The notes: a model not told the origin generated them from the sequence alone. Positions 1-64,000 are shown, numbered from the stretch's first letter. The stretch: DNA of 64,000 nucleotides from a virus (IMGVR_UViG_3300028008_001363:35857-99856), one strand, 5' to 3'. A program made the numbers and translations.

Positions 1-1
1 C

Positions 2-1612
2 GAAGAAGAGTTTGACAGAAAAGTCAAAGAAGTTTTAGAAAGTAGTGCTGACACAGACGAGAAATTAGAATTCATTCATAATGTACTTCAAAACGCAGAT
101 GGTGATGGACACAACGATGAGTTGATGGTAACCAAAGCACAATTCTATGTAGGGCAAATTAAACCTAGAAACGAAGAAGATAAGAAGAAATTATCTTACA
201 TCGCAACAACATTAAGTGCATCGACAGACGAAGATAGTTATTTTGACCAAACGATGGTAGACCAAGCGATGGAATATGTTGAAGATATTATAGAACGCCC
301 AGTGGATGAAAGTGTAAACGAAGCAGATGTTGATTTAAAACCAATAGAAGGAAGTTTTGATTGGGTAAACTCAATGTCAGATGGAACACTTGAAACTCTT
401 AAATCTGCGATGAATAATGATTGGGATATGTTGGATGGTATTAAAGACCTAGCAGACTTTAAAAGAACTATTGATATTTTCTTTACCAACGAAGAAACAC
501 CAGTACCAGAAGATATCGCTAAAATATTTAATAAATTATTAGCAAGGGATGAGAAGGATATTGCTAAATTTAATGAGTTTATACGCCGTGCTTTTATAGA
601 TGCGGGAGAAGAACTTGAAGAACTGGAGACGATGTATGAAACAACTGACCACGAAGTAAGTATGGCTAGAAAAGATGTTAGCAGACTAGCAAAGTATTCT
701 TCAGAGTTAGAACAAATGCTTAGTAATGTTTCTGAAGAAGAAGGCTTACAAGGTTGGGTTCAAGCAAAGATTACTAAAGCGGCTGATTATATCTCAAGTG
801 TAAAACATTACATGGAAGGTGATACTACAGAAGTAAACGAAGCGGTACGAGATAGTTCAGAAGGCTTTGGTGGACAAGCGATAAACTTTATCCATGACTT
901 GTGTATGTTACACGATGGTGTTAAAAGAGACCCAGCAGGATTAAAATATCTTGGAAAATCTGAAATGTGGGATGAAGGCAGTATTCTAAAAGATAAAGGT
1001 AAATTAACTACTCTAATGCTTTGGGTTAAGAAAAACAAAGACGTTGTTGAAAAACGTTTTTCACGTATGTTTGGTACCTATAGCAACAGAGATGAAAATG
1101 GAAAAGTAACAGCATCAGATGGTAATCAAATTCTTAATAACATCATTAAGAAAATCCCCACAGTAAATGAAAACTTCAAAGATGTTACACCTTTTGGTTA
1201 TGGTCCTGATGATTACGATGAGAAAGATGTTGCACCTGAAGACCACGGCGGTGACTTGAAAAAGATGCAAGACACATATAAGCATAATGAAGATAGAAAC
1301 AATCATTCAGAAAACATTCTTATGTTAGCACAAGCATTCGGTGATAGAGGTGAGATTAAAGCAGTTGAAGGTCTTTTAAAGATAATCAAACGTCAAGGTC
1401 ATACGACACCTGAACAATCAGATATGATGTATAAGGCAATTCACAAGAAATATTACAAGCAATTGTTTCCAGAAACAGAAGCAGAAGGTAATGAATTTTC
1501 TGGTGCATTAGCAAAAGCAAAAATTGATGGCAAAAAGACATTTGACGTTGATGGAAAAACTTATAAAGTTAAAGAAGCACTAAGTAAACTAATAGACCAA
1601 CAGAAAATTTAA
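2..1612 (+). CDS. Partial large phage protein with repeated VNEA motifs (5' end outside window)
   Basis: The reading frame is open from position 2, so the gene starts before the window; the TTG/ATG codons at 122-127 are internal and have no ribosome binding site. I do not recognise a catalytic domain. The protein is acidic and mostly helical-looking, and it contains two copies of VNEA (in DESVNEA and TEVNEA), which resemble T4-type prohead protease sites (small or hydrophobic residue, x, Glu before Ala). It is followed 4 bases later by another gene with a capsid-type leader, so it may be a head-packaged protein or a polyprotein. The role is inferred from context only. Confidence 0.6.
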   Translation, partial: EEEFDRKVKEVLESSADTDEKLEFIHNVLQNADGDGHNDELMVTKAQFYVGQIKPRNEEDKKKLSYIATTLSASTDEDSYFDQTMVDQAMEYVEDIIERPVDESVNEADVDLKPIEGSFDWVNSMSDGTLETLKSAMNNDWDMLDGIKDLADFKRTIDIFFTNEETPVPEDIAKIFNKLLARDEKDIAKFNEFIRRAFIDAGEELEELETMYETTDHEVSMARKDVSRLAKYSSELEQMLSNVSEEEGLQGWVQAKITKAADYISSVKHYMEGDTTEVNEAVRDSSEGFGGQAINFIHDLCMLHDGVKRDPAGLKYLGKSEMWDEGSILKDKGKLTTLMLWVKKNKDVVEKRFSRMFGTYSNRDENGKVTASDGNQILNNIIKKIPTVNENFKDVTPFGYGPDDYDEKDVAPEDHGGDLKKMQDTYKHNEDRNNHSENILMLAQAFGDRGEIKAVEGLLKIIKRQGHTTPEQSDMMYKAIHKKYYKQLFPETEAEGNEFSGALAKAKIDGKKTFDVDGKTYKVKEALSKLIDQQKI

Positions 1613-1616
1613 TATA

Positions 1617-2483
1617 ATGAACTTATTTGAATTGACACAATCTAAAGCCGCACAATCAGAAGTTATTTCTGAGGGTGGTTCTATGCCAGGTGTCGGTGCT
1701 ATTCATATTGATGAAATCAATCCAACACTTATTCCATTAGAGAAAGAGTTAGGTATCGATTTAAGAAACAATGCATTAGGTAGTGTTGGTAAAAGAGAAT
1801 TCAGTGGCGACATTGATGTTGCATTAAAGATTGATGCAGACAAGATACCAGAATTCGTAGAAAGACTTAAAAAAAGTAGCCAAATAATGGACATTGCAAA
1901 GTCAAGTGTGATTATGACAAAGGTTAAAATCATGGACTTTGATAAGACTAAAGAAGATGGTAGACCAAGAACTGGATATGTTCAAGTAGATTTCATGCCA
2001 GGTGACCCAGATTGGTTAAAGACTTATTATCATTCACCAAATGAAAAAGATAGTCAGTACAAAGGTGTTTATCGTAATCTAATGATTGCCTCAATTGCTG
2101 GTAATTTAGATATAGAAAACAGTGAAGAAACAATTGATGACGGTAGACCACTTCAATCAAAAAGATTTATGTTTAGTCCGAGAGATGGACTAGTAAGAGT
2201 TTTGCGTAGACCAGTTCCAAAAGCATCAGGCAATGGATACACTAAGAAGAACAATAATAAAATTATCGATGGTCCGTGGAAGACAGCAGACTCGATTGCA
2301 AAGAATTTAAAACTAGATAATGGCGAAGACCTATATAGTTATGAGACATTAGTTACTGCAATTAAGAAGAACTTACCACCTGAAGACCAAAAGAATATAT
2401 TCACAGCATTTACTAATAACAATACGATAAAAGACATGGGCATCCCACCAGATATCCAAGAGTATGCAAAGGGTGAATTATAA
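1617..2483 (+). CDS. Nucleotidyltransferase-fold protein with capsid-targeting-like leader
   Basis: The 288-residue protein has the nucleotidyltransferase-superfamily signature: Gly-Ser at 55-56, the metal-binding pair Asp65/Asp67 in GDIDVAL, and a likely third carboxylate, Asp125, in VQVDFMPGD. Such enzymes transfer a nucleotide to protein, RNA or a small molecule; the substrate cannot be told from sequence. The N-terminus, MNLFELTQ, resembles the T4 capsid-targeting leader, and two neighbours share that style, so the enzyme may be packaged in the head and injected. The stop codon overlaps the next start (TAATG). The fold call is moderately sure; delivery in the head is inference. Confidence 0.65.
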   Translation: MNLFELTQSKAAQSEVISEGGSMPGVGAIHIDEINPTLIPLEKELGIDLRNNALGSVGKREFSGDIDVALKIDADKIPEFVERLKKSSQIMDIAKSSVIMTKVKIMDFDKTKEDGRPRTGYVQVDFMPGDPDWLKTYYHSPNEKDSQYKGVYRNLMIASIAGNLDIENSEETIDDGRPLQSKRFMFSPRDGLVRVLRRPVPKASGNGYTKKNNNKIIDGPWKTADSIAKNLKLDNGEDLYSYETLVTAIKKNLPPEDQKNIFTAFTNNNTIKDMGIPPDIQEYAKGEL

Positions 2484-3694
2484 TGAGACTAGATGAATTA
2501 GATAAGAAAATCACACAGTCTGACTTGGATGCATTAGAAGTATTCGCTGATAGAATATTTGGCAAAGTTGGTATTGATGTAGAATTTACACGTCACTTCT
2601 TAGACAGAGTAAACGATGACCGTAACGGTGAGCAAATTACTGGTAGTGAACTAACACGTCTATTCAAACAAGAATACAAACGTTGGGGTAAGCCAATCGC
2701 ACAGATGGGTCCAGATGCTGAAGCAGTAATGAAAGATTTACAGACAGATATCAATATGCCATTTGCATTAAGATGGGATAGAGATAACAATGAATTAGAT
2801 TTGATTGTTAAAACTGTTATGCGTAAGAAAGACTTTAAAACATCTAACAAAGAATTCCCAGTAGAATCAATAGAAGAAAGTCCTTCAGTAATGTCATCAC
2901 AACAAATGTTGACAAAACTATCAAAAGAAATGCAAGGCACACATACGGGCGCAATGAACCCAAACTCTGATTGGTCAAAGTTTGTTCTATCTCATAAAGG
3001 ATTTACACTTAAAGATGTACAAGTTGACCAGATACCAACAGCCGTTAACAATGACGGAATGAGTCAGGCTAATATTGAAAAATATAAACAAGCAGATTTA
3101 TCAAAATTCCCACCTATGGTAATAGGCAACGACGGATATATATTAGATGGTAATCATAGACTTCAAGCATATAAGGCACAGGGCATTAAAACAGTCAAAG
3201 CCTACATAGGCGAAGAATCTGAGATTTGGCAGTGGAACAAAGAAGACCCTAATAATCCTGAAGTATACATTCAAGGATATGGCAGACTTATGCTTAATCA
3301 AATAGAAGACAGTATAGTTGGCAAACTTAAAGAACTTACTAAGATGGCAGAACGAGGCGACTTTGAACAAATACAAAGTCTATTAGATAGAGATGTTTTA
3401 CAATTAATGATGAAATCAGTCGTTGATACAAAAGCAGAACTACAATCAACTCGTAAAAGAGGTGGACCAAAATCTCGTGGTATTAATAAAGAATCTATAT
3501 TTGATGCATTAGAAGATGATATGGCAGAAAAGTTCGATGCCGTAAAAAAGAGTGTAACAGAGTATGGTGTGGGTAAAGTCGTACCAGGAATTAATACTAC
3601 TGTTGATGTTGGACCTAACGAAATTAAGAAACAAGCCGCTAAGTTCGGTAATAAAGTCAGTAAAGACGGGTTACCTAAGAAAAATTTACGATAA
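2483..3694 (+). CDS. ParB/sulfiredoxin-like domain protein with phage N-terminal domain
   Basis: The C-terminal half contains a ParB/Srx-type motif, with PPMVIGNDGYILDGNHR around residues 210-226; DGNHR is the typical nucleotide-binding or nuclease signature of this fold. Residues 30-120 (VEFTRHFLDRVND onward) form a separate domain that I recall as a conserved unknown in marine T4-like phages. The N-terminus MRLDELDK resembles a capsid-targeting leader. It shares one base with the preceding nucleotidyltransferase gene, which implies coupled translation. ParB-like domains in phages can be nucleases or CTPases; which applies here is open. Confidence 0.6.
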   Translation: MRLDELDKKITQSDLDALEVFADRIFGKVGIDVEFTRHFLDRVNDDRNGEQITGSELTRLFKQEYKRWGKPIAQMGPDAEAVMKDLQTDINMPFALRWDRDNNELDLIVKTVMRKKDFKTSNKEFPVESIEESPSVMSSQQMLTKLSKEMQGTHTGAMNPNSDWSKFVLSHKGFTLKDVQVDQIPTAVNNDGMSQANIEKYKQADLSKFPPMVIGNDGYILDGNHRLQAYKAQGIKTVKAYIGEESEIWQWNKEDPNNPEVYIQGYGRLMLNQIEDSIVGKLKELTKMAERGDFEQIQSLLDRDVLQLMMKSVVDTKAELQSTRKRGGPKSRGINKESIFDALEDDMAEKFDAVKKSVTEYGVGKVVPGINTTVDVGPNEIKKQAAKFGNKVSKDGLPKKNLR

Positions 3695-3705
3695 AAGGCT
3701 CACAA

Positions 3706-4935
3706 GTGTATAACAAAGATACCATGTGTTATAAAACTTGGAATGATATTATCATATCGTTACCCAAGAAAACAGTTAGTTGGTGTTGTAAGACAAACTT
3801 AACTGAACAACAAACAAAAGAAACTACATTTGATTTAGATATCTTAAACAATAAAGGTATAGATTTTCTTTTCAATCATCCAATTCTTCAAAAGAGAAAA
3901 AAAGAACTAGCAACTGGTATAAGATGTGCAGATTGTCACGTATGTTGGGAATCAGAAGATAGGTCTGGAGAAAGTCATAGAACATTATATACTAATCATT
4001 CTGTTGAATTTGATTATGATACGCCTGCTACCTTTATTGAACTTGAACTGACAAACAAGTGTAATTTAGCCTGTGTATACTGTGGACCACAACTTAGTTC
4101 GAGGTGGCAAAAAGAATTAAAACAACGACATCCTGATACTGAAGATGAAATATTTCATAAAGTAATGGATTTACTGGCTGAGTATTTCAATACCAAACTA
4201 ACAAATAAACCATATATCAATATCAGTCTATTAGGTGGTGAGCCTTTCTTTACTGACCACATGTATGTATTCCTAGAATACCTTTCAAAATTCCATGTAA
4301 AATCTGAACAAGAAGTAACAGTTACAATCACAACTGGCATGGCTTTTCCTGAAAAGAAATTTACGAAATTTATTGAGTTAATTGAACGTACTCCTAACAT
4401 AATATATATTATGCAGTTATCTGGAGAAGCAATTGATAAGAGAGCAGAACTAATTCGATGGGGTCTAAACTTTGAAACGTGGGACAATAACTTAGATATG
4501 TTCTTAACAGAGTCAGCAAGATTGAAGAATTTAGTTATAGGATTTGGTTGTGCCCATAATGCCTTATCTCTGCCGTATTTCAAAGACTTTCTTGTATACA
4601 TTAATAAAAAACTGGCAAAACATGAATACAAATCTGTTGTGTGGTTTTTAATCAACTATATAGAAGACCCACAGCACTTATCCATATCAATGCTAAATAA
4701 TTATCATGCAGATGCTGTAACAGAGCAGATAGAATATATGGAGAATGAAATGACCAATCTTTATAAGAAAGATGAGTATATTACTATGCTGAGGTCACTC
4801 AGAAATCAAATTTTGAATGCGAATGTCACTACAGAGATGAAGCAAAATGCTTCAGATGAATTTAAAAGATTAGAAAATAGACGAAATATATCATTCAAAT
4901 CTGAATTCCCGCACTTCGATGAACTAGTTAAATGA
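3706..4935 (+). CDS. Radical SAM protein with N-terminal twitch-like Cys region
   Basis: The radical SAM motif CxxxCxxC lies at Cys119/123/126 (CNLACVYC), followed by GGEPFF typical of the SAM-binding core. Upstream are extra cysteines (8, 27-28, 74, 77, 80) arranged like the N-terminal twitch/SPASM-type auxiliary Fe-S domain of the minus-strand cluster proteins. I use the GTG start at 3706 because an AAGG lies about 8 bases upstream; ATG at 3724 is an in-frame alternative. This copy sits alone, 26 kb or more from its relatives, between head-leader genes. The substrate is unknown. Confidence 0.85.
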   Translation: MYNKDTMCYKTWNDIIISLPKKTVSWCCKTNLTEQQTKETTFDLDILNNKGIDFLFNHPILQKRKKELATGIRCADCHVCWESEDRSGESHRTLYTNHSVEFDYDTPATFIELELTNKCNLACVYCGPQLSSRWQKELKQRHPDTEDEIFHKVMDLLAEYFNTKLTNKPYINISLLGGEPFFTDHMYVFLEYLSKFHVKSEQEVTVTITTGMAFPEKKFTKFIELIERTPNIIYIMQLSGEAIDKRAELIRWGLNFETWDNNLDMFLTESARLKNLVIGFGCAHNALSLPYFKDFLVYINKKLAKHEYKSVVWFLINYIEDPQHLSISMLNNYHADAVTEQIEYMENEMTNLYKKDEYITMLRSLRNQILNANVTTEMKQNASDEFKRLENRRNISFKSEFPHFDELVK

Positions 4936-4942
4936 CAATTTA

Positions 4943-4950
4943 GATAAATA
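4943..4950 (+). promoter_or_regulatory. Late-promoter-like GATAAATA
   Basis: GATAAATA resembles the T4 gp55-dependent late promoter (TATAAATA). It ends only 5 bases before the ATG at 4956, so a transcript from it would be almost leaderless; no ribosome binding site is visible. Confidence 0.4.
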
Positions 4951-4955
4951 CTATT

Positions 4956-5159
4956 ATGAAAATATATGAAGTTATAGGCGAAACAACAGCAGGTGCAATC
5001 GCAACTGTGGCATCTCCATTAGGTGGCGGTGACCCTTCGGCTAGTGTATATAGTAAAAAGAAAAAGAGCAAGAAAAAGAAGGCTAAGATGGGATATAGTG
5101 CTGATGTAGGCAATTTATCATACAAGCATCCAGTCAAAACTCCAATGATTAAAAGGTAG
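4956..5159 (+). CDS. Small basic protein with capsid-targeting-like leader
   Basis: A 67-residue protein starts MKIYEVIGE, close in pattern to the T4 leader MKTYQEFIAE, with a possible protease site after IGE. A Gly/Ala/Ser-rich stretch follows, with TTAGAIATVASPLGG, and a lysine-rich patch (KKKKSKKKKAK) that could bind DNA. From memory, marine T4-like phages carry small proteins with a similar GAIATV-type segment. This looks like an internal head protein that is packed and ejected with the DNA. No enzymatic motif is present. Confidence 0.6.
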   Translation: MKIYEVIGETTAGAIATVASPLGGGDPSASVYSKKKKSKKKKAKMGYSADVGNLSYKHPVKTPMIKR

Positions 5160-5166
5160 AAGACTT

Positions 5167-7488
5167 ATGAAATTGACACAAATGATAGAACAAAAAGAAC
5201 GTCCTTACGTGGTCTTTCACGCTAAAAAAGGCAAATATGAAACTCATGCAGTATCATCTTATGATGCGGCAAAGAATGCGGCTAAACATTGGAAATTAAA
5301 ATCAACTGCTGGTGTTACACCAATGTTAGCGGATGTAGAACACGTTGCTGAAAAGTCAGATAAGAACTGTGGTTGTGGTCAAGACCCATGTGTAACATAC
5401 GGTAATAAGTCACATCAAGCAGAATCTTATGACGACTATCATGGTGATATGTCTAAAGAAGAATATGACAAAACAGTAAAAGGTTCTGAAATGGAATATT
5501 CTGTTTGGGTTGGCGGTACTGAAGTCAGTGATAATTATTTACCATATGACGAAGCAGTCAGATTATACGACAAATATAAAGCACAAGGCTATGATGATGT
5601 TCAGTTAGATGCTCGTATTAAAGAATCTGTAAATGAAGCAGAAAAGCGTTGGAAACAAACTAGTATGTCGCCAGCAGAAGCAGAAAAAGAATACGGTAAA
5701 GAAAACGTAAAAGTTAAAAAAGGTGCATTGCGTAATGGCGATGACATGGTAGAAGTATTTGTTGAATCATATTCTCCAGGTGATGAGTACGCTGATTCAG
5801 AAGGCATGGTAAGTAATTGCTGTGGTGCTCCTATGATGGACTATAACGATGGACATGGTAGATGTGGTGATTGTAAAGAAATGGCAGCCGGTGAATCTGA
5901 AGAAGAATTTTACGAAAGTTATAGTAACGATGGAAAAACAGTTACTATATCAGATTACCAACCTGAAGGCGAAGCAAACGCACATAAGAAATTTAACTTG
6001 AGAAAGCAGATACACAGAGGCGAAGATGGCAAACTAATCAAATCGCCTTATGGTGGATATAAAGTTTCATTTCATGGTAGTGCAGAAGACGTAAAAGCAT
6101 ATGCTGAAAAGAACTTAGGTGAAGCATCTAAGAAACAAAAACCTTTCTATGACAAGCCACTTAAAGAAGAAGATGCAGAAGCAATTGCGGCTAGAGATGA
6201 ATTCTTAAAAGTTATGGATATGAAACCAAAGAGTAGCAATAAAGCAATTGATACAATTAAAAAGATTGTAGCAGACAAACAAAATATGCAAGTCAAATTT
6301 GACGATGGCAAGATGAAAGTAGATTTATATACAGCATCAGCCGTTGTGGCAGTATACAATGCTGTAAACGATGCTAACAAAGAAAAAATTGATAATATGC
6401 TAAGAACTAAAGAAGGCATGCTTAGAATGTCAAACTTTGCATTTAGCAAACTTAAAGAAGGTATTGCAGAAGGCAAACGTATTGATGAGATTTTACCATT
6501 AGTTGGTGCGATAGCAGGCGCTATCGGTAGAAAAGTTGCTGGTGCGGCAGTTAAAAACGTTGCTAAAAAGGCAGCCGGTGCGGCAGCAATGGGTTCAGCA
6601 AATGCGGCTGGTAGTGCTATTGGTAATGCGGCACAAAGTTCAGGTATGAATGCTTCAGCAAAAGCAAAAGGCAAAAAACTTAATGCAGTTAAAGAAGCAG
6701 GCGGATATTATACACAACCAGTATACGACATGATTAAACAACATGGTTATCCAAAAGTAATGCATAGATTACTATCTGCCTTAGATGCAGATGTAATACA
6801 GGATTTTATAAACCGTGAGCCAGACTTAAATGAAACAGTAAATGAAGCCGACATATTAGGCGATAATTATGCGAATGTATATTATGATTACAGTGAAAGT
6901 TTTTATATGATTGATGTATATAAAGATGGCAAAAAGGTAGAAGAATATGATGATTACATTGGCGCAAATGAAGAAGGTGACCCAATCAAAGATAAGTTCT
7001 TAGAACTTGTTAAGAAAGCCGGTTTAGAACCAGAAGGACTTAATCTTATATCAACAGGTGGCGATGAACCTGATGAATACGGTGTATTTAAGAATGGTAA
7101 ATTCAACTGGGATAAGAATGAGGCATTACCTGCAGTAGGAACAGCAGTTGCTGGTGGTCTTAAGAAGGCCGCAGGTGCAGTTGGAAAATTAGCAAACAAG
7201 GCAGATACAGCGGCATTTGGTCTCAAAGCCAAATCAGGCGTTAAGTACAATGCAAATAGTCCACAAGGCAAAATGATTAGAAACATGGCTAAAAATGGCA
7301 AAACTCAAGGTGCTAGAAGCGATGCAAAGAAGGACCTAGTTAAAGGTACAGTTGCTGACTTGAAAAAGAAAGTCGGTGGTATTGGCGGTATTATGAAAAC
7401 TGCGGCAGGTTCATCTGGTTTCTTACCAGCATCCAAACAGTTCGCACAAGACATGATTGAAAAAGCAATCAAGGACGCTGACAAATAA
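5167..7488 (+). CDS. Large multi-domain internal-head-type protein with protease-site-like linkers
   Basis: The 773-residue protein begins MKLTQMIEQ, another leader-like N-terminus. It looks like several small domains joined by sites of the form VNE/A (157-158), LGE/A (319-320), VKE/A (510-511) and VNE/A (560-561), which resemble T4-type prohead protease cuts. Visible parts include a Cys-rich CGCGQDPC near residue 68-75, a zinc-ribbon-like NCCGAP...CGDC at 217-236, and an Ala/Gly-rich stretch near 455-495 that may associate with membranes. I infer a polyprotein of internal head peptides. No catalytic residues are recognisable. Confidence 0.55.
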   Translation: MKLTQMIEQKERPYVVFHAKKGKYETHAVSSYDAAKNAAKHWKLKSTAGVTPMLADVEHVAEKSDKNCGCGQDPCVTYGNKSHQAESYDDYHGDMSKEEYDKTVKGSEMEYSVWVGGTEVSDNYLPYDEAVRLYDKYKAQGYDDVQLDARIKESVNEAEKRWKQTSMSPAEAEKEYGKENVKVKKGALRNGDDMVEVFVESYSPGDEYADSEGMVSNCCGAPMMDYNDGHGRCGDCKEMAAGESEEEFYESYSNDGKTVTISDYQPEGEANAHKKFNLRKQIHRGEDGKLIKSPYGGYKVSFHGSAEDVKAYAEKNLGEASKKQKPFYDKPLKEEDAEAIAARDEFLKVMDMKPKSSNKAIDTIKKIVADKQNMQVKFDDGKMKVDLYTASAVVAVYNAVNDANKEKIDNMLRTKEGMLRMSNFAFSKLKEGIAEGKRIDEILPLVGAIAGAIGRKVAGAAVKNVAKKAAGAAAMGSANAAGSAIGNAAQSSGMNASAKAKGKKLNAVKEAGGYYTQPVYDMIKQHGYPKVMHRLLSALDADVIQDFINREPDLNETVNEADILGDNYANVYYDYSESFYMIDVYKDGKKVEEYDDYIGANEEGDPIKDKFLELVKKAGLEPEGLNLISTGGDEPDEYGVFKNGKFNWDKNEALPAVGTAVAGGLKKAAGAVGKLANKADTAAFGLKAKSGVKYNANSPQGKMIRNMAKNGKTQGARSDAKKDLVKGTVADLKKKVGGIGGIMKTAAGSSGFLPASKQFAQDMIEKAIKDADK

Positions 7489-7501
7489 TCATAAAAACCT
7501 A

Positions 7502-7530
7502 TTGACTTTGTAAGTCACTTATGTTAATAT
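7502..7530 (+). promoter_or_regulatory. Sigma-70-like promoter for dsbA-like/DNA polymerase
   Basis: TTGACT (7502-7507) and TAATAT (7525-7530) are separated by 17 bases. The expected start near 7537 falls inside the left arm of the adjoining hairpin. Confidence 0.65.
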
Positions 7531-7532
7531 AT

Positions 7533-7559
7533 AAAGAGTGTGTAAAAGCACTCTTTTTT
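7533..7559 (+). terminator. Rho-independent terminator
   Basis: AAAGAGTG (7533-7540) pairs perfectly with CACTCTTT (7549-7556) around an 8-base loop and runs into a T tract to 7559. It would stop transcription of the upstream head-protein block. A transcript from the overlapping promoter would lack part of the left arm and so could escape. Confidence 0.75.
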
Positions 7560-7584
7560 ATTGTCCAACTTATAGGAGATTTAT

Positions 7585-7845
7585 ATGTCAATTGACGCAA
7601 TTAACGAAGAAGAAAAAGCAAAACTCATTCAATTAGTGAACGAAGGTTGTTTAGTTCTACAAGAATGTGAAGACCTGAAAGGTGGATTACGTGATACTGT
7701 AAGAGCAATTGCTGAAGAAATCGATGTTAAACCATCAGTATTGAACAAAGCAATATCTGTGGCACACAAAGCCAAATTAGCAGAGACTCGTGCCGACTTT
7801 GAAGATATGGAAACTATCCTAGAAACAGTAGGTCGCACTCTTTGA
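7585..7845 (+). CDS. dsbA: DsbA-like double-stranded DNA-binding protein
   Basis: An 86-residue helical protein in the size range of T4 DsbA, a double-stranded DNA-binding protein that enhances late transcription. The C-terminal pattern, VKPSVLNKAISVAHK followed by an acidic helix, matches my memory of DsbA homologues in marine T4-like phages. It has a good ribosome binding site (TAGGAG) and overlaps the polymerase start by 4 bases. The family assignment rests on pattern memory rather than a catalytic motif. Confidence 0.6.
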   Translation: MSIDAINEEEKAKLIQLVNEGCLVLQECEDLKGGLRDTVRAIAEEIDVKPSVLNKAISVAHKAKLAETRADFEDMETILETVGRTL

Positions 7846-10649
7846 GTTATGTAGATGCTTTCTACAACAAAGACAAAGACATTGTTCAAGTTGTAGAACG
7901 AATTAAAGGTAAACGTGTTTACAGTGATTATCCAGCGTGGCGTACTTTCTATGTGAAAGACCCACGTGGTGACCACACAAGTATTCACGGTGATAAAGTT
8001 CGTCAAATCAAATGTAAACGTCTCAAAGACCTCCATAAAGAACGAAAGATAAACGTAGGCAAAACATTTTACGAAAGTGATATGAAGCCTGAAGTTAAGT
8101 GTTTGAGTGAGAACTACAACGGCGTAGAATCACCAAAACTTAATACTGCTTTCTTCGATATTGAGACTGACTTTGATGCGACTAAAGGCTTCGCTGACCC
8201 TAGTGACCCGTTTATGGCAATCACAGCCATTACGGTTCATTTACAATGGCTTGACTTACTTGTCACACTCGTAATCCCACCAAAGGGTATGCGTGAGGGC
8301 GAAGGCTTAGAAGAGGCACAACGCATTTGTTCACAATTCGAAAACACAGAACTATACCTAAGTGAAGCAGATATGCTCAATGACTTCTTAGATGTGATTG
8401 AAGATGCTGATGTGTTGACTGGTTGGAACTCTGAAGGTTATGATATTCCATATACTGTTAATCGAATTACTAGAGTACTGAGTAAGTCACATACACGCAA
8501 GATGTGTTTGTGGGATTTAGTACCTCAGAAACGTAAGATTGTAAAATATGGTAAAGAACAAGAAACATTTGACTTGTTTGGTAGAATTCACCTCGACTAC
8601 TTAGAACTCTATCGTAAGTATACTTACCACGAAATGCATTCATATGCACTTGATACGATTGGTGAACATGAAGTAGGTGAACAAAAAGTTGCATATGATG
8701 GCACACTCGACCAGTTATATAACAATGACTTCTACAAATTCGTAGCCTATAACAGACAAGACGTTGCACTACTTGATAAGATTGATAAGAAACTAAGATT
8801 TATCGAATTAGCAAATGAGATTGCACACGATAATACAGTGAATATCAAAACAACAATGGGTGCTGTTGCTGTTACTGAACAAGCAATCATTAACGAAGCA
8901 CACAGACGAGGCATGGTTGTTCCTGACAGAAAAAGACGTGAATGGTCAGATGATGATGTTGATTTGAGTGATGAAGAATTACATGACTTAGAAATGCAAA
9001 AGGCCGCAGGTGCTTTCGTGGCAGTTCCTAAGAAAGGTTTACAGAAGTGGGTTGCAGGTATTGATATCAACTCTCTTTATCCATCAGTTATTCGTGCAAT
9101 GAATATGTCGCCAGAAACTATCGCTGGACAACTAAGACCAGATTTGACTGAAAAGATGATTGGTGACCGAATTAAAGAAGGCAGAAAAACTGGTGCTAAA
9201 ACATATGGGTCTTCTCAAGCATGGGATGAAACGTTTAGTTCAGAAGAGTTTCGTGTTCTAAATGAGAAAGACAAAGCAAGTAGAGTTACGTTAGTACTAG
9301 AAGATAGTCCATACGAAGACATGAAAACAACTCAAACAGTATCTGGTGCAGAAGCATATGACTTGATATTCAATAGCGGATTGAACTGGACTGTGACTGC
9401 AAATGGCACTATATTCAAACAAGATGTACAAGGTATTGTCCCTAGTTTGTTAGAACGTTGGTATGCAGAACGACAAGTGATGCAACAAAGCAAAAAGAAG
9501 GCTATTGCAGATGGTGATAAAGAACAAATCGCTTACTGGGATAAACGACAGTTAGTTAAAAAGATTAACTTGAACTCTCTGTATGGTGCGTTGTTGAACC
9601 AAGGTTGTCGTTTCTATGATAAGCGTATTGGTCAGAGTACAACACTTACGGGTCGTTGTATTACTCGACATATGGGTGCGAAAACAAATGAAGTTATCGC
9701 AGGTCATTACGACTATAAAGGTCCAGCAGTTATATATGGTGATACAGACTCCATTTACTATTCAATGTATCCCGTGTACCAGCAAGAGATTGATGATGGT
9801 TCTATAGAGTGGACTAAAGACAAGGTCTTAGAGTTATATGACGAAGTAGCAAATCAAGTGAATGCTAGTTTTCCAGACTTTATGAAAACGTTCTTTAATG
9901 TTCCTAGAAAAGAAGGCGAGATTATCGTTGCTGGTCGTGAGAACTGTGCCACACAAGGTATCTTTATTAAGAAGAAACGATATGCAATGCTTATCTATGA
10001 TGATGATGGCGAACGCCGTGATATAGATGGCAAACCAGGAAAGATTAAAGCGATGGGTCTTGACCTTAAACGTTCTGATACTCCTGGTTATATGCAAGAT
10101 TTTCTCAGTGAAGTTCTACTGAAAGTATTGACTGAAGGAACACGTGAAGAAGTCATTAAAATGGTCAAAGAGTTTAAGAAAGAGTTTAGAGCAAAGCCAG
10201 GTTGGGAAAAAGGTTCTCAATCTCGTGTGAACAATTTGACTTCATATAAGAACCGTGTGAATGCCGCTAAGAAGGCAATGGCTAAAGATATGAATGCGGG
10301 CGGTGATGCATCTAAGAAAGACAAAGTACATCTTCCTGGTCACGTGTCAGCCGCATTGAACTGGAATATGTTACGTGAACTTAACCAAGACAAGTATGCA
10401 GTAGAGATTGTAGATGGTATGAAGTGTATCATTTGTAAACTAAAACCAAATACGTTCAAGTTAAAGAGTGTGGCATATCCAATTGATGCTACAAAGATAC
10501 CACAATGGTTTCAGGATTTGCCATTCGACCACGAGTTAATGGAACAAACGATTGTTGATAAGAAGTTAGACAACTTGATTGGTGTTTTGAATTGGGATAT
10601 GAGTGATGCAAATGCATCCGAAACTTTTGACAACTTGTTTGATTTATAA
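7842..10649 (+). CDS. 43: T4-like family B DNA polymerase (gp43)
   Basis: The replicative DNA polymerase, with a proofreading 3'-5' exonuclease. Exonuclease motifs are FFDIETDFD and TGWNSEGYDIP; polymerase motif A is DINSLYPSVIR, motif B is KINLNSLYGAL and motif C is YGDTDSIYYS. At 935 residues it is near the length of T4 gp43, and it appears as one intact gene without the splits or inteins seen in some relatives. It acts with the clamp at 11245 and the RNase H at 14449. Confidence 0.97.
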   Translation: MSYVDAFYNKDKDIVQVVERIKGKRVYSDYPAWRTFYVKDPRGDHTSIHGDKVRQIKCKRLKDLHKERKINVGKTFYESDMKPEVKCLSENYNGVESPKLNTAFFDIETDFDATKGFADPSDPFMAITAITVHLQWLDLLVTLVIPPKGMREGEGLEEAQRICSQFENTELYLSEADMLNDFLDVIEDADVLTGWNSEGYDIPYTVNRITRVLSKSHTRKMCLWDLVPQKRKIVKYGKEQETFDLFGRIHLDYLELYRKYTYHEMHSYALDTIGEHEVGEQKVAYDGTLDQLYNNDFYKFVAYNRQDVALLDKIDKKLRFIELANEIAHDNTVNIKTTMGAVAVTEQAIINEAHRRGMVVPDRKRREWSDDDVDLSDEELHDLEMQKAAGAFVAVPKKGLQKWVAGIDINSLYPSVIRAMNMSPETIAGQLRPDLTEKMIGDRIKEGRKTGAKTYGSSQAWDETFSSEEFRVLNEKDKASRVTLVLEDSPYEDMKTTQTVSGAEAYDLIFNSGLNWTVTANGTIFKQDVQGIVPSLLERWYAERQVMQQSKKKAIADGDKEQIAYWDKRQLVKKINLNSLYGALLNQGCRFYDKRIGQSTTLTGRCITRHMGAKTNEVIAGHYDYKGPAVIYGDTDSIYYSMYPVYQQEIDDGSIEWTKDKVLELYDEVANQVNASFPDFMKTFFNVPRKEGEIIVAGRENCATQGIFIKKKRYAMLIYDDDGERRDIDGKPGKIKAMGLDLKRSDTPGYMQDFLSEVLLKVLTEGTREEVIKMVKEFKKEFRAKPGWEKGSQSRVNNLTSYKNRVNAAKKAMAKDMNAGGDASKKDKVHLPGHVSAALNWNMLRELNQDKYAVEIVDGMKCIICKLKPNTFKLKSVAYPIDATKIPQWFQDLPFDHELMEQTIVDKKLDNLIGVLNWDMSDANASETFDNLFDL

Positions 10650-11191
10650 TGAGCAATACTTACACAGACTTGATTCAGAGACGGGCGAGAAACAAAGAGT
10701 CAGATGAATGTTATACACCATCTGACCAAGTTCAACCACTTCTGAAATACATCGATAAAGATAAAACTTATTATGAAGCGACTAGTGGAACATCTAATCT
10801 AATCGTAGATGGCTTTAACAACAATGGATATAAGATAGTACCAAGTGAGGGTAAAGACTTTTTCGATTGTGAGCCAGATGATGTGTATGATGGAATTATA
10901 ACTAATCCACCATATAGTATCAAAGATAAGTTTATAGAACACTGCTATGCCCTAGGTAAACCATTCGCATTGTTATTGCCTGTAACGAGTTTTCAAGGTG
11001 GGAAACGAGGTAGAATGTTTATAGAGCATGGTATGTCTACACTTGTATATAATAATCGTGTAGACTTTACAGGAAAGGGTAATCCAACATTTGGTAATGC
11101 TTGGTTTATGCATGGGTTTTTACCCCCTAATACGATTTATTGGGTAGATAACCCTAAACAAAGTAAGAAAACCAAGTCAATTATAGGTTGA
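10649..11191 (+). CDS. Adenine-specific DNA methyltransferase-like protein
   Basis: The motif TNPPYS at 85-90 is the catalytic motif IV of N6-adenine (or related amino) methyltransferases. The SAM-binding motif I would be YEATSGTSN (42-50), which is a degenerate form. At 180 residues it is short, with no visible target-recognition domain. The start overlaps the polymerase stop by one base. It could protect phage DNA or be a small methyltransferase of other specificity. Confidence 0.7.
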   Translation: MSNTYTDLIQRRARNKESDECYTPSDQVQPLLKYIDKDKTYYEATSGTSNLIVDGFNNNGYKIVPSEGKDFFDCEPDDVYDGIITNPPYSIKDKFIEHCYALGKPFALLLPVTSFQGGKRGRMFIEHGMSTLVYNNRVDFTGKGNPTFGNAWFMHGFLPPNTIYWVDNPKQSKKTKSIIG

Positions 11192-11217
11192 CAAACGGTA
11201 ATGGAATATGTTATAAT
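11188..11217 (+). promoter_or_regulatory. Sigma-70-like promoter for sliding clamp
   Basis: TTGACA (11188-11193) and TATAAT (11212-11217) are 18 bases apart, with a TG just upstream of the -10 element. The promoter overlaps the end of the methyltransferase gene. Confidence 0.75.
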
Positions 11218-11244
11218 TAATGAAATCAATCAGGAGAACTAAAC

Positions 11245-12000
11245 ATGCGTGATATTTTAAAAGATATTGTAAAACATACACACTCACTTGGAATTATCCA
11301 AGCGGCTAAAGTGACAACAGATGCTGAAGGAACTACAATCGATGCAATGGACGATGACCGTACTGTTGTTTTGCGTGGTAAACTACATTCACCTGTTGCT
11401 GAATTCGAAGGTAAGTTTGGTCTAGGTAGACTAGGCGTACTTAACGGACTACTTAGTTATAGCAGTGAAGACAAAGAAGGCAACATGGTACAATCTGAAG
11501 TCAAGGTTGGTACAGAAACACGTAATGGTGAAGATGTAACTACTGAACTAAACTTCTCAATGCCAGGTGGCTTCGATAGTTCGTATCGTGTAATCGTATC
11601 AGAACTAGTAGACGCACAAATCAAAACTGCAAGTTTTCGTGGTGCGGCATGGAATGTAGAGATTATGCCTACACAAAAAGCAATCAAAGACCTACAATAC
11701 TTTGCAGGTATTCTTGGTGCTTTTGACCCGTTACTTACTGCAAGAACAGTTAACGGCAACTTAGTATTCTTTATTGGTGATAGTTCAACAGATAAAGTAG
11801 AACTTCCATTTGCAAGTAACGTAGAGGGTGAACTAAAGACAGGTTGGTCATTCCCATTGTCAACAGTTCTAACTATTCTTAAACTAAGTGACACAAGCAC
11901 AATGAACATGAAGATTTCAGACCAAGGTGCTATGATGATTGCAGTTGATAGTGGGTTGGGTATGTATGAATATATTTTACCAGCAAAAGCAGGTAACTAA
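11245..12000 (+). CDS. 45: Sliding clamp (gp45)
   Basis: The 251-residue protein matches the T4 gp45 family in length and N-terminal pattern (ILKDIVKHTHSLGI and the GLGRLGVLNGLLSY segment). It would trimerise around DNA, tether the polymerase, and take part in late transcription by contacting gp33/gp55-type factors. It has its own promoter and a good ribosome binding site (CAGGAG). The clamp loader is not in this window. Confidence 0.9.
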   Translation: MRDILKDIVKHTHSLGIIQAAKVTTDAEGTTIDAMDDDRTVVLRGKLHSPVAEFEGKFGLGRLGVLNGLLSYSSEDKEGNMVQSEVKVGTETRNGEDVTTELNFSMPGGFDSSYRVIVSELVDAQIKTASFRGAAWNVEIMPTQKAIKDLQYFAGILGAFDPLLTARTVNGNLVFFIGDSSTDKVELPFASNVEGELKTGWSFPLSTVLTILKLSDTSTMNMKISDQGAMMIAVDSGLGMYEYILPAKAGN

Positions 12001-12002
12001 AT

Positions 12003-12010
12003 TATAAATA
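12003..12010 (+). promoter_or_regulatory. T4-like late promoter TATAAATA
   Basis: An exact TATAAATA lies 30 bases upstream of the ATG at 12041, a normal distance for a T4-type late promoter. Confidence 0.5.
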
Positions 12011-12040
12011 CATCAGAGAGGTCTAATATAGGAGAAGCAA

Positions 12041-12250
12041 ATGACTACACCCGTAAGACCAGACGTTGACGAAAAGAAACGTACACGCCTCATATATTTA
12101 AAGAAACAACACAGAGACCTAGACAACGGTATAACTACTGCATACAATATGCGTACTGAAGACCTAGTAGTTTCTAAACTTAAGTTGAAGAAGTTGCATC
12201 TAAAAGAAGAAATTCTACGGCTAGAAGAAGAGTTAGCAGGAAACTTGTGA
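12041..12250 (+). CDS. Small DUF465/YdcH-like helical protein
   Basis: A 69-residue protein with the pattern LKKQHRDLDNGI, then LKLKKLHLKEEILRLEEEL, typical of the DUF465 (YdcH-like) helical hairpin family found in proteobacteria and many phages. The function of the family is unknown. It has a good Shine-Dalgarno (ATAGGAG) and overlaps the next gene's GTG start by 4 bases. Confidence 0.65.
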   Translation: MTTPVRPDVDEKKRTRLIYLKKQHRDLDNGITTAYNMRTEDLVVSKLKLKKLHLKEEILRLEEELAGNL

Positions 12251-12798
12251 CTATTATAAAACCTACACCAAAAACTATTCAAAATTTGATTAGAGTAATA
12301 CCAGACCATCCTAGGCCTGGTGTTCTCTATCAGGATATGGCTAGTATATTTAATGCACCTCAAGGTCTTCAACATGTAATGACTTTGTTTTCAGACTATA
12401 TTGAAGAAAACAATATTCAATTTAACAAAATCATTGGGCTAGATGCTCGTGGTTTTCCTATGGCAGGTGCATTAAGTTCACAAACTGGTATACCATTTTC
12501 TATGGCTAGAAAGAAAGGTAAACTACCAGGTGAAACTATCTTTACACAATATGAACTAGAATATGGAACTGATGAATTACATCTACAGAAAGGTGCAATA
12601 CAAAGAGGTGACAAAGTTCTGGTCATAGATGATGTTATTGCAACTGGTGGGACACTAGGTGCTGTGATTACATTAACTGATAGATTTGGTGCTGATATTA
12701 GTAGTATACTAAGTATAATGGAACTAGAGTTTTTAGGTGGTGGTGCTAAGTTACGAGACGAAGGCTACGATGTATACTCTATACTCCAAGAACAATAA
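12247..12798 (+). CDS. apt: Adenine phosphoribosyltransferase
   Basis: Converts adenine and PRPP to AMP. The PRPP-binding loop is clear (VLVIDDVIATGGT, residues 124-136), and the N-terminal IPDHPRPGVLYQDM matches the APRT-specific segment. The 183-residue length is normal for bacterial Apt. The GTG start at 12247 overlaps the previous stop. It lies next to metK, which fits recovery of adenine from 5'-deoxyadenosine or methylthioadenosine produced by SAM-using enzymes; that link is inference. Confidence 0.9.
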   Translation: MTIIKPTPKTIQNLIRVIPDHPRPGVLYQDMASIFNAPQGLQHVMTLFSDYIEENNIQFNKIIGLDARGFPMAGALSSQTGIPFSMARKKGKLPGETIFTQYELEYGTDELHLQKGAIQRGDKVLVIDDVIATGGTLGAVITLTDRFGADISSILSIMELEFLGGGAKLRDEGYDVYSILQEQ

Positions 12799-12813
12799 CA
12801 TAAAAGGGTTTAA

Positions 12814-13896
12814 ATGAACAACTATATTTTTACAAGCGAAAGTGTAAGCGATGGACATCCAGATAAAGTTTCTGACCAGATTAGTGATGCATTAGTTGAT
12901 GCAGGACTAAAGAATGGCGATGAAACTACTCGTGTTGCTATCGAAACACTTGTAACCACTAACCACGTAACGGTAGCGGGTGAAGTAAAGAACTTTAACG
13001 TAGATAATGTAAAAGATATTATACGAGATAAAGTTAAAGAAATTGGCTATGAACAAGAAGGATTTCATTGGGATAATTTAAATATCTATAATGAAATACA
13101 TTCACAATCAGGTGATATTGGATTAGGTACTGATGACTTTGGTGCAGGTGACCAAGGCATTATGTTTGGCTATGCAACTAATGAAAACGATGCAATGCTA
13201 CCAGCACCAATTTACTATTCACATGAAATTCTAAAGAAACTAAAAGAACTTAGATTAGATGGATATGATTTCTTACTTCCAGATGCTAAGTCTCAAGTAA
13301 GTATTCAGTATGTTGGTGGTCGTGTTCAACGAGCAGACCAAATTGTAGTAAGTACACAACATAAACAGGGCTTTATGCATAGTCTTAAAGCACCAGTGAA
13401 AGAAGCAGTCAATAGTGTAATGGGAGATTTAATAGATGACAATACTAAATGGCATATCAATCCTACAGGCAATTTTGTCATTGGTGGTCCTGATGGTGAT
13501 ACAGGACTCACCGGGCGTAAGATTATCGTTGATACTTATGGTGGCTATGCTCCCCATGGTGGTGGTGCTTTTAGTGGAAAAGACCCCACAAAAGTCGACC
13601 GAAGTGCCGCCTATATGGCACGGTGGTTAGCAAAGAATGTTGTAGCAGACAATATGGCAGATTGGTGTCAAATTCAATTGTCATATGCTATTGGTGTAAA
13701 AGAACCAACAAGTATCTATATAGATAGTAATGGACACAACAGAACTATTCAAAAGTTTATCGAAGAAAACATTGACCTAACACCAAAGGGTATCATTGAT
13801 AGATTTGATTTATTCAAGTTTTATGGTTATAGTGAAAACTGTATCTACGGACACTTTGGCAACAAAGATGTACCATGGGAAAAGATTGGATGGTAA
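12814..13896 (+). CDS. metK: S-adenosylmethionine synthetase
   Basis: Makes SAM from methionine and ATP. The N-terminal FTSESVSDGHPDK, the central GAGDQGIMFGYA and the C-terminal GGGAFSGKDPTKVDRS are MetK family signatures. At 360 residues it is slightly shorter than the usual 380 or so, but all signature blocks are present. It has its own weak ribosome binding site (AAAAGGG) after apt. Its presence fits the large number of SAM-dependent enzymes encoded in this window. Confidence 0.95.
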   Translation: MNNYIFTSESVSDGHPDKVSDQISDALVDAGLKNGDETTRVAIETLVTTNHVTVAGEVKNFNVDNVKDIIRDKVKEIGYEQEGFHWDNLNIYNEIHSQSGDIGLGTDDFGAGDQGIMFGYATNENDAMLPAPIYYSHEILKKLKELRLDGYDFLLPDAKSQVSIQYVGGRVQRADQIVVSTQHKQGFMHSLKAPVKEAVNSVMGDLIDDNTKWHINPTGNFVIGGPDGDTGLTGRKIIVDTYGGYAPHGGGAFSGKDPTKVDRSAAYMARWLAKNVVADNMADWCQIQLSYAIGVKEPTSIYIDSNGHNRTIQKFIEENIDLTPKGIIDRFDLFKFYGYSENCIYGHFGNKDVPWEKIGW

Positions 13897-13917
13897 CAAT
13901 TGAAAAGGAGAAATATT

Positions 13918-14385
13918 ATGGCAAAGACACTTAATCCAAATTCATGGTTTGGCACGCCAGAAGAAAAAGAACGAGCGATTGCTAGGCGCATCACCGATGA
14001 AAAAGAACAAGCAATTGCACTAGAAGAAATCAATTTCAAGTATGGTCATACAGACCAACATACTTACGACAAGAACATGGCTACACATAAAGGTGAACAG
14101 TATGTTCGAGTTATTGGTATGGAATTAGACAAAGATAAACCAGGACAAGGTTTCTTTGAGTTAGATTTCAACGACCAATTCGTAGAATATCTTGCACAGA
14201 ATGGCTATGAAGGTTTAGAACAAGAACAAATCGTTGATAATTGGTTCAATGATTTATGTAAGAACATTGTACTAAATGATTTAGAAGACGAAGAAGGCAT
14301 TAGAAGAAGCGTAATGTCTGATAGCAAAGATGGACTAATCATTAGTAAAGTCAAAACTGACAAGGATACTTCAGAATATTATTAA
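13918..14385 (+). CDS. Conserved phage protein of unknown function
   Basis: A 155-residue acidic protein that I do not recognise. I start it at ATG 13918, preceded by AAAAGGAGAAAT, rather than the upstream in-frame TTG at 13900. The N-terminus has a charged helical stretch (TPEEKERAIARRITDEKEQAI). It sits between metK and RNase H, and the promoter for RNase H follows its stop. Confidence 0.7.
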   Translation: MAKTLNPNSWFGTPEEKERAIARRITDEKEQAIALEEINFKYGHTDQHTYDKNMATHKGEQYVRVIGMELDKDKPGQGFFELDFNDQFVEYLAQNGYEGLEQEQIVDNWFNDLCKNIVLNDLEDEEGIRRSVMSDSKDGLIISKVKTDKDTSEYY

Positions 14386-14387
14386 AC

Positions 14388-14416
14388 TTGACCATTTTAA
14401 CAAGTTGTGTTATAAT
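14388..14416 (+). promoter_or_regulatory. Sigma-70-like promoter for RNase H
   Basis: TTGACC (14388-14393) and TATAAT (14411-14416) are 17 bases apart, with TG upstream of the -10 element. Confidence 0.7.
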
Positions 14417-14448
14417 AGTAGTAACTTTAATACAGTAGTGAGGAATAC

Positions 14449-15447
14449 ATGAGTACCTATATCTTAGTTGATTCGTTTAATATGTATCACAGAGCCAAAC
14501 ACGTAGCAATGCGTGGTGCTAATATTGATATGAAAATCGGTATGGCATACCACATTATGCTTAGTAGTGTAAAACTATGTTATAACAAATTCAATGCAGA
14601 CCATGCCGTGTTCTGCCTAGAAGGTCGCAGTTGGCGTAAAGACTTCTATGAGCCATATAAGAAGAATAGAAAAGTTGCTCAAATGGCTAAGAGTGTTAGA
14701 GAGCAAGAAGAAGACCAAATCATGTTCGATGCCTATGCAGACATGGTAGAGTTTTTAGATACAAAAACTAATGTAACTATGTTACGAAATCCAGAAGCAG
14801 AAGCAGACGATATGATTGCTTTGTTTATTGAGGCGCATCCAAATGATAATCATATTATCGTATCAAGCGATAGTGATTACTTTCAACTTATCACTGACAA
14901 TGTAACTATGTATGATGGTGTACAAAATCGTATCATTACTAAAGATGGTTTCTTTAAAGATGATAAGAATATGACCCCTATCAAAGAGAAGAAGACTGGT
15001 GAGATTAAAGAGAAAGTAGACCCGAAGTGGGCATTGTTTGAGAAATGTGTCCGTGGCGATACATCAGATAATATCTTTTCAGCATATCCTGGCTGTCGTA
15101 AGAAAGGTACCAAGAACAAGATTGGTATGTTAGAAGCATTCGCAGATAAAGATGCTGGTGGTTTCAACTGGAATAACTTTATGTTACAACGCTGGACTGA
15201 CCATAATGGTGAAGAACATACTGTCCGTGAAGACTATGAACGCAATGTTAAACTAGTAGACTTAACGGCTCAACCACATGAACTTAAAGTAAAGTTTATT
15301 GAAACTATTGCAGAGAATAGTATTCCTAAGACTAATGCTGGTGTTGGTATGAACTTCTTAAAGTTCTGTGGCATACATGATTTACAAAATCTTGCTAAGT
15401 CACCTGACGAACTTGCTAAAATACTTAACAATCCGTATCCGTCTTAA
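14449..15447 (+). CDS. rnh: T4 RNase H-like 5'-3' exonuclease (FEN/PIN family)
   Basis: Removes RNA primers and flaps during replication. Metal-binding carboxylates of the FEN family are visible: Asp8 in LVDSFN, the EAEADDM cluster, and SSDSDYFQLI; the later GDTSDNI segment matches the helix-hairpin-helix region (H3TH) entry. The length of 332 residues is near T4 RNase H (305). It has its own promoter and shares one base with the next gene. Confidence 0.9.
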   Translation: MSTYILVDSFNMYHRAKHVAMRGANIDMKIGMAYHIMLSSVKLCYNKFNADHAVFCLEGRSWRKDFYEPYKKNRKVAQMAKSVREQEEDQIMFDAYADMVEFLDTKTNVTMLRNPEAEADDMIALFIEAHPNDNHIIVSSDSDYFQLITDNVTMYDGVQNRIITKDGFFKDDKNMTPIKEKKTGEIKEKVDPKWALFEKCVRGDTSDNIFSAYPGCRKKGTKNKIGMLEAFADKDAGGFNWNNFMLQRWTDHNGEEHTVREDYERNVKLVDLTAQPHELKVKFIETIAENSIPKTNAGVGMNFLKFCGIHDLQNLAKSPDELAKILNNPYPS

Positions 15448-16166
15448 TGCATTTTATATTTGACGTAGATGGTACTCTAACACCAAGTAGAGATAGAATA
15501 GATGAAGACTTTAGACTATGGTTCTTAGAGTTCATCAAGTGGAATAATGTTTACTTAGTTACAGGAAGTGATAGAAGTAAAACAGAAGAACAAGTTGGTG
15601 AAGAAGTATTTGAAAAGGTAGAATGTGTATACAATTCTTCTGGCAATACCAAATATAAAAATGGTATATGCGTAATGAATTCAAAAAACTTAGAACTGCC
15701 ACGTGATGCGTATGCTTTCTTATTAAAGAAATCTATTAGTAGTGATTTTGATATCGCCACAGGCAATCATTTTGAAGCAAGACCAGGACTATTAAACTTT
15801 AGTGTTGTTGGTAGAAATGCTAACAGAGTACAACGAAAGAAGTATGTTAAGTTTGATACTACAACTAATGAAAGACAAAAGATTTCTGATGAATTTAACA
15901 AAAAGTTTACTGGTAAGTTTGGTCTAATATCACAGGTTGCAGGTGAAACAGGATTAGATATTATTGAGATGGGTAAAGACAAAGCACAAATATTAAAGGA
16001 TTTTACATTCCAAGATAAGTTGATATTCTTTGGTGACAACATACAATGGGGCGGCAACGATTATGGCATTGCACAAGCAATTGAATATGGTCCATATGCG
16101 TACAGTGAATGTCACAATGTAAAGAATTGGAAAGAAACTTGGAAGATACTAAAAAGATTTAAATGA
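15447..16166 (+). CDS. Phosphomannomutase-like HAD enzyme
   Basis: A HAD-superfamily protein with catalytic Asp6 and Asp8 in FDVDGTLTPSR, and a late motif FFGDNIQWGGNDYGIA. The ARPGLLNFSVVGRNA segment is typical of eukaryotic-type phosphomannomutases, which convert mannose-6-P to mannose-1-P for GDP-mannose synthesis. In a phage this suggests sugar-nucleotide metabolism or changes to host surface glycans. It overlaps both neighbours, so it is translated with the RNase H operon. Confidence 0.8.
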   Translation: MHFIFDVDGTLTPSRDRIDEDFRLWFLEFIKWNNVYLVTGSDRSKTEEQVGEEVFEKVECVYNSSGNTKYKNGICVMNSKNLELPRDAYAFLLKKSISSDFDIATGNHFEARPGLLNFSVVGRNANRVQRKKYVKFDTTTNERQKISDEFNKKFTGKFGLISQVAGETGLDIIEMGKDKAQILKDFTFQDKLIFFGDNIQWGGNDYGIAQAIEYGPYAYSECHNVKNWKETWKILKRFK

Positions 16167-16696
16167 TATATACGAAAGAAATAGTTAAAGATAAGTTTTG
16201 GATTGTAGAGAATTCAGGAGTTAAAATAGGAACAATACGTTTCTGTTCGTCTGATGATTTTGAATTGAATTTGAGAGACGATGAACTATCAACTAACGAG
16301 CATATATCATTGTCTGAACTTACCTCACGTTTTGGTGAAAAGATACTAGAAGCAAAAGAAACTACTGTAAAGATTGTTGATGAAAACAAAGTAGGACCTC
16401 GTGGTGGATGGAATACTTCACCAGCAGATATCGATGGCTATCCTTCTAAACATGTAGTATATAATACTGAAACAATTGAACTAAAAGACAAACAAATACC
16501 AACTTATACCAAAAGTGCGACAAGCAAAGTAAGATATGCCGCTGGATACTATGGAGTAAGATTTCCAAGTGACTGGCGATGGTTTTATGGCGGTAAACTA
16601 GAAACACTAAATACATGTGATTTCATAGGACCTTTTAAAACGAAATCAGAAATGCAAACTGAAACATTATTGGCGAACAAACGAGATGGATTATAA
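16163..16696 (+). CDS. Unknown phage protein
   Basis: A 177-residue protein with no motif I recognise. The C-terminal half is rich in aromatic residues (YYGVRFPSDWRWFYGG). It is joined by an ATGA overlap to the phosphomannomutase-like gene and overlaps the next small gene by 11 bases, so it belongs to the same transcription unit. Confidence 0.65.
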   Translation: MIYTKEIVKDKFWIVENSGVKIGTIRFCSSDDFELNLRDDELSTNEHISLSELTSRFGEKILEAKETTVKIVDENKVGPRGGWNTSPADIDGYPSKHVVYNTETIELKDKQIPTYTKSATSKVRYAAGYYGVRFPSDWRWFYGGKLETLNTCDFIGPFKTKSEMQTETLLANKRDGL

Positions 16697-16877
16697 AAGT
16701 TTAAAAGATTTTCTAGCAACAATCAAACGTATAAATCTAAGAGGCGATAACAAGATAGTATTGCCAATGAAAGATGCAATAGATATTCAAAATGATATTG
16801 CTTTACTATTACTAGAACTAAAAGATAAAGACTCAGGAACAACTAAAGTTTTTGATGGTGGAACCTTTGATAAATGA
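16686..16877 (+). CDS. Small unknown phage protein
   Basis: A 63-residue protein starting inside the 3' end of the preceding gene and ending with an ATGA overlap into the SGNH-like gene. No motif is recognised. The tight coupling on both sides supports it as a real gene. Confidence 0.6.
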   Translation: MDYKSLKDFLATIKRINLRGDNKIVLPMKDAIDIQNDIALLLLELKDKDSGTTKVFDGGTFDK

Positions 16878-17602
16878 TTGGTATATTTGGTGATAGTTTT
16901 AGTGATGAAATTGATACTAGTATAGGTGGATATCTAGGAGGCTGGCCATCTGCTTTAGGTAAGTTGTATGATGAAGAAATAGAGAATTTTAGTGAATCAT
17001 CTACATCTATTTCATATAGTTATCAAAAATTCTGTGAGCAAGATTTAAGTAAATATTCAAAGGTTGTCTTTGTTGTTACCTATCCAACTAGACAACTTCT
17101 TATTAATAACGCAGAACACAAATCAATACAGTTTCAAGGTGATGTAACTCGGTCGATTCAACATAACAAAGACTTTAATATAGACTTAACCTTATCAGAC
17201 AAACGTGTATTAGAATACCAAGAAAACATAACTGCATTTTATCCTGACACATGGAACTTCGTTAAAAGAGCAGTAAAAGGTGATGTTTTACACTCGCATA
17301 AGAATGCTCTAGTATTGGACGTAGAATTACTAGGTACTATAACTACTTTAGGATTAAATACTCCTATGGCTCCTTGGTTTACAACACCAAAAGGTGAAGA
17401 ATGGCATACTAAATATATAGAGACTGCCGAACTAGGAAGAGTGTGTCATTTTAGTACGCAACAAAATATAGAGTTAGCAGTTCTTATTAAAGATTACTTT
17501 GATAATGGGATTGATATACATAATGAGATTAAATGGCACACAGATAAATATTTTACTATACCAGAATCAATGGAAGATGCTGGTCTTAAATTGAGAAGGT
17601 AG
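16874..17602 (+). CDS. SGNH/GDSL-like hydrolase, copy 1
   Basis: A 242-residue protein starts IGIFGDSFS, the block I motif of SGNH (GDSL) hydrolases with the nucleophile Ser in GDSF. The family cleaves esters, often acetyl groups on sugars. A likely late catalytic His is in RVCHFS; I cannot identify the Asp partner with certainty. The next gene is a diverged duplicate sharing the GDSF start and the FDNGxDIHN ending. Confidence 0.65.
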   Translation: MIGIFGDSFSDEIDTSIGGYLGGWPSALGKLYDEEIENFSESSTSISYSYQKFCEQDLSKYSKVVFVVTYPTRQLLINNAEHKSIQFQGDVTRSIQHNKDFNIDLTLSDKRVLEYQENITAFYPDTWNFVKRAVKGDVLHSHKNALVLDVELLGTITTLGLNTPMAPWFTTPKGEEWHTKYIETAELGRVCHFSTQQNIELAVLIKDYFDNGIDIHNEIKWHTDKYFTIPESMEDAGLKLRR

Positions 17603-17606
17603 TCAA

Positions 17607-18299
17607 ATGATTGGAATATTTGGTGATAGTTTTGCATATGAAGGTCATGGCTCACATGTAAATGTAGGATGGCCCACATATCTTTCTGATTTATATAACG
17701 AAGAAAATCAGAACTTTTCAATCTCAGGTTCATCAATTCCTTACAGTTATCAATTACTTTGTGAGAAAGACTTAAGTATATACTCAAAAGTTATATTCAT
17801 TGCTACAGAACCACGTAGACTCCACTTTGTAGATAAAAAAACTAATAAAGAAATGTTATGGAATGGTCGTGATGTACCTGGTTCAATAATATGTAATTCA
17901 GTCGATACTTATTCTTCATATGACACATCTTACGATGGAGTAGCCCTAAGATACCAAGAATACATAACGGCAATGTATCCTGATAGTTGGAAGTGGATGG
18001 CTAAAGCAATGAGAAATGATGTTGTTCGTAAACACGAAAATTTATTATTATTAGATATATTCGAACTATCATTTATAAGTAACTTGGGCGCACCAGATAG
18101 GCCATGGCATATTGATTGGACAGAAGACAATAATATTAGAAGTTGTCATATGACAAAATTACAGAATAGAGAACTTGCAGGATATATTAAAGATTACTTT
18201 GATAATGGATTTGATATACATAATACATTAAAGTCTGATACTGTAAAAGAATACTATACTGAACCTTTGCACCATGAATCGGGATTTGTAAAAAAATGA
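17607..18299 (+). CDS. SGNH/GDSL-like hydrolase, copy 2
   Basis: A tandem paralogue of the preceding gene, with IGIFGDSFA at the N-terminus, the middle ISGSSIPYSYQ segment aligned with the STSISYSYQ of copy 1, and the shared KDYFDNGFDIHN end. The late His would be in RSCHMT. Divergence is well advanced, so the duplication is not recent. Close coupling with the following SDR-like gene suggests a shared glycan or lipid role, which is inference. Confidence 0.65.
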   Translation: MIGIFGDSFAYEGHGSHVNVGWPTYLSDLYNEENQNFSISGSSIPYSYQLLCEKDLSIYSKVIFIATEPRRLHFVDKKTNKEMLWNGRDVPGSIICNSVDTYSSYDTSYDGVALRYQEYITAMYPDSWKWMAKAMRNDVVRKHENLLLLDIFELSFISNLGAPDRPWHIDWTEDNNIRSCHMTKLQNRELAGYIKDYFDNGFDIHNTLKSDTVKEYYTEPLHHESGFVKK

Positions 18300-18979
18300 T
18301 TGATACAAAAACATGGGTATTTGGTACTACATCAGAATTAAGTAAAAAGATTATAAGCAATGTAGAAGAGCCTATTCTATTTGGTAGACATAATGTAGAT
18401 TACAGTGACCCAGATAAATTCATAAAAGAACATGTAGTTGATGATAACCCAATTGAAATGATTGTTAATATTCGTCTTCCACATATGTCAGGTTTTGTAC
18501 CTTTAACTAACATCAACGAATTTAATAATCTTTTTGTAGAACAGAATAGTAATATATTCTTCTTTTACAAACTACTTACTGCTACTGCTGATATGAAGAA
18601 ACCAGTGAAGGTTTGCTTTATAACAAGTACTTTTCCTAATACATCTTGTGTGAAAATGAAGAAAGACGTATCATCACAAGACCACATAGAAAGTGTTATT
18701 GGGTTTCAAAATTATTTTACTTATGCTAGTACTAGAGCCATTCAACAGTTTGCATTCTTTTCTAGGACCAATGAATATACAAAGTCTATAGGTGTTAGTC
18801 CGTCAGGTATAAATGAGAGTAACATAGACGAATACGCAAGAAGAATAACAAATATAGTTAAAGAAGACCGAGTAGATAAACAATGGGGTTGTGTATACGA
18901 TTTAAGTAGACCAGAAGGTTGGTCAGAAACATGGCCAGATGCTGATATATGTAACGGTTTTTGGTTTTTCTATAACTAA
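18296..18979 (+). CDS. SDR-like (short-chain dehydrogenase fold) protein
   Basis: The 227-residue protein begins with a Rossmann-like strand and turn (WVFGTTSELSKKI), followed by a strand ending in FGRHNVD, as in short-chain dehydrogenases. CFITSTF would be the catalytic-Ser strand and YASTRAIQQF an altered YxxxK motif, with Arg in place of Lys. It may therefore be an atypical or inactive SDR. The start overlaps the SGNH copy 2 stop. Confidence 0.45.
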   Translation: MIDTKTWVFGTTSELSKKIISNVEEPILFGRHNVDYSDPDKFIKEHVVDDNPIEMIVNIRLPHMSGFVPLTNINEFNNLFVEQNSNIFFFYKLLTATADMKKPVKVCFITSTFPNTSCVKMKKDVSSQDHIESVIGFQNYFTYASTRAIQQFAFFSRTNEYTKSIGVSPSGINESNIDEYARRITNIVKEDRVDKQWGCVYDLSRPEGWSETWPDADICNGFWFFYN

Positions 18980-19015
18980 AATAACCATTATATACGTATG
19001 TTATAGGGGAAATTA

Positions 19016-19023
19016 GATAAATA
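19016..19023 (+). promoter_or_regulatory. Late-promoter-like GATAAATA
   Basis: GATAAATA lies 28 bases upstream of the ATG at 19052, with a GAGG ribosome binding site between them. Confidence 0.45.
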
Positions 19024-19051
19024 AGAGTATAATCAATACGAGGATACTCAT

Positions 19052-19339
19052 ATGGCTAGACCTAAACCAACGATAATCTTAGAGCATACAGATAATCAAA
19101 CATATCGCAGTGAGCAAGTACTCAAAGCAACCGCTGTTTACTCCGTCTTTTATAAGGGGGTAGCCATTAACTTACGTAGCCTAAATTCATTGGTTAATTT
19201 TCCTGGTCCAAAATACAAGAAAGTATCATTCAGTAATCCTGGACACGCAATCAACTTAGCACAACGATTAAATAAATTGTTTAGATGTGATGATTTCGAG
19301 GTATACATACTTACCAAGGGTGACAAACTAGAGTTGTAA
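19052..19339 (+). CDS. Conserved T4-like phage protein, unknown function
   Basis: A 95-residue basic protein. Its pattern (MARPKPTIILEHTD, then LNSLVNFPGPKYKKVSFSNPGHAINLA) matches my memory of a protein conserved in marine T4-like phages. The function is not known to me. It follows a late-type promoter motif and is 2 bases ahead of the next gene. Confidence 0.7.
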   Translation: MARPKPTIILEHTDNQTYRSEQVLKATAVYSVFYKGVAINLRSLNSLVNFPGPKYKKVSFSNPGHAINLAQRLNKLFRCDDFEVYILTKGDKLEL

Positions 19340-19341
19340 AA

Positions 19342-19731
19342 GTGAATAAGAGAGAGTTAATAAACTATATTAACAAACACACAACTGGAAAAACAGCAGG
19401 CAGAAAAGAAATTACTATTAGTGATATCTTTATCAGCGCCCGTTCTGATGCCGGCTTTAGAGTGTCACCACTAGGCAGAGATATTCTTTCTAAACATTTC
19501 ACCAAATATAACATAGAACTAAAGTTGAATTCAACTACCTTACATAAGCATAGACAAAATGCAATAGGAACAGGCAACCAAATACTTACACTTGATAAGT
19601 ATCTTAAAACACCATATTATCTAAACAGGTCTAAACTAGTTCTATTTGAAGAAGTTGCCGCGGCTGAACTCTCAATGATTGATGGTGACATAGAACTATG
19701 GCTACGAAATAAAACTTTTTATTCTGATTAA
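19342..19731 (+). CDS. Unknown phage protein
   Basis: A 129-residue basic protein with a GTG start at 19342; no other start codon with a better site is available before the conserved-looking FRVSPLGRDIL segment. I recognise no domain. It is in a probable operon with the 95-residue gene upstream. Confidence 0.6.
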   Translation: MNKRELINYINKHTTGKTAGRKEITISDIFISARSDAGFRVSPLGRDILSKHFTKYNIELKLNSTTLHKHRQNAIGTGNQILTLDKYLKTPYYLNRSKLVLFEEVAAAELSMIDGDIELWLRNKTFYSD

Positions 19732-19735
19732 GAAC

Positions 19736-19763
19736 TTGACAAATCCTCGAATCGATGTATACT
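19736..19763 (+). promoter_or_regulatory. Sigma-70-like promoter
   Basis: TTGACA (19736-19741) and TATACT (19758-19763) are 16 bases apart. The sequence around it (ACTTGACAAAT...TGTATACTATAAGTATAG) is almost repeated at 27853. Confidence 0.65.
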
Positions 19764-19796
19764 ATAAGTATAGTTAATCATTAAGAGGACAATAAC

Positions 19797-20051
19797 ATGA
19801 CTAATCCGTACAAATTCAAAGTCTTTGTTAAACAATTCAACGAATCAGCAAATCTACAAGAAAATCAAATGCCAGATGGAAACTCTATCAACTGGAATTT
19901 TGTTGATGCAGACATGTGTTTGCGTGGATGGGATGTTGCCTTCGGTCGTGATGAATGGGATTCTATTTTCTGTAAAATGGCAGATGATTTCATCCTTAAT
20001 GATGCGGCCTCGAAATTAGAGGTTCTTAAAAAAGAATATTTGGGTCAATAA
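19797..20051 (+). CDS. Small unknown phage protein
   Basis: An 84-residue acidic protein with no motif I recognise. It has its own promoter and an AAGAGG ribosome binding site, and another promoter follows it directly, so it is probably transcribed alone or with the MoxR gene. Confidence 0.65.
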   Translation: MTNPYKFKVFVKQFNESANLQENQMPDGNSINWNFVDADMCLRGWDVAFGRDEWDSIFCKMADDFILNDAASKLEVLKKEYLGQ

Positions 20052-20060
20052 GTGAAAAAC

Positions 20061-20088
20061 TTGACAAATCCCCGAATCGTGTTACAAT
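20061..20088 (+). promoter_or_regulatory. Sigma-70-like promoter for MoxR gene
   Basis: TTGACA (20061-20066) and TACAAT (20083-20088) are 16 bases apart. Confidence 0.6.
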
Positions 20089-20117
20089 AATAGTATATTA
20101 AATAGAGAGGTTAAGTT

Positions 20118-21242
20118 ATGAAAGTATCAACAAACGATTTAGATGTGAGAGTAGTTCGTCCTAGTGATGTACGTGCCGAGATTAATTACGCTATGAACCG
20201 AAAGCGTCCGGTATTCATATGGGGACCTCCTGGTGTTGGTAAATCAGAAATTGTAGATAGCATTACCCAAGAACGTTCTGGGTTTATGATTGACCTTCGT
20301 CTCGCTCTTATGGAGCCCACAGATTTACGAGGTATTCCATACTTCAATGAGAAGAATGGTACTATGGAATGGGCCACACCTTCAGATTTGCCTAGCCAAG
20401 AACTTGCTGACCAATATGAAAGTGTTGTTCTTTTCTTAGATGAAATGAACCAAGCACCACAATCAGTTCAAGCCGCGGCTTATCAGTTAATTCTAAACCG
20501 TCGTTTAGGTTCTTATGTGCTACCAGATAACGTGTTAATCGTTGCGGCTGGTAACCGTGAAAGTGACCGAGGTGTTGCATATCGTATGCCTTCACCACTT
20601 GCTAACCGTTTTGTTCACCTTGAAATGGGTGTTGACTTCGAAGATTGGCAGACTTGGGCATTAGAGAACAAAATCAGTGCCGATGTGGTTGGTTTCTTAA
20701 CGTCTAACAAGATGGACTTATTCAACTTTGACCCACGTCAGGCGAGCCGTGCCTTTGCTACTCCTCGTTCTTGGACTTTTGTTTCTGAAATGTTACCACA
20801 AGAAGGTGAAGAAATTTCACAAAGTCGTTTACATGACTTGATTGCTGGTACAGTTGGTGATGGTGTTGCTACTAAGTTTATGGCTCACAGAGCCTTGTCA
20901 AGTAAGTTGCCTGTTCCTTCTGATATCTTAGATGGTACAGTTACAACTCTTTCATCAGAAGCACGTGAGATTTCAGCGATGTTCTCGTTGACAACTTCAC
21001 TATGTTACGAGTTGAAAGACTTTGTAGACCGTAACGGTAAAGACAAAATGGATGAGTTATATAGCATGGCTAATAACTTCTTTAAGTTTATGATGGAAAA
21101 CTTTGATACTGAAATGACAGTATTAGGTGGTCGTACTGCTCTTAAAGTTTACAAACTTCCATTAGAGCCTCGTAAAGTGCCTTGTATTGAAGATTTCTTC
21201 AAAAAGCATGGTAAACTTATCATCGAGGCCCATAACGCCTAA
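20118..21242 (+). CDS. MoxR-type AAA+ ATPase
   Basis: Walker A GPPGVGKS at 36-43 and Walker B VVLFLDE at about 103-109, followed by sensor-type segments, place this 374-residue protein in the MoxR AAA+ group. MoxR ATPases usually work with VWA-domain proteins as chaperones that activate or remodel other complexes. The likely partner, a VWA/metallopeptidase protein, is at 27913 and has a closely similar promoter. The target in the infected cell is unknown. Confidence 0.9.
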   Translation: MKVSTNDLDVRVVRPSDVRAEINYAMNRKRPVFIWGPPGVGKSEIVDSITQERSGFMIDLRLALMEPTDLRGIPYFNEKNGTMEWATPSDLPSQELADQYESVVLFLDEMNQAPQSVQAAAYQLILNRRLGSYVLPDNVLIVAAGNRESDRGVAYRMPSPLANRFVHLEMGVDFEDWQTWALENKISADVVGFLTSNKMDLFNFDPRQASRAFATPRSWTFVSEMLPQEGEEISQSRLHDLIAGTVGDGVATKFMAHRALSSKLPVPSDILDGTVTTLSSEAREISAMFSLTTSLCYELKDFVDRNGKDKMDELYSMANNFFKFMMENFDTEMTVLGGRTALKVYKLPLEPRKVPCIEDFFKKHGKLIIEAHNA

Positions 21243-21248
21243 AAGAAT

Positions 21249-21338
21249 AGCCCACTAGGGGGCTGCCGGGATACGTAGGGTATCAGGTAATCCTAGACTA
21301 CAGGAGACGGGAGGCTAACAGAAATGTTAGTCTCCTTT
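21249..21338 (+). ncRNA. Structured intergenic segment: possible ncRNA leader or terminator
   Basis: Three hairpins can be drawn: AGCCC/GGGCT (21249-21264), GATAC/GTATC (21270-21284), and a 10-pair stem with one G-U pair at 21310-21335 followed by TTTACTG. In addition, GGAGAC (21303-21308) can pair with GTCTCC (21330-21335), giving a mutually exclusive fold. It is more G-rich than the surroundings. It may end the MoxR transcript or form a small RNA. I cannot match it to a known riboswitch. Confidence 0.45.
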
Positions 21339-21352
21339 ACTGTATGTCCCTA

Positions 21353-21381
21353 TTGACTTTCCTTGATTTTTATGGTATACT
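21353..21381 (+). promoter_or_regulatory. Sigma-70-like promoter for the ligase-halogenase cassette
   Basis: TTGACT (21353-21358) and TATACT (21376-21381) are 17 bases apart. The ATG at 21388 is only 6 bases after the -10 element, so the transcript would be nearly leaderless. Confidence 0.6.
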
Positions 21382-21387
21382 GGTGTA

Positions 21388-22773
21388 ATGATATTTGAAA
21401 CTATAAAAAACCAATCACAATTACATCGGCATAAAACCGCAGTAATTTGTGGTGACAAAAAATATACCTACACTGAACTTATTGAGAGTGTAGAAAAACT
21501 GGCTGCCGTTATGTCTACTGCATTTCTTCCAGGTGACAGATTATTATTTGCTAGTGGTAAAGAATATCATTATATTAGAATGGTATTAGCATGTGACATT
21601 CTCGGTGTAACATTCATGCCTACATTTCCAAATCTGCCAAAAGATGTAGTAGATGGAATAGTAGAAGCAAGTTCACCAGACCATATTATACTAACTGAGG
21701 CTGATGCTTTAGCCTTAGAACCACATAACAAAGCACTGATATATTCTAAGAAAACCGACCATACATACACAGTATTATTCACAAGTGGTACAACCGGTAA
21801 ACCTAAAGCAGTTGCACATACGAGTGCAGGATGTTTGATGGCATGTTTCAATAGTATTAGTGTGTATCAAATGAGTTCAAATGATGTAATACTATCTCAA
21901 TTACCACCATCAACCGTAGGAGGTTTGTATCTATACGCACTTCCAGGACTAATTAAAGGTTGTACAGTTGTAATCGAACAGTTCAATCCTAGACGATTTG
22001 TAAAGTTATGTGAAGAATATAAACCAACAATAGGCATAATTGTTCCAGCAATGATACTTGCTATGCAGAATTTAAAGACATGGAATGAATTAGATATGTC
22101 TCATTGGAGAGAACTAAGTGTTGGTAGTACAATTATACCAGAAGAAATGTTAGACATTCTATTCAGTAAAGGTGTCCCTGCCATCAGAGATTTATATGGG
22201 TGTACGGAAACTCAAGTTCCAGCATTCACATTCTTAATTGAACCAGATACTGAACACAAATTACAACTTGAATGCAATGACCAATATGAATACAAATTAG
22301 ATAGACATGACCAGTTATGGTTAAAAAGTCCTCTACTAATGAGCAACTATCTGAATGCAGATGCAGAACTAGACAGTGATGGTTTTTGGTGTACAGGTGA
22401 TGTATTTGAACGCAAGTATAATAAACTATTTTACAAGTCTCGCAGAAAAGATTTAATGAAAATCAACAGTCATAATGTATCACCAATTGGTATAGAAAAT
22501 GCTATATTAGTATTAGACGGTGTTGATGAAGTATGTGTAATATCTAAAGAACGAGGTTTAGGTGAAAAATATATCGTAGCAATTATAAGTAGTCAGGACC
22601 CACAGATAAATAAATCGTTAGTGATGAATTCTATAGAAAGCAAACTCATGCCATATGAACTTCCTAAAGATATAATCGTTACTAAAGAAACTCTGCCTAG
22701 AAATCAGATGGGCAAAATACAGAGACATGTTATACAAGGCATCTACGGAGAAGTCAATGAAGACCAAAGTTAA
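21388..22773 (+). CDS. Adenylate-forming acyl ligase (ANL superfamily)
   Basis: Activates a carboxylic acid as acyl-AMP and usually passes it to a thiol carrier. The P-loop-like motif TSGTTGKPK is at 132-140, DLYGCTE is the A5 motif, GFWCTGDVF the A7 motif, and the catalytic C-terminal Lys443 is in MGKIQR. At 461 residues it is on the short side for the family but has both domains. It is first in a cassette with halogenase, GNAT-like and ketoacyl synthase genes. The acid substrate is unknown. Confidence 0.9.
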   Translation: MIFETIKNQSQLHRHKTAVICGDKKYTYTELIESVEKLAAVMSTAFLPGDRLLFASGKEYHYIRMVLACDILGVTFMPTFPNLPKDVVDGIVEASSPDHIILTEADALALEPHNKALIYSKKTDHTYTVLFTSGTTGKPKAVAHTSAGCLMACFNSISVYQMSSNDVILSQLPPSTVGGLYLYALPGLIKGCTVVIEQFNPRRFVKLCEEYKPTIGIIVPAMILAMQNLKTWNELDMSHWRELSVGSTIIPEEMLDILFSKGVPAIRDLYGCTETQVPAFTFLIEPDTEHKLQLECNDQYEYKLDRHDQLWLKSPLLMSNYLNADAELDSDGFWCTGDVFERKYNKLFYKSRRKDLMKINSHNVSPIGIENAILVLDGVDEVCVISKERGLGEKYIVAIISSQDPQINKSLVMNSIESKLMPYELPKDIIVTKETLPRNQMGKIQRHVIQGIYGEVNEDQS

Positions 22774-24445
22774 AAAGATAGTTGTTGTCGGCGGTGGTGT
22801 AGGCGGTTGGCTATCTGCATCTTGGCTAAAAACAAAACATCCAGAACTAGACATAACCCTTATTGAAAGTGATAAAGTAGGAACTATTGGTATTGGTGAA
22901 AGTGTCTTACCTCGCCTAGGAACTATGTTAAGTGATATAGGGCTAGAAGAACGAGAGTGGATGTCTTATACACATTCAATATACAAACTTGGTAATAAAT
23001 TTATTGGCTGGAATATTCCAGGTAAAAGAGACCATGTTACTAATCACTGGTGGCCTTCTAAGTTTGATGAATCATATTATGGATTTTCTTATGCCTTACC
23101 AGAAGAACACTTAGCATCAAGTTATTATAATCAATTAAAGACTACCGATTTGTTTTACAACTCTAAAGGTAAAGAAGGTGTTAATGATAAATGGAATGAT
23201 TATTGGCTTCAATTAGCACGTGATGGTAGAAAAAACTTATGGGAGATTGCACAAGATACACAAGAGGCAACTTACTTGATGGACTACTGTAAGTCTCCTT
23301 ATGACATGAATGACAATCTGATGTTAGGTTCATGGGAAAGTCTAACATATCATATCGATGCAAATAGATTTCCGAAACTAATTAAAGATAGAGTTGCGAT
23401 ACCAAAGGGTGTTAAGCACATACATGGACACATATCTGAGATTAAAAAAGATGCCGACGGATACATATCATCTGTCGTAACAGACGCAGGCGAAGAATAT
23501 AGTGGTGATTTATTTTTAGATTGCACAGGCTTTCATAGAGTTCTTACAAAAGAAATGGATGTCGAATGGAAACCTTATAATGAAATTACTACGGACAATT
23601 TAATCTTTGCACCAATAAAATACAATGACCCAGTAAAAGAAATGCGTCCATATACTATGAGCAATGCAATGGATGAAGGTTGGTTGTTTATCATTTCATT
23701 ATATAATAGAATGGGTTCAGGTTATATATTTGATGCTAGTGAGATATCTCCAGAAGATGCAATGAAGAAGTATAAAAAGTATTGGGAAGGTCACGAGTTT
23801 ATAAGAGAACCTAGACATATAAAATGGGATGCTGGTAAATACGATACGCAATGGAATAACAATGTAGTATCAATCGGAATGACTGGTGGAATGATTGAAC
23901 CTATGGAAGCAAACGTGTTAGCACTAGCACAGGCTGGTATGAAAATGGTTGAACGAATTATTTCACGTGCAGATGAAAATGATGAAGTGATTGGCAAAGC
24001 ATCAATCAAGGCATATAATAGTAACCTGAATTGGCTGTTCGATAACATAACAAAATTTGTAGACTATCACTATACTTTAAGTGACAGAACTGACACACCT
24101 TTCTGGGCTAAAAAACACCAAAGAGGCATTGATGAAAATCATAAAGAAGAAATATGGAAGCAGTATAGAAATCCTAGATGCACACCAGAATCAGGTGTAC
24201 CAGATTATATGTGGGCACAAGTAGCCGTTTCTATGGACAAGTTTGATGATGATGTTGAACTTCATGTTCGTCCAGACTTATTAGAGAAAGCAAACGAATC
24301 ATTTGAATGGTTAAGAAAATCTAGTAAACGAAATGGAATATATGCACCAAACGCCTATGAATGGAATAAGAAAATGTTATTCGGTGATAGAACTCATAGT
24401 GAAGTACTAGAAGAAAGTTTAAAACCACAAGATGAAGATAGTTAA
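22757..24445 (+). CDS. Flavin-dependent halogenase-like enzyme
   Basis: FAD-binding GGGVGG at 12-17. Features of tryptophan-halogenase-type enzymes are present: Lys77 in YKLGNKFIGWN at the position of the catalytic Lys, and IEPME (380-384) at the position of the conserved Glu. The diagnostic WxWxIP motif is replaced by GWLFIISL (308-315), so activity could be halogenation of another substrate or a monooxygenase reaction. I choose ATG 22757, preceded by GGAGAAGTCA, over the upstream ATG 22727. It overlaps the ligase gene. Confidence 0.75.
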   Translation: MKTKVKKIVVVGGGVGGWLSASWLKTKHPELDITLIESDKVGTIGIGESVLPRLGTMLSDIGLEEREWMSYTHSIYKLGNKFIGWNIPGKRDHVTNHWWPSKFDESYYGFSYALPEEHLASSYYNQLKTTDLFYNSKGKEGVNDKWNDYWLQLARDGRKNLWEIAQDTQEATYLMDYCKSPYDMNDNLMLGSWESLTYHIDANRFPKLIKDRVAIPKGVKHIHGHISEIKKDADGYISSVVTDAGEEYSGDLFLDCTGFHRVLTKEMDVEWKPYNEITTDNLIFAPIKYNDPVKEMRPYTMSNAMDEGWLFIISLYNRMGSGYIFDASEISPEDAMKKYKKYWEGHEFIREPRHIKWDAGKYDTQWNNNVVSIGMTGGMIEPMEANVLALAQAGMKMVERIISRADENDEVIGKASIKAYNSNLNWLFDNITKFVDYHYTLSDRTDTPFWAKKHQRGIDENHKEEIWKQYRNPRCTPESGVPDYMWAQVAVSMDKFDDDVELHVRPDLLEKANESFEWLRKSSKRNGIYAPNAYEWNKKMLFGDRTHSEVLEESLKPQDEDS

Positions 24446-25043
24446 AACATTTATAGGTAAGAATAGTTTTGAATTTAATCTTGTAGAATATGACCCAAGT
24501 CTACAGAGTGATTTAGAAGATTTCTGTAAGCGATGTGACCGAGAAGGTTACACCAATAACGCAAGTTTTAAAGCATTGAAACTTGGCAAATGGGGTAACT
24601 TAGAAAAGTGGTGGCTTGTTTATCATAAAGATAAGATTATCAGCATGAGTGGTGCCCATTATTTTCCACACTTACATTCTAACTGTTTTATTATATTAAG
24701 TAGAATGGCTACAATGAAGGCATATAATGGAATGGCATCGCCTTCTGTGTCGGCTAGAAAGATGCAACACAACTTTGCATTTGGAGTTTTTATGCCAGTT
24801 CAAATAGATTGGTGTTTAGAAATGGGTGCTACAGATATTATAGGAACTACCAACTCACCAAAAAACGACACAGATAGAAGTGGCACAATGTTTAAAGTCC
24901 ACGAATATGCTGACAAGTTTTTTAAGATAGGTGACAAAGCAACTAGAATACATAAAGACTTTCCAAGTTACAATACACTACAAGATATTTGGAGATTTAA
25001 TGTAAGAGACTTTGCGACAATGGAAAAGATAAAATACAAATGA
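24432..25043 (+). CDS. GNAT-like acyltransferase (tentative)
   Basis: A 203-residue protein with a pattern (KWWLVYHKDKIISMSGAHYF) like the central strands of GNAT acyltransferases, and a later stretch suited to the acyl-CoA turn. It starts inside the halogenase gene and overlaps the ketoacyl synthase by 4 bases, so the three are translated together. The donor and acceptor are unknown, and the fold call is tentative. Confidence 0.45.
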   Translation: MKIVKTFIGKNSFEFNLVEYDPSLQSDLEDFCKRCDREGYTNNASFKALKLGKWGNLEKWWLVYHKDKIISMSGAHYFPHLHSNCFIILSRMATMKAYNGMASPSVSARKMQHNFAFGVFMPVQIDWCLEMGATDIIGTTNSPKNDTDRSGTMFKVHEYADKFFKIGDKATRIHKDFPSYNTLQDIWRFNVRDFATMEKIKYK

Positions 25044-26191
25044 CAGTATATATTAACGCAATTAGTGGTCTAACTCCTTTTGGTGACCTAGAAGACACAT
25101 GGAAGGCAATAACAAATGATGAAGTTTGTTACGGTCCTCTTACTAAATTTTCACATGATAAGAGCATCAGGTCTAAGGTTTCAGGTGAGGTTAAGTTTAA
25201 TGCTGAAAACCATCCTATCATAACTGAAAGAGAACAAGATAAAATGCCATCGTATATGCAATGGGCATTATCATCAGCAGATAAATTATTACACAAACAA
25301 GATTTAGAAAAAGACAGAACTGGTGTTCTTGTATCAACTGCCCTTAGTATGTATAACGAACCTCTACGAGCAAGTGAAAATAAGAATGTCAACACTTATA
25401 CATTCACCCCAAATCTTATATCAAACAATATCAATATTAAATATGGTTTTACAGGACCAAGTACAATGTTGTCTAGTGCGTGTTCTACAGGACTGTACAG
25501 TATCATTATGGGTTGTATGATGATTGAAACAGGACAAGCCGATAACATAATTGCTGGTGCATTTGATGATTCGATTTATAAGGATGCATATAAACAGTTC
25601 GGTAAACTAAGAGCATTGTCAACAAAGTACAATGAAACTCCTGAAATAGCAAGTCGTCCATGGGATAAAGATAGAGACGGACTAGTTCTCAGTGAGGGTG
25701 GTGCATTATTTTTATTATCAAAAACTAAGACAAAAGATACAATAGCAGAGATATCTGGATATGCAATGAATAACGATGCATTCCAGGCTGTTGCTCCGCA
25801 TCCAGATGGGACTATGATAGAAAAATGTATGAAAGATGCACTGTTTTATCGCACACCAGACTTAATCAATGCACATGCAACATCTACCCCTAAGGGCGAT
25901 TATATTGAGGTGGATGCAATCAATAGATTAGGACTAGAAGATGTATGGGTAACAGCAAATAAGTCGCAAATTGGTCACTTAATGGGGGCTGCCGGTGCCA
26001 TAGAGACTGCTTTAAGCGTACTTTCACTAGAAAATGACATTATTACTCCATCTTTAAACATAAATGAACTAGAAGATGGTTATAATATAAAATATACACC
26101 AACTACCATATCACATAAAGTTAATTCAGTACTGTGTAATAGTTTTGGATTTGGTGGGACAAATGCATGTATTTTGTTATCAAAAACTTGA
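25040..26191 (+). CDS. Beta-ketoacyl-ACP synthase (KAS I/II-like)
   Basis: Condenses an acyl group with a malonyl-type extender. The complete Cys-His-His triad is visible: Cys148 in SSACSTGL, His279 in NAHATSTP and His313 in IGHLMGAAGA, plus Lys308 and the C-terminal GFGGTNA. The length of 383 residues is slightly below FabF (about 412). There is no acyl carrier protein in the window, so host ACP would be needed. It ends the ligase-halogenase-GNAT-KAS cassette. Confidence 0.92.
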   Translation: MTVYINAISGLTPFGDLEDTWKAITNDEVCYGPLTKFSHDKSIRSKVSGEVKFNAENHPIITEREQDKMPSYMQWALSSADKLLHKQDLEKDRTGVLVSTALSMYNEPLRASENKNVNTYTFTPNLISNNINIKYGFTGPSTMLSSACSTGLYSIIMGCMMIETGQADNIIAGAFDDSIYKDAYKQFGKLRALSTKYNETPEIASRPWDKDRDGLVLSEGGALFLLSKTKTKDTIAEISGYAMNNDAFQAVAPHPDGTMIEKCMKDALFYRTPDLINAHATSTPKGDYIEVDAINRLGLEDVWVTANKSQIGHLMGAAGAIETALSVLSLENDIITPSLNINELEDGYNIKYTPTTISHKVNSVLCNSFGFGGTNACILLSKT

Positions 26192-26215
26192 CAAGATTGC
26201 AAAATGTGTTATACT
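26188..26215 (+). promoter_or_regulatory. Sigma-70-like promoter
   Basis: TTGACA (26188-26193) overlaps the end of the ketoacyl synthase gene; TATACT is at 26210-26215, 16 bases on. Confidence 0.65.
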
Positions 26216-26246
26216 CTTTATATAAGTTAATAAAGAAGTAGATATT

Positions 26247-27062
26247 ATGATAGACACATCGAACAAACATAGTTACACCCTTGAAAGAGAATCAAAAGTC
26301 GTTGTTTACTTTGGTAAATATGACTTCACCAATGGTGCTGAGATTATACATAATATAAAATCATCGGACAGTCCGTATTCATTTTCTAAAGATGAACTTC
26401 TTACGGCAGCCGTAGTGGCAAATAAATTCAATTCGAAGTATGTTAAAGCCGGTGGGACTTTTGATATAGTTGAAGGTGAATTTGTGAAGACTGCTTTCAG
26501 TAATAAAGACATTCTTGCTTCAATTTTGGTGAGTTATCCACATTTAATACTTGACGAAGACCGACAAAAAGCATCAGACATAATGAGATACTTAGAAGGT
26601 GAGTTTTCTTTTAAGATACTTGCTGATACTTTAACTGAATTTGAAAGTAGTATTGCTACATTCTTAGGTGCAGACAGTGATTCATTAGCACAGATAATAG
26701 GTGTTGCGGCTTATCTTCCTACTTACTATGATAATGCAGTAAAAAATGATGAACTCCGTGAAAGAAGTTTTCATACTGGACATCTCGGTGAAGTTGGTGA
26801 GAAGATAATAACAGAGATTGAAATACTTAGGTCAAAATACTTGGCAGAGACCGCATTTGGTGGCTCAGGTTACATGGTGAGTGCTATTACTACTGACGAC
26901 CATAGAGTTAGTTTCTTTACTACTAATGATGATTTAGCAAACAGTAAAAAGAATGTTAAGGTTTCATGTAAAGTGAAATCACTAGGTACTGCTTGGAAAG
27001 AAGACACGATTAACGAAACTAGAGTTAATTACGTTAGAATTTTAAATGTAGCAGATTTATAG
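26247..27062 (+). CDS. Unknown phage protein
   Basis: A 271-residue protein with no domain I recognise. It is likely monocistronic: its own sigma-70-like promoter lies upstream, and another lies 10 bases after its stop. The N-terminal half has mixed strands and helices, with no Cys clusters or nucleotide-binding loops. Confidence 0.65.
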   Translation: MIDTSNKHSYTLERESKVVVYFGKYDFTNGAEIIHNIKSSDSPYSFSKDELLTAAVVANKFNSKYVKAGGTFDIVEGEFVKTAFSNKDILASILVSYPHLILDEDRQKASDIMRYLEGEFSFKILADTLTEFESSIATFLGADSDSLAQIIGVAAYLPTYYDNAVKNDELRERSFHTGHLGEVGEKIITEIEILRSKYLAETAFGGSGYMVSAITTDDHRVSFFTTNDDLANSKKNVKVSCKVKSLGTAWKEDTINETRVNYVRILNVADL

Positions 27063-27071
27063 AGCCAAAAC

Positions 27072-27099
27072 TTGACAAACCACAGAACCATGTTATATT
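27072..27099 (+). promoter_or_regulatory. Sigma-70-like promoter
   Basis: TTGACA (27072-27077) and TATATT (27094-27099) are 16 bases apart. Confidence 0.6.
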
Positions 27100-27133
27100 A
27101 TATACATAATCAGAAATAAGAGAGGTCACTTCA

Positions 27134-27295
27134 ATGTTAGAACAGTATGAAAATGAAATTAAAAAGTTAGAAATATTTCTTAAGACTTTTTCTGGTAACA
27201 CTTCATCAGTAAAAATGAAGAAGTATGCTATTGAGAAAAAGATTGCAGTATATAAAGACATTGTTAATGAAATGAAATTAATACTTGCTATATAA
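27134..27295 (+). CDS. Small lysine-rich helical protein
   Basis: A 53-residue protein starting at ATG 27134 after GAGAGG, 35 bases downstream of a promoter, and stopping 12 bases before the MESH1-like gene. It is Lys/Glu-rich and predicted helical or coiled-coil (MLEQYENEIKKLEIFLK). The promoter, ribosome binding site and spacing support a real gene. The function is unknown. Confidence 0.65.
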   Translation: MLEQYENEIKKLEIFLKTFSGNTSSVKMKKYAIEKKIAVYKDIVNEMKLILAI

Positions 27296-27307
27296 AGGAT
27301 ATAAATT

Positions 27308-27838
27308 ATGAGTGAAATAGATATAAAATCAGTATTCCATTTTGCCAATCTAGCACACAAGGGCCAGAAGCGAAAATACACTGGCGAGGACTATATAGTC
27401 CATCCAATGGCTGTCGCTAGATTAGTAGAGAAGCATGGTGGGTCGTTGGACCAGCAGGCAGCCGCTTTATTACACGATGTAGTAGAAGATACACCACATA
27501 CTTTGGCTGATATCAATGCTTTATTTGGGCATGATATTGCTGAACTAGTTCGGTGGTTAACTGATACATCTAAGCCAGAAGATGGCAATAGGGCTGTTCG
27601 AAAAGGCATAGATAGAGACCGATTAGCACAAGCACCAGCAGAAGCACAGTTCATCAAGTTGGCTGATATGATAGATAACTCTGTTACTATTCAGATATTT
27701 GATAAACCATTTGCTAAGTTGTTTATGGCTGAAATGAAACAGTTAGTAGACTCCATGCATAAAGTTGCTGGTAGTTCATTATGGATAGATGCTAATGATG
27801 TGGTAACTAGATATTACGAGCGTCCACAGTGGGACTAA
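27308..27838 (+). CDS. MESH1/SpoT-like (p)ppGpp hydrolase (HD family)
   Basis: A 176-residue stand-alone HD hydrolase. Motifs of the RelA/SpoT hydrolase domain are present: AHKGQKRKYTGEDYIVHP at 16-33 with His32, HDVVEDT with His56, Asp57, Glu60 and Asp61, and KLADMIDN with Asp120 and Asn124. There is no synthetase domain, as in small alarmone hydrolases. It probably degrades (p)ppGpp and so blunts the stringent response in a starved host. It has a good AAGGAT ribosome binding site. Confidence 0.88.
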   Translation: MSEIDIKSVFHFANLAHKGQKRKYTGEDYIVHPMAVARLVEKHGGSLDQQAAALLHDVVEDTPHTLADINALFGHDIAELVRWLTDTSKPEDGNRAVRKGIDRDRLAQAPAEAQFIKLADMIDNSVTIQIFDKPFAKLFMAEMKQLVDSMHKVAGSSLWIDANDVVTRYYERPQWD

Positions 27839-27852
27839 GTATGCATCAAAAC

Positions 27853-27880
27853 TTGACAAATACTCGTTTTGGTGTATACT
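27853..27880 (+). promoter_or_regulatory. Sigma-70-like promoter for VWA gene
   Basis: TTGACA (27853-27858) and TATACT (27875-27880) are 16 bases apart, with the same flanks as the promoter at 19736. Confidence 0.65.
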
Positions 27881-27912
27881 ATAAGTATAGTTAAAGATAA
27901 GAGGAATAAGAT

Positions 27913-29232
27913 ATGGGTCAACCACAAAAACAAGTAGCCACAGAAAGCGAATTAGATAGTGCATTAGATGATGTTCTAGCCGCTAATGGTATTGAAGTAG
28001 ATGATACTCTACCAGAACCTGTAGTATTTGATTATACTGACGAAAAAGTCAAAGAAATGATTGTGAGTAGTCGTGTTCGCCTTCTTATTCGTCACCCATT
28101 TTTCGGTACACTTGCTACTCGATTGAAATTAGTCGAGGCAGAATGGTGTCCTACAGCCGCTACTGACGGCAGACATTTTTATTACAACTGTGATTTCTTC
28201 CGAACTATGACATCAGAAGAAATTGATTTCGTTGTTGGTCACGAAGTTCTTCACTGTGTATATGAACACTGTGGTGAGTATGGTCGTTTGATGGACATGG
28301 AAGAAAATTCACGTGACATGAAACTTTGGAATATTGCGGCTGACTATAAAGTCAATCAAGCCCTAGTCGAATCACGTGTTGGTGTTATGCCAAAGATGGC
28401 ATTACATGACCGAAAGTATTACAGGAGTTACACCGAAGAGATTTATGAACACCTTAAAGAAACTGGCGAGGGTGATGATAAAGAAACATTAGACCAGCAC
28501 ATGTTTGGTGACGGTAACGGTGACGGCAAGAATGACCCAACTGGTCGTGGTGCTCCTATCAAAGTTTCTAAGCAAGAAGCCCAAGCGATTAAAGACCAGA
28601 TGAAACAGGCTGTAATACAAGCGGCACAATCAACTGATGCCGGTACTCTTCCTGGTGATGTTAAAAGAATTATAAATGGCATGACTAATCCTAAAATGGA
28701 TTGGCGTGAACTTCTTAACATTTCAATTCAAAGTCTTTTGAAAAGTGATTTCACATTTATGAGACAATCTCGTAAATCACAATCAATGGGTGTTTATCTT
28801 CCTGGTTCAAAAAATGAAGAAAAGATTGATGTTGCAATCGCACTTGATGTTTCTGGTTCTATTTCATCTACTATGATTGAAGAGTTTCTTGGTGAAATGT
28901 CTGGCATTATGCAACAGTTCCAAGACTTCAAAATTCGTGTTTGGACTTTTGATACCGAAGTAAATGGCGAGGGTTATAAAGAGTTTGACCCGTACAATGC
29001 CGATGAACTTAAAGAGTACGAGATTATCGGTGGCGGTGGTACTGACTTTGATATCAACTATCAGTTTATGAAAGATAATGATATTGAGCCTGATAAGTTT
29101 ATTATGTTTACTGATGGCTTACCTTGGGATAGTTGGGGTGACGAAAGTTATTGTGATAGTTTGTTTATCATTCACGGTTCTGAAAGCATTGTCCCACCTT
29201 TCGGTGAACATGCATACTATAGCGAGGGATGA
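27913..29232 (+). CDS. VWA domain/metallopeptidase-like protein (DUF2201-like), MoxR partner
   Basis: The N-terminal part has HEVLH (110-114), a zinc-protease-type HExxH motif; the C-terminal part is a VWA domain with the MIDAS motif DVSGS at 312-316. Between them is a Ca-binding-like loop, GDGNGDGKNDP, near 199-209. This two-part layout matches DUF2201-type proteins encoded with MoxR ATPases, and a MoxR gene is present at 20118. Together they may remodel or disassemble a host or phage complex. Confidence 0.85.
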   Translation: MGQPQKQVATESELDSALDDVLAANGIEVDDTLPEPVVFDYTDEKVKEMIVSSRVRLLIRHPFFGTLATRLKLVEAEWCPTAATDGRHFYYNCDFFRTMTSEEIDFVVGHEVLHCVYEHCGEYGRLMDMEENSRDMKLWNIAADYKVNQALVESRVGVMPKMALHDRKYYRSYTEEIYEHLKETGEGDDKETLDQHMFGDGNGDGKNDPTGRGAPIKVSKQEAQAIKDQMKQAVIQAAQSTDAGTLPGDVKRIINGMTNPKMDWRELLNISIQSLLKSDFTFMRQSRKSQSMGVYLPGSKNEEKIDVAIALDVSGSISSTMIEEFLGEMSGIMQQFQDFKIRVWTFDTEVNGEGYKEFDPYNADELKEYEIIGGGGTDFDINYQFMKDNDIEPDKFIMFTDGLPWDSWGDESYCDSLFIIHGSESIVPPFGEHAYYSEG

Positions 29233-29233
29233 T

Positions 29234-29461
29234 ATGAATGTATGGGTTGGAACATTGTTAACAATACTATTCCTTATTATTGTATTCACACTCTTTGGCT
29301 TTACTGGCTTAACTTTAGTAATCCTGCCTTGGATGCTTTATATGTGGGCAACAGAAAAAGACTATCCAAAAAAGGTATGTCAGGCTTGTATAGAAGAAAT
29401 ACATATAGAAGCAATCAAATGTAAACATTGTGGTGAACCACAACCAACAGGAGAACTATGA
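29234..29461 (+). CDS. Small membrane protein with C-terminal zinc ribbon
   Basis: I start this 75-residue protein at ATG 29234, directly after the VWA gene stop and after GAGGG. The N-terminal 40 residues form one long or two short membrane helices (LLTILFLIIVFTLFGF, LTLVILPWMLYMW), and the C-terminus has CxxC...CxxC (CQAC, CKHC), a zinc-ribbon pattern. It is probably an inner-membrane protein with a cytoplasmic zinc ribbon. The stop overlaps the next start. Confidence 0.65.
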   Translation: MNVWVGTLLTILFLIIVFTLFGFTGLTLVILPWMLYMWATEKDYPKKVCQACIEEIHIEAIKCKHCGEPQPTGEL

Positions 29462-29775
29462 AAAAATTTATAATCTTAATCAGTTTAATCTTAACAACCA
29501 GTTCAGCACTTGCTGAATCAGAATTTGGTCCAGAGTTTGACCTTTATTCATCTGGTTATACCGAAGATGGTTGGTGGTTTGCACCTTCTGGTATGACATA
29601 TAAAAATATTGATGAACCTATAGACTATAATATTTGTATTGACTACAAAGTATATGAATGGACTTTATGTAAGGAAATTCTTAAGTCACGTGGATATAGA
29701 TTCCATAATACTCTTAATGATATTGATGTATCAGAAATCTATGAAGATGATTTTGAACTAGCAAAACTTCAATAA
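29458..29775 (+). CDS. Secreted small protein with Sec signal peptide
   Basis: The 105-residue protein has a classic signal peptide (MKKFIILISLILTTSSALA) with likely cleavage after ALA. The mature part is acidic, with two Cys that could form a disulfide (ICIDYK...TLCKEI). It should act in the periplasm. It is the last gene before a strong terminator. Its role is unknown; a superinfection-related role is possible. Confidence 0.7.
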   Translation: MKKFIILISLILTTSSALAESEFGPEFDLYSSGYTEDGWWFAPSGMTYKNIDEPIDYNICIDYKVYEWTLCKEILKSRGYRFHNTLNDIDVSEIYEDDFELAKLQ

Positions 29776-29802
29776 ACATACCAAAAAATTACGATTATCA
29801 AG

Positions 29803-29826
29803 CCCACCTACTACGGTGGGTTTTTT
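29803..29826 (+). terminator. Rho-independent terminator
   Basis: CCCACC (29803-29808) pairs with GGTGGG (29815-29820) around a 6-base loop and is followed by six T. It ends the VWA operon. Confidence 0.85.
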
Positions 29827-29834
29827 GATAAATA
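29827..29834 (+). promoter_or_regulatory. Late-promoter-like GATAAATA
   Basis: The motif directly follows the terminator T tract and ends 6 bases before ATG 29841, so transcription from it would give a nearly leaderless message. Confidence 0.4.
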
Positions 29835-29840
29835 TTTCTT

Positions 29841-30377
29841 ATGAGAGATACCCTCCTTCTAAATGCAGACGGCAATCCTTTAAGTGTCGCACCCCTTTCA
29901 ACACTAACTTGGCAAGAGAGTGTAAAACTCGTTTGGCTTGACCGTATTAACGTCCTGGAATGGCACGAGGACTGGCAGGTACATAGTCCTACACTTACAA
30001 TGACTGTGCCGAGTGTTATAATGACCAGAGATTTTGTTAGACAACGAACTAATACTTCATTCAGTCGAAGCAATGTTTATCTAAGAGATAATTATATTTG
30101 CCAATACTGTAAACAAATGTTTAGTTATAAAGAATTAACACTCGACCATGTTCTTCCAAAATCTCTTGGCGGTAAATTAACATGGACTAATACTGTGACT
30201 GCGTGTAAAAAATGCAATAATCAAAAAGGTAGTCACACTCACATAAAACCTTATAGAGAACCTAAACAACCAGACTTCTATGAACTGGTAAGTGGTGTCA
30301 GTTTGAAACAAGTTGACCACGAAATATGGCTAAAATACCTAAATACTACAGAAGAGGTCAATATGGTCTACATTTAA
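29841..30377 (+). CDS. HNH endonuclease
   Basis: A 178-residue HNH protein with zinc-binding Cys87/Cys90 (CQYC) and Cys122/Cys125 (CKKC), the catalytic DH at 102-103 (LDHVLPKSLGG) and Asn127. The N-terminus (LLLNADGNPLSVAPLSTLTWQESV) is that of the widespread bacterial and phage HNH family, so this is not a typical homing enzyme. It may cut host DNA or help packaging. It has no clear ribosome binding site. Confidence 0.85.
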   Translation: MRDTLLLNADGNPLSVAPLSTLTWQESVKLVWLDRINVLEWHEDWQVHSPTLTMTVPSVIMTRDFVRQRTNTSFSRSNVYLRDNYICQYCKQMFSYKELTLDHVLPKSLGGKLTWTNTVTACKKCNNQKGSHTHIKPYREPKQPDFYELVSGVSLKQVDHEIWLKYLNTTEEVNMVYI

Positions 30378-30387
30378 GGAAGTTCTA

Positions 30388-31473
30388 ATGAAAAAGAAAT
30401 CTATTCAACTAGAAGAAATTTCTAATCTAAAAACAATGTCCGAAAAGAACATGGACTACTTGGAAGAGTTTGACTTATTTGAAAAAGGCGGTGCTAATAA
30501 CACTATTCTAGTTGACTGGGTACTAGGAAATACCTGTGATTATACATGTACATATTGTAGTCCAGATAATTATGATGGTAGTGCGCCATGGCCAGACCTC
30601 GAAGTTTTTAAAAACTGTGTTACTGCTGTAACCAATTATTATAATTACCATAACAAAATAGTTAAATGGAATTTATTGGGTGGTGAAGTAACAGTATGGA
30701 AAGATTTTGATAAAGCATTAGAGATAATAAACAACGCTGGTTCATTAAATAACACGGTCAGTATACAAACAAATGGTTCTCGTACTGTAAGATGGTGGGA
30801 AAAGAATGCACACCTGATGTCTGAAGTTCTATTTAGTTATCATCCCGAACAAGCAGATTATAAACATATGACTAAAGTTGTAAATGCTTTATATGATGCG
30901 GGTGTATATGATATTTCTTTGATGATATGTTTTTATCCAAAACTAGAAGAATTATGTTTTGAAGCAGCCGAATATTTCTTAGAAAATCTACGTTGTGGAG
31001 GCAGAGTATCAATGAAGCCTTTACAAAAGAAATTAGGAACGGGTGAAACCTTTGTATACGAAGAGCGTGTTAAAAACAGAATGAATCATCTCGCAAGTAT
31101 AGATTTACCAGGAAGAGTACCAGACGTTTCAGGAGATGTCAAATTAACTCCTTCTATTATGTATTGGACAAACACTACTACAGGAAAAAGAGTGTTAGCA
31201 GATGCAAATGATTTAGCACATGAAAGAAGAAATCATTGGAAGGGTTGGGATTGTAATATAGGTATTGAGAAAATAAATATTACTGATGACGGTTGGTTTA
31301 TCAGTGGAAGTTACTGTGGTCAAGTTAGACGCAATTTTGGTCATATTACAAGGCCCGAGGCTATTAAATTTCCAACTAAAAGTATCACCTGTAAATGGGA
31401 TTGGTGTCCATGTGGGTCTGATATATGCACTACAAAATCTAAGAAACGTATCAGATGGATAAGAAATGAGTGA
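30388..31473 (+). CDS. Radical SAM protein
   Basis: The CxxxCxxC motif is at Cys50/54/57 (CDYTCTYC), followed by LLGGEVT as the SAM-contacting GGE motif. The C-terminus contains several Cys (CKWDWCPC, DIC), consistent with an auxiliary cluster. It lacks the N-terminal twitch-like Cys region and resembles the 37190 protein, in which the motif is also near residue 50. It overlaps the next gene by 8 bases. The substrate is unknown. Confidence 0.85.
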   Translation: MKKKSIQLEEISNLKTMSEKNMDYLEEFDLFEKGGANNTILVDWVLGNTCDYTCTYCSPDNYDGSAPWPDLEVFKNCVTAVTNYYNYHNKIVKWNLLGGEVTVWKDFDKALEIINNAGSLNNTVSIQTNGSRTVRWWEKNAHLMSEVLFSYHPEQADYKHMTKVVNALYDAGVYDISLMICFYPKLEELCFEAAEYFLENLRCGGRVSMKPLQKKLGTGETFVYEERVKNRMNHLASIDLPGRVPDVSGDVKLTPSIMYWTNTTTGKRVLADANDLAHERRNHWKGWDCNIGIEKINITDDGWFISGSYCGQVRRNFGHITRPEAIKFPTKSITCKWDWCPCGSDICTTKSKKRIRWIRNE

Positions 31474-31921
31474 AGTACACGACACAGAGGTATGTATATA
31501 CGATTTTGAATATGGTATGCAGGAATGTATGGGCAATATTATAAATGTTCCGTATTTTTCTGGGTCATGGACTAAGGGTGGACCTAAATGTACTTATAAC
31601 ATAATCTTACTAAGTAAACCTTTCGATTGTCTCACAAGACAACTAGCAGATATTTCCAATCATTCTAAGACTTCGTTCTTAGAAAACGAACATAAAAATA
31701 TGTGGCATTCGTTAAATGGAAGTGATGCGTTTTATACGCAGATAAATAATTACATAGATACGATTAATAATAAGTTTATTATACATCCTAGAAATTTGTT
31801 ATTTGATTATAATGTTATTTTACCAAGGTTACAATCATTTCTCAACTTACCAGATGGAACTATTCAATTTAATCCAGACGATTATTGGTCATGGTATCAA
31901 AAAAATGTTAACATAGGATAA
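31466..31921 (+). CDS. Unknown protein coupled to radical SAM gene
   Basis: A 151-residue protein starting 8 bases inside the radical SAM gene stop, so the two are probably co-translated. No domain is recognised. It has several Cys (CIYDF, ECMGN, KCTYN, DCLTR), and its C-terminus is rich in aromatic residues. It could be a partner or substrate of the enzyme upstream; that is only positional inference. Confidence 0.55.
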   Translation: MSEVHDTEVCIYDFEYGMQECMGNIINVPYFSGSWTKGGPKCTYNIILLSKPFDCLTRQLADISNHSKTSFLENEHKNMWHSLNGSDAFYTQINNYIDTINNKFIIHPRNLLFDYNVILPRLQSFLNLPDGTIQFNPDDYWSWYQKNVNIG

Positions 31922-31950
31922 CAAATAATTCAAAAATATACAAAAAATAC

Positions 31951-31979
31951 TTGACTTCGTGGTGTAAACCATGTAGAAT
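31951..31979 (+). promoter_or_regulatory. Sigma-70-like promoter
   Basis: TTGACT (31951-31956) and TAGAAT (31974-31979) are 17 bases apart, upstream of the three-gene unit at 32053-33343. Confidence 0.55.
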
Positions 31980-32052
31980 AGAATAGTGAATTGAGTAAAT
32001 TAATTCATATTATATATAATATCAATTAAACAATGACAATAAGGAGCAATTT

Positions 32053-32304
32053 ATGTCAGAACAAGAAACAACAGCGGCACCTGAAGCAACATCACCAAGT
32101 GTTACGGTAAATGATTTGGTCAATATTTACAACATTATTGACTTAGCATCTAAGCGTGGCGCATTTCAGGCTAACGAACTATCGTCAGTCGGTGCAGTGG
32201 CAAATAAAGTCAAAGAATTTGTAGACCACGTTCAAGCGGCACAAGAAGCGGCCGCGGCTGAGCAAGGTGGAGAAAATGCAGATGTGACTGAAGGCGGTGC
32301 ATAA
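32053..32304 (+). CDS. Conserved small phage protein
   Basis: An 83-residue protein with low-complexity acidic/Ala ends and a helical core (NDLVNIYNIIDLASKRGAFQANEL). From memory, similar proteins occur in marine T4-like phages. The function is unknown. It has a strong AAGGAG ribosome binding site and shares one base with the next gene. Confidence 0.65.
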   Translation: MSEQETTAAPEATSPSVTVNDLVNIYNIIDLASKRGAFQANELSSVGAVANKVKEFVDHVQAAQEAAAAEQGGENADVTEGGA

Positions 32305-32951
32305 TGGCATCGTTTATTAAACATGTAGGCAAGCATAAAGGGACTGGTACTCGTTTGAGTGTCGTCTTTATGCAACTACCTAACGAACCAGAGAGTGCGT
32401 TAGTCGTTTACAGTGATTCTTTGCCAGACAAATATCATCAATCTTTTATGGACGCTATTGAATCTAAAGAAGGTCAATCTTCAAAAGAATTGTATGAAGT
32501 TCTAACTCGCAAAGTATTTCCAAATGGACAAGGCATGTTAGATACTTTACACAAAGAAGGTTATCTAGGAAAAGTAGCGGCTGACCAAATTGTTATGACA
32601 CCTAACTCAGCAACAGTTATACCTTTACCTCAGTTGTTATCAGAAATGTCAAAAATTTCTGGTGCAGATGAAGTTGGTGTACAAGAAGAAAGAGGTCAAT
32701 CTTTTACTGAAAATGTACAAGAACAGATTGACACTGATGCGGCTGGTGATAACAAAAAGATTGCACAGAACTTACTAATTCAAGCAATGCTTTTAGAAAA
32801 AGAAGCAGAAAAGAAACGTTCTGAAGCAGTGAGATTTGACCCGTCTCTAACCGAGAAGGCTGAGAAACCTGCCAAAAAAGGCAGAGGTAGACCAGCAGGA
32901 ACTACTGCGAAAGCAATGGCGGCAAGAGCAAAAGCGGCGGCAACAGAATAA
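32304..32951 (+). CDS. Conserved phage protein with AT-hook-like tail
   Basis: A 215-residue protein with a conserved-looking N-terminal region (GKHKGTGTRLSVVFMQLP) and a basic C-terminus containing KKGRGRPAG, an AT-hook-like core (GRP flanked by Arg). It may bind the minor groove of AT-rich DNA. From memory, it resembles proteins of marine T4-like phages. It is co-transcribed with both neighbours. Confidence 0.6.
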   Translation: MASFIKHVGKHKGTGTRLSVVFMQLPNEPESALVVYSDSLPDKYHQSFMDAIESKEGQSSKELYEVLTRKVFPNGQGMLDTLHKEGYLGKVAADQIVMTPNSATVIPLPQLLSEMSKISGADEVGVQEERGQSFTENVQEQIDTDAAGDNKKIAQNLLIQAMLLEKEAEKKRSEAVRFDPSLTEKAEKPAKKGRGRPAGTTAKAMAARAKAAATE

Positions 32952-32980
32952 GTATACTTAAAACTTAGAGAGGCATCAAA

Positions 32981-33343
32981 ATGATGGACGACCCAGACTT
33001 TGATAAGTTAATGGATGAAATATTTCCAATGAGTATTCCAACGGAATATGTAGAAAGTATACTAGTAACATTAGCAAGTGGACAAGAGATTGAAATGTCA
33101 GGTGATGAACTTTTACATCCTCTGCCACTTGCTGATGATTTAAACTGGGAAAGTCTTGTACATCGATTTGATAAAATTGCTGATGTCCAAGTAAAGATTG
33201 ACGTAGAAAAGATTAAACATGATGTAGCCGTTAATGTAAAAACAATCTTTGATAATCACTTTGATGATGATGACATAGATACTGGAACAATTGATGGTGA
33301 AATTGAAGATGAGAACAAGGACACATTGACAGACAATGATTAA
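32981..33343 (+). CDS. Acidic phage protein, unknown
   Basis: A 120-residue strongly acidic protein with an Asp/Glu-rich C-terminal tail (DDDDIDTG and following). It has a GAGAGG ribosome binding site and overlaps the DHFR start by 8 bases. No function is recognised. Confidence 0.6.
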   Translation: MMDDPDFDKLMDEIFPMSIPTEYVESILVTLASGQEIEMSGDELLHPLPLADDLNWESLVHRFDKIADVQVKIDVEKIKHDVAVNVKTIFDNHFDDDDIDTGTIDGEIEDENKDTLTDND

Positions 33344-33905
33344 TATGATATTGGCTGCCGATGAGATTGGCGGTATTGGATTTAAAAACGGACTACCATG
33401 GCCAAAAATCAAAGAAGACTTAAACTGGTTTAGACAACTAACTGAAGAAAATGTAATAGTTATGGGGTCTACCACTTGGAAAAGTCTAGGTATTCATGCA
33501 CCATTAAAGCACAGACATAACTATGTAATCAGTTCAACTCATAGCAAAGATGACTTTCCTGGTTGTTTTGCAGTACGTAATCCAAAGATAGATTCAATAG
33601 AAGTAATACTCAAAGCATTAGATTATTCATATCCAGAACAAGATATATTTGTGATTGGTGGTAAAACTCTCTATGACGAAGCCATACATTATTGCGATGC
33701 TTTGTTTCTTACTAGAGTACACGACTTGTACTACACAGATACAGTGGTGGACCTGGATTTCTACACGAAAGACTTTGTATTGTTAAATCAGATGTACGCA
33801 CAAGGTAATCAAAATACACCAGATATAACATTCGAAACATATTTAAGACAAGAACCATACAATCCACAAGAAGAGTTCGATTGGGATGATGATATACCGT
33901 TCTAA
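33336..33905 (+). CDS. Dihydrofolate reductase
   Basis: Reduces dihydrofolate with NADPH. The N-terminal AADEIGGIGFKNGLPWP, the acidic catalytic position in KEDLNWFR (27-28), the NADPH segment VIVMGSTTWKSLG and IFVIGGKTLYD are family signatures. At 189 residues it is normal for the family. With ThyX on the minus strand it supports dTMP synthesis, although ThyX itself returns tetrahydrofolate, so DHFR may serve a host ThyA or other folate needs. Confidence 0.92.
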   Translation: MINMILAADEIGGIGFKNGLPWPKIKEDLNWFRQLTEENVIVMGSTTWKSLGIHAPLKHRHNYVISSTHSKDDFPGCFAVRNPKIDSIEVILKALDYSYPEQDIFVIGGKTLYDEAIHYCDALFLTRVHDLYYTDTVVDLDFYTKDFVLLNQMYAQGNQNTPDITFETYLRQEPYNPQEEFDWDDDIPF

Positions 33906-33917
33906 CTTTCAAAATAT

Positions 33918-33925
33918 GATAAATA
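33918..33925 (+). promoter_or_regulatory. Late-promoter-like GATAAATA
   Basis: GATAAATA lies 48 bases before ATG 33974. Confidence 0.4.
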
Positions 33926-33973
33926 AGAGTAGTAATAACTAATATAACTTTATCGATACTTAGGAGTAATAAT

Positions 33974-34294
33974 ATGATAAAAGAGAGCGTAATAATCACA
34001 CCACATACTGATAAAGCATATGATTCAGTGGATGCATTTTATAGTGAAAATGACTATGATAGTTACAGAGACCACTTCAGAACATTCTTGGCTGACAAGG
34101 GCGTTGACATTGATGATGAAGCAGTATATATGACTGCATTAGTTGATGGCGATTCTAAAGTCAAAATAACAATAGCATTCGCAGATGAGGCTCAACTTGA
34201 TGAGTGTAGTGAGAGTGACGATTATTTTGCTATGTTGGCAATGGAACACACAATGCCTGCATCAGAAGATACAACTACTGTACACTTATTCTAA
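33974..34294 (+). CDS. Acidic unknown phage protein
   Basis: A 106-residue acidic protein with a good ribosome binding site (TTAGGAG) and a late-type promoter motif upstream. It is the last gene of the plus-strand block and converges on the minus-strand block with a 1-base gap and no visible terminator. No domain is recognised. Confidence 0.65.
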   Translation: MIKESVIITPHTDKAYDSVDAFYSENDYDSYRDHFRTFLADKGVDIDDEAVYMTALVDGDSKVKITIAFADEAQLDECSESDDYFAMLAMEHTMPASEDTTTVHLF

Positions 34295-34295
34295 A

Positions 34296-34916
34296 TCAAA
34301 CAGTATTATGCCTATTCCAGGTATGATATGATTTCTTTGTACTACCGTCTTTGGGCGGTAGACAAAATACCATGTGAAATCTAAGATGCTCACCTGCATT
34401 TAAGGCAGTATGTCTCTTAGTTGTGTCTACCATGTAGGTAGTACTCTCATGTAACTTTTCAGTCTTATCATCTATTATCATAAAACATCCATCATTCGTT
34501 ATCAATGGTAAATGAATTCTAGGTGTTTCATCATAGTGATATGTTAAGCATGATTTCCAGTTCATCATCATATATCTACCACGAACTGCTCCATACTCTT
34601 TAAAAATAGTATTGATTACTTCTTCAGTGTATGTGCCTTTTAAGTAATCACAAACTTCTGAAAAATCTTCTTCTTGTAATATTACATCACGTACTTTAGG
34701 TTTTGAATTAGGGTCAGAGGCATCATGGTAGTCATAATCTACATATAAACTAAGAGTACCTTTTAGTCTTTGTTCTTCTTCTGGCGTACCTGACATAGTT
34801 TGAAGCATCATCTGACCATTATTCTTAATCAAAAATTTCTCAATATTCATATCATTGAATTCTTTTCTAAGTTTATCATAGTCGATATTTAATTCTAATT
34901 CAGTAACATTACTCAT
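34296..34916 (-). CDS. Asp/Asn beta-hydroxylase-like 2OG oxygenase
   Basis: The C-terminal half matches the aspartyl/asparaginyl beta-hydroxylase pattern: RIHLPLI with His135, then an RHTALNAG segment with His169, and RFH at 179-181 for 2-oxoglutarate binding. These Fe(II) enzymes hydroxylate protein side chains or small molecules. It is last in the long minus-strand block, after a PLP enzyme and another 2OG oxygenase, which suggests a shared pathway. Confidence 0.75.
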   Translation of the reverse strand: MSNVTELELNIDYDKLRKEFNDMNIEKFLIKNNGQMMLQTMSGTPEEEQRLKGTLSLYVDYDYHDASDPNSKPKVRDVILQEEDFSEVCDYLKGTYTEEVINTIFKEYGAVRGRYMMMNWKSCLTYHYDETPRIHLPLITNDGCFMIIDDKTEKLHESTTYMVDTTKRHTALNAGEHLRFHMVFCLPPKDGSTKKSYHTWNRHNTV

Positions 34917-34920
34917 GTCA

Positions 34921-35829
34921 TTATTCCTTATCCAATTCTAATTGTATAGCATTCTGTATTTCATCTGTTATACAAATTTTGTTTCCCTTTTCATCATGGA
35001 CCCACATCCATATTTCTAATGCAGTATATCCTGGATGGTCGTTAACATATTCTTCTTGTATCATCTTTGCTGGTGCAGTTACATATAATGGTCCAAACTT
35101 TGGTAAGATTGCGTTTGCCACAGTTACTGCATTGATATTATAATAGTTATAGTTCATTAGTTTACTTATAGGAATAGTTAAACTTGGTGCTATATCATTA
35201 CCAAACAATATTCCTGCTCTTATTCCACCCAACAGAAAAGACTTACTAAGACTGAATGCTACACAATCTATAACGGGATTCTCAACATTCATAGTTTCTA
35301 AAGACGTTCCATAGAATGCACAGTCCAAGAATATCTTACTATTTGTTCTCTCGCATTGCTTTATTAGTTCAGGAAACCACGTTGAAATACTTCCTGTATG
35401 ATTAGGTTGACTAATGATTATGTAACTGTTTTCTTCTATCGTCTCTAGGTCCGTATGGTGGATACACTCCGCCGTATATGGAGACAATAAAGCAGTATAA
35501 AACATATAGTCATCATTGAAGTAATAAAACTTGTTAACTGTTTTAGATTTGTATGCAACTTGATTAACTATGGCATCATGGATTCCATTACAAAATGCCC
35601 ATTCACTAAACTTATCTACACCAGAAAATCTATATGTCCAATTTAACCAGTTAGCATGATAGTCATCTAGTTCATCAGATGAACCTTTGTTCTTCATATG
35701 CAAACTGTCTAATACTTTTCTGACCTGATTTGGACAAAAACTATGTACTGAACCTTCAGGTGAAAGTGTCGATGCTGGATACTTTCCTCTTTCTAATAAG
35801 TACATTGTGTATGAGTTCGCTAACACCAT
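34921..35829 (-). CDS. PLP-dependent fold-type I enzyme (aminotransferase-like)
   Basis: The PLP lysine would be Lys196 in SLSKS, preceded by FLDCAFYG with Asp169 for the pyridine nitrogen and followed by GGIRAG with Arg204, as in class I/II aminotransferases. At 302 residues it is short, missing parts of the N- and C-terminal small domain. It overlaps the upstream oxygenase gene by 10 bases. The substrate is unknown. Confidence 0.75.
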   Translation of the reverse strand: MVLANSYTMYLLERGKYPASTLSPEGSVHSFCPNQVRKVLDSLHMKNKGSSDELDDYHANWLNWTYRFSGVDKFSEWAFCNGIHDAIVNQVAYKSKTVNKFYYFNDDYMFYTALLSPYTAECIHHTDLETIEENSYIIISQPNHTGSISTWFPELIKQCERTNSKIFLDCAFYGTSLETMNVENPVIDCVAFSLSKSFLLGGIRAGILFGNDIAPSLTIPISKLMNYNYYNINAVTVANAILPKFGPLYVTAPAKMIQEEYVNDHPGYTALEIWMWVHDEKGNKICITDEIQNAIQLELDKE

Positions 35830-36425
35830 ATATTCTCAATAATATGACAGTACATACTCAATCGTTGTTCGTCAGGACCTATACACATATCTGGGTTTCC
35901 ATGTAATTGTGTTTTGTTATTAATCATCATATATCCTGTGTTTTGAATACAATCAAATTGATGTCTAACTTTTGGTATTGGGCCCTCACCATCTTTGTAG
36001 TAGTATTTTTGAAGTGTGTCTTTTTCGTATATTTCACTTTCATCTACATCAAAAAATATAGTCGGAGAACTATCATTATTTGTTAGATAGAGTTGCATAA
36101 CCTTATCAACTTTTGAATTATCGATATGTCTTGTTATGGAAAATCCCTCTAAGTCTAACCAAAACGCCGGCCATATTGATTCTATTTTCATTTGTAGTAC
36201 TTCTTCTAAAATACTTTTTTTAGAATTAATATGTTTTTCTATACGTTCAAAAACACTATGGGGTTCAACTATAATACATCTTCTATTCTTTTGTTCCTGG
36301 GTTTTTTGAGGTTCCCATGGCATATCCATTAGATTTAATTGTGAAAGTTCATGTATTAATTCTTCTGATACTGCATCTTTTATTGCAAACAGATTATTTA
36401 AATCATCTATTGGTCTTATATTCAT
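35820..36425 (-). CDS. 2OG-Fe(II) oxygenase, paralogue of 62714 gene
   Basis: The iron ligands fit HxD...H: His100 and Asp102 in RHID, His175 in QLHGNPD, with Arg188 for 2-oxoglutarate. The plus-strand gene at 62714 has the same layout, even the same positions (His100/Asp102), and the same N-terminal DDLNNLF/DDANDLF pattern. A good AAAGGA site precedes the ATG. It probably hydroxylates a small molecule or peptide. Confidence 0.8.
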   Translation of the reverse strand: MNIRPIDDLNNLFAIKDAVSEELIHELSQLNLMDMPWEPQKTQEQKNRRCIIVEPHSVFERIEKHINSKKSILEEVLQMKIESIWPAFWLDLEGFSITRHIDNSKVDKVMQLYLTNNDSSPTIFFDVDESEIYEKDTLQKYYYKDGEGPIPKVRHQFDCIQNTGYMMINNKTQLHGNPDMCIGPDEQRLSMYCHIIENIWC

Positions 36426-36458
36426 TTGTCTTTCCTTTCATAATGAATAATTTAATAG

Positions 36459-36614
36459 TCACTTCTTAATCTTCTGTTCTGTATATTTACAATGCTTTCG
36501 TATATACGGGTCATACATATTCAACGTCATCTTTTCTGGATGTAGTCTTTTATTTTTATGTCGTGTATAAAAATGTGCTGACTCTGTTGATTGCATTCTT
36601 ATTTTTTCTCGCAT
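36459..36614 (-). CDS. rpmG: Ribosomal protein bL33
   Basis: A 51-residue protein read from ATG 36614 after a GAAGGAAAC site. It aligns with bacterial L33 along its length: REKIRMQST, then the diagnostic [16 protein letters not shown], then [19 protein letters not shown]. coli L33 has 55 residues. It is the Cys-poor form, without a zinc ribbon. Phage-encoded bL33 is known from marine viral genomes; it may be incorporated into host ribosomes. Its neighbours are a holin-like gene and a 2OG oxygenase. Confidence 0.92.
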
Positions 36615-36623
36615 AGTTTCCTT

Positions 36624-36842
36624 CTATTTTTTACAGTTACACGAACCACTTTTCGCACCTACATAACCAGCAACAATACCAATTATACCAGTGATACTCA
36701 TCTGGAGTAGTTCTATAATATTCGAGTCTAACTCACCGCCATTTTCTCTAGCCATCATAAACTCATCTACAACAATAAGTCCTAGAATACCCATCAAACT
36801 TATTGCCATTACTAGAACAATAATTCCTTTAATATTTTCCAT
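36624..36842 (-). CDS. Holin-like small membrane protein
   Basis: A 72-residue protein with two membrane helices (GIIVLVMAISLMGILGLIVV near the start, ITGIIGIVAGYVG near the end) separated by a charged loop, and a CNCKK tail. I start it at ATG 36842 after AGGAGATAAA. The two-helix form fits a class II-type holin. No endolysin is visible nearby, so the lysis role is tentative. Confidence 0.6.
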   Translation of the reverse strand: MENIKGIIVLVMAISLMGILGLIVVDEFMMARENGGELDSNIIELLQMSITGIIGIVAGYVGAKSGSCNCKK

Positions 36843-36843
36843 T

Positions 36844-36963
36844 TTATCTCCTACGAATAGCATCATGGAATTTAACCATCTTTTCCAATGCTTCTACTCG
36901 TTCAGTTAATCGCCCAATTTCCTCTAACAGTTCTTTGACTGTCTTCTCTAATTCATCTGCCAT
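36844..36963 (-). CDS. Small coiled-coil protein
   Basis: A 39-residue protein with leucine/isoleucine heptads (ELLEEIGRLTERVEALEKM) running from ATG 36963 to a stop one base before the holin-like start. The holin's ribosome binding site lies inside its 3' end, which indicates translational coupling. It could be a lysis regulator or a partner of the holin-like protein. Confidence 0.5.
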   Translation of the reverse strand: MADELEKTVKELLEEIGRLTERVEALEKMVKFHDAIRRR

Positions 36964-36966
36964 ATA

Positions 36967-37188
36967 CTATTTTTTAGTTGTTAATTTTTTCTTTACAGTC
37001 TTTGCCTTCTTAGTAGCCTTTGGTTGCACCTCCTTAATAGGCTTCTTAGTAATTGCTTTCTCTGTACTCTTATTTAGTTTCTTTCCTTTACCAGATAGAT
37101 ATGCTGGTGCTTTATTTTCACCTCTGTATGTTGCAGGGTCTACTCCTTTTCCAAAGAATAGTTCTGTCAATGAAGGTAGTTTTAACAT
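36967..37188 (-). CDS. Small lysine-rich protein
   Basis: A 73-residue protein; start at ATG 37188 with an AGGAGAAG site. The N-terminus (LPSLTELFFGKGVDPATYRG) looks folded, and the C-terminus is a Lys/Ala/Thr-rich tail that could bind nucleic acid. The function is unknown. Confidence 0.6.
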   Translation of the reverse strand: MLKLPSLTELFFGKGVDPATYRGENKAPAYLSGKGKKLNKSTEKAITKKPIKEVQPKATKKAKTVKKKLTTKK

Positions 37189-37189
37189 G

Positions 37190-38368
37190 TTACTTCTCCT
37201 TTTTAAATGATTTATCACCTGGATATATGGGTACCATTGCTCCAGGTTTACGTTTTGGTATCTTACTGTCTGCACTACTTACACAACTTTCACTAATACA
37301 AACTCTTGGTTTATCAAATAGTTTAAAGCCACTCTCTACATACCCTAATGGTTCGTCCGCACAACTGTATGAACGTTTTATACTGCCATCTGGTTCTCTA
37401 ATAATGATACCTTTAAACCCACTTGTACATTCCCAGCCCTTAAACTTATTAAAGTTAAAAGCATTGAAACGTTCTGCTTGGTCCATGTACCATTTCTTTC
37501 CTTTACTGTCTTGGAATTCTACTTGCATTTGGTGTGGCACTGATTTGTCATCACCATTTATCGCATCCATTCTCCACATACTACCTGATTTAGGTTTTGG
37601 TCTTACTACTTTTATGCCAGTTTCTTCTTGTAGTTTAGATGTGAAGTCTCTTTGTGGCATGCCTTTACGCATTGTTTTTAATTGTTCGTCTGTGTAACCA
37701 GATACTACGAAAGATGCAGTTGGGTCACTCTGAGGTTTTAATGTAACATTTATACCACGATTGTGAAAGTATAATGCTCTTTCCCAGTCTCGGTCAAACC
37801 ATTCAGGAACAAGAACCATGTTGATTGTTACGTGTACATCATGTTCCATACAGTACAATAACTTATCAGCAAACTCTTCTTCTTTCGCATACTCACTATG
37901 GAATGATGCTGTGATACTTGCTCGGTGCATTTTTGCAACTGTTTTGCAATAGGTTTCATGCCACTTCATATTACGTGACATGTTAGTTGTCATATGAACA
38001 GAAGTATAATTAGTATTATCCACATCTCCAGCGAGGTGATTGAGGATGTCCAAATAGCCAGGATGAAAAGTAGGTTCACCACCAGATAAAGAAAAGTGAA
38101 AAGAGTTAAATCCATTTTGTCTTGCTTGCCTTTTTATTTCGTCTATCGTTGCTAGACATAGTTCAGTTGGTCTGTGGTCTTTACGGTCACTTCTAGCATA
38201 CGGCCAACAGTACGAACACTTGTAGTTGCAGAAACGTCCTAATAACCAACTTACTGAAAATAAATCTCTATATAAAAGGGTTCGTTGTCCTACACTAACG
38301 AGGTCATCGAATGGTATTTCTGTGAAGTCATATTGTGACCAATATAATTCGTCTGTTTTATCACTCAT
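37190..38368 (-). CDS. Radical SAM protein
   Basis: The CxxxCxxC motif is at Cys47/51/54 (CNYKCSYC), with LSGGEPTFH as the SAM-binding GGE motif. The C-terminus has further Cys (GWECTSG, SYSCAD, RVCISESC) that could bind an auxiliary cluster. It overlaps the upstream radical SAM gene by 8 bases. In layout it resembles the plus-strand 30388 protein. The substrate is unknown. Confidence 0.88.
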   Translation of the reverse strand: MSDKTDELYWSQYDFTEIPFDDLVSVGQRTLLYRDLFSVSWLLGRFCNYKCSYCWPYARSDRKDHRPTELCLATIDEIKRQARQNGFNSFHFSLSGGEPTFHPGYLDILNHLAGDVDNTNYTSVHMTTNMSRNMKWHETYCKTVAKMHRASITASFHSEYAKEEEFADKLLYCMEHDVHVTINMVLVPEWFDRDWERALYFHNRGINVTLKPQSDPTASFVVSGYTDEQLKTMRKGMPQRDFTSKLQEETGIKVVRPKPKSGSMWRMDAINGDDKSVPHQMQVEFQDSKGKKWYMDQAERFNAFNFNKFKGWECTSGFKGIIIREPDGSIKRSYSCADEPLGYVESGFKLFDKPRVCISESCVSSADSKIPKRKPGAMVPIYPGDKSFKKEK

Positions 38369-39344
38369 GTATGAAGTCTCTCCAATTAGTTCCGTGTATT
38401 TTGTCCATTATTTCACTTTGTTCTATCAACTGTTCTCTTAGTAATTTATCTTCCATCGCATCTGGCGACATAAACGCAGGTCGTATAACTGGTGTCGATG
38501 AGAAACAATCAATGTTATTATCATTGCACCAACCTAATATTTCATGCATATGCTTGTGATTAAAAACCATAGGCAAAACTGATACTGTCACATAAGAATT
38601 ACTTGGTTTTAATTTATTGAACTTCACAAGGTTTTCACTCGTTTGTTTCCAACTTGAACCTGGTCGTATATACTCATAGCGTTTGCCTATTGCTTCAATA
38701 CTCACATTTATCTGTATTCTTCTAAACTTCTCAAACAAATGATTCCAGTCTGTCATATCATAACTTCCATTTGTTATCAATTGTACTTCAATATTAGAAG
38801 AAACTCCTTCGTCTATTAGTCTTTGTATAATCTTTTTTACTTGTGGTATCATAAATGGTTCACCACCTGTAAACTTTATAATCTTTGCATCTAACATAAG
38901 ATGACTAAACTCTAATGCTTTTTTTGTCCAACGTGTCTTTGGTTCTTCGTGTCTTGCTTCGTATCCGTACCAATTATATTCTTTATTATCTCTTATGAGA
39001 TTTGCCCATTTACTACTACTTCCTGGATGACACATTCGACAAGCAAAGTTACAAGTATTGTTTATCTTTAAATCCCAATGCTTAATACCAGTTTCACCTT
39101 TGAACTGGTCATTGTATGTTGTTCGTAAACTTCTACCTGTTAGTTCTTCACTTAGTTTACACTCAGCACATCCATCTAGCCATTCTGTCTCACTTTGCTT
39201 ACCCCATTCAGCATGTCTTGTTTGCCAATCATCATCAAAATATAATAGTTCTTCATCGGGTTTTGACAACCATGCACAACAGGGTCTTATAGTAGACGTG
39301 GTATCTATTACTACACCATGTTTAAATATTGCACATTCTGGCAT
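38361..39344 (-). CDS. N-terminal-twitch-type radical SAM protein
   Basis: The core motif is Cys98/102/105 (CNFACRMC), with FTGGEPF following. The N-terminus has Cys4, Cys22-23 (RPCC) and Cys59/62 (CAEC), a pattern repeated in most members of this cluster, which probably binds a second Fe-S cluster ahead of the core. At 327 residues it is the shortest of the N-twitch copies. Confidence 0.88.
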   Translation of the reverse strand: MPECAIFKHGVVIDTTSTIRPCCAWLSKPDEELLYFDDDWQTRHAEWGKQSETEWLDGCAECKLSEELTGRSLRTTYNDQFKGETGIKHWDLKINNTCNFACRMCHPGSSSKWANLIRDNKEYNWYGYEARHEEPKTRWTKKALEFSHLMLDAKIIKFTGGEPFMIPQVKKIIQRLIDEGVSSNIEVQLITNGSYDMTDWNHLFEKFRRIQINVSIEAIGKRYEYIRPGSSWKQTSENLVKFNKLKPSNSYVTVSVLPMVFNHKHMHEILGWCNDNNIDCFSSTPVIRPAFMSPDAMEDKLLREQLIEQSEIMDKIHGTNWRDFIHE

Positions 39345-39353
39345 TACTGTTTC

Positions 39354-39710
39354 CTACTTATGGCTCATCCCACATGGCTCATCAAATCTAACATTGAAGA
39401 AACGTTGCTTGGTTCTATAAGCCTTCTCAACTATTTCATAATCTATTCCAACTGTATTTAACACAGTTTTAATATCTTCTCTGTCTTCCTCTGCCATTTC
39501 TTCACGTACATTATCTCTAATGTCTTGTTCTACCATATCATATATACTACTAAAACACCACTCACAAAATGTAACTGGCATCACACCAAAGAGTCCTTGA
39601 ATTCCACCACACGATTCATCATATTCATCGTTACAAATAGAACATTTTGGTTTTGGTTTAGATGTTTGCAATTCACGTATGTAGTCATTCGCTGTTCTTT
39701 TTTTCATCAT
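39354..39710 (-). CDS. Small zinc-binding-like protein
   Basis: A 118-residue protein with CSIC near residue 23-26, a further Cys, and FCEWC near residue 48-52, suggesting a zinc site. The rest is charged and helical. The start lies inside the end of the 52-residue gene. The function is unknown; it could also be a small partner of the radical SAM enzymes. Confidence 0.6.
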   Translation of the reverse strand: MMKKRTANDYIRELQTSKPKPKCSICNDEYDESCGGIQGLFGVMPVTFCEWCFSSIYDMVEQDIRDNVREEMAEEDREDIKTVLNTVGIDYEIVEKAYRTKQRFFNVRFDEPCGMSHK

Positions 39711-39843
39711 CCTTCCTATTCTTTAAAACAATATGTATATACCATTTCATTAACCATTCAACTTTCCTAGGGTATTGGTCTGGATTAGGTATCTTATCTT
39801 CTCCAAAGTAATCAATAAATCCTTGTATATCTTCATCACTCAT
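39685..39843 (-). CDS. Small unknown protein (52 residues)
   Basis: It begins at ATG 39843 as an ATGA overlap with the upstream gene stop and ends 26 bases inside the next gene, so coupling on both sides supports it. The segment YPRKVEWLMKWYIHIVLK is amphipathic and basic. No family is recognised. Confidence 0.55.
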   Translation of the reverse strand: MSDEDIQGFIDYFGEDKIPNPDQYPRKVEWLMKWYIHIVLKNRKDDEKKNSE

Positions 39844-40163
39844 AATGGAATATCCCTATTCTCTTTAGCACAGTGTGATTGACAAACTTCTAGTTTACTC
39901 ATATTGTTTTCAATCCACTCAAAGATTGGACCTTCTATAATCTCTTCCATAGAATAATGATGTATGTTATGATACTTCTTATCTATACCAGATTCATTCC
40001 AAAGTCCAGTCATTCTTCTTGTAATGCCAAACCAACAACAAGGCAGTACATATCCTTTTGATGTGATATAAAGATTGCCCATTGTTTTATGAAATGTTCC
40101 TTGTCCATTTCCAACAGCCGCTTTACACTTTGGTTGTATCTCAAAAGTTTTGTTCCAAGTCAT
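39840..40163 (-). CDS. Separate C-terminal (SPASM-like) half of a split radical SAM enzyme
   Basis: A 107-residue protein with LYITSKGYVLPCCWFG and CQSHC, matching the C-terminal auxiliary-cluster part of the intact paralogue at 50998 (YLSAEGLILPCCWVAG). It overlaps the gene for the catalytic half by ATGA. Together the two look like one enzyme encoded by two genes. I see no frameshift needed to explain the split. Confidence 0.75.
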   Translation of the reverse strand: MTWNKTFEIQPKCKAAVGNGQGTFHKTMGNLYITSKGYVLPCCWFGITRRMTGLWNESGIDKKYHNIHHYSMEEIIEGPIFEWIENNMSKLEVCQSHCAKENRDIPL

Positions 40164-40876
40164 ACTAAGCCCTCGATTCCTACATAACCTTCTGGTAATA
40201 CAATCTCATCTATTTCATTTGCAGGGTCTGTGTTTCTAAAAGACTTAATCACCACAAATCTATCAAAGTTCTCATCTTCAGATAGTTTCTTAATGTCACT
40301 TATCTGATGCTGATTCCATTTGAATACAATAAACTGCCACATCGCTTTGCCACCTGAAGAGATATATGCTCTCCAGTTCTTTTGTAAAGTATTCCAATCA
40401 ACATTCTTTCTATAAAGATGATTGGTTTCTTCATCTCCGTCTATTCCGAATACAACTACTAAACGGTTGTTTAATTCTTTAGATAATTCTCCTAACTCAC
40501 TCCAGAAACTTTCATTTCTTGACCCACCATTCACGTGAACCCAAATGTCTTTTTCTTTATTGTCCAGGTGATAGAAATACTTTATGATTTCTATTACATC
40601 TGGATTTATTACTGGTTCATCTAAGTTGCCACACAAGACTACTTCGTCTAAGTGTGACCATCTATCAGGCAGAAATGTCTTCTTTATATCTGCTACTGAT
40701 AGATAGGTATTATTCAGTTCAACATCGTAATCTAAAGTAAACGTATCTCGTTCTTCAGTCTTTTCATTCTGAAGTTTAACAAGATAACTTCGTTCACACT
40801 GTGGACAAAAGGCATTACAATAGTTTGTTATTTCTAACTGTAAACGTCCTATATTGCCTTCGGTTGCCCACAACAT
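40160..40876 (-). CDS. Radical SAM catalytic half of a split enzyme
   Basis: The CxxxCxxC motif is at Cys20/24/27 (CNAFCPQC), exactly as in the 367-residue protein at 50998. The 238-residue protein ends after the core (LPEGYVGIEGLV), and the auxiliary-cluster part continues as the next gene. It shares the segments CGNLDEPVINPDV and NHLYRKNVDW with its paralogue (CGNFGDPIIANDT, NHLYRQGVNW). Confidence 0.85.
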   Translation of the reverse strand: MLWATEGNIGRLQLEITNYCNAFCPQCERSYLVKLQNEKTEERDTFTLDYDVELNNTYLSVADIKKTFLPDRWSHLDEVVLCGNLDEPVINPDVIEIIKYFYHLDNKEKDIWVHVNGGSRNESFWSELGELSKELNNRLVVVFGIDGDEETNHLYRKNVDWNTLQKNWRAYISSGGKAMWQFIVFKWNQHQISDIKKLSEDENFDRFVVIKSFRNTDPANEIDEIVLPEGYVGIEGLV

Positions 40877-40879
40877 TTA

Positions 40880-41683
40880 TCAATCAATGTCCAGTTCTGG
40901 CCAAGTGGCTAATGATTTTTCTGCTGAATAGTTGAATATCTCTGCGGTTGCCCATTCTTTTTCAATACACCACCAACACCCTTTACATTCTTTTGTAAAG
41001 TTCTCTGTCTCTTCAATCCAACCTTCACAAGACCTAGTCAATGCACCAAGAGAAGCAAGTAGTCCATACTTCTTATAGAATGCTAGTACAATTCTTTTGT
41101 CTGAATGAATGAACGGTAGATATTCAGTATGGTAATCGCATCTGCATTCACTTCTTTCATCAATCCACCATTGGCGATTGTCCCAATCTCTACGTTCTGC
41201 TCTACGCTTCCATCTCTTTCTCCAGAGTGGTGCGCCAATTTCTTCAGGTGGGTTAACAGTTACACCATTAAATAATGCAGTAATGTTATGCTTGGCAACC
41301 ATGTCCCATGACAATCTAGTTCCATTATCAATGTAATCTTTTGCTGTAGTCATTCTAACCATATGCTCACCAAACTTTACATTAGGGAAAGCATTCATTA
41401 CAAACTCACGTGCTTTTGCGGCATAGATATGTTGCCATGGCTTTTCTTCGTGGCAACAAGACCATACATAGATTGTAATATCTAGGTCATTCTCATTAAT
41501 ATGGTGTGCTAATAACCACAACAATATTGATGAATCCATGCCACCTGACATTCCAATACCAATATTCTTATGAAAACCCCAATCTTTCGATTCGAAAGGT
41601 AATGTGATTTTGTACTCTTCGGGATGTGCTTCTTCCGCATTGTTTCCCCGTCTGTAAACAATGGCTCTGTCTTCAATAATCAT
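40880..41683 (-). CDS. QueC-like PP-loop ATPase, copy 1
   Basis: The 267-residue protein has the PP-loop SGGMDSS at 46-52 for ATP pyrophosphate binding, as in QueC, TtcA and asparagine synthetase relatives. The C-terminal RSCEG...CKGCWWC resembles the QueC zinc site. QueC turns a carboxylate into a nitrile via an amide, but the insert here (NPPEEIGAPLWRKRWKRRAERRDW) is unusual, so the reaction may differ. It sits between radical SAM genes. Confidence 0.75.
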   Translation of the reverse strand: MIIEDRAIVYRRGNNAEEAHPEEYKITLPFESKDWGFHKNIGIGMSGGMDSSILLWLLAHHINENDLDITIYVWSCCHEEKPWQHIYAAKAREFVMNAFPNVKFGEHMVRMTTAKDYIDNGTRLSWDMVAKHNITALFNGVTVNPPEEIGAPLWRKRWKRRAERRDWDNRQWWIDERSECRCDYHTEYLPFIHSDKRIVLAFYKKYGLLASLGALTRSCEGWIEETENFTKECKGCWWCIEKEWATAEIFNYSAEKSLATWPELDID

Positions 41684-42892
41684 TTAATATATTCCTCGTT
41701 TTGTTAGTTTTACATTTAAGTTGGAGCACCTCGTTGTGCATACCTTTAGTTTTGGATTGTTTTCATCGTCATAACCATTAGAGAAACTTTCCTCTAAATC
41801 TTTTGTAAAGAAGTCATGGCTTATTATATCACGGAATGAATGAGAATGCAAGTTATTCCAGCCCTCATTGTACTTTTTAGTGAATCTTAACCAATTTTCT
41901 CTACCACCAGCATCATATTGTGTCTTGTATTGATAGTTAGAGTTCATCCAACAACATCTCCATACAGAACCATCATGTGAAATCTGGTATCTATTATTCG
42001 TACCCCATAGACAAGTGATACCTGTTTGTTCTCTTGCTATCTCTAGGTTCGCTTCGGCACTAAGTTTAGTATCAACTTTTATATCTTTGATAACACTTCT
42101 TGCTTTCTTCAGATTCTTTTCAACTAAATCATCACTGATATTCATCAAGTCTTCGTCTTCTTCTTTCATCTTATCAAGTTCATTCAACTTCTCACTCAAA
42201 GCAATCTTAACTGCCTTTTGTTCTACACGTTGAATTCTATTTCTTTGAAATTTGTCAAATCCATGTTCTGCCGCCAGCATCTTTGCTGTTTCCACAAGTT
42301 CTTCATTGAAATCGAATGGAATCATTTTCCATACTGCACAACCACCGCCACTGATAAATGCTTCTGCATTTTTAATTATCTTATCAAAGTCAGTGCCAAT
42401 TCTGTACATATTTTGTGTTTCATTATCTGTTCCATCTAAGTCAAACATTACGTGATGTCTTCCTGGTAGATGTTCGTGTAGTATTTCACCTAGTTTCTTC
42501 CAAAAGGCTGGTGACTTGTATGAACCATTTGTTGAAATAGTCATATCATGTAATCCATTAAAATTAGCATGTAAGTTACCATTTCCATCACCAACATAGT
42601 CATCAGTCGGAATATCGCCTTTTGTTGTTTTGGCCGCATACTCTACCAGTTCTAAGAAGTCAGGATGAAAGGGACTATCACCAAAACTTCCATCGTAAGT
42701 TAGATACTTAACTTCATCTTTTATCGAATCAATAAGTTGATGATGAATATCTACTGGCAAGTTCCAGTTCTTTGGTGGTGCTGAAACTTCGTCTGTATCA
42801 GGATTAAATACTTTATGTCTGATACAACCAGGACACTTTGCTTGACAGTTAGAGGTAACCTCTATCGTTATTTCCATATTCCTTCTATTCAT
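41684..42892 (-). CDS. Radical SAM protein with C-terminal SPASM-like region
   Basis: The core motif is Cys16/20/23 (CQAKCPGC), and the C-terminal half has CLWGTNN...GSVWRCCWMN and CTTRC, an auxiliary-cluster pattern. It belongs to the same subgroup as 40160/39840 and 50998. ATG 42892 overlaps the upstream gene; ATG 42877 after AGAAGG is a possible alternative start. The substrate is unknown. Confidence 0.88.
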   Translation of the reverse strand: MNRRNMEITIEVTSNCQAKCPGCIRHKVFNPDTDEVSAPPKNWNLPVDIHHQLIDSIKDEVKYLTYDGSFGDSPFHPDFLELVEYAAKTTKGDIPTDDYVGDGNGNLHANFNGLHDMTISTNGSYKSPAFWKKLGEILHEHLPGRHHVMFDLDGTDNETQNMYRIGTDFDKIIKNAEAFISGGGCAVWKMIPFDFNEELVETAKMLAAEHGFDKFQRNRIQRVEQKAVKIALSEKLNELDKMKEEDEDLMNISDDLVEKNLKKARSVIKDIKVDTKLSAEANLEIAREQTGITCLWGTNNRYQISHDGSVWRCCWMNSNYQYKTQYDAGGRENWLRFTKKYNEGWNNLHSHSFRDIISHDFFTKDLEESFSNGYDDENNPKLKVCTTRCSNLNVKLTKRGIY

Positions 42893-44054
42893 TTATATAA
42901 TCCCATACTTTAGGTGCTAATGTCTTACATGACACATCATATAATTCATCTTGTAATCGAACCAGTTCTTTAAACTTTGGCTCTTCTAATGTTCTATTGC
43001 CTTTTAATCTTTTGGCAAACTCTGCTGTAAAATCATTTACAACTAATTCTTCTAGTATCTTATCTTTCACATCTTCTTCCAAGTTAACAATGTCCATAGC
43101 CTGTGGCCAATGCACAAATGTAGTTCTTATATTTACTTTTTTTGTAGGTATCAACTTCTTAATGTCTAAGAAGTCGTTATATATTTCATTCATATAGAAC
43201 GCATGGTATGCCGATGTAGTACAAACAAATAAGAAGTTATGAACTAGTGGTGCAACTTCAACAATGTTCTTCAGCACAGTCTGATAGTCGCCATCTGTCC
43301 TAAAGTAGTTAAATAAGTCTCCTGTGCCGTCTAATGATACAGTTACACTAACTCTTTTGAAGTGTGGCCACAATGTTTTAACTGTCCACCCTTTGTACTC
43401 AAGTATACTCATATTACTATTGTAAACAAGAGATATCTTTTTTGTATCAATTCTTGGGTCATCAATCATTCGTTGTAATGTCTTATACATATCTCTAGTA
43501 TAGAATGGTTCACCGCCAGAGAACTCAATATTCTCTACAGTTGGCAATACATTATCAAACAAATCATCCATCACTCTGTCATCTGGAATATCTATTTTAT
43601 TTGTAGGTGGTGATATGTGACTGAAGTTAAAATCTTTCTTTAACTTTAATTCTATTGTAGGATTATCTTTGCCAGTCTGTTCAAACCTAGAGTTCGATGA
43701 CGTGTCACAATGCCTACATTTATAGTTACATGCTCGTGTCATCTTTAACTGCAAGTCTTTTATATGAATAGTATCTGACTCATAATCTGGGTCAGTATGT
43801 ATTGTATTCTCTAGTGACCTAGTTCTGTATGAAGATAGTCCTGACTCCTCTTGTATCTGGCAATCAATACATCCAGCAGGCCACTCATCGTTACGCAACT
43901 GCTGTCTAACTTTAACAAAGTCGGCGTTGTTAATCACTTGTGATGGCAGTTTATCTATATCAGATTCTACAAAATCATTTCTTTTGAATCTGAAACAAGG
44001 AGCAAATCCACCAGACTTCAAATCTAAATGCGACCATGCGTACTTACATTTCAT
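42885..44054 (-). CDS. N-terminal-twitch-type radical SAM protein
   Basis: The core motif is Cys109/113/116 (CNYKCRHC) with SGGEPFY next. The N-terminal Cys set is Cys3, Cys20 (APCF, with Phe in place of the second Cys seen in sisters), and Cys62/65 (CIDC). It overlaps both neighbours (ATGA upstream), so it is part of one translated unit. Confidence 0.88.
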   Translation of the reverse strand: MKCKYAWSHLDLKSGGFAPCFRFKRNDFVESDIDKLPSQVINNADFVKVRQQLRNDEWPAGCIDCQIQEESGLSSYRTRSLENTIHTDPDYESDTIHIKDLQLKMTRACNYKCRHCDTSSNSRFEQTGKDNPTIELKLKKDFNFSHISPPTNKIDIPDDRVMDDLFDNVLPTVENIEFSGGEPFYTRDMYKTLQRMIDDPRIDTKKISLVYNSNMSILEYKGWTVKTLWPHFKRVSVTVSLDGTGDLFNYFRTDGDYQTVLKNIVEVAPLVHNFLFVCTTSAYHAFYMNEIYNDFLDIKKLIPTKKVNIRTTFVHWPQAMDIVNLEEDVKDKILEELVVNDFTAEFAKRLKGNRTLEEPKFKELVRLQDELYDVSCKTLAPKVWDYINE

Positions 44055-45343
44055 CGGAGTTCTCCTGCTTCGTGTCTCTGTTGTATATATTTAAGTGAGA
44101 AACCTGGTTCTTTCATCATCTTATCTACTTCGGCATATCCCTCTAATTCAGTACATAATTTATAAAGAATATCTTTTTCTTTCAATGCTTGTACTAAATC
44201 AGGATTATAATCTCCTATATTAGAATCATAATATTCTGTATCTAATAGATGAGTTTTCTTCAAAAATAGATACCACGCATATTCTTTTTCTTCTGTGGGT
44301 TTTCTATTTCTTTCTAATATCTTCTTTGCTCTATCAATTCTTACTTGAGCGGCTGGTTCACGTTCTTTACTATCCCACTCATCTAATATCCATTGTTCAT
44401 ACCAATCTGGTCCAAAGTGTGGACAATATTCTCCTGTCTCTACCATCTTAAACGAACATGACCACGTAGGATGATTCTTAGCAAAATAGTCCATATCATC
44501 TGCAAAGCCATTTAAGTTTAACGTGCTGTAGGTAGAATGTATGTGACCTCTTTCTATGTTCTTTAATTGTGATAGATATTCTTCATAGATTTCTATTGAT
44601 TCTTCCCAACCTGGCGAACCCCATCGTTGATATTCATTGTAAGCATTACAACCATCTATTGAACCTGTCAGTATGATTTTTCTGAAACGATTAAGTTTCT
44701 CAACCATTACATCATCTAATCTCTTTGTTGTGTTTGTGATTATTTCTAGTAAAACATTTTCTACTTTACATTTCTCAATCAACCAATCAATAAGTTTTGG
44801 AAAGTTTGGTGAGAAGAAAGGTTCTCCACCTAGTATCTTAATCTTCTCCAGATGTTGCCAATCTACGTTTAATTCTTTTAGATACTCAATTCTTTTCTTT
44901 GGTATTTTAGTTGGCTGTCTGCCTCTCATACCTTTTTCGTTTAAAAGAAAGTCATCTCTATAGTATAACTGACTTGAGAATAAAGAGTCACACATTTTAC
45001 ATTGCAGGTTACAAAGATTATCTAAACTCAACTCTATTGAACGTAATCTATCAAAGTCTTCAGTTAGAGTTACATTTTCTAACTTGAAGTGTACGTTGTT
45101 GGCAGCCCATCGCATCGACTCATTGCCTTCTGCGTAACATAAAGAACATTCTTTAGTCTTCACACCATTTAACATATTCTTTCTTAGCCAAAGATACTTG
45201 TCATTAAATGGTTTTGTTGCGTCTTCTTCTATGTGGTCTTCATCGTTTCCTACTGTAAACCTACAACATGGTCGGGCAACATTCTTCATAGAAACTGCCA
45301 TATGATTCCATGCTAACATACATACTACGCCGTTATCTTTCAT
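44051..45343 (-). CDS. N-terminal-twitch-type radical SAM protein
   Basis: The core motif is Cys111/115/118 (CNLQCKMC) with LGGEPFF. The N-terminus carries Cys8 (VVCMLAWNH), RPCC at 24-27 and CSLC at 66-69. It is 430 residues long, with a C-terminal tail of about 100 residues after the barrel. The one-base overlap with its upstream neighbour supports co-translation. Confidence 0.88.
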   Translation of the reverse strand: MKDNGVVCMLAWNHMAVSMKNVARPCCRFTVGNDEDHIEEDATKPFNDKYLWLRKNMLNGVKTKECSLCYAEGNESMRWAANNVHFKLENVTLTEDFDRLRSIELSLDNLCNLQCKMCDSLFSSQLYYRDDFLLNEKGMRGRQPTKIPKKRIEYLKELNVDWQHLEKIKILGGEPFFSPNFPKLIDWLIEKCKVENVLLEIITNTTKRLDDVMVEKLNRFRKIILTGSIDGCNAYNEYQRWGSPGWEESIEIYEEYLSQLKNIERGHIHSTYSTLNLNGFADDMDYFAKNHPTWSCSFKMVETGEYCPHFGPDWYEQWILDEWDSKEREPAAQVRIDRAKKILERNRKPTEEKEYAWYLFLKKTHLLDTEYYDSNIGDYNPDLVQALKEKDILYKLCTELEGYAEVDKMMKEPGFSLKYIQQRHEAGELR

Positions 45344-46527
45344 TACATCATCGCCTTAAATCTTGCATCTAAATCTAAAATATTTTCATCTCTGTATCCA
45401 TCATACCTATTTTGAATCTCTATAAATTCTTTACTTCCAGTATACTCTGTAGTTTCAAGTATATTTATAAGAGTGTCAACTGCAACATATACGTTTCTGT
45501 CATCGGACATACCTAAAGCCACAATAGAGTTAGGTTTATAATTATCTATCCAATTTTTAAGAAAATCTATTGATTTTTGTTTTAACTCTGGTGGTATACA
45601 AGAGACTGCCATGCCTTTTGGCCACCAAACTTGGTTAGGGTCAATCCTTACTTTCGCATTAATCAACTCGTCCCACCATTTATCTATTGTTACTAAATTT
45701 ATGGCAGTACATGTCATCTGAATTGATACATCACAACCTTCATGGGCTTCACTTGCTGACCTATATTTTTCTATGTTATTCTTAATCACATTCCATTTGA
45801 TGTTACTTTTTCTTTGAAATTCTTGTGTTTCACCAGTGCCATCTATTGATAATACAATCTGCAAGCCTGCTCCATCACAAAATCTCATTAAAGTATCAAA
45901 CCATTTCTTTGATGCATTAGTGCCATTTGTTGTTACTACACATCTAATTTTTGGATAATTATCAGCAATATGGTTCATAAACTTTCTTACTCCTAAATCA
46001 ATAGAAGGTTCTCCACCTAGAATAGATATCTCTTCGCAGTCACTTAAGTCTAAGTCATAAACATCATTTGTGTCTATGTGTAGTATAAAATCTTTTCCTG
46101 TATGCTTAATAGCCTCTTCTTCAAGCAAGGATGACGATGATGGTCCACACATTCTACACATCATATTACATTTATTACCCGCTCTGTAATCAAGTCTCAC
46201 AATTTTAGTTATTCCATCTGGTGAATTACAATTGGCGTCAGGACAAACTTCTTCTCCACCGCAGTGTGATTGCAAATCGTATTGTTCGTAAAATGTTCTT
46301 CTGGAATCCTTACCTAAACTCTCATTATGTATGCATTCTCTACAAAATATAGATTCCTTATCATCGTACATTCTTTTTTTGAAGTCACGCAGATAGTCAG
46401 ACTTTTCATATTCTTTTACGGTGCCTTCGAAAGTCTCACCTTTCCATTCACAGCATGGTCTACATCCTTGTGTACCTTCATAATATAGACCCAACCAAGG
46501 GGCGTTACAGTAAGGTTTATCTCTCAT
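45343..46527 (-). CDS. N-terminal-twitch-type radical SAM protein
   Basis: The core motif is Cys120/124/127 (CNMMCRMC) with LGGEPSID. N-terminal Cys are 7, 22, 25-26 (RPCC) and 62/65 (CREC), plus two extra Cys near 95-100 (VCPDANC). The C-terminal RDENILDLDARFK is shared with the neighbouring 46531 protein (RDQNILDIVPQYK), showing recent common origin. Confidence 0.88.
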   Translation of the reverse strand: MRDKPYCNAPWLGLYYEGTQGCRPCCEWKGETFEGTVKEYEKSDYLRDFKKRMYDDKESIFCRECIHNESLGKDSRRTFYEQYDLQSHCGGEEVCPDANCNSPDGITKIVRLDYRAGNKCNMMCRMCGPSSSSLLEEEAIKHTGKDFILHIDTNDVYDLDLSDCEEISILGGEPSIDLGVRKFMNHIADNYPKIRCVVTTNGTNASKKWFDTLMRFCDGAGLQIVLSIDGTGETQEFQRKSNIKWNVIKNNIEKYRSASEAHEGCDVSIQMTCTAINLVTIDKWWDELINAKVRIDPNQVWWPKGMAVSCIPPELKQKSIDFLKNWIDNYKPNSIVALGMSDDRNVYVAVDTLINILETTEYTGSKEFIEIQNRYDGYRDENILDLDARFKAMM

Positions 46528-46530
46528 CTA

Positions 46531-47895
46531 TTACTCTTCAAATAGGTCTTTATATTGGGGAACTATATCTAAAATGTTTTGGTCACGAGTTCCATCTAAT
46601 GCTTTTGTCATCTTAACAAAATCAGGTAACCATTTTTCCGAATAATCTTCACTCATCATAAATCTAACTGTTGAATCTAAAACTGTACAAAAGTGCTTCT
46701 TAGTTTTGTCGGGATGGTCACTTGCCATTACCCATTCTTTGTACTCATCATATAGTTCTACCACTTCTTGTTTATTCTTTTCTGGTAGTACTTTGATGTT
46801 ATAATATTTTGGTGAGTGACACATGTGTTGTGTTATTGTTGGACGTGGACAATGCCAAGGATTAAACTTGTCTAGTCCAGACTCTTCTAGTTTCCATTTC
46901 ATAAACTCTGGCATATGATATACATTCATCGGTGTAACGGTAAAGGCAAACCATGCTTTCAAGTTTATACGTTCATTGTCATTTAATGTTTTCATATGTT
47001 TATAGACTGCTGGAAACTTTGCTGGTGTTCTTTGATAATCAAATACATCATTACAACCATCTATACTAACACCAATACGTATCTGCTTAAACTGTTCCCA
47101 TAAATGAACTAATCTATCAGGCACCATTGTTAGATTTGTATTGTATTCTAATTGTATTTCACTTGCATTGCCACTCTCAACAAGTTTTTCTAAACTCTCT
47201 TGGTGTTCTGCAATGATTAGTGGTTCACCGCCAACGATATATAATTTCTTAGCCTTAGTACAATACTTGTCAAACTGTTCCCAATAATGGTCAGCATTCT
47301 TAAACCAATCATATTGGTCAGTACTCCACTTACCTTTGTTGTTCTGTACTAATTGAATTCTATCGTGTGTATCTTTATATGAAGTGGACTTATGTACTTT
47401 TACAAAGTCATCATACCACATGTGCGAGTCTGTAGGTCCACACATACGACATTTTAGATTACAGAAGTTACCATACCTAATATCAAAGAAATCGATATTC
47501 TGTTTTTCAACATCTAATGTTCCATCTTCTTCAGTGTTTTCAAAAATCTCTTCCTTTGTGAGTTTCCAATCTTCGAACTCATACTCTCTTCTTGACCTTA
47601 TACCATTTACTTCTTCTTGTCTACAACGTTCACATTCAGGATGCCATTCACCTTTCATCATGCTCTTACGAACATCTTTTAATATGACTGCATTTCTGGC
47701 TTCATTGAAATCATCACGGCCTGCATTATATGGCGTACCATCTTCTTTCTTCATTATACCACGTTGTGGTGAATAAGAGTTTGTGTTACAACATATCCTT
47801 AAGTCACCATTGTTTCTTAGATTGATTGAGTTCCATGGTAGTGGACAAAAAGTATTACCTTTTGATTTAGGTACGTTTTCAAAATCTTTAGCCAT
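46531..47895 (-). CDS. N-terminal-twitch-type radical SAM protein
   Basis: The core motif is Cys145/149/152 (CNLKCRMC), followed by VGGEPLI. The N-terminus has FCPLPW (Cys17), RICC (35-36) and CERC (88-91), the fullest form of the N-twitch pattern together with the 49216 protein. The ending RDQNILDIVPQY matches relatives. At 454 residues it is one of the longest of the set. Confidence 0.9.
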   Translation of the reverse strand: MAKDFENVPKSKGNTFCPLPWNSINLRNNGDLRICCNTNSYSPQRGIMKKEDGTPYNAGRDDFNEARNAVILKDVRKSMMKGEWHPECERCRQEEVNGIRSRREYEFEDWKLTKEEIFENTEEDGTLDVEKQNIDFFDIRYGNFCNLKCRMCGPTDSHMWYDDFVKVHKSTSYKDTHDRIQLVQNNKGKWSTDQYDWFKNADHYWEQFDKYCTKAKKLYIVGGEPLIIAEHQESLEKLVESGNASEIQLEYNTNLTMVPDRLVHLWEQFKQIRIGVSIDGCNDVFDYQRTPAKFPAVYKHMKTLNDNERINLKAWFAFTVTPMNVYHMPEFMKWKLEESGLDKFNPWHCPRPTITQHMCHSPKYYNIKVLPEKNKQEVVELYDEYKEWVMASDHPDKTKKHFCTVLDSTVRFMMSEDYSEKWLPDFVKMTKALDGTRDQNILDIVPQYKDLFEE

Positions 47896-47904
47896 AATAT
47901 ATCC

Positions 47905-48555
47905 TTATTTAAATCCCCATTCTTTTTCTTTGCACCACCAACATTCGCCGCAATGTCCTAGTCCTGGGTCTTTTATGTTGTTTTTAGTAAAGTAGTCACA
48001 GGTCGGGTCATACTCACAACTTCTAGTAACTTGTAGTAAAGTATCTATTAAGTTTTCTTCTCTATACATCTTTGCTATACCTTGTTTGTTTGTGTTCGCC
48101 CAAGGCATATAAAACTTATCATTGTGATAATACATGACATTATTGCCGTCATCTTTCCTAGAGTAATCAAAGTCAAAAACTGGTACAAACTTACTAGCAA
48201 CTTCATTCGGTGGGTTCATTGTTGTTCCATCATATACTCTATTTAGGTTGCCACTTTCTACATCATTTTTGGGAGCATCACACATTGAACTGTCTGTTGC
48301 CGCTTCATCATAATGTATATGATGCACTACGTTATTGTTTCCTGTTAGTTGAATGCACTTCTCTACAACTACTGGAGCAACAATAGAATTTCTTCTAAAC
48401 TTTAGATTACTTCCTGTTGTATAGATATGAATAGTGTCGGTAGTATTCTTCATTAGATAGTATAATAAAATAGAACTATCTACACCACCACTCACCATTA
48501 TTCCTACGGGACCCTCAACTATCTCAAGTTCAACTCCCGCACAATCAATTAACAC
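47905..48555 (-). CDS. QueC-like PP-loop ATPase, copy 2
   Basis: The PP-loop is SGGVDSS at 22-28. The C-terminal RSCEYDPTCDY...CGECWWCKEKEWGF shares RSCE and CWWCxEKEW with copy 1 (CWWCIEKEW), and the middle DGTTMNPPNEV corresponds to its NGVTVNPPEEI. This makes the two a distinct phage subfamily rather than ordinary QueC. It overlaps thyX by one base. Confidence 0.75.
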   Translation of the reverse strand: MLIDCAGVELEIVEGPVGIMVSGGVDSSILLYYLMKNTTDTIHIYTTGSNLKFRRNSIVAPVVVEKCIQLTGNNNVVHHIHYDEAATDSSMCDAPKNDVESGNLNRVYDGTTMNPPNEVASKFVPVFDFDYSRKDDGNNVMYYHNDKFYMPWANTNKQGIAKMYREENLIDTLLQVTRSCEYDPTCDYFTKNNIKDPGLGHCGECWWCKEKEWGFK

Positions 48556-49214
48556 TACACTAAGTCTCCTGCCAATGGAAATATCTCTGCGATAACTTTA
48601 GCACATTCGTGTGCAATTTCCATGTGTTCTTTTTGTGTACCATTTGCGCCACGTAATTCGATGTAATGTACCCAACTACGAATTGAACCATTCATATACA
48701 ATCGTGTCTTAGTATTGCCTTCAGGTAGAACAACCCTTGCTTGTTCTTTAGCAATGCCCGAATCGATAGCCCAGTCATATACTTCTTTGGCTTTATCAAT
48801 CACTTCTTGTTGTTTACTACGCCAAGCAAAATGAATGTCTTCATCACTATCAACTTCTACACTGTTCTGCCTATTCTTTGTATCTTGTAATCTTGCTTCA
48901 CGTAATACAAACTGGTCACCCATTTCTTCTGGGTTAGCATAACGTTGACTGAATTCTTGGAATGAGAAACTACGGTGACGCACAATTTGGTGTGCAATGT
49001 CACGTGTTGTTTCAATCTCTAAACATGCACTAACCATTTCAAGTGGTGACCAATGCTGGTGTTTGATGAGATACTTAATTAGTTTCTCACTTGTTTCTTT
49101 ATTGATTTGATTGTTTGGATTGCTTACTTTGGCACAGTATGCAATTAGTTCCTGTACGTTGTCTAGTTCTGAACCAACTGGTGCTGTACTATGTGATATT
49201 AGTTTTACTGACAT
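48555..49214 (-). CDS. thyX: Flavin-dependent thymidylate synthase
   Basis: Makes dTMP from dUMP using FAD and methylene-tetrahydrofolate. The ThyX signature RHRxxSxxExSxRY is exact at 79-92. The 219-residue length is normal. It is embedded in the radical SAM run, and translation is coupled on both sides. Confidence 0.97.
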   Translation of the reverse strand: MSVKLISHSTAPVGSELDNVQELIAYCAKVSNPNNQINKETSEKLIKYLIKHQHWSPLEMVSACLEIETTRDIAHQIVRHRSFSFQEFSQRYANPEEMGDQFVLREARLQDTKNRQNSVEVDSDEDIHFAWRSKQQEVIDKAKEVYDWAIDSGIAKEQARVVLPEGNTKTRLYMNGSIRSWVHYIELRGANGTQKEHMEIAHECAKVIAEIFPLAGDLV

Positions 49215-49215
49215 T

Positions 49216-50751
49216 TTATTCCTTGTCTCTGTCTAATTCTGATGTGTTTACATGAAAGCCGTCGTCTTCTAATTCTCTTAAAAGTCTGTCATCAAACTCT
49301 CCATCCCAGTCATCTCCGTCATCTGGTTTCCAATCTAATAGGGCTGCCATCTCAGGAAATACATCTCTAAAGTTTGTATCTCTGATTGCATCCATCTTTT
49401 CAATATACTCAATAAATTCTGGCATACGTTCACGTGACCAATCTCCACTCTCTGAGAATGATAACATGCCTTGTAATCTTTTCACACCATATGATGCTTC
49501 ACGCCAATCTTCATATGATACATCTGAACCTCGTGTACTTAATTCCCAGTTTGCTTCTAACCATTCGATAAACTTATCGAACTTAGCATGTGTCATCTCT
49601 TTGAACCAGTTCGGTAGAACTTTAACATTAAGATGTGGTGGGTGATAAACAAAGTGATAGTTAATCATACCAGCACCAAACGGCCACATGTTAATCTTCT
49701 TAAACTTCATTTCTAGTTTCCACTTAATGAAGTCTGGAAGATAATATATGTTCAAGGCTTGTACTGCACAAGCAACTGTGACTTCTACATTAGGTCCTGT
49801 TTCGTCTAACAATTCAAACATCTTAACAGTGTGGTCCCATTTACTTGGGAATCGAATGTAGTCGTTCATCTCGCCAATACTATCAACACTGTAATGAAAT
49901 CTTACTCGCTTGAACTTATCCCACAAGTCAAACAAACGCTGTGGCATTTCTACACCATTTGAATTGTATCTTAATTCAATACCGCTGGCGTATCCTGCCT
50001 TGACAACTTCTTCTAGTAATGTATAATGTTCTTCAATGATTGTTGCTTCGCCACCTGCAAAGTACAACTGTTTCATATGTGGTATTTGTTCGTATAACTG
50101 TTCCCAGAAAGCAGTATTCTTTTTGTGCCAGTTATAACTTGCACCATCAATCTTTCCTTTACTGCCCCATTGCATAGTTTCTTTTAGTGATTCGTTTTCG
50201 ATACTTGGATGAAGTTTAATCCAATCGGGAACCCATAACGAACTGTCATGTGGTGAACACATGATACATTTTAGGTTACACTTACTACCTAGACGTAAAT
50301 CTAAGTAACGAATCTTTGGTGGTATCTCTCCTTCAACAGAGGTCTCTTCAATAATTTCTTGTAAGTCTACACGTCTTGCCCAATATTCTGTTTCCCAGAA
50401 ACGTTTAGACATGTGACCCGCATCTTCTTCTGCGTAACATTTCAGACATGACGCTGGTTTCTCACCGTTTAGCATTTGCTTTCTGACATTCTTCATGTAG
50501 TCGTTATTCCAACTACTCATCAAGTCAGTAACATTTAGATTGGCTGGTTTGCCATCTGCTTGTTTAAGAACTCCTACCTCGCCACCATGCTCTTTGTCGT
50601 TTGTTGCTCCAACACTTGATGCGTTAGCAGTACAACATACTCGCATATGTCCATTTGGACGTGTACTTAAATGTACCCATGGTAACAGACAGAATGTGTC
50701 TGTGGGTGCTTTGGTTCTTTTGCGCCATTCTTCAATATTTTTATTAGTCAT
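49216..50751 (-). CDS. N-terminal-twitch-type radical SAM protein
   Basis: I start it at ATG 50751 (AAGG upstream) rather than TTG 50769. The core motif is Cys158/162/165 (CNLKCIMC), followed by FAGGEAT. The N-terminus has FCLLPW and RVCC plus CLKC, closely similar to the 46531 protein. It has an acidic C-terminal extension and is the longest member at 511 residues. It overlaps the DUF1127 gene by 8 bases. Confidence 0.9.
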   Translation of the reverse strand: MTNKNIEEWRKRTKAPTDTFCLLPWVHLSTRPNGHMRVCCTANASSVGATNDKEHGGEVGVLKQADGKPANLNVTDLMSSWNNDYMKNVRKQMLNGEKPASCLKCYAEEDAGHMSKRFWETEYWARRVDLQEIIEETSVEGEIPPKIRYLDLRLGSKCNLKCIMCSPHDSSLWVPDWIKLHPSIENESLKETMQWGSKGKIDGASYNWHKKNTAFWEQLYEQIPHMKQLYFAGGEATIIEEHYTLLEEVVKAGYASGIELRYNSNGVEMPQRLFDLWDKFKRVRFHYSVDSIGEMNDYIRFPSKWDHTVKMFELLDETGPNVEVTVACAVQALNIYYLPDFIKWKLEMKFKKINMWPFGAGMINYHFVYHPPHLNVKVLPNWFKEMTHAKFDKFIEWLEANWELSTRGSDVSYEDWREASYGVKRLQGMLSFSESGDWSRERMPEFIEYIEKMDAIRDTNFRDVFPEMAALLDWKPDDGDDWDGEFDDRLLRELEDDGFHVNTSELDRDKE

Positions 50752-50944
50752 CTTTACCTTGTTCTTCAAAGTCTTTTTTCATCCATACCAGATTATTAAT
50801 ATCGCCTCTTGTTAAGCCAATATCTCTTAAGTCTCTGTTTGATAATCTGTTTAGATGCTTAATAGTGTCCCGATGCATTTGCCATGTCATCAGATATTTC
50901 CAGTATCTATACGGAAGTGTATAGATTCGTTTAAATAGTGTCAT
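50744..50944 (-). CDS. DUF1127-like small Arg-rich protein
   Basis: The 66-residue protein has the DUF1127 signature LSNRDLRDIGLTRGDI, common in small alpha- and gammaproteobacterial proteins, some of which act in RNA or phosphate/carbon regulation. I use ATG 50944 with AAGGAG about 13 bases upstream, instead of TTG 50977. It follows a late-type promoter motif. It is probably acquired from a bacterial host. Confidence 0.8.
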   Translation of the reverse strand: MTLFKRIYTLPYRYWKYLMTWQMHRDTIKHLNRLSNRDLRDIGLTRGDINNLVWMKKDFEEQGKDD

Positions 50945-50981
50945 AATATTTTTGTTTCTCCTTCTTATTATCAACAATCAG

Positions 50982-50989
50982 TATTTATC
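50982..50989 (-). promoter_or_regulatory. Late-promoter-like GATAAATA (minus strand)
   Basis: TATTTATC on the plus strand reads GATAAATA on the minus strand, 37 bases before ATG 50944. It would drive the DUF1127-radical SAM run. Confidence 0.45.
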
Positions 50990-50997
50990 TACTGAGT

Positions 50998-52101
50998 TTA
51001 ATCGAACTGTGCCTTGAAGGCATCAAATTCTTCGCCACATTTCTGGGCACATACCATTGGTTTACCCAAGTGTACATTCGCTTTACTCCACGAGTCAACT
51101 AGTCTGCCCGTGAAATACTCATTATTAAGAACTACTTTTAGTCCATGTTTTTTGGCATCAAATACATCTTTACCACCAGATTGTTGTAATAATTCCCATA
51201 CTTGGTTTTCGCCTGGCTTTTGCCAGAACTTGTACATGCTTCCAGCAACCCAACAACAAGGTAGAATTAATCCTTCAGCACTGAGATACATACTCTTCTC
51301 TGCGGCTACTTTACATTTGATTTTTACATTATCAAAGTATTGCTCAAGTGAGCCGTGTTTCTCTTCTAATTTTATAATGTCTTTAGTAGCCTTATTCTGA
51401 TACTTTACTTCTTTTGGTTTCTGTAGAAGTTGTTGTGCTTCGCCTTTTCGATTGACTGCCTGATGGTCTTCTTTACCTGTCTTCTTCATTGTAGAGAAAA
51501 ATCTACCAGTCTTCTTCTTCATAAACTTTTCAAAGCCTTTTTCTTTTGCAAGTGCTTCTGCTTCTTCTACTTGATGCTCGTTATGTGCGAAGATTATATA
51601 ATCCCAATGGGCTCTGCCACCTGCTTCGATGAATGCCATTGCATTTCTCCAAGCAATATCCCAATTGACACCTTGACGATACAAATGGTTAGTATCACCT
51701 AGTCCATCAAACGAGAATGTAACGTGTCCTTTGTTACCTAGAACTTTTGCTAAGTCTCTCCACCAATCTTCTTTCTTTGCACCAGCATTTGTATTCATGT
51801 TTAACCACATGTTTGAATTCTGTTCTCTTAGATACTTGAATACTTCTAGTGTGTCGTTTGCAATGATAGGGTCACCAAAATTGCCACACATGTAAAGTCT
51901 ATCTAATTGTTTTACGAATTCTGGTGTTAGAATTTTCTGAACATCACTTACTGTTAATTCATGTAACCCTTTCTTGCCACCAAGATTAGGATTATCAACA
52001 CCACCTTTGACGTTTCTGTCACACATTGGACAAGATGCTTGACACTTCTCCGTAATCTCTAAGTGTACTGCTCTTACATCTTCGTGGTTATATAGATTCA
52101 T
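50998..52101 (-). CDS. Radical SAM protein with C-terminal SPASM-like region
   Basis: The core motif is Cys20/24/27 (CQASCPMC). A central basic linker (KKKTGRFFSTMKKTGKED) leads to the auxiliary-cluster region with KCKVAAE, LILPCCWVAG and CAQKC. It is the intact form of the split pair at 39840-40876. It comes after three methyltransferase-like genes in the same direction. Confidence 0.9.
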   Translation of the reverse strand: MNLYNHEDVRAVHLEITEKCQASCPMCDRNVKGGVDNPNLGGKKGLHELTVSDVQKILTPEFVKQLDRLYMCGNFGDPIIANDTLEVFKYLREQNSNMWLNMNTNAGAKKEDWWRDLAKVLGNKGHVTFSFDGLGDTNHLYRQGVNWDIAWRNAMAFIEAGGRAHWDYIIFAHNEHQVEEAEALAKEKGFEKFMKKKTGRFFSTMKKTGKEDHQAVNRKGEAQQLLQKPKEVKYQNKATKDIIKLEEKHGSLEQYFDNVKIKCKVAAEKSMYLSAEGLILPCCWVAGSMYKFWQKPGENQVWELLQQSGGKDVFDAKKHGLKVVLNNEYFTGRLVDSWSKANVHLGKPMVCAQKCGEEFDAFKAQFD

Positions 52102-53493
52102 TTACTTATGTCCTATTAACATGTAACGATTGTACTCTTCTAGTGCTAATTCGCCCTCGTATAAGGTTTCAGATAGATTTAATTTTTCTTTAAATTCTTC
52201 TAAACTATTTACAGTACCTTCTGCGTGTTCATGTGCTTCATCATCATCAAAGTCATTGTTCTGCATTATTACTAGCATGCCATCTGGAATGCCATCCCAC
52301 CATTTATCAAAGTCTTCTATGTGTTCACAACTTGTATTGATTACACAAGTCGCTAGTTCTTCTGGTGACTCTTGTTCTATGGTCGTTGTTTTGAAATCAG
52401 TATTCGTTGAGTACTGGTAGTGAATTGCCTCGAAGTTATCAGAACTATACTTCAATAACTTAATATCTTTTACTATTGCTTTGAATCTACCATTGTCTAT
52501 TGTTTGTTCTTTGTTCAAAGTATCAGCAGGATTATCAGTAGTTGGGTCACTATCAAAACTTAGTATGTTTTGAACATCATTTCTTTCAAATAGTATCGCC
52601 GGTAATACTCCATACCAACCAGCACATACATAAATCATATTACCCAAGTCAATGTCTAGGCTATTAATTGTATCACTAACCCATAGTTTACTTCTTAGTT
52701 GTCCTCTACTAAATGCATCTGTCAAGGCTTGACCTTCAAATCTCTTTAACATTTTGCCCATGTTAGTTGGCAGAGTATACTTTTCTTCAGTCAATCTATG
52801 TGCTAACTTTGGTATATTAGTCTTATACAACGTTGCACTTTTTAATGTACGAATCCATTCATTGTCTGGGTCAATTGCCTGTATTATTTTAAACAGTAAG
52901 AACAAATCTGGTTCAGTCTTTGACGATATGATATTCTTTATCGCACTCAATATGTCTTCACTTTTATCATTTAAATTGATAATCAACCTGAACAATAGTT
53001 CGGTTTGTAACTGAACAAAATTTGAAGAATCACATACATTTTGTAGGGCATTTAATGCCTCGTCTTCACCTGTTATGGCAGTAATAACTCTAAACAATAC
53101 AGGAATGTTTAGTTCAGAAGATTTGCATACATTTTGTAGGGCATTTAATGCTTCATCTTCGCCTGTTATGGCGGTAACAACTCTAAACAATACAGGCACA
53201 TTTATTTCATACGAACTACACAGATTACGCAACGCATGTAATGCCTCATCGTCTTCTCTGATTGCATTGATTACTTTGAATAATACAAATATATTATCCT
53301 CTGGCTTACGTTCATAAACTAGGTTCTTTAATGCACTGATTGTCTCTCTGTGTTCTTTGCCTAAAAGATACGAAGACACCACGATTATACTACTGAGTTC
53401 TTCAGTATTCACTACACGCTCAAGGCTGTTTACAATAGGATGTTTATTTCCATATAGTATTGTAAGTCTATCTGCTATTTCATGCGGTTGCAT
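52102..53493 (-). CDS. Methyltransferase-like protein with N-terminal helical repeats
   Basis: The N-terminal half has helical repeats beginning at about 69, 100, 131, 165 and 198 (cores such as VLFRVVTAITGEDEALNALQ); the first three are spaced 31 residues. The C-terminal half resembles the two following paralogues, with a Rossmann-like IYVCAGWYGVLPA near 287-299 and FDSDP. The Gly-rich SAM loop of the sisters (GGGIG) is changed to AGWYG, so it may not bind SAM normally. The repeats look like protein-binding solenoids. Confidence 0.6.
   Translation of the reverse strand: MQPHEIADRLTILYGNKHPIVNSLERVVNTEELSSIIVVSSYLLGKEHRETISALKNLVYERKPEDNIFVLFKVINAIREDDEALHALRNLCSSYEINVPVLFRVVTAITGEDEALNALQNVCKSSELNIPVLFRVITAITGEDEALNALQNVCDSSNFVQLQTELLFRLIINLNDKSEDILSAIKNIISSKTEPDLFLLFKIIQAIDPDNEWIRTLKSATLYKTNIPKLAHRLTEEKYTLPTNMGKMLKRFEGQALTDAFSRGQLRSKLWVSDTINSLDIDLGNMIYVCAGWYGVLPAILFERNDVQNILSFDSDPTTDNPADTLNKEQTIDNGRFKAIVKDIKLLKYSSDNFEAIHYQYSTNTDFKTTTIEQESPEELATCVINTSCEHIEDFDKWWDGIPDGMLVIMQNNDFDDDEAHEHAEGTVNSLEEFKEKLNLSETLYEGELALEEYNRYMLIGHK
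53033..53316 (-). repeat. 93-base tandem repeat inside the repeat protein gene
   Basis: Two near-identical 93-base copies start at about 53038 and 53131, with a more diverged third from 53224. They encode the 31-residue helical repeats. The high identity of two copies suggests a recent duplication. Confidence 0.75.
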
Positions 53494-54281
53494 TATTTTG
53501 TTCCTATTTTCATAAAATATCTTCTACCGTTCACAGTTAGCATTCCATTATAAAGTTCTAAAGACATTGTATATGCTTTATTAAAAGTGTTCTGGTCTTT
53601 ATATAAATTTTTACTGAATCCTGCCTCACCTACAAGAACCATCTTTACTCCATTTGGTATCATACTATTATACCATTTATCTTCCATATTGTCAAGTTCA
53701 CTTAGATTGGTGTTTACAATAAATCTTGGTTTTTCTTCGAAGCCATCTGACTGTGTTCCGTCTGGCAAATCTAATTGAAATCTGTTTTCCTCATAGTTTA
53801 TATCAAACATATCTTGTCTACTTGCTTTAAATCTCCAGTTAGACAATACTTCCTCTTGCATTAATTGGTCTGCAAGAAACTGGCAAGACTCATCTATATC
53901 AAAACATCTCAAGTTTTCTATTCTTAAATTTGTATCAAGTAACATTGCTGGTAATAATCCTATTCCACCACCTAATACATATGCAGTACCCAAATATTCA
54001 CCACTATAAACACTAAGTATATTTTTAACTATCCAAGAGTATAATACTCCATCATATTTATTAATGTATGTAGCAATGTCTACACTCGGAAAACTATATG
54101 CCAGTCTCTGTAATTTTCTAACTATCCTATCTTCAGAAACATCTGACATTGTAGAGTGTGCAAGAAACTCCATGCAAGTTAAATAATTGGCTATTTGCTG
54201 GCTCTCATTGGGCATAGATAATCTAATTTCTAATGCTTGATGTGGTCCCCAATATTCATCCTGTTGGACAATCGAAGTCAT
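53493..54281 (-). CDS. Methyltransferase-like protein, paralogue 2
   Basis: A 262-residue protein with a Rossmann-like motif, YVLGGGIGLLPAMLLD (GGGIG at 104-108), then FDIDESC as the likely ribose-binding acidic end of strand 2, as in SAM-dependent methyltransferases. It is closely similar to the neighbouring 54281 protein (shared LGTAYVLGGGIG, NWRFKAS/SSTQDxFD). The target is unknown. The genes abut with one-base overlaps. Confidence 0.6.
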   Translation of the reverse strand: MTSIVQQDEYWGPHQALEIRLSMPNESQQIANYLTCMEFLAHSTMSDVSEDRIVRKLQRLAYSFPSVDIATYINKYDGVLYSWIVKNILSVYSGEYLGTAYVLGGGIGLLPAMLLDTNLRIENLRCFDIDESCQFLADQLMQEEVLSNWRFKASRQDMFDINYEENRFQLDLPDGTQSDGFEEKPRFIVNTNLSELDNMEDKWYNSMIPNGVKMVLVGEAGFSKNLYKDQNTFNKAYTMSLELYNGMLTVNGRRYFMKIGTK

Positions 54282-55228
54282 TACTTTATTCCTATCTTAA
54301 GAAAGTATTGTCTCCCCTCAATAGTTGTAACTCCAGTATATTGTACAAATGTCATTGGAAAAGTATCATTGAATGATTGTGAACTACTGAATGGTCTATG
54401 AATACCACTCTCACCTGCTTCACCAACAAGAACTACTTTTCTAGTATCTGGTAACATAGCATACCAATCTTCCTGTTTCTCTAACAAACTAACATTTGTA
54501 TTGATTACTAAACCAGGAACTTCTTTAAATGCGGTAGATAGTTGACCATCTGGTAACAATATCTCTAATGTGTTCTCTGCATAGTCAACATCAAAAAGGT
54601 CTTGAGTAGATGATTTGAAACGCCAGTTATCAAGCACTTCATCTTTCATCATTTCATCAGCAAGGAACTTACATGTTCCATTTATGTCTAAGTTTCTAAT
54701 GTTCTCAAAACGTAACGATGTATCTAAAAGCATTGCACCCATAATGCCTATACCACCACCTAATACATATGCAGTACCTAAGTATTTTTCACCATATACT
54801 CTTGTCATGCTTTCAATAATCCATGAATAAATTATTGCATGGTGTTTATTAACAAATGAACTTATATCTACGTTAGGATAACTATAGATTAAGTCTTTAA
54901 GTCTTTCAACAATCTTATCGTTATTATTATTTCTAGGTAAAGTTGTGTGAGCCAAGAACTCCATTGCTTGTCGATAGTTACCCAACTGCTGTGCAACATT
55001 TCTTTCAGAATACTTTTCTGCTAGTCTTGTGAAGTCGTACTCTTCTCCCATGAGAGGTCGAAATCTCTTTCTCGCAACAGTCTGTTCTTTTATCTCAGCA
55101 ACATATTCTACTGTTTCTTCTGGAGCATCAAAGACTTCATTTTCCATTGCTATGTAAATGTCATCGTTAGAAGTCACATTGTTTTTATTTCTTCTACGTC
55201 TCTTTTCTCGTATCGTTGATTTAGCCAT
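54281..55228 (-). CDS. Methyltransferase-like protein, paralogue 3
   Basis: I start it at ATG 55228 after GAGGAAG instead of the upstream in-frame codon at 55243. A basic N-terminus (STIREKRRRRNK) precedes the same core as paralogue 2, with GGGIG at 157-161 and LDINGTC. The length is 315 residues. It overlaps the glycosyltransferase-like repeat gene by 8 bases. Confidence 0.6.
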   Translation of the reverse strand: MAKSTIREKRRRRNKNNVTSNDDIYIAMENEVFDAPEETVEYVAEIKEQTVARKRFRPLMGEEYDFTRLAEKYSERNVAQQLGNYRQAMEFLAHTTLPRNNNNDKIVERLKDLIYSYPNVDISSFVNKHHAIIYSWIIESMTRVYGEKYLGTAYVLGGGIGIMGAMLLDTSLRFENIRNLDINGTCKFLADEMMKDEVLDNWRFKSSTQDLFDVDYAENTLEILLPDGQLSTAFKEVPGLVINTNVSLLEKQEDWYAMLPDTRKVVLVGEAGESGIHRPFSSSQSFNDTFPMTFVQYTGVTTIEGRQYFLKIGIK

Positions 55229-57986
55229 TAGTATCTTCCTCAAACTTTGCCTTTAACCATTCATAGTCATTAATTTTACTTAATGCATCATCATCACCGG
55301 CATGCGTTGTTCCATATTCTCTTCCTGCATTAGCACCCGCTATTGCATATTCTCCAAACTTTGCATCGTTATTAACAGTACACCATATTTCTAAACGCTC
55401 ATCAGTCTCACCTTGTTTAGACCTGTGAATGACACTTGATGATAGTTTAGTACACTCTCTGAAAGCAGACTTCCAGGTGTCATATGGATTAGTATTAAAT
55501 GCTGTGTAGTTTGCTTCTGATGGCATTGGCTTGAACTTGTCAGATATAGAAGTTGTAAAGTCAACACGCCATTCTTTAGCATCACGTAGCAATTGTGTTG
55601 GAAATAGTTTTAGTCCACCAAAACCATAAACTAATCCGTTAATTGGATTCCTAGATTTCCAAACATGAACTGTATCTTCATCCCATACTGTTGGAAAATA
55701 ATCAAACTTAAAGTCATCAAGTAAAATAGCATCAGCATCAATCACATAAAACATTTTTGTATCTGCTATCTCTGATGCTCTTTGGTGTGCATTAAAGATA
55801 CCTTTCACACCATGAACTCTTTTAGCATGTGGGACTTTCTCTAACAACTTGGCAAAGTTTGCATCTGCTTCTGGTTCCTGATAACTTAACATAACAACAT
55901 CGTAAGGAATATCCTGTGCTTTAATCAATTCAGATTTAACAGGCTTCTTATTCTTAAATGTCATCTTTCTTATCTTATCACTGTTTGGTTTAAGATGAAG
56001 TAATGCTTGTGCTGGAATCAATTTCAGTCCACCATATTGGTGAACAAATCCAGTTGATGGGTTTACTTTCGGCCACACATGAAAATGAGATGCATGGTGT
56101 CTATCAACATAAAGTGTTCGGTCAAAGTCAGTTAGAATATCAACATCATTATCAATTGCCCAGAAATATCCAGTATCAGTTTTCTTTGCGGCTTGAATGT
56201 AAGTTTCTTCTAAAGGTCCAGTTAGTATCGTAACTGTTTCATCATCTTTGTATTTTTCTGTATTAGAGGCATACATCCCCTCATCAAAATAAAACACTGG
56301 GTGACTAGATACCCTTGATGCAACTTCTTCAACTCTAATAATATTCTTAAATCTATCAAAAGAAAAGTCTTCTTTAGATGGTTTAAAACTAGAAAGATGT
56401 GGACGATGAACTAGATATACACCAGCACCTGCTTCGCCCTCAGACTTGAATGCGAATACATTTTCTATTGAGAATATATCTGGATAGAAATCGAATGTGA
56501 ATGTATCTAATAGTTCTACAACAGTATCAACTACCCAATAGAATACTTCTTTCTTTGCTCGTTGATAAGCACTGTATGGGTCACGAGTATCATATCTTTT
56601 GATAGACATTTTATCTGGAATACGTGACGCAATCTCTTCATGGAATATGATATTCTTTGGATGATAATCTATATTACTGTACGCAACACCACCATAACCT
56701 AATTCTGTTTCGCCATCTCGTTTACTAAACTGCCATAAATGTGTAGGTCCAGTTTCATATAAATCTGGATAGAAGTTACTACTGATTGATGCTGTTTCTT
56801 CTAAGTCTGGGTTAATCATCCAGAAACTATAACCAGTTGCTTGTGGTATCGCTTCATCAATAGTTCTTGCTTTAATTACTTGTATCTCATCTATAGTACC
56901 AACAGTCTCCATAATATCTTTCTGTTTATCGACATTAGGATTTACAGTAGGTATAAGACGTACACCATTTCGTACTTCTTTACCATTAGCAAGTCTCACA
57001 TTGAAGTTATGAATAAACTCTCTATCATAACTCATTGGATAATATTCTGGTTTAAAGTTCTTTACATCTTCGTGTACAAGCCAATACATGTCACTGTCTG
57101 TCTTGTGGTCAAATGAATGTAAGTCCTTTGTTCTTATGACTTCGAATTCTATATCAGAACAAATAGATTCTTTTTCGTATATCGCATCTCTTCGAAAATT
57201 AAATATATCATATGCTTTTTCATCAAACAACTTTCCATCTTTTGGAAATAAACCAACGCCATGATACTCACGTGCGTTTTTAGTAATTGGGTTTACTTTT
57301 TGCCAGACTATTATTTTTTGTTTATCTTTTGCAAGACCAAAACCATTTGAGTAATCGAACTCAAAAGAATCATTAACTCTTGTGCCGGGCATAATTAGAT
57401 AATAGAAATCTGTTCTTGCTTCTTTTCTACACTGTTTATGTACTTGTGTGCTAGACTCACCCTCAACTACATGAATGGTATGTTTATCTTCGAGTCTTTT
57501 TAATTCTTCATAACCACAACCTTTGTCCCAAAAGAATATATCATACGCTTCTGTTGTTGGCTTGTATTTTACTTTTTTAGTCTCATGTAATTTGTGTTCA
57601 CCAGTCATGTAATAAGCATCAGTTATAAAACCTGGGTCTTTTACTTTTACATCATTTGTATTGAATAACTTTATGCCCACTAGACTTCGGAATACATTTC
57701 GTTCTTCACAATTCCACATGTGGGTTATCTTATCATTAGACGAGTCTGTTTCATATCCAAAGTCAAAATCAGAATCAACTTTGACTTCTGGGTCAATTAT
57801 CCAGAAATGTTTTGTATTTGATATAGACGCAATTTTAGATACGGCTGCCTCGACTTTAGGGTCCGACCAATCTTCAAGGTTAATCTTGACCATACGAAAA
57901 TTAGGGTATACTTCTCGTATTTCATCAAACCTTTCGTTTGTCTCTTTATCAGTCTTGTATGTTAGATAAAATCCATCGTATGCCAT
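55221..57986 (-). CDS. Giant repeat protein with seven glycosyltransferase-like modules
   Basis: The 921-residue protein contains about seven modules of roughly 120 residues. Each has a strand-turn like FYVIDADAILLDDFKFDY (749-753 IDADA in the last), then HVWK, then NPxxGxxYGFGGLKLFPT. The IDADA-type acidic turn looks like the DxD of GT-A glycosyltransferases, but only the last modules keep it well. It may glycosylate, or serve as a sugar-binding scaffold. A promoter lies upstream. Confidence 0.55.
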   Translation of the reverse strand: MAYDGFYLTYKTDKETNERFDEIREVYPNFRMVKINLEDWSDPKVEAAVSKIASISNTKHFWIIDPEVKVDSDFDFGYETDSSNDKITHMWNCEERNVFRSLVGIKLFNTNDVKVKDPGFITDAYYMTGEHKLHETKKVKYKPTTEAYDIFFWDKGCGYEELKRLEDKHTIHVVEGESSTQVHKQCRKEARTDFYYLIMPGTRVNDSFEFDYSNGFGLAKDKQKIIVWQKVNPITKNAREYHGVGLFPKDGKLFDEKAYDIFNFRRDAIYEKESICSDIEFEVIRTKDLHSFDHKTDSDMYWLVHEDVKNFKPEYYPMSYDREFIHNFNVRLANGKEVRNGVRLIPTVNPNVDKQKDIMETVGTIDEIQVIKARTIDEAIPQATGYSFWMINPDLEETASISSNFYPDLYETGPTHLWQFSKRDGETELGYGGVAYSNIDYHPKNIIFHEEIASRIPDKMSIKRYDTRDPYSAYQRAKKEVFYWVVDTVVELLDTFTFDFYPDIFSIENVFAFKSEGEAGAGVYLVHRPHLSSFKPSKEDFSFDRFKNIIRVEEVASRVSSHPVFYFDEGMYASNTEKYKDDETVTILTGPLEETYIQAAKKTDTGYFWAIDNDVDILTDFDRTLYVDRHHASHFHVWPKVNPSTGFVHQYGGLKLIPAQALLHLKPNSDKIRKMTFKNKKPVKSELIKAQDIPYDVVMLSYQEPEADANFAKLLEKVPHAKRVHGVKGIFNAHQRASEIADTKMFYVIDADAILLDDFKFDYFPTVWDEDTVHVWKSRNPINGLVYGFGGLKLFPTQLLRDAKEWRVDFTTSISDKFKPMPSEANYTAFNTNPYDTWKSAFRECTKLSSSVIHRSKQGETDERLEIWCTVNNDAKFGEYAIAGANAGREYGTTHAGDDDALSKINDYEWLKAKFEEDTNG

Positions 57987-58025
57987 CGATATGTCAGTCC
58001 AAATTTAGTTGTTGTCTATCCTCTT

Positions 58026-58054
58026 ATTATAACAGATTTTTAGTCAGATGTAAA
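58026..58054 (-). promoter_or_regulatory. Sigma-70-like promoter (minus strand)
   Basis: Read on the minus strand: TTTACA (58054-58049), 17 bases, then TATAAT (58031-58026). It lies at the end of the carbamoyltransferase gene and would drive the 921-residue gene and those after it. Confidence 0.6.
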
Positions 58055-59596
58055 GACTTTTACGTTATAATGTTTAGAAAATTCAATAGCGTCATGCTCA
58101 TCATTTACTATTGGTTTCCCTTTTATATTTAGTGAGGTGTTAACTAACATTGGACAGCCAGTTTCTTCTTTGAATCTGGACAGTAGGATATATAAATCTG
58201 GATGTTGTAACTGGTTCACTGTCTGTACTCTACTAGTACCGTCTATGTGAACAATAGCAGGAAAATCTTTTGGATGCTTACATTTCGCAACGAACTGCAT
58301 GTAGGGTGATTGTGTGACGTTCTCTGGCATCTCAAAGTAATCATGTACGTCTTCTTCTAAAATCATTGGTGCAAATGGTCTAAACTTCTGTCTGCGTTTA
58401 ATCTCATTCATCTTATCTTTAATTGATGGACCTCTTGGGTCTGCTGTAAGTGTGCGATTGCCTAATGCTCTAGGACCAAACTCTGCACGTCCGTTAGCAA
58501 TGCCAATAATCTCTCCATCAAGTAATGCTTTCAATGATTTCTCTACAGGATAGTCGCCCTCTATATTATGACCAAGATATGGTGATTGCCAATTTAGATT
58601 CCAACTAGTACTGTTATACTTCTGTGCAACACCTATAGAACTTCCTGCATCACCAGGATTAGGCATAATCCAAATATCTTTGAAACCATACTTACTTGTT
58701 ATCATGCTATTCGCTGTGCAATTCAAAGCACAACCGCCCATCATTACTAAGTTTTCAGTAAATGAAACTCTTTCCTTTGCTAACTTTATTACCCTGTCTA
58801 ACATGACTTCATATATTTCTTGGGTTGCGGCTGCCAAATCAAACATATCTTGCTCTGTATGTAACTCTGGTAAAAGCCAATTACATCCTCTATGTAAGTT
58901 TTTCTTAAATGTATGTAATTTATTCGAGTGCGTTTGTATGCCCAACTCTTTCATTATTGCATTCTTTAGAGTTATGCCATTGTATTTTCTATCAGCATCA
59001 CCATAGGCAGCCATTCCCATAAGAATATACTCATCTTCTTGTGCTTTAAGTCCTAGTCTCTGTGTCATTGCACTATAGAATAGTCCAAAACTATGTGGAT
59101 ATCCTTGAGAATAAACCCTAGACAATTTACCACCAGAACCCTGCCATATTGTCAGAGTTTCCCATTCACCAATGCTATCAATTACCACAACAGCGGCATT
59201 TACATAGCCACTTGTATAATATCCACTTGCGGCATGGGTATAATGATGGTCTTGGTATTCAATTGGTATGCCTTTTAATTCTGGAAACTGTTTTAGATAC
59301 TTTGCTGGCAGTTCATTCATATCAAATGCAGTAGAATATTGACCAGCATATAACTGTCTTACTTTCTTTAAGTATGGATTTTCATACCAAGCAATGACAT
59401 CCGGTTTACCATACCGAAGTGCTTCTTGGAGAAGTTCGCTATTGAGTAATGGGTCGTTCTTAATTTTAGAGTATCGTTCAGAGTGAGAGGCAAATAGAAT
59501 TTCGTCTCCCTTTATAATGCTCACTGAAGCATCATGGTTTAAAGCACCACCGACACCAAGAACTGTCTTATGATTATTTGTATATGAACGGGTCAC
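58040..59596 (-). CDS. Carbamoyltransferase (NodU/CmcH family)
   Basis: Transfers carbamoyl from carbamoyl phosphate to a sugar, antibiotic or nucleoside. It has the two-part layout of the family: an N-terminal Kae1-like domain starting LGVGGALNHDAS with QDHHYTHAASGYY and CALNC, then a C-terminal YrdC-like part with AEFGPRALGNRT and KRRQKFRPFAP. The 518-residue length is typical. GTG 59596 is the likely start, overlapping the small gene upstream. It may modify phage or host glycans. Confidence 0.92.
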   Translation of the reverse strand: MTRSYTNNHKTVLGVGGALNHDASVSIIKGDEILFASHSERYSKIKNDPLLNSELLQEALRYGKPDVIAWYENPYLKKVRQLYAGQYSTAFDMNELPAKYLKQFPELKGIPIEYQDHHYTHAASGYYTSGYVNAAVVVIDSIGEWETLTIWQGSGGKLSRVYSQGYPHSFGLFYSAMTQRLGLKAQEDEYILMGMAAYGDADRKYNGITLKNAIMKELGIQTHSNKLHTFKKNLHRGCNWLLPELHTEQDMFDLAAATQEIYEVMLDRVIKLAKERVSFTENLVMMGGCALNCTANSMITSKYGFKDIWIMPNPGDAGSSIGVAQKYNSTSWNLNWQSPYLGHNIEGDYPVEKSLKALLDGEIIGIANGRAEFGPRALGNRTLTADPRGPSIKDKMNEIKRRQKFRPFAPMILEEDVHDYFEMPENVTQSPYMQFVAKCKHPKDFPAIVHIDGTSRVQTVNQLQHPDLYILLSRFKEETGCPMLVNTSLNIKGKPIVNDEHDAIEFSKHYNVKVFTSD

Positions 59597-59777
59597 GTTT
59601 CTTCAGTTCTGCTAGTCTAATTTTTACTGCTTTTCTGTGTTGATACCATGCCCATGGATATGTTACAATTGACCAAATCTTTTTTAATATATTTTTCATA
59701 ATTTTATTTATCTTTCGTTTTAGTCGGAACTTCTTACTGCCATCTAACGGTCCAGGTCCAGGTGTGTAATGATTCAC
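59574..59777 (-). CDS. Small basic protein linked to carbamoyltransferase
   Basis: A 67-residue basic protein with a Trp/aromatic segment (KIWSVVTYPW-like: IWSIVTYPWAWYQHRKAV) that may lie on a membrane, and the ending LKKRDPFIYK. From memory, a similar ending occurs in small proteins next to carbamoyltransferases in marine phages. It overlaps the carbamoyltransferase start by 23 bases. The function is unknown. Confidence 0.6.
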   Translation of the reverse strand: MNHYTPGPGPLDGSKKFRLKRKINKIMKNILKKIWSIVTYPWAWYQHRKAVKIRLAELKKRDPFIYK

Positions 59778-60509
59778 TTATCCTTTACCCGCACGTGTGT
59801 TTTCAATATCAGCAAATATAATCTCTGCCCAGTCACTGTGTGCTTGTTCGTCTGGATGCATATATCTTTCATCACCTTCTACTGGAAAGAACATTTTCTT
59901 TTCATACATATAGGTAAAGAAAGTCTGGTCTTCATATATACGAGTCATATCTAATTGAGCGAACACATCCTTCATGTCTGCTTGTTCACATAACTCTGTG
60001 AAGTGTGTCGGTTCAAGTAGATTTGGTGTTAGGTTAAGACTATTAAATATAACGTACTCTAGTCCATTATTCACACAAAAATTCTGTAATGTTAATACTT
60101 GAATAAGATAATTGTGAAAATCATAGACTGGTGACCAGAAATGTTTCATATACAATTGATTGAATTTATCTAAGTCTGTATTTGTTTCTTCATTCAATCT
60201 AATATTGCCGTGGTATTCGTGTGATGGTATATTATGAATTAATACATTTTGACTTTCAATGAAGTGTTCTCTGCGATTTGGTGCAGTAAGTCCGATTGCT
60301 ACAAATGGTTTCTTCCCATTTGCAATCAACTCTGAAACATTTGTGATTGTTTGTCTAACAATGTATTGATTACTAATTCCACGTTCTGCGTCAGTTTGAA
60401 CATCTTCCTTATTAATGCCTAACTTCTCTGCAAGTTTAAAAGGCCATGCTGTATCTTTAAGTGCTAGACCTGTGCCGTACGTAAAACTACATCCATTTGC
60501 GTATAACAT
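59778..60509 (-). CDS. SGNH-like hydrolase
   Basis: I start it at ATG 60509 after GAAGGA; codons upstream fall in iscA. The 243-residue protein begins MLYANGCSFTYG, where GCSFT is a variant of the GDSF nucleophile block, and ends with MHPDEQAHSDWA, where DEQAH fits the Asp/His of the triad. It is a third SGNH-type gene besides the tandem pair at 16874-18299. It may deacylate sugars together with the carbamoyltransferase. Confidence 0.6.
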   Translation of the reverse strand: MLYANGCSFTYGTGLALKDTAWPFKLAEKLGINKEDVQTDAERGISNQYIVRQTITNVSELIANGKKPFVAIGLTAPNRREHFIESQNVLIHNIPSHEYHGNIRLNEETNTDLDKFNQLYMKHFWSPVYDFHNYLIQVLTLQNFCVNNGLEYVIFNSLNLTPNLLEPTHFTELCEQADMKDVFAQLDMTRIYEDQTFFTYMYEKKMFFPVEGDERYMHPDEQAHSDWAEIIFADIENTRAGKG

Positions 60510-60511
60510 TT

Positions 60512-60841
60512 TTAGTCCTTCTTCATAGTGAATGATTCGCCACATCCACAAGTATCACCTGCTAGTGGGTTTTCAAACTGAAAGCCACCATTGATGCCTT
60601 CTTGTTTGTAATCTAATTGAGTACCATCAATCATTATTAATGATTTGGTGTCTACGATAATAGTAACACCTTTGTCTTCAAATACATTATCACCTTCGTC
60701 TATTTGGTCAGCGAATTCAATGCCATATGCGAAGCCTGAACAACCTGTTGTTGTAACCTTTACTCTAATTCCTATGCCTTTACCTCTATTTTCTAAGAAG
60801 TTGTTTACTCTGTTGGCACCCTCTTCGGTTATTGTTAACAT
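60512..60841 (-). CDS. iscA: A-type Fe-S carrier (IscA/ErpA/SufA)
   Basis: Delivers Fe-S clusters to client proteins. The three conserved Cys are present: Cys34 in TGCSGF, Cys98 and Cys100 in CGCGESF. The 109-residue length is normal. It is downstream of IscU and a DUF6614-like gene and has a good ribosome binding site. Likely clients include the many radical SAM proteins of the phage. Confidence 0.92.
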   Translation of the reverse strand: MLTITEEGANRVNNFLENRGKGIGIRVKVTTTGCSGFAYGIEFADQIDEGDNVFEDKGVTIIVDTKSLIMIDGTQLDYKQEGINGGFQFENPLAGDTCGCGESFTMKKD

Positions 60842-60852
60842 CTTATATTCCT

Positions 60853-61176
60853 TTATACTTCATCTGGATAATCTCTATACAGAAAATGTTGAATTGTTTC
60901 TACGTCTACCATGCTATTAAAACTAACATGTTTTGTTTCGATATCGTCATCATTACGAATTACATGTGTCATCGCATCATCTAATTCTTGCATTGTATGA
61001 AATTCCATATCAATGCGAAACTCTGGTAAGTCCATACTGCGAAAGCCAAGTTTCATTCGTGTAATACGATAATCATGCATTGTTGGAAGTGAGTCCAGAA
61101 ATGTTCTCATATTTGTAACGAACTCTACCGGATTTGTGCCTTCTTTTACGTCAGCATATATTGTATAAATGTTCAT
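60853..61176 (-). CDS. DUF6614-like small protein
   Basis: A 107-residue protein with the pattern YRITRMKLGFRSMDLPEFRIDMEF...LDDAMTHV...LYRDYPDE, which I recall as the DUF6614 family of marine bacteria. Its function is unknown. Its position between IscU and IscA suggests a role in Fe-S assembly, but that is inference from context. Confidence 0.6.
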   Translation of the reverse strand: MNIYTIYADVKEGTNPVEFVTNMRTFLDSLPTMHDYRITRMKLGFRSMDLPEFRIDMEFHTMQELDDAMTHVIRNDDDIETKHVSFNSMVDVETIQHFLYRDYPDEV

Positions 61177-61179
61177 TAA

Positions 61180-61557
61180 TTAATCTTGTTTCTTTTGATA
61201 GTCAGCGATTGCCGATTTGATTGCATCTTCGGCTAGAACTGAGCAGTGAATTTTAACAGGCGGTAATGCCAATTCTTCTACAATATCCATATTCTGTATG
61301 GCTTCTGCTTCTTCTAATGTCATTCCTTTTACCCATTCTGTGAGTAAACTACTACTTGCAATTGCCGAACCACAACCATATGTTTTAAACTTTGCATCTG
61401 TAATTATACCTTCTTCAATCATAATTTGAAGTTTCATTACGTCTCCACATGCTGGTGCTCCTACCATACCTGTTCCAACTTTGGGGTCGTTCATATCCAT
61501 TTTACCTACATTTCGTGGGTTTTCATAATGGTCTAACACTTTGTCTGAATAAGCCAT
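61180..61557 (-). CDS. iscU: Fe-S cluster scaffold IscU
   Basis: Scaffold for [2Fe-2S] assembly. The ligands Cys37, Asp39, Cys62 and Cys105 and the HscA-recognition LPPVK (98-102) are all present. It is 125 residues, near the E. coli size of 128. No IscS or HscA/B is in the window, so the sulfur donor and chaperones would come from the host. It has its own promoter on the minus strand. Confidence 0.95.
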   Translation of the reverse strand: MAYSDKVLDHYENPRNVGKMDMNDPKVGTGMVGAPACGDVMKLQIMIEEGIITDAKFKTYGCGSAIASSSLLTEWVKGMTLEEAEAIQNMDIVEELALPPVKIHCSVLAEDAIKSAIADYQKKQD

Positions 61558-61582
61558 TTCCTTTCCTGTAATTTATTAATTA

Positions 61583-61611
61583 ATTATAACACATTTTAGA
61601 ACTAAATTCAA
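61583..61611 (-). promoter_or_regulatory. Sigma-70-like promoter for iscU (minus strand)
   Basis: On the minus strand: TTGAAT (61611-61606), 17 bases, then TATAAT (61588-61583), with TGT before the -10 element. It lies 26 bases before the iscU start. Confidence 0.7.
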
Positions 61612-61622
61612 CCAAATACTTA

Positions 61623-62627
61623 TTATAAATCAAGTATCATGGCTTTATTTGCTGGTCCTTTATTTGTCATCAATAGACGCCAATTTCTTTTTCTATTTGA
61701 TTGATTAATCATCAAAATTGGTAACTTGAATTTTGCATCAACATCAGAAAAATCAATCTCTGTCATTTCTCCCTCTAAGTCACGTTTACGAATTCTAAAG
61801 AAGAATTGGTCAGCGCCACCTGTCTTTTTAACAAAATCTTCAACTGTATAGAAGTTTCCATTTAAGTTTAGTTTGCCGTCAACTACTTCACCACTTACAT
61901 CTGATGGACCTACATAAATCCAATCAATCGGTCCACCCATCGCTTCGTTACCTTTCATCAATTCGTATACATACTTTTCTGGTATACGAAAGAATAAGTT
62001 TGGTATTGCGCCGTGAGGGATAACATCTTGGTCTTCTAAACCCATATCTATTAGATATTGCTCTACTTTATCGTATGATTTAGTGATTAATTCAGGAAAC
62101 ATACTGTATACACCAGCAGTTCCACCACCACCAATTGTCATTGATGATGAGGCTTTCATAGAAATTCCATGCTCTTTGCCATTAGTATCAGTAATATAGA
62201 TATCAATATAAGGTTCTTTGCCCAGTGAATTCATGCCACCAAGTGAACGAGCCGATTTTACTGTAATACCCATTTCTTCAATAACTACACCAGCATTTGC
62301 ATTTAGAAAATTAACTAATCCATGCTCTTGTCGTTCTGATGTGTCTGCTTTACTACCACCAGTGCCACCAAATTCTGTTGTTTTTTGTAACCTAGACAAA
62401 AGAATTTGTTCGCCATTCATAGTTTCGTACTTAGTTGGAATATTTCTATCTTGTAGTTGCTGTATTAATTCATCAGAAGGCTTCAATACAACAGATGGTT
62501 CAGTCTCGCCCACTTTTGTAAAGGGTGCGTTCTTACTAATCATGTCTATGAACAATTGTAGGTTATCACGTTTACCCAACTCATTTCTGGATAAACCTGC
62601 TTCGTTGAATATCTCAAATGCTCTCAT
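61623..62627 (-). CDS. Leader-bearing protein with possible PD-(D/E)xK-like nuclease core
   Basis: The 334-residue protein begins MRAFEIFNEAG, the best match in the window to a capsid-targeting leader with a protease site (FNE/A). The central EPYIDIYITD...HGISMKASS has a D...SxK pattern that could be a PD-(D/E)xK nuclease core with Ser replacing the acidic residue. A Gly-rich stretch (MTIGGGGTAG) follows. A late-type promoter is upstream, as expected for a head protein. The enzyme class is tentative. Confidence 0.5.
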   Translation of the reverse strand: MRAFEIFNEAGLSRNELGKRDNLQLFIDMISKNAPFTKVGETEPSVVLKPSDELIQQLQDRNIPTKYETMNGEQILLSRLQKTTEFGGTGGSKADTSERQEHGLVNFLNANAGVVIEEMGITVKSARSLGGMNSLGKEPYIDIYITDTNGKEHGISMKASSSMTIGGGGTAGVYSMFPELITKSYDKVEQYLIDMGLEDQDVIPHGAIPNLFFRIPEKYVYELMKGNEAMGGPIDWIYVGPSDVSGEVVDGKLNLNGNFYTVEDFVKKTGGADQFFFRIRKRDLEGEMTEIDFSDVDAKFKLPILMINQSNRKRNWRLLMTNKGPANKAMILDL

Positions 62628-62660
62628 GTTTGCTCCTAATTAAAATTAATGCTTCTACTC

Positions 62661-62668
62661 TATTTATC
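62661..62668 (-). promoter_or_regulatory. Late-promoter-like GATAAATA (minus strand)
   Basis: Plus-strand TATTTATC reads GATAAATA on the minus strand, 33 bases before ATG 62627 of the leader-bearing protein. Confidence 0.5.
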
Positions 62669-62679
62669 TTATGATTGTA

Positions 62680-62686
62680 CTAAATA
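62680..62686 (+). promoter_or_regulatory. Late-promoter-like CTAAATA
   Basis: CTAAATA lies 27 bases before ATG 62714; from memory, marine T4-like phages use a similar late motif. It forms a back-to-back pair with the minus-strand motif at 62661. Confidence 0.4.
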
Positions 62687-62713
62687 CTATTAGATAATAG
62701 AGAGGAAGTAACA

Positions 62714-63334
62714 ATGATTATAAATGCAGTTGATGATGCCAATGATTTGTTTGAGGTTAAAAATCCAATATCACAAGAAACTATGGAAGAACTTAATAAA
62801 CTCGATTTGTTATCTCTTCCAACTATAGAAAACCCAGGACAAGAACTATGGGACAGAGTAGCAATCAATAAAGACAGTCATCCAGTTTTTGATAAAATAG
62901 AATTAGAAATGAATACGCATTGTGGTTTAATAAGCAAAGCAGTAGATAGAGAAGTTAAATCATTGTGGGCTGTATTTTGGTTAGATTATGAAGGCTTCAC
63001 TATCGCCCCTCATGTAGATGCATCTGGAGTAGATATAGCATTACAACTTTATTTAAAAGATTTGCCATATGCCGGAACTAGATTTTTCACACCGGATCCT
63101 AATGATATGTACGAAAAGAATGATAATCAAAGATGGCATTGGAGACCAGGTAGTAAAGAATATTCAGACAAAGACCCGATGTTACCAATACGTTCTATAC
63201 CTAGAAAGAAATTTAGATGTATTGCGAATACTGGATATATTATGAAGAACCATCCAGCACAACTTCATAGTGTTCCTGTTGTATTGAAAAAGGGAGAACT
63301 AAGACTGTCTGCTTATTTTCATATGCGTTTTTAA
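62714..63334 (+). CDS. 2OG-Fe(II) oxygenase, paralogue of 35820 gene
   Basis: The 206-residue protein has iron ligands His100 and Asp102 in APHVD and His185 in QLHSVPV, with Arg197 for 2-oxoglutarate. The same residues occur at the same places in the minus-strand paralogue. It is the only plus-strand gene in this part of the window. The substrate is unknown. Confidence 0.8.
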   Translation: MIINAVDDANDLFEVKNPISQETMEELNKLDLLSLPTIENPGQELWDRVAINKDSHPVFDKIELEMNTHCGLISKAVDREVKSLWAVFWLDYEGFTIAPHVDASGVDIALQLYLKDLPYAGTRFFTPDPNDMYEKNDNQRWHWRPGSKEYSDKDPMLPIRSIPRKKFRCIANTGYIMKNHPAQLHSVPVVLKKGELRLSAYFHMRF

Positions 63335-63562
63335 CTAATATCCTGCTTTTTGGATATTCTTAACAACTTCATCTGATAATTTAATTGACTGAGGTACAGT
63401 TTTATTGTCTGCGTCTCTTTCACGCACTATGTCTCTCACATGCGTAAATGGACTCATTGGTGGTAATGGACTGGGCCTAGAATGGTTTGCTTTACTCTTC
63501 TTCGATAGAGTTAAGTCCCTTATTTTTCCTAGTATCTCTTTAATTTGTTCTTTTGTTGGCAT
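63335..63562 (-). CDS. Small unknown phage protein
   Basis: A 75-residue basic protein with a Pro/Ser-rich middle (SRPSPLPPMSPF) between two helical parts. It converges tail-to-tail with the oxygenase at 63334 without a gap. No family is recognised. Confidence 0.55.
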   Translation of the reverse strand: MPTKEQIKEILGKIRDLTLSKKSKANHSRPSPLPPMSPFTHVRDIVRERDADNKTVPQSIKLSDEVVKNIQKAGY

Positions 63563-63619
63563 TTCTAAACCCAGTTAATTGTTGCGGTATTTTATTCCGC
63601 TGTCTAGTTGTTGTAATTG

Positions 63620-63627
63620 TATTTATT
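63620..63627 (-). promoter_or_regulatory. Late-promoter-like AATAAATA (minus strand)
   Basis: Plus-strand TATTTATT reads AATAAATA, about 58 bases before ATG 63562. The match is weaker than the GATAAATA sites. Confidence 0.25.
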
Positions 63628-63655
63628 ATTAATTTTAAAACTACTGAGTTAATGA

Positions 63656-64000
63656 TTAGTTTTTATAAGTTTTAAGCAACTCTCTTATGGGACGGGTAAG
63701 TTCTTTAATATTGCTTAATGGCTCTTCGTTTATAATCTCACACAATTTTAAATATTCAGATTCAACATCCATTATAATTTTACTAATATCAATAGTATGA
63801 GCATTGTCTCCATATCTCCACACATTATCTTTAACCCAAGGAAATTGTTTATTGAACCACAATTCTTCCCAATCAGATTTGTCGTTTTCTTCTCTATTTT
63901 GTTGTACGCCCCAAGCCACCCATCTATTTAATATTTCATGTTTTAAGAATAAAGAAGTATTGCTTAATACAGGAACAATAATTGACTTTGGTTGAACTTG
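63656..64000 (-). CDS. Partial gene, C-terminal part (possibly sulfotransferase-like)
   Basis: The minus-strand frame is open from the right window edge to the stop at 63656, so the gene begins outside the window. About 114 residues are visible. The ending (VESEYLKLCEIINEEPLSNIKELTRPI) resembles the C-terminal helices of sulfotransferases, but the catalytic region is not in view, so this is a weak guess. Confidence 0.4.
   Translation of the reverse strand, partial: QVQPKSIIVPVLSNTSLFLKHEILNRWVAWGVQQNREENDKSDWEELWFNKQFPWVKDNVWRYGDNAHTIDISKIIMDVESEYLKLCEIINEEPLSNIKELTRPIRELLKTYKN

Follow-up and report, generated by a model that had tools for sequence, protein, structure and literature searches.

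A marine phage sequence encodes a dense array of divergent radical SAM (rSAM) enzymes that, judged by sequence comparison, consists of a conserved core of about four genes and a remainder of rSAM genes exchanged among lineages. We give roughly even odds (about 0.5) to the reading that the array specifies a modular pathway, in which the rSAM enzymes perform C-H chemistry on sugars or on a glycoconjugate assembled by a GT-A glycosyltransferase. The array lies in a 64,000-nucleotide window, the whole stretch of DNA analysed here, from a linear IMG/VR record of 99,856 bp belonging to a large marine phage. Since the DNA polymerase of this contig is nearest to those of 470-490 kb rhizobial phages (48% identity), the contig probably represents part of a jumbo phage genome. 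None of the Agrobacterium/Sinorhizobium jumbo phages that are nearest by polymerase is among the listed carriers of the rSAM families tested.

Anatomy of the array

Ten rSAM ORFs occupy the minus strand between positions 37190 and 52101 and two more, 3706 and 30388, lie on the plus strand outside this block, just as a sequence-only reading of the window had described. The genes, named by their first coordinate, are the following.

3706-4935, plus strand: N-twitch radical SAM, the seventh, encoded away from the block (NF033640, 190.8 bits)
12814-13896, plus strand: S-adenosylmethionine synthetase (MetK), cosubstrate supply (three S-AdoMet_synt domains, best E 5e-58)
30388-31473, plus strand: twitch-less radical SAM (PF04055, E 3e-7; relatives in 27 loci)
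34296-34916, minus strand: Asp/Asn beta-hydroxylase-like oxygenase, end of block (PF05118, E 7e-10)
34921-35829, minus strand: PLP protein, fold-type I aminotransferase-like (PF00155, E 5e-4)
37190-38368, minus strand: twitch-less radical SAM with C-terminal Cys, widely conserved (PF04055, E 4e-14; relatives in 31 loci)
38361-39344, minus strand: N-twitch radical SAM (NF033640, 186-188 bits)
39840-40163, minus strand: SPASM half of a split rSAM/SPASM, coupled to 40160 by a 4-base overlap (PF13186, E 3e-6; junction and homology)
40160-40876, minus strand: radical SAM core half of the split rSAM/SPASM, no GGE (NCBIfam match, motifs, junction)
40880-41683, minus strand: PP-loop ATPase whose C-terminal Cys set, CxxCWWC, is QueC-like (domain search and alignment)
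41684-42892, minus strand: radical SAM lacking GGE, with SPASM-type Cys at the C terminus (domain search and motifs)
42885-44054, minus strand: N-twitch radical SAM (NF033640, 216 bits)
44051-45343, minus strand: N-twitch radical SAM (NF033640, 191 bits)
45343-46527, minus strand: N-twitch radical SAM, sister to PLP-fused N-twitch domains (NF033640, 209 bits; tree support 99/94)
46531-47895, minus strand: N-twitch radical SAM (NF033640, 351 bits)
47905-48555, minus strand: PP-loop ATPase of the 40880 family, with SGGxDS, NPP, TRSCE and CxxCWWC (PF00733, E 3e-5; alignment)
48555-49214, minus strand: ThyX thymidylate synthase within the operon (PF02511, E 8e-46)
49216-50769, minus strand: core N-twitch radical SAM (NF033640, 430 bits; anchor of 74 IMG/VR loci); start likely ATG at 50751 rather than TTG
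50998-52101, minus strand: core radical SAM lacking GGE, with SPASM-type Cys at the C terminus, CCW at 282-284 (motifs, synteny, fusion)
52102-53493, minus strand: core protein resembling class I SAM methyltransferases, whose N-terminal helical repeats vary (homolog model, PDB fold matches)
53493-54281, minus strand: paralog, by eye, of the 52102 C-terminal domain (no Pfam match)
54281-55243, minus strand: second paralog, by eye, of the 52102 C-terminal domain (relatives in 17 loci)
55221-57986, minus strand: core GT-A glycosyltransferase array of divergent repeats, with a complete domain at the C terminus, residues ~696-917 (homolog model)
58040-59596, minus strand: carbamoyltransferase, TobZ/NodU type (PF16861, E 3e-55; PF02543, E 1e-40)
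59778-60551, minus strand: DUF6071 protein, SGNH-hydrolase-like by eye (PF19547, E 1.5e-10)
60512-60841, minus strand: A-type Fe-S carrier, IscA/SufA (PF01521, E 4e-19)
61180-61557, minus strand: NifU_N/IscU-type Fe-S scaffold (PF01592, E 1e-52)

A CxxxCxxC motif is present in all 12 rSAM proteins, against an expectation of 0.1 of 12 from residue shuffling, and is absent from every other window protein longer than 200 aa. GGE, which had been attributed to the whole set, occurs in only nine; in 40160, 41684 and 50998 its position is taken by a loop of the CGN(F/L) type or one like it. The record has 11 matches to PF04055, ten of them above cut-off, and 40160, which has no such match in Pfam, is nevertheless recognised by NCBIfam and PHROGs rSAM models. 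Packing of the block is operon-like, though the first description of mostly 1-10 base overlaps needs correction: at most junctions the spacing lies between an 8-base overlap and a 9-base gap, and two wider gaps measure 129 and 228 bases. At the level of motifs, the proteins neither scatter over unrelated families nor lack their Fe-S residues.

Seven proteins, six in the block plus 3706, exceed the curated cut-off (170 bits) of the NCBIfam model NF033640, N_Twi_rSAM, with 186-430 bits, and none does so in 14 control genomes. All seven carry a Cys set ahead of the core (C, then CC, then CxxC), whose residues are putative auxiliary Fe-S ligands. The six minus-strand N-twitch proteins proposed from the sequence are therefore genuine members of the family, although the strict C..PW form is confined to 45343, 46531 and 49216, 42885 has a single C20 instead of CC, and 3706 adds a seventh member. 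A further trio had been credited with a C-terminal CCW-type auxiliary site, and 50998 and 41684 do show the Cys layout; for 40160, the SPASM part resides not in the protein itself but in the separate coupled ORF 39840-40163. The latter scores above the cut-off of PF13186 (SPASM; 27.7 bits) and 41684 below it, while 50998 has no match at E 0.1 but the same CCW/Cys layout, and the 50998-like protein of a related phage record (L086) is above cut-off.

The rSAM paralogs of the window are mutually 20-34% identical, and the seven N-twitch paralogs occupy seven separate positions in the family tree, interleaved with proteins from other phages and bacteria. Recent local duplication is rejected on both observations, and because the N-twitch paralogs are so scattered, the array is taken as a mosaic of ancient paralogs gathered around a core rather than the outcome of local amplification. 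To our knowledge, no N-twitch enzyme has a known substrate or product. Since PDB sequence searches gave no match for 49216 and only NifB (E 0.04) for 50998, no functional class can be read from solved relatives of either.

PDB sequence searches with the GT-A and methyltransferase alignments were likewise uninformative, and so a comparison of folds was needed. A model of a single-domain homolog of the conserved 55221 domain (pLDDT 87) was compared with the PDB by Foldseek; its matches at E<0.001 are GT-A-type glycosyltransferases or nucleotidyltransferases (TM ~0.3-0.46), and D58 and D60 of a DxD-like metal/nucleotide motif are invariant among 40 homologs. The conserved domain has, by this model, a GT-A fold. 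The model of a 52102 homolog (pLDDT 85) matches methyltransferase-type folds exclusively, which predicts a class I methyltransferase. A lone GT-A homolog from Dongia mobilis occurs without N-twitch arrays and proved uninformative.

A conserved core in phages and bacteria

Anchoring on 49216 retrieved 74 IMG/VR loci related to the rSAM block, and in 18 large records the rSAM count ranges from 6 to 22. Their recurring syntenic core comprises the GT-A protein (55221), the class I methyltransferase (52102), the rSAM/SPASM protein (50998) and the N-twitch rSAM (49216): among 32 non-redundant loci, 50998 is found no more than 8 kb from the anchor in 30, and the GT-A and methyltransferase genes are near it in 27 and 26, respectively. 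Relatives of 30388, outside the block in the window, reside within the core in other phages. Three kinds of fusion tie components together. In an Oligoflexia MAG (L083, positions 8804-10711), a single 635-aa protein joins a 50998-like rSAM/SPASM (residues 9-384) to a GT-A domain (400-629); L080 fuses an N-twitch to a 37190-like rSAM, and in L024, L031 and L033 a PLP enzyme homologous to 34921 is fused to an N-twitch rSAM.

Besides many giant phages, a few bacteria share the core: Bdellovibrionota MAGs carry orthologs of its genes, as well as copies of 37190 that are 60-62% identical. An Oligoflexia MAG (L095) has a contiguous trio of 37190-like (60%), 50998-like (43%) and 49216-like (54%) genes, with a sugar dehydratase, a dTDP-sugar isomerase, a DegT protein (E 3e-94) and a GT2 at a distance of about 5 kb. 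All these relatives come from metagenomic sources, where chimeric records and contaminated MAG bins may occur. The syntenic core and the fusions argue for linked function, as the idea of one elaborated pathway would have it; there is, however, no single fixed set, and rSAMs outside the core are swapped between lineages.

Possible sugar tailoring and its alternatives

Sugar tailoring did not figure in the sequence-only reading; it is suggested by the companion genes of the relatives. A carbamoyltransferase family is present in 12 of 15 rSAM-array records. Within 20 kb of a 342-kb phage record (L086) lie five rSAMs, a GT-A, a DegT aminotransferase (E 3e-65), two epimerase/dehydratases and NDP-sugar C-methyltransferase domains (Methyltransf_13/14). 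UDP-glucose/GDP-mannose dehydrogenases are encoded in L080 and L089, with homologs in L081 and L041, and L035 has an amidinotransferase whose PDB matches include SxtG, AGAT and inosamine-phosphate amidinotransferase; Campylobacter phage CP220 encodes another, within an rSAM cluster that is unrelated. Neither an NDP-sugar dehydrogenase nor DegT was found in the window, and its record gave no DegT match; these come from relatives, at times from other clusters of the same genome. Weak DegT matches in four further records (G007, G008, G012, G014) were discarded as sugar enzymes, the one checked (G008) being a SufS-type cysteine desulfurase. A protein similar to the DUF6071 protein adjoins a carbamoyltransferase in a bacterial locus (L098).

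In such a pathway, the GT-A glycosyltransferase (55221) would assemble an unusual sugar-containing molecule, and the rSAM set, each enzyme likely with its own substrate position, would modify the sugar or glycoconjugate by C-H oxidation, epimerisation, deoxygenation or C-C/C-N chemistry. Groups could be added by the methyltransferase, the carbamoyltransferase, the adenylating PP-loop enzymes and the PLP enzyme, with SAM supplied by MetK (in 8 of 15 rSAM-array records) and Fe-S cluster loading aided by NifU/IscA-type proteins (NifU_N in 6 of 15). The core would make what the lineages have in common, while exchangeable rSAMs and transferases would vary its decoration; the product would most likely be destined for the envelope of the infected host or the surface of the virion. 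There is precedent in BtrN, a twitch rSAM that oxidises an aminocyclitol (PMC9012708), and rSAM cassettes are reported to accompany glycosyltransferases in the host-recognition cluster of pelagimyophages (PMC7029224). Nonetheless, glycan pathways do not typically involve PP-loop proteins, ThyX or class I/II PLP enzymes.

More tentatively still, these loci may represent a class of rSAM-rich glycoconjugate pathways, with an auxiliary-cluster domain preceding the core in most enzymes, that giant phages and Bdellovibrionota swap by modules. The 6-22 rSAMs of each lineage would then write their own C-H pattern on a common GT-A/methyltransferase product, displayed by infected cells or virions and serving as a fast-varying chemical identity.

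The main rival, which we regard as rather unlikely, is protein or peptide modification, whereby a virion or tail protein, or a RiPP-like peptide, has its side chains altered by rSAM/SPASM and N-twitch enzymes and is itself glycosylated by the GT-A. Characterised SPASM rSAMs do act mostly on peptides (PMC9012708), and the GT-A matches in the PDB, weak as they are, include the peptide glycosyltransferases SunS and GalNAc-transferases among the best; both points count against sugars as substrate. Moreover, four loci have in common a module that encodes a tail-like protein of 300 aa, a protein of 117 aa and a pair of GT-like proteins; in most of them a GT-A and rSAMs follow it, and in a 328-kb record (L092) this module adjoins baseplate hub genes. 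However, the main gap, where precursors were sought, holds no conserved precursor-like small ORF: its sole small ORF encodes a DUF1127 protein present in 2 of 5 close relatives, and was rejected as a RiPP precursor. DegT, UDP-sugar dehydrogenase, NDP-sugar methyltransferase and carbamoyl- or amidinotransferases also suit sugars better.

A chance gathering of unrelated auxiliary metabolic genes, kept for varied effects on host metabolism, would fit the strong differences in accessory rSAMs between lineages and the divergence of the window's paralogs, but is disfavoured as improbable by the conserved four-gene core, the overlapping genes, the fused components and the contiguous trio in bacteria. 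Least probable is hypermodification of phage DNA or RNA bases, with PP-loop proteins as QueC analogues and ThyX and rSAMs acting on nucleotides: the two QueC-like PP-loop proteins have four conserved C-terminal Cys, ThyX sits in the operon and a QueD-type PTPS occurs in 3 of 12 related records, but the 7-deazaguanine pathway is incomplete (no PTPS in the window's record, itself a fragment, and QueC above the family cut-off in none of five records tested), G006 and G008 have their PTPS genes far away from the core, and bacterial MAG contigs also carry members of the GT-A/methyltransferase/rSAM core.

If sugar tailoring is correct, phages would run complex, oxygen-sensitive radical chemistry in infected cells, backed by SAM and Fe-S genes that they bring along, and a function would be assigned to N-twitch rSAMs for the first time. 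The conserved core, the fusions and the sugar-related companions together yield a concrete pathway hypothesis that names testable proteins, among them a natural rSAM-glycosyltransferase fusion, and points to named phages that have small arrays.

Relation to known multi-rSAM phages

Multi-rSAM phages are already known, having been reported in 2010 (PMC2853527), 2017 (PMC5332604) and 2020 (PMC7029224) and left unexplained; new here is the anatomy of the array, that is, its recurring syntenic core, fusions and companions. A literature search combining rSAM, phage and nucleotide sugar found nothing relevant. The model NF033640 captures the shared N-terminal Cys set before CxxxCxxC under a name without function, whereas here seven divergent paralogs occur in one phage record in a conserved GT-A/methyltransferase context. 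In BtrN, of butirosin biosynthesis, the twitch of this rSAM dehydrogenase is C-terminal rather than N-terminal, and the PDB search with 49216 gave no sequence match to it.

The closest named phages with the family are Vibrio phages K566/K567 (255 kb records), in which a small N-twitch-like rSAM array adjoins a PagP-annotated gene; identity to 49216 is about 24%, and no homolog of the GT-A core was found. The pelagimyophage host-recognition cluster shares rSAM cassettes and glycosyltransferases (Zaragoza-Solas 2020, PMC7029224), and Pelagibacter phage Mosig groups rSAMs with a carbamoyltransferase, a sugar-type aminotransferase and a 52102-like methyltransferase, but these are smaller phages with few rSAMs and no match to the core N-twitch 49216. 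The T4-like environmental genome TARA_ERS488813_N000010 has 12 rSAM genes and an A-type carrier, with IscU in related phages; in the parts of the publication consulted, its rSAMs figure as Fe-S-related auxiliary genes, without analysis of rSAM subfamily, synteny, fusion or pathway (Nishimura 2017, PMC5332604). Campylobacter phages CP220/CPt10 are likewise rich in rSAMs, with 11-12 genes per genome (Timms 2010, PMC2853527). A tblastn search of these found no homolog of 49216, 55221 or 37190, and similarity to 50998 and 40160 is weak (24-27%); their swappable five-rSAM module does, however, include a putative amidinotransferase and sugar-transferase-like proteins.

Radical SAM proteins and their conserved core

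The motif CxxxCxxC occurs in ten minus-strand window proteins, from 37190 to 52101 (ORFs are named by their start in the window), and in two encoded on the plus strand, 3706 and 30388, against a chance expectation after shuffling of 0.1 of 12; a motif scan found it in no further window protein above 200 aa. The sequence-only reading had credited these loci with both CxxxCxxC and GGE. The former holds for all 12, but GGE is present in only nine, being missing from 40160, 41684 and 50998. Its assignment of six minus-strand proteins to the N-terminal twitch (N-twitch) type is borne out, as 38361, 42885, 44051, 45343, 46531 and 49216 all exceed the curated NF033640 cut-off of 170 bits, joined by 3706. 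One radical SAM (rSAM)/SPASM protein is split between 40160 and 39840 (238 and 107 aa, 4-base overlap); in relatives the protein is undivided and measures about 355-400 aa. A small DUF1127 ORF (50744-50944, minus strand), found in two of five close relatives, sits in the gap separating the core rSAM genes 49216 and 50998, its stop codon overlapping the likely ATG of 49216.

The source record (IMG/VR, linear, 99,856 bp), of which the window covers bases 35857-99856, is probably a piece of a marine jumbo phage: the closest matches to its DNA polymerase, at about 48%, come from Agrobacterium phage Atu_ph07 and Sinorhizobium phage Phosso, whose records measure 470-490 kb, and tail fibre families are matched by a protein encoded upstream (L002). 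Mapping the carriers, as that reading had proposed, placed relatives of 49216 in 74 viral loci (45-100% identity) and also in bacterial MAGs. Each of 18 larger records holds 6-22 PF04055 matches and 7-21 NF033640 matches at E<=0.001, some of the latter under the cut-off. Synteny was counted within 8 kb of the 49216-like anchor in 32 non-redundant loci having at least 6 kb upstream; neighbours were identified by best BLAST match to window proteins, and accessory paralogs may be pooled. A 50998-like gene was present in 30 of the 32, a 55221-like GT-A glycosyltransferase in 27, a 52102-like methyltransferase in 26, a 46531-like gene in 17 and a 37190-like gene in 11, frequencies that indicate a constant core and a changeable periphery.

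55221-57986, minus strand: glycosyltransferase array, its repeats divergent; family members span about 240 aa (one domain) to 1387 aa
52102-53493, minus strand: methyltransferase; N-terminal helical repeat number varies even among close relatives

The 55221 product is a 921-aa array. At its C-terminus, the domain spanning about 696-917 shares 54-59% identity with single-domain members of one lineage; the preceding repeats are divergent. In the family's DxD-like motif, D58 and D60 are invariant. Its 240-aa single-domain relatives were aligned, and their predicted structure (pLDDT 87) matched, at E<0.001 in the PDB and with modest TM-scores, GT-A glycosyltransferases and the related nucleotidyltransferase HddC; among the viral matches are two proteins of uncultured phages, both multi-domain (TM 0.84). 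The 52102 relatives (391-463 aa in near kin, 201-470 aa overall) are predicted to adopt a class I methyltransferase fold behind an N-terminal helical-repeat region of varying length.

Components of the array are joined by three natural fusions: a 50998-like rSAM/SPASM protein with GT-A in an Oligoflexia MAG; an N-twitch protein with a 37190-like rSAM, CxxxCxxC being kept in both halves, in locus L080; and a 34921-family PLP enzyme with an N-twitch protein in three loci (L024, L031, L033), whose N-twitch portion has window 45343 as its sister (support 99/94).

Companion genes and the proposed substrate

58040: carbamoyltransferase
12814: MetK
60512 and 61180: Fe-S proteins

Gene content suggests that the rSAM proteins would modify sugars or the finished glycoconjugate, with GT-A as the assembler. 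Sugars are preferred mainly because a sugar-enzyme composition recurs around the rSAMs of relatives and other phages. In a 342-kb record, a 20-kb stretch holds five rSAMs, a GT-A relative, a DegT protein, two epimerase/dehydratases and an NDP-sugar C-methyltransferase (L086); UDP-glucose/GDP-mannose dehydrogenases occur in L080 and L089, a DegT protein in L081, and an amidinotransferase in L035 whose PDB matches include inosamine-phosphate amidinotransferase. Carbamoyltransferase is present in 12 of 15 array records versus three of 14 control genomes. Pelagibacter phage Mosig likewise has rSAMs alongside a carbamoyltransferase and a 52102-like methyltransferase, and Campylobacter phage CP220, of an unrelated lineage, has them alongside an amidinotransferase and sugar-transferase-like proteins. 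There is precedent in the twitch rSAM BtrN, which oxidises an aminocyclitol (PMC9012708). Protein modification is nevertheless a serious alternative to sugar chemistry, since peptides are the substrate of many SPASM enzymes of known function (PMC9012708). Other window companions are two PP-loop proteins with QueC-like cysteines, ThyX, a PLP protein and an Asp/Asn hydroxylase-like protein.

A role in the virion and one in the host O-chain are equally possible. Work on pelagimyophages has suggested that the host O-chain is altered to block superinfection (PMC7029224), and a virion role is possible because a related module adjoins baseplate hub genes in L092. This recurring module comprises a 300-aa tail-like protein, a 117-aa protein and a pair of GT-like proteins; in most copies GT-A and rSAM come next, and one of the copies is on a contig of a bacterial MAG.

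L080:281-3277, L082:4739-7776, L032:351-3324 and L092:393-4048: tail-like/GT-like module copies

Phages rich in rSAMs have been reported (PMC2853527, PMC5332604, PMC7029224). In the searchable, non-subscription literature we found no account of the N-twitch core and its synteny with GT-A and methyltransferase, nor of the fusions or bacterial counterparts.

The supply genes fit a heavy demand for SAM and Fe-S clusters, in line with the general proposal of Nishimura 2017 (PMC5332604). MetK occurs in eight and NifU_N in six of the 15 array records, and a 328-kb phage record (G008) comes close to encoding a complete SUF system for Fe-S assembly, with SufB, SufE, a SufC-like ATPase, a SufBD-core protein and a SufS-type desulfurase.

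L088:3019-4485, 8847-9530 and 9517-10095; L091:8228-8629; L100:125-1333: Suf genes of G008

In another viral record, Nfu, cytochrome b (E 1e-69) and a FeS_assembly_P protein lie upstream of the core (L028:1620-4638); they may be host contamination or true phage genes. Elsewhere in the window, the minus-strand block has at each end one of two similar proteins that by eye resemble oxygenases (35820-36425, minus; 62714-63334, plus). Four consecutive plus-strand genes (21388-26191) look like a second small-molecule pathway. They encode an acyl-AMP ligase, a member of the tryptophan-halogenase family (E 4e-83), a protein without assignment and a ketoacyl synthase, and a related 342-kb record (L087) has matches to three of them at 50-58%.

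Paralog history and bacterial counterparts

Recent tandem duplication of the rSAMs is excluded: the window paralogs share 20-34% identity, each is nearer to another phage's protein, and the seven N-twitch proteins take seven separate positions in an 80-row tree, in which long branches leave individual placements partly unsure. The twelve bacterial rows of this tree require six changes. The picture is one of old paralogs swapped among phages and Bdellovibrionota.

A GT-A scan across bacterial genomes yielded six loci. Two (L080, L081) may be phage contigs inside MAGs; L082 (Bdellovibrionales) and L083 (Oligoflexia) adjoin, by eye, apparent housekeeping genes. Bacterial loci could also reflect MAG contamination or chimerism. 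NF033640 matches at E<=0.001 number 13 in the Oligoflexia and 11 in the Bdellovibrionales genome, several above the cut-off. In L095, a 37190-like, 50998-like and 49216-like trio is contiguous, a second 49216-like gene is divergent, and a dehydratase, a dTDP-sugar isomerase, DegT and GT2 follow about 5 kb past the trio. L098 resembles the window in having N-twitch rSAMs close to a carbamoyltransferase and to a DUF6071-like protein. Two Oligoflexia MAG N-twitch clusters (L095, L096) adjoin ABC_transp_aux (GldG-like) transporter operons, possibly by coincidence.
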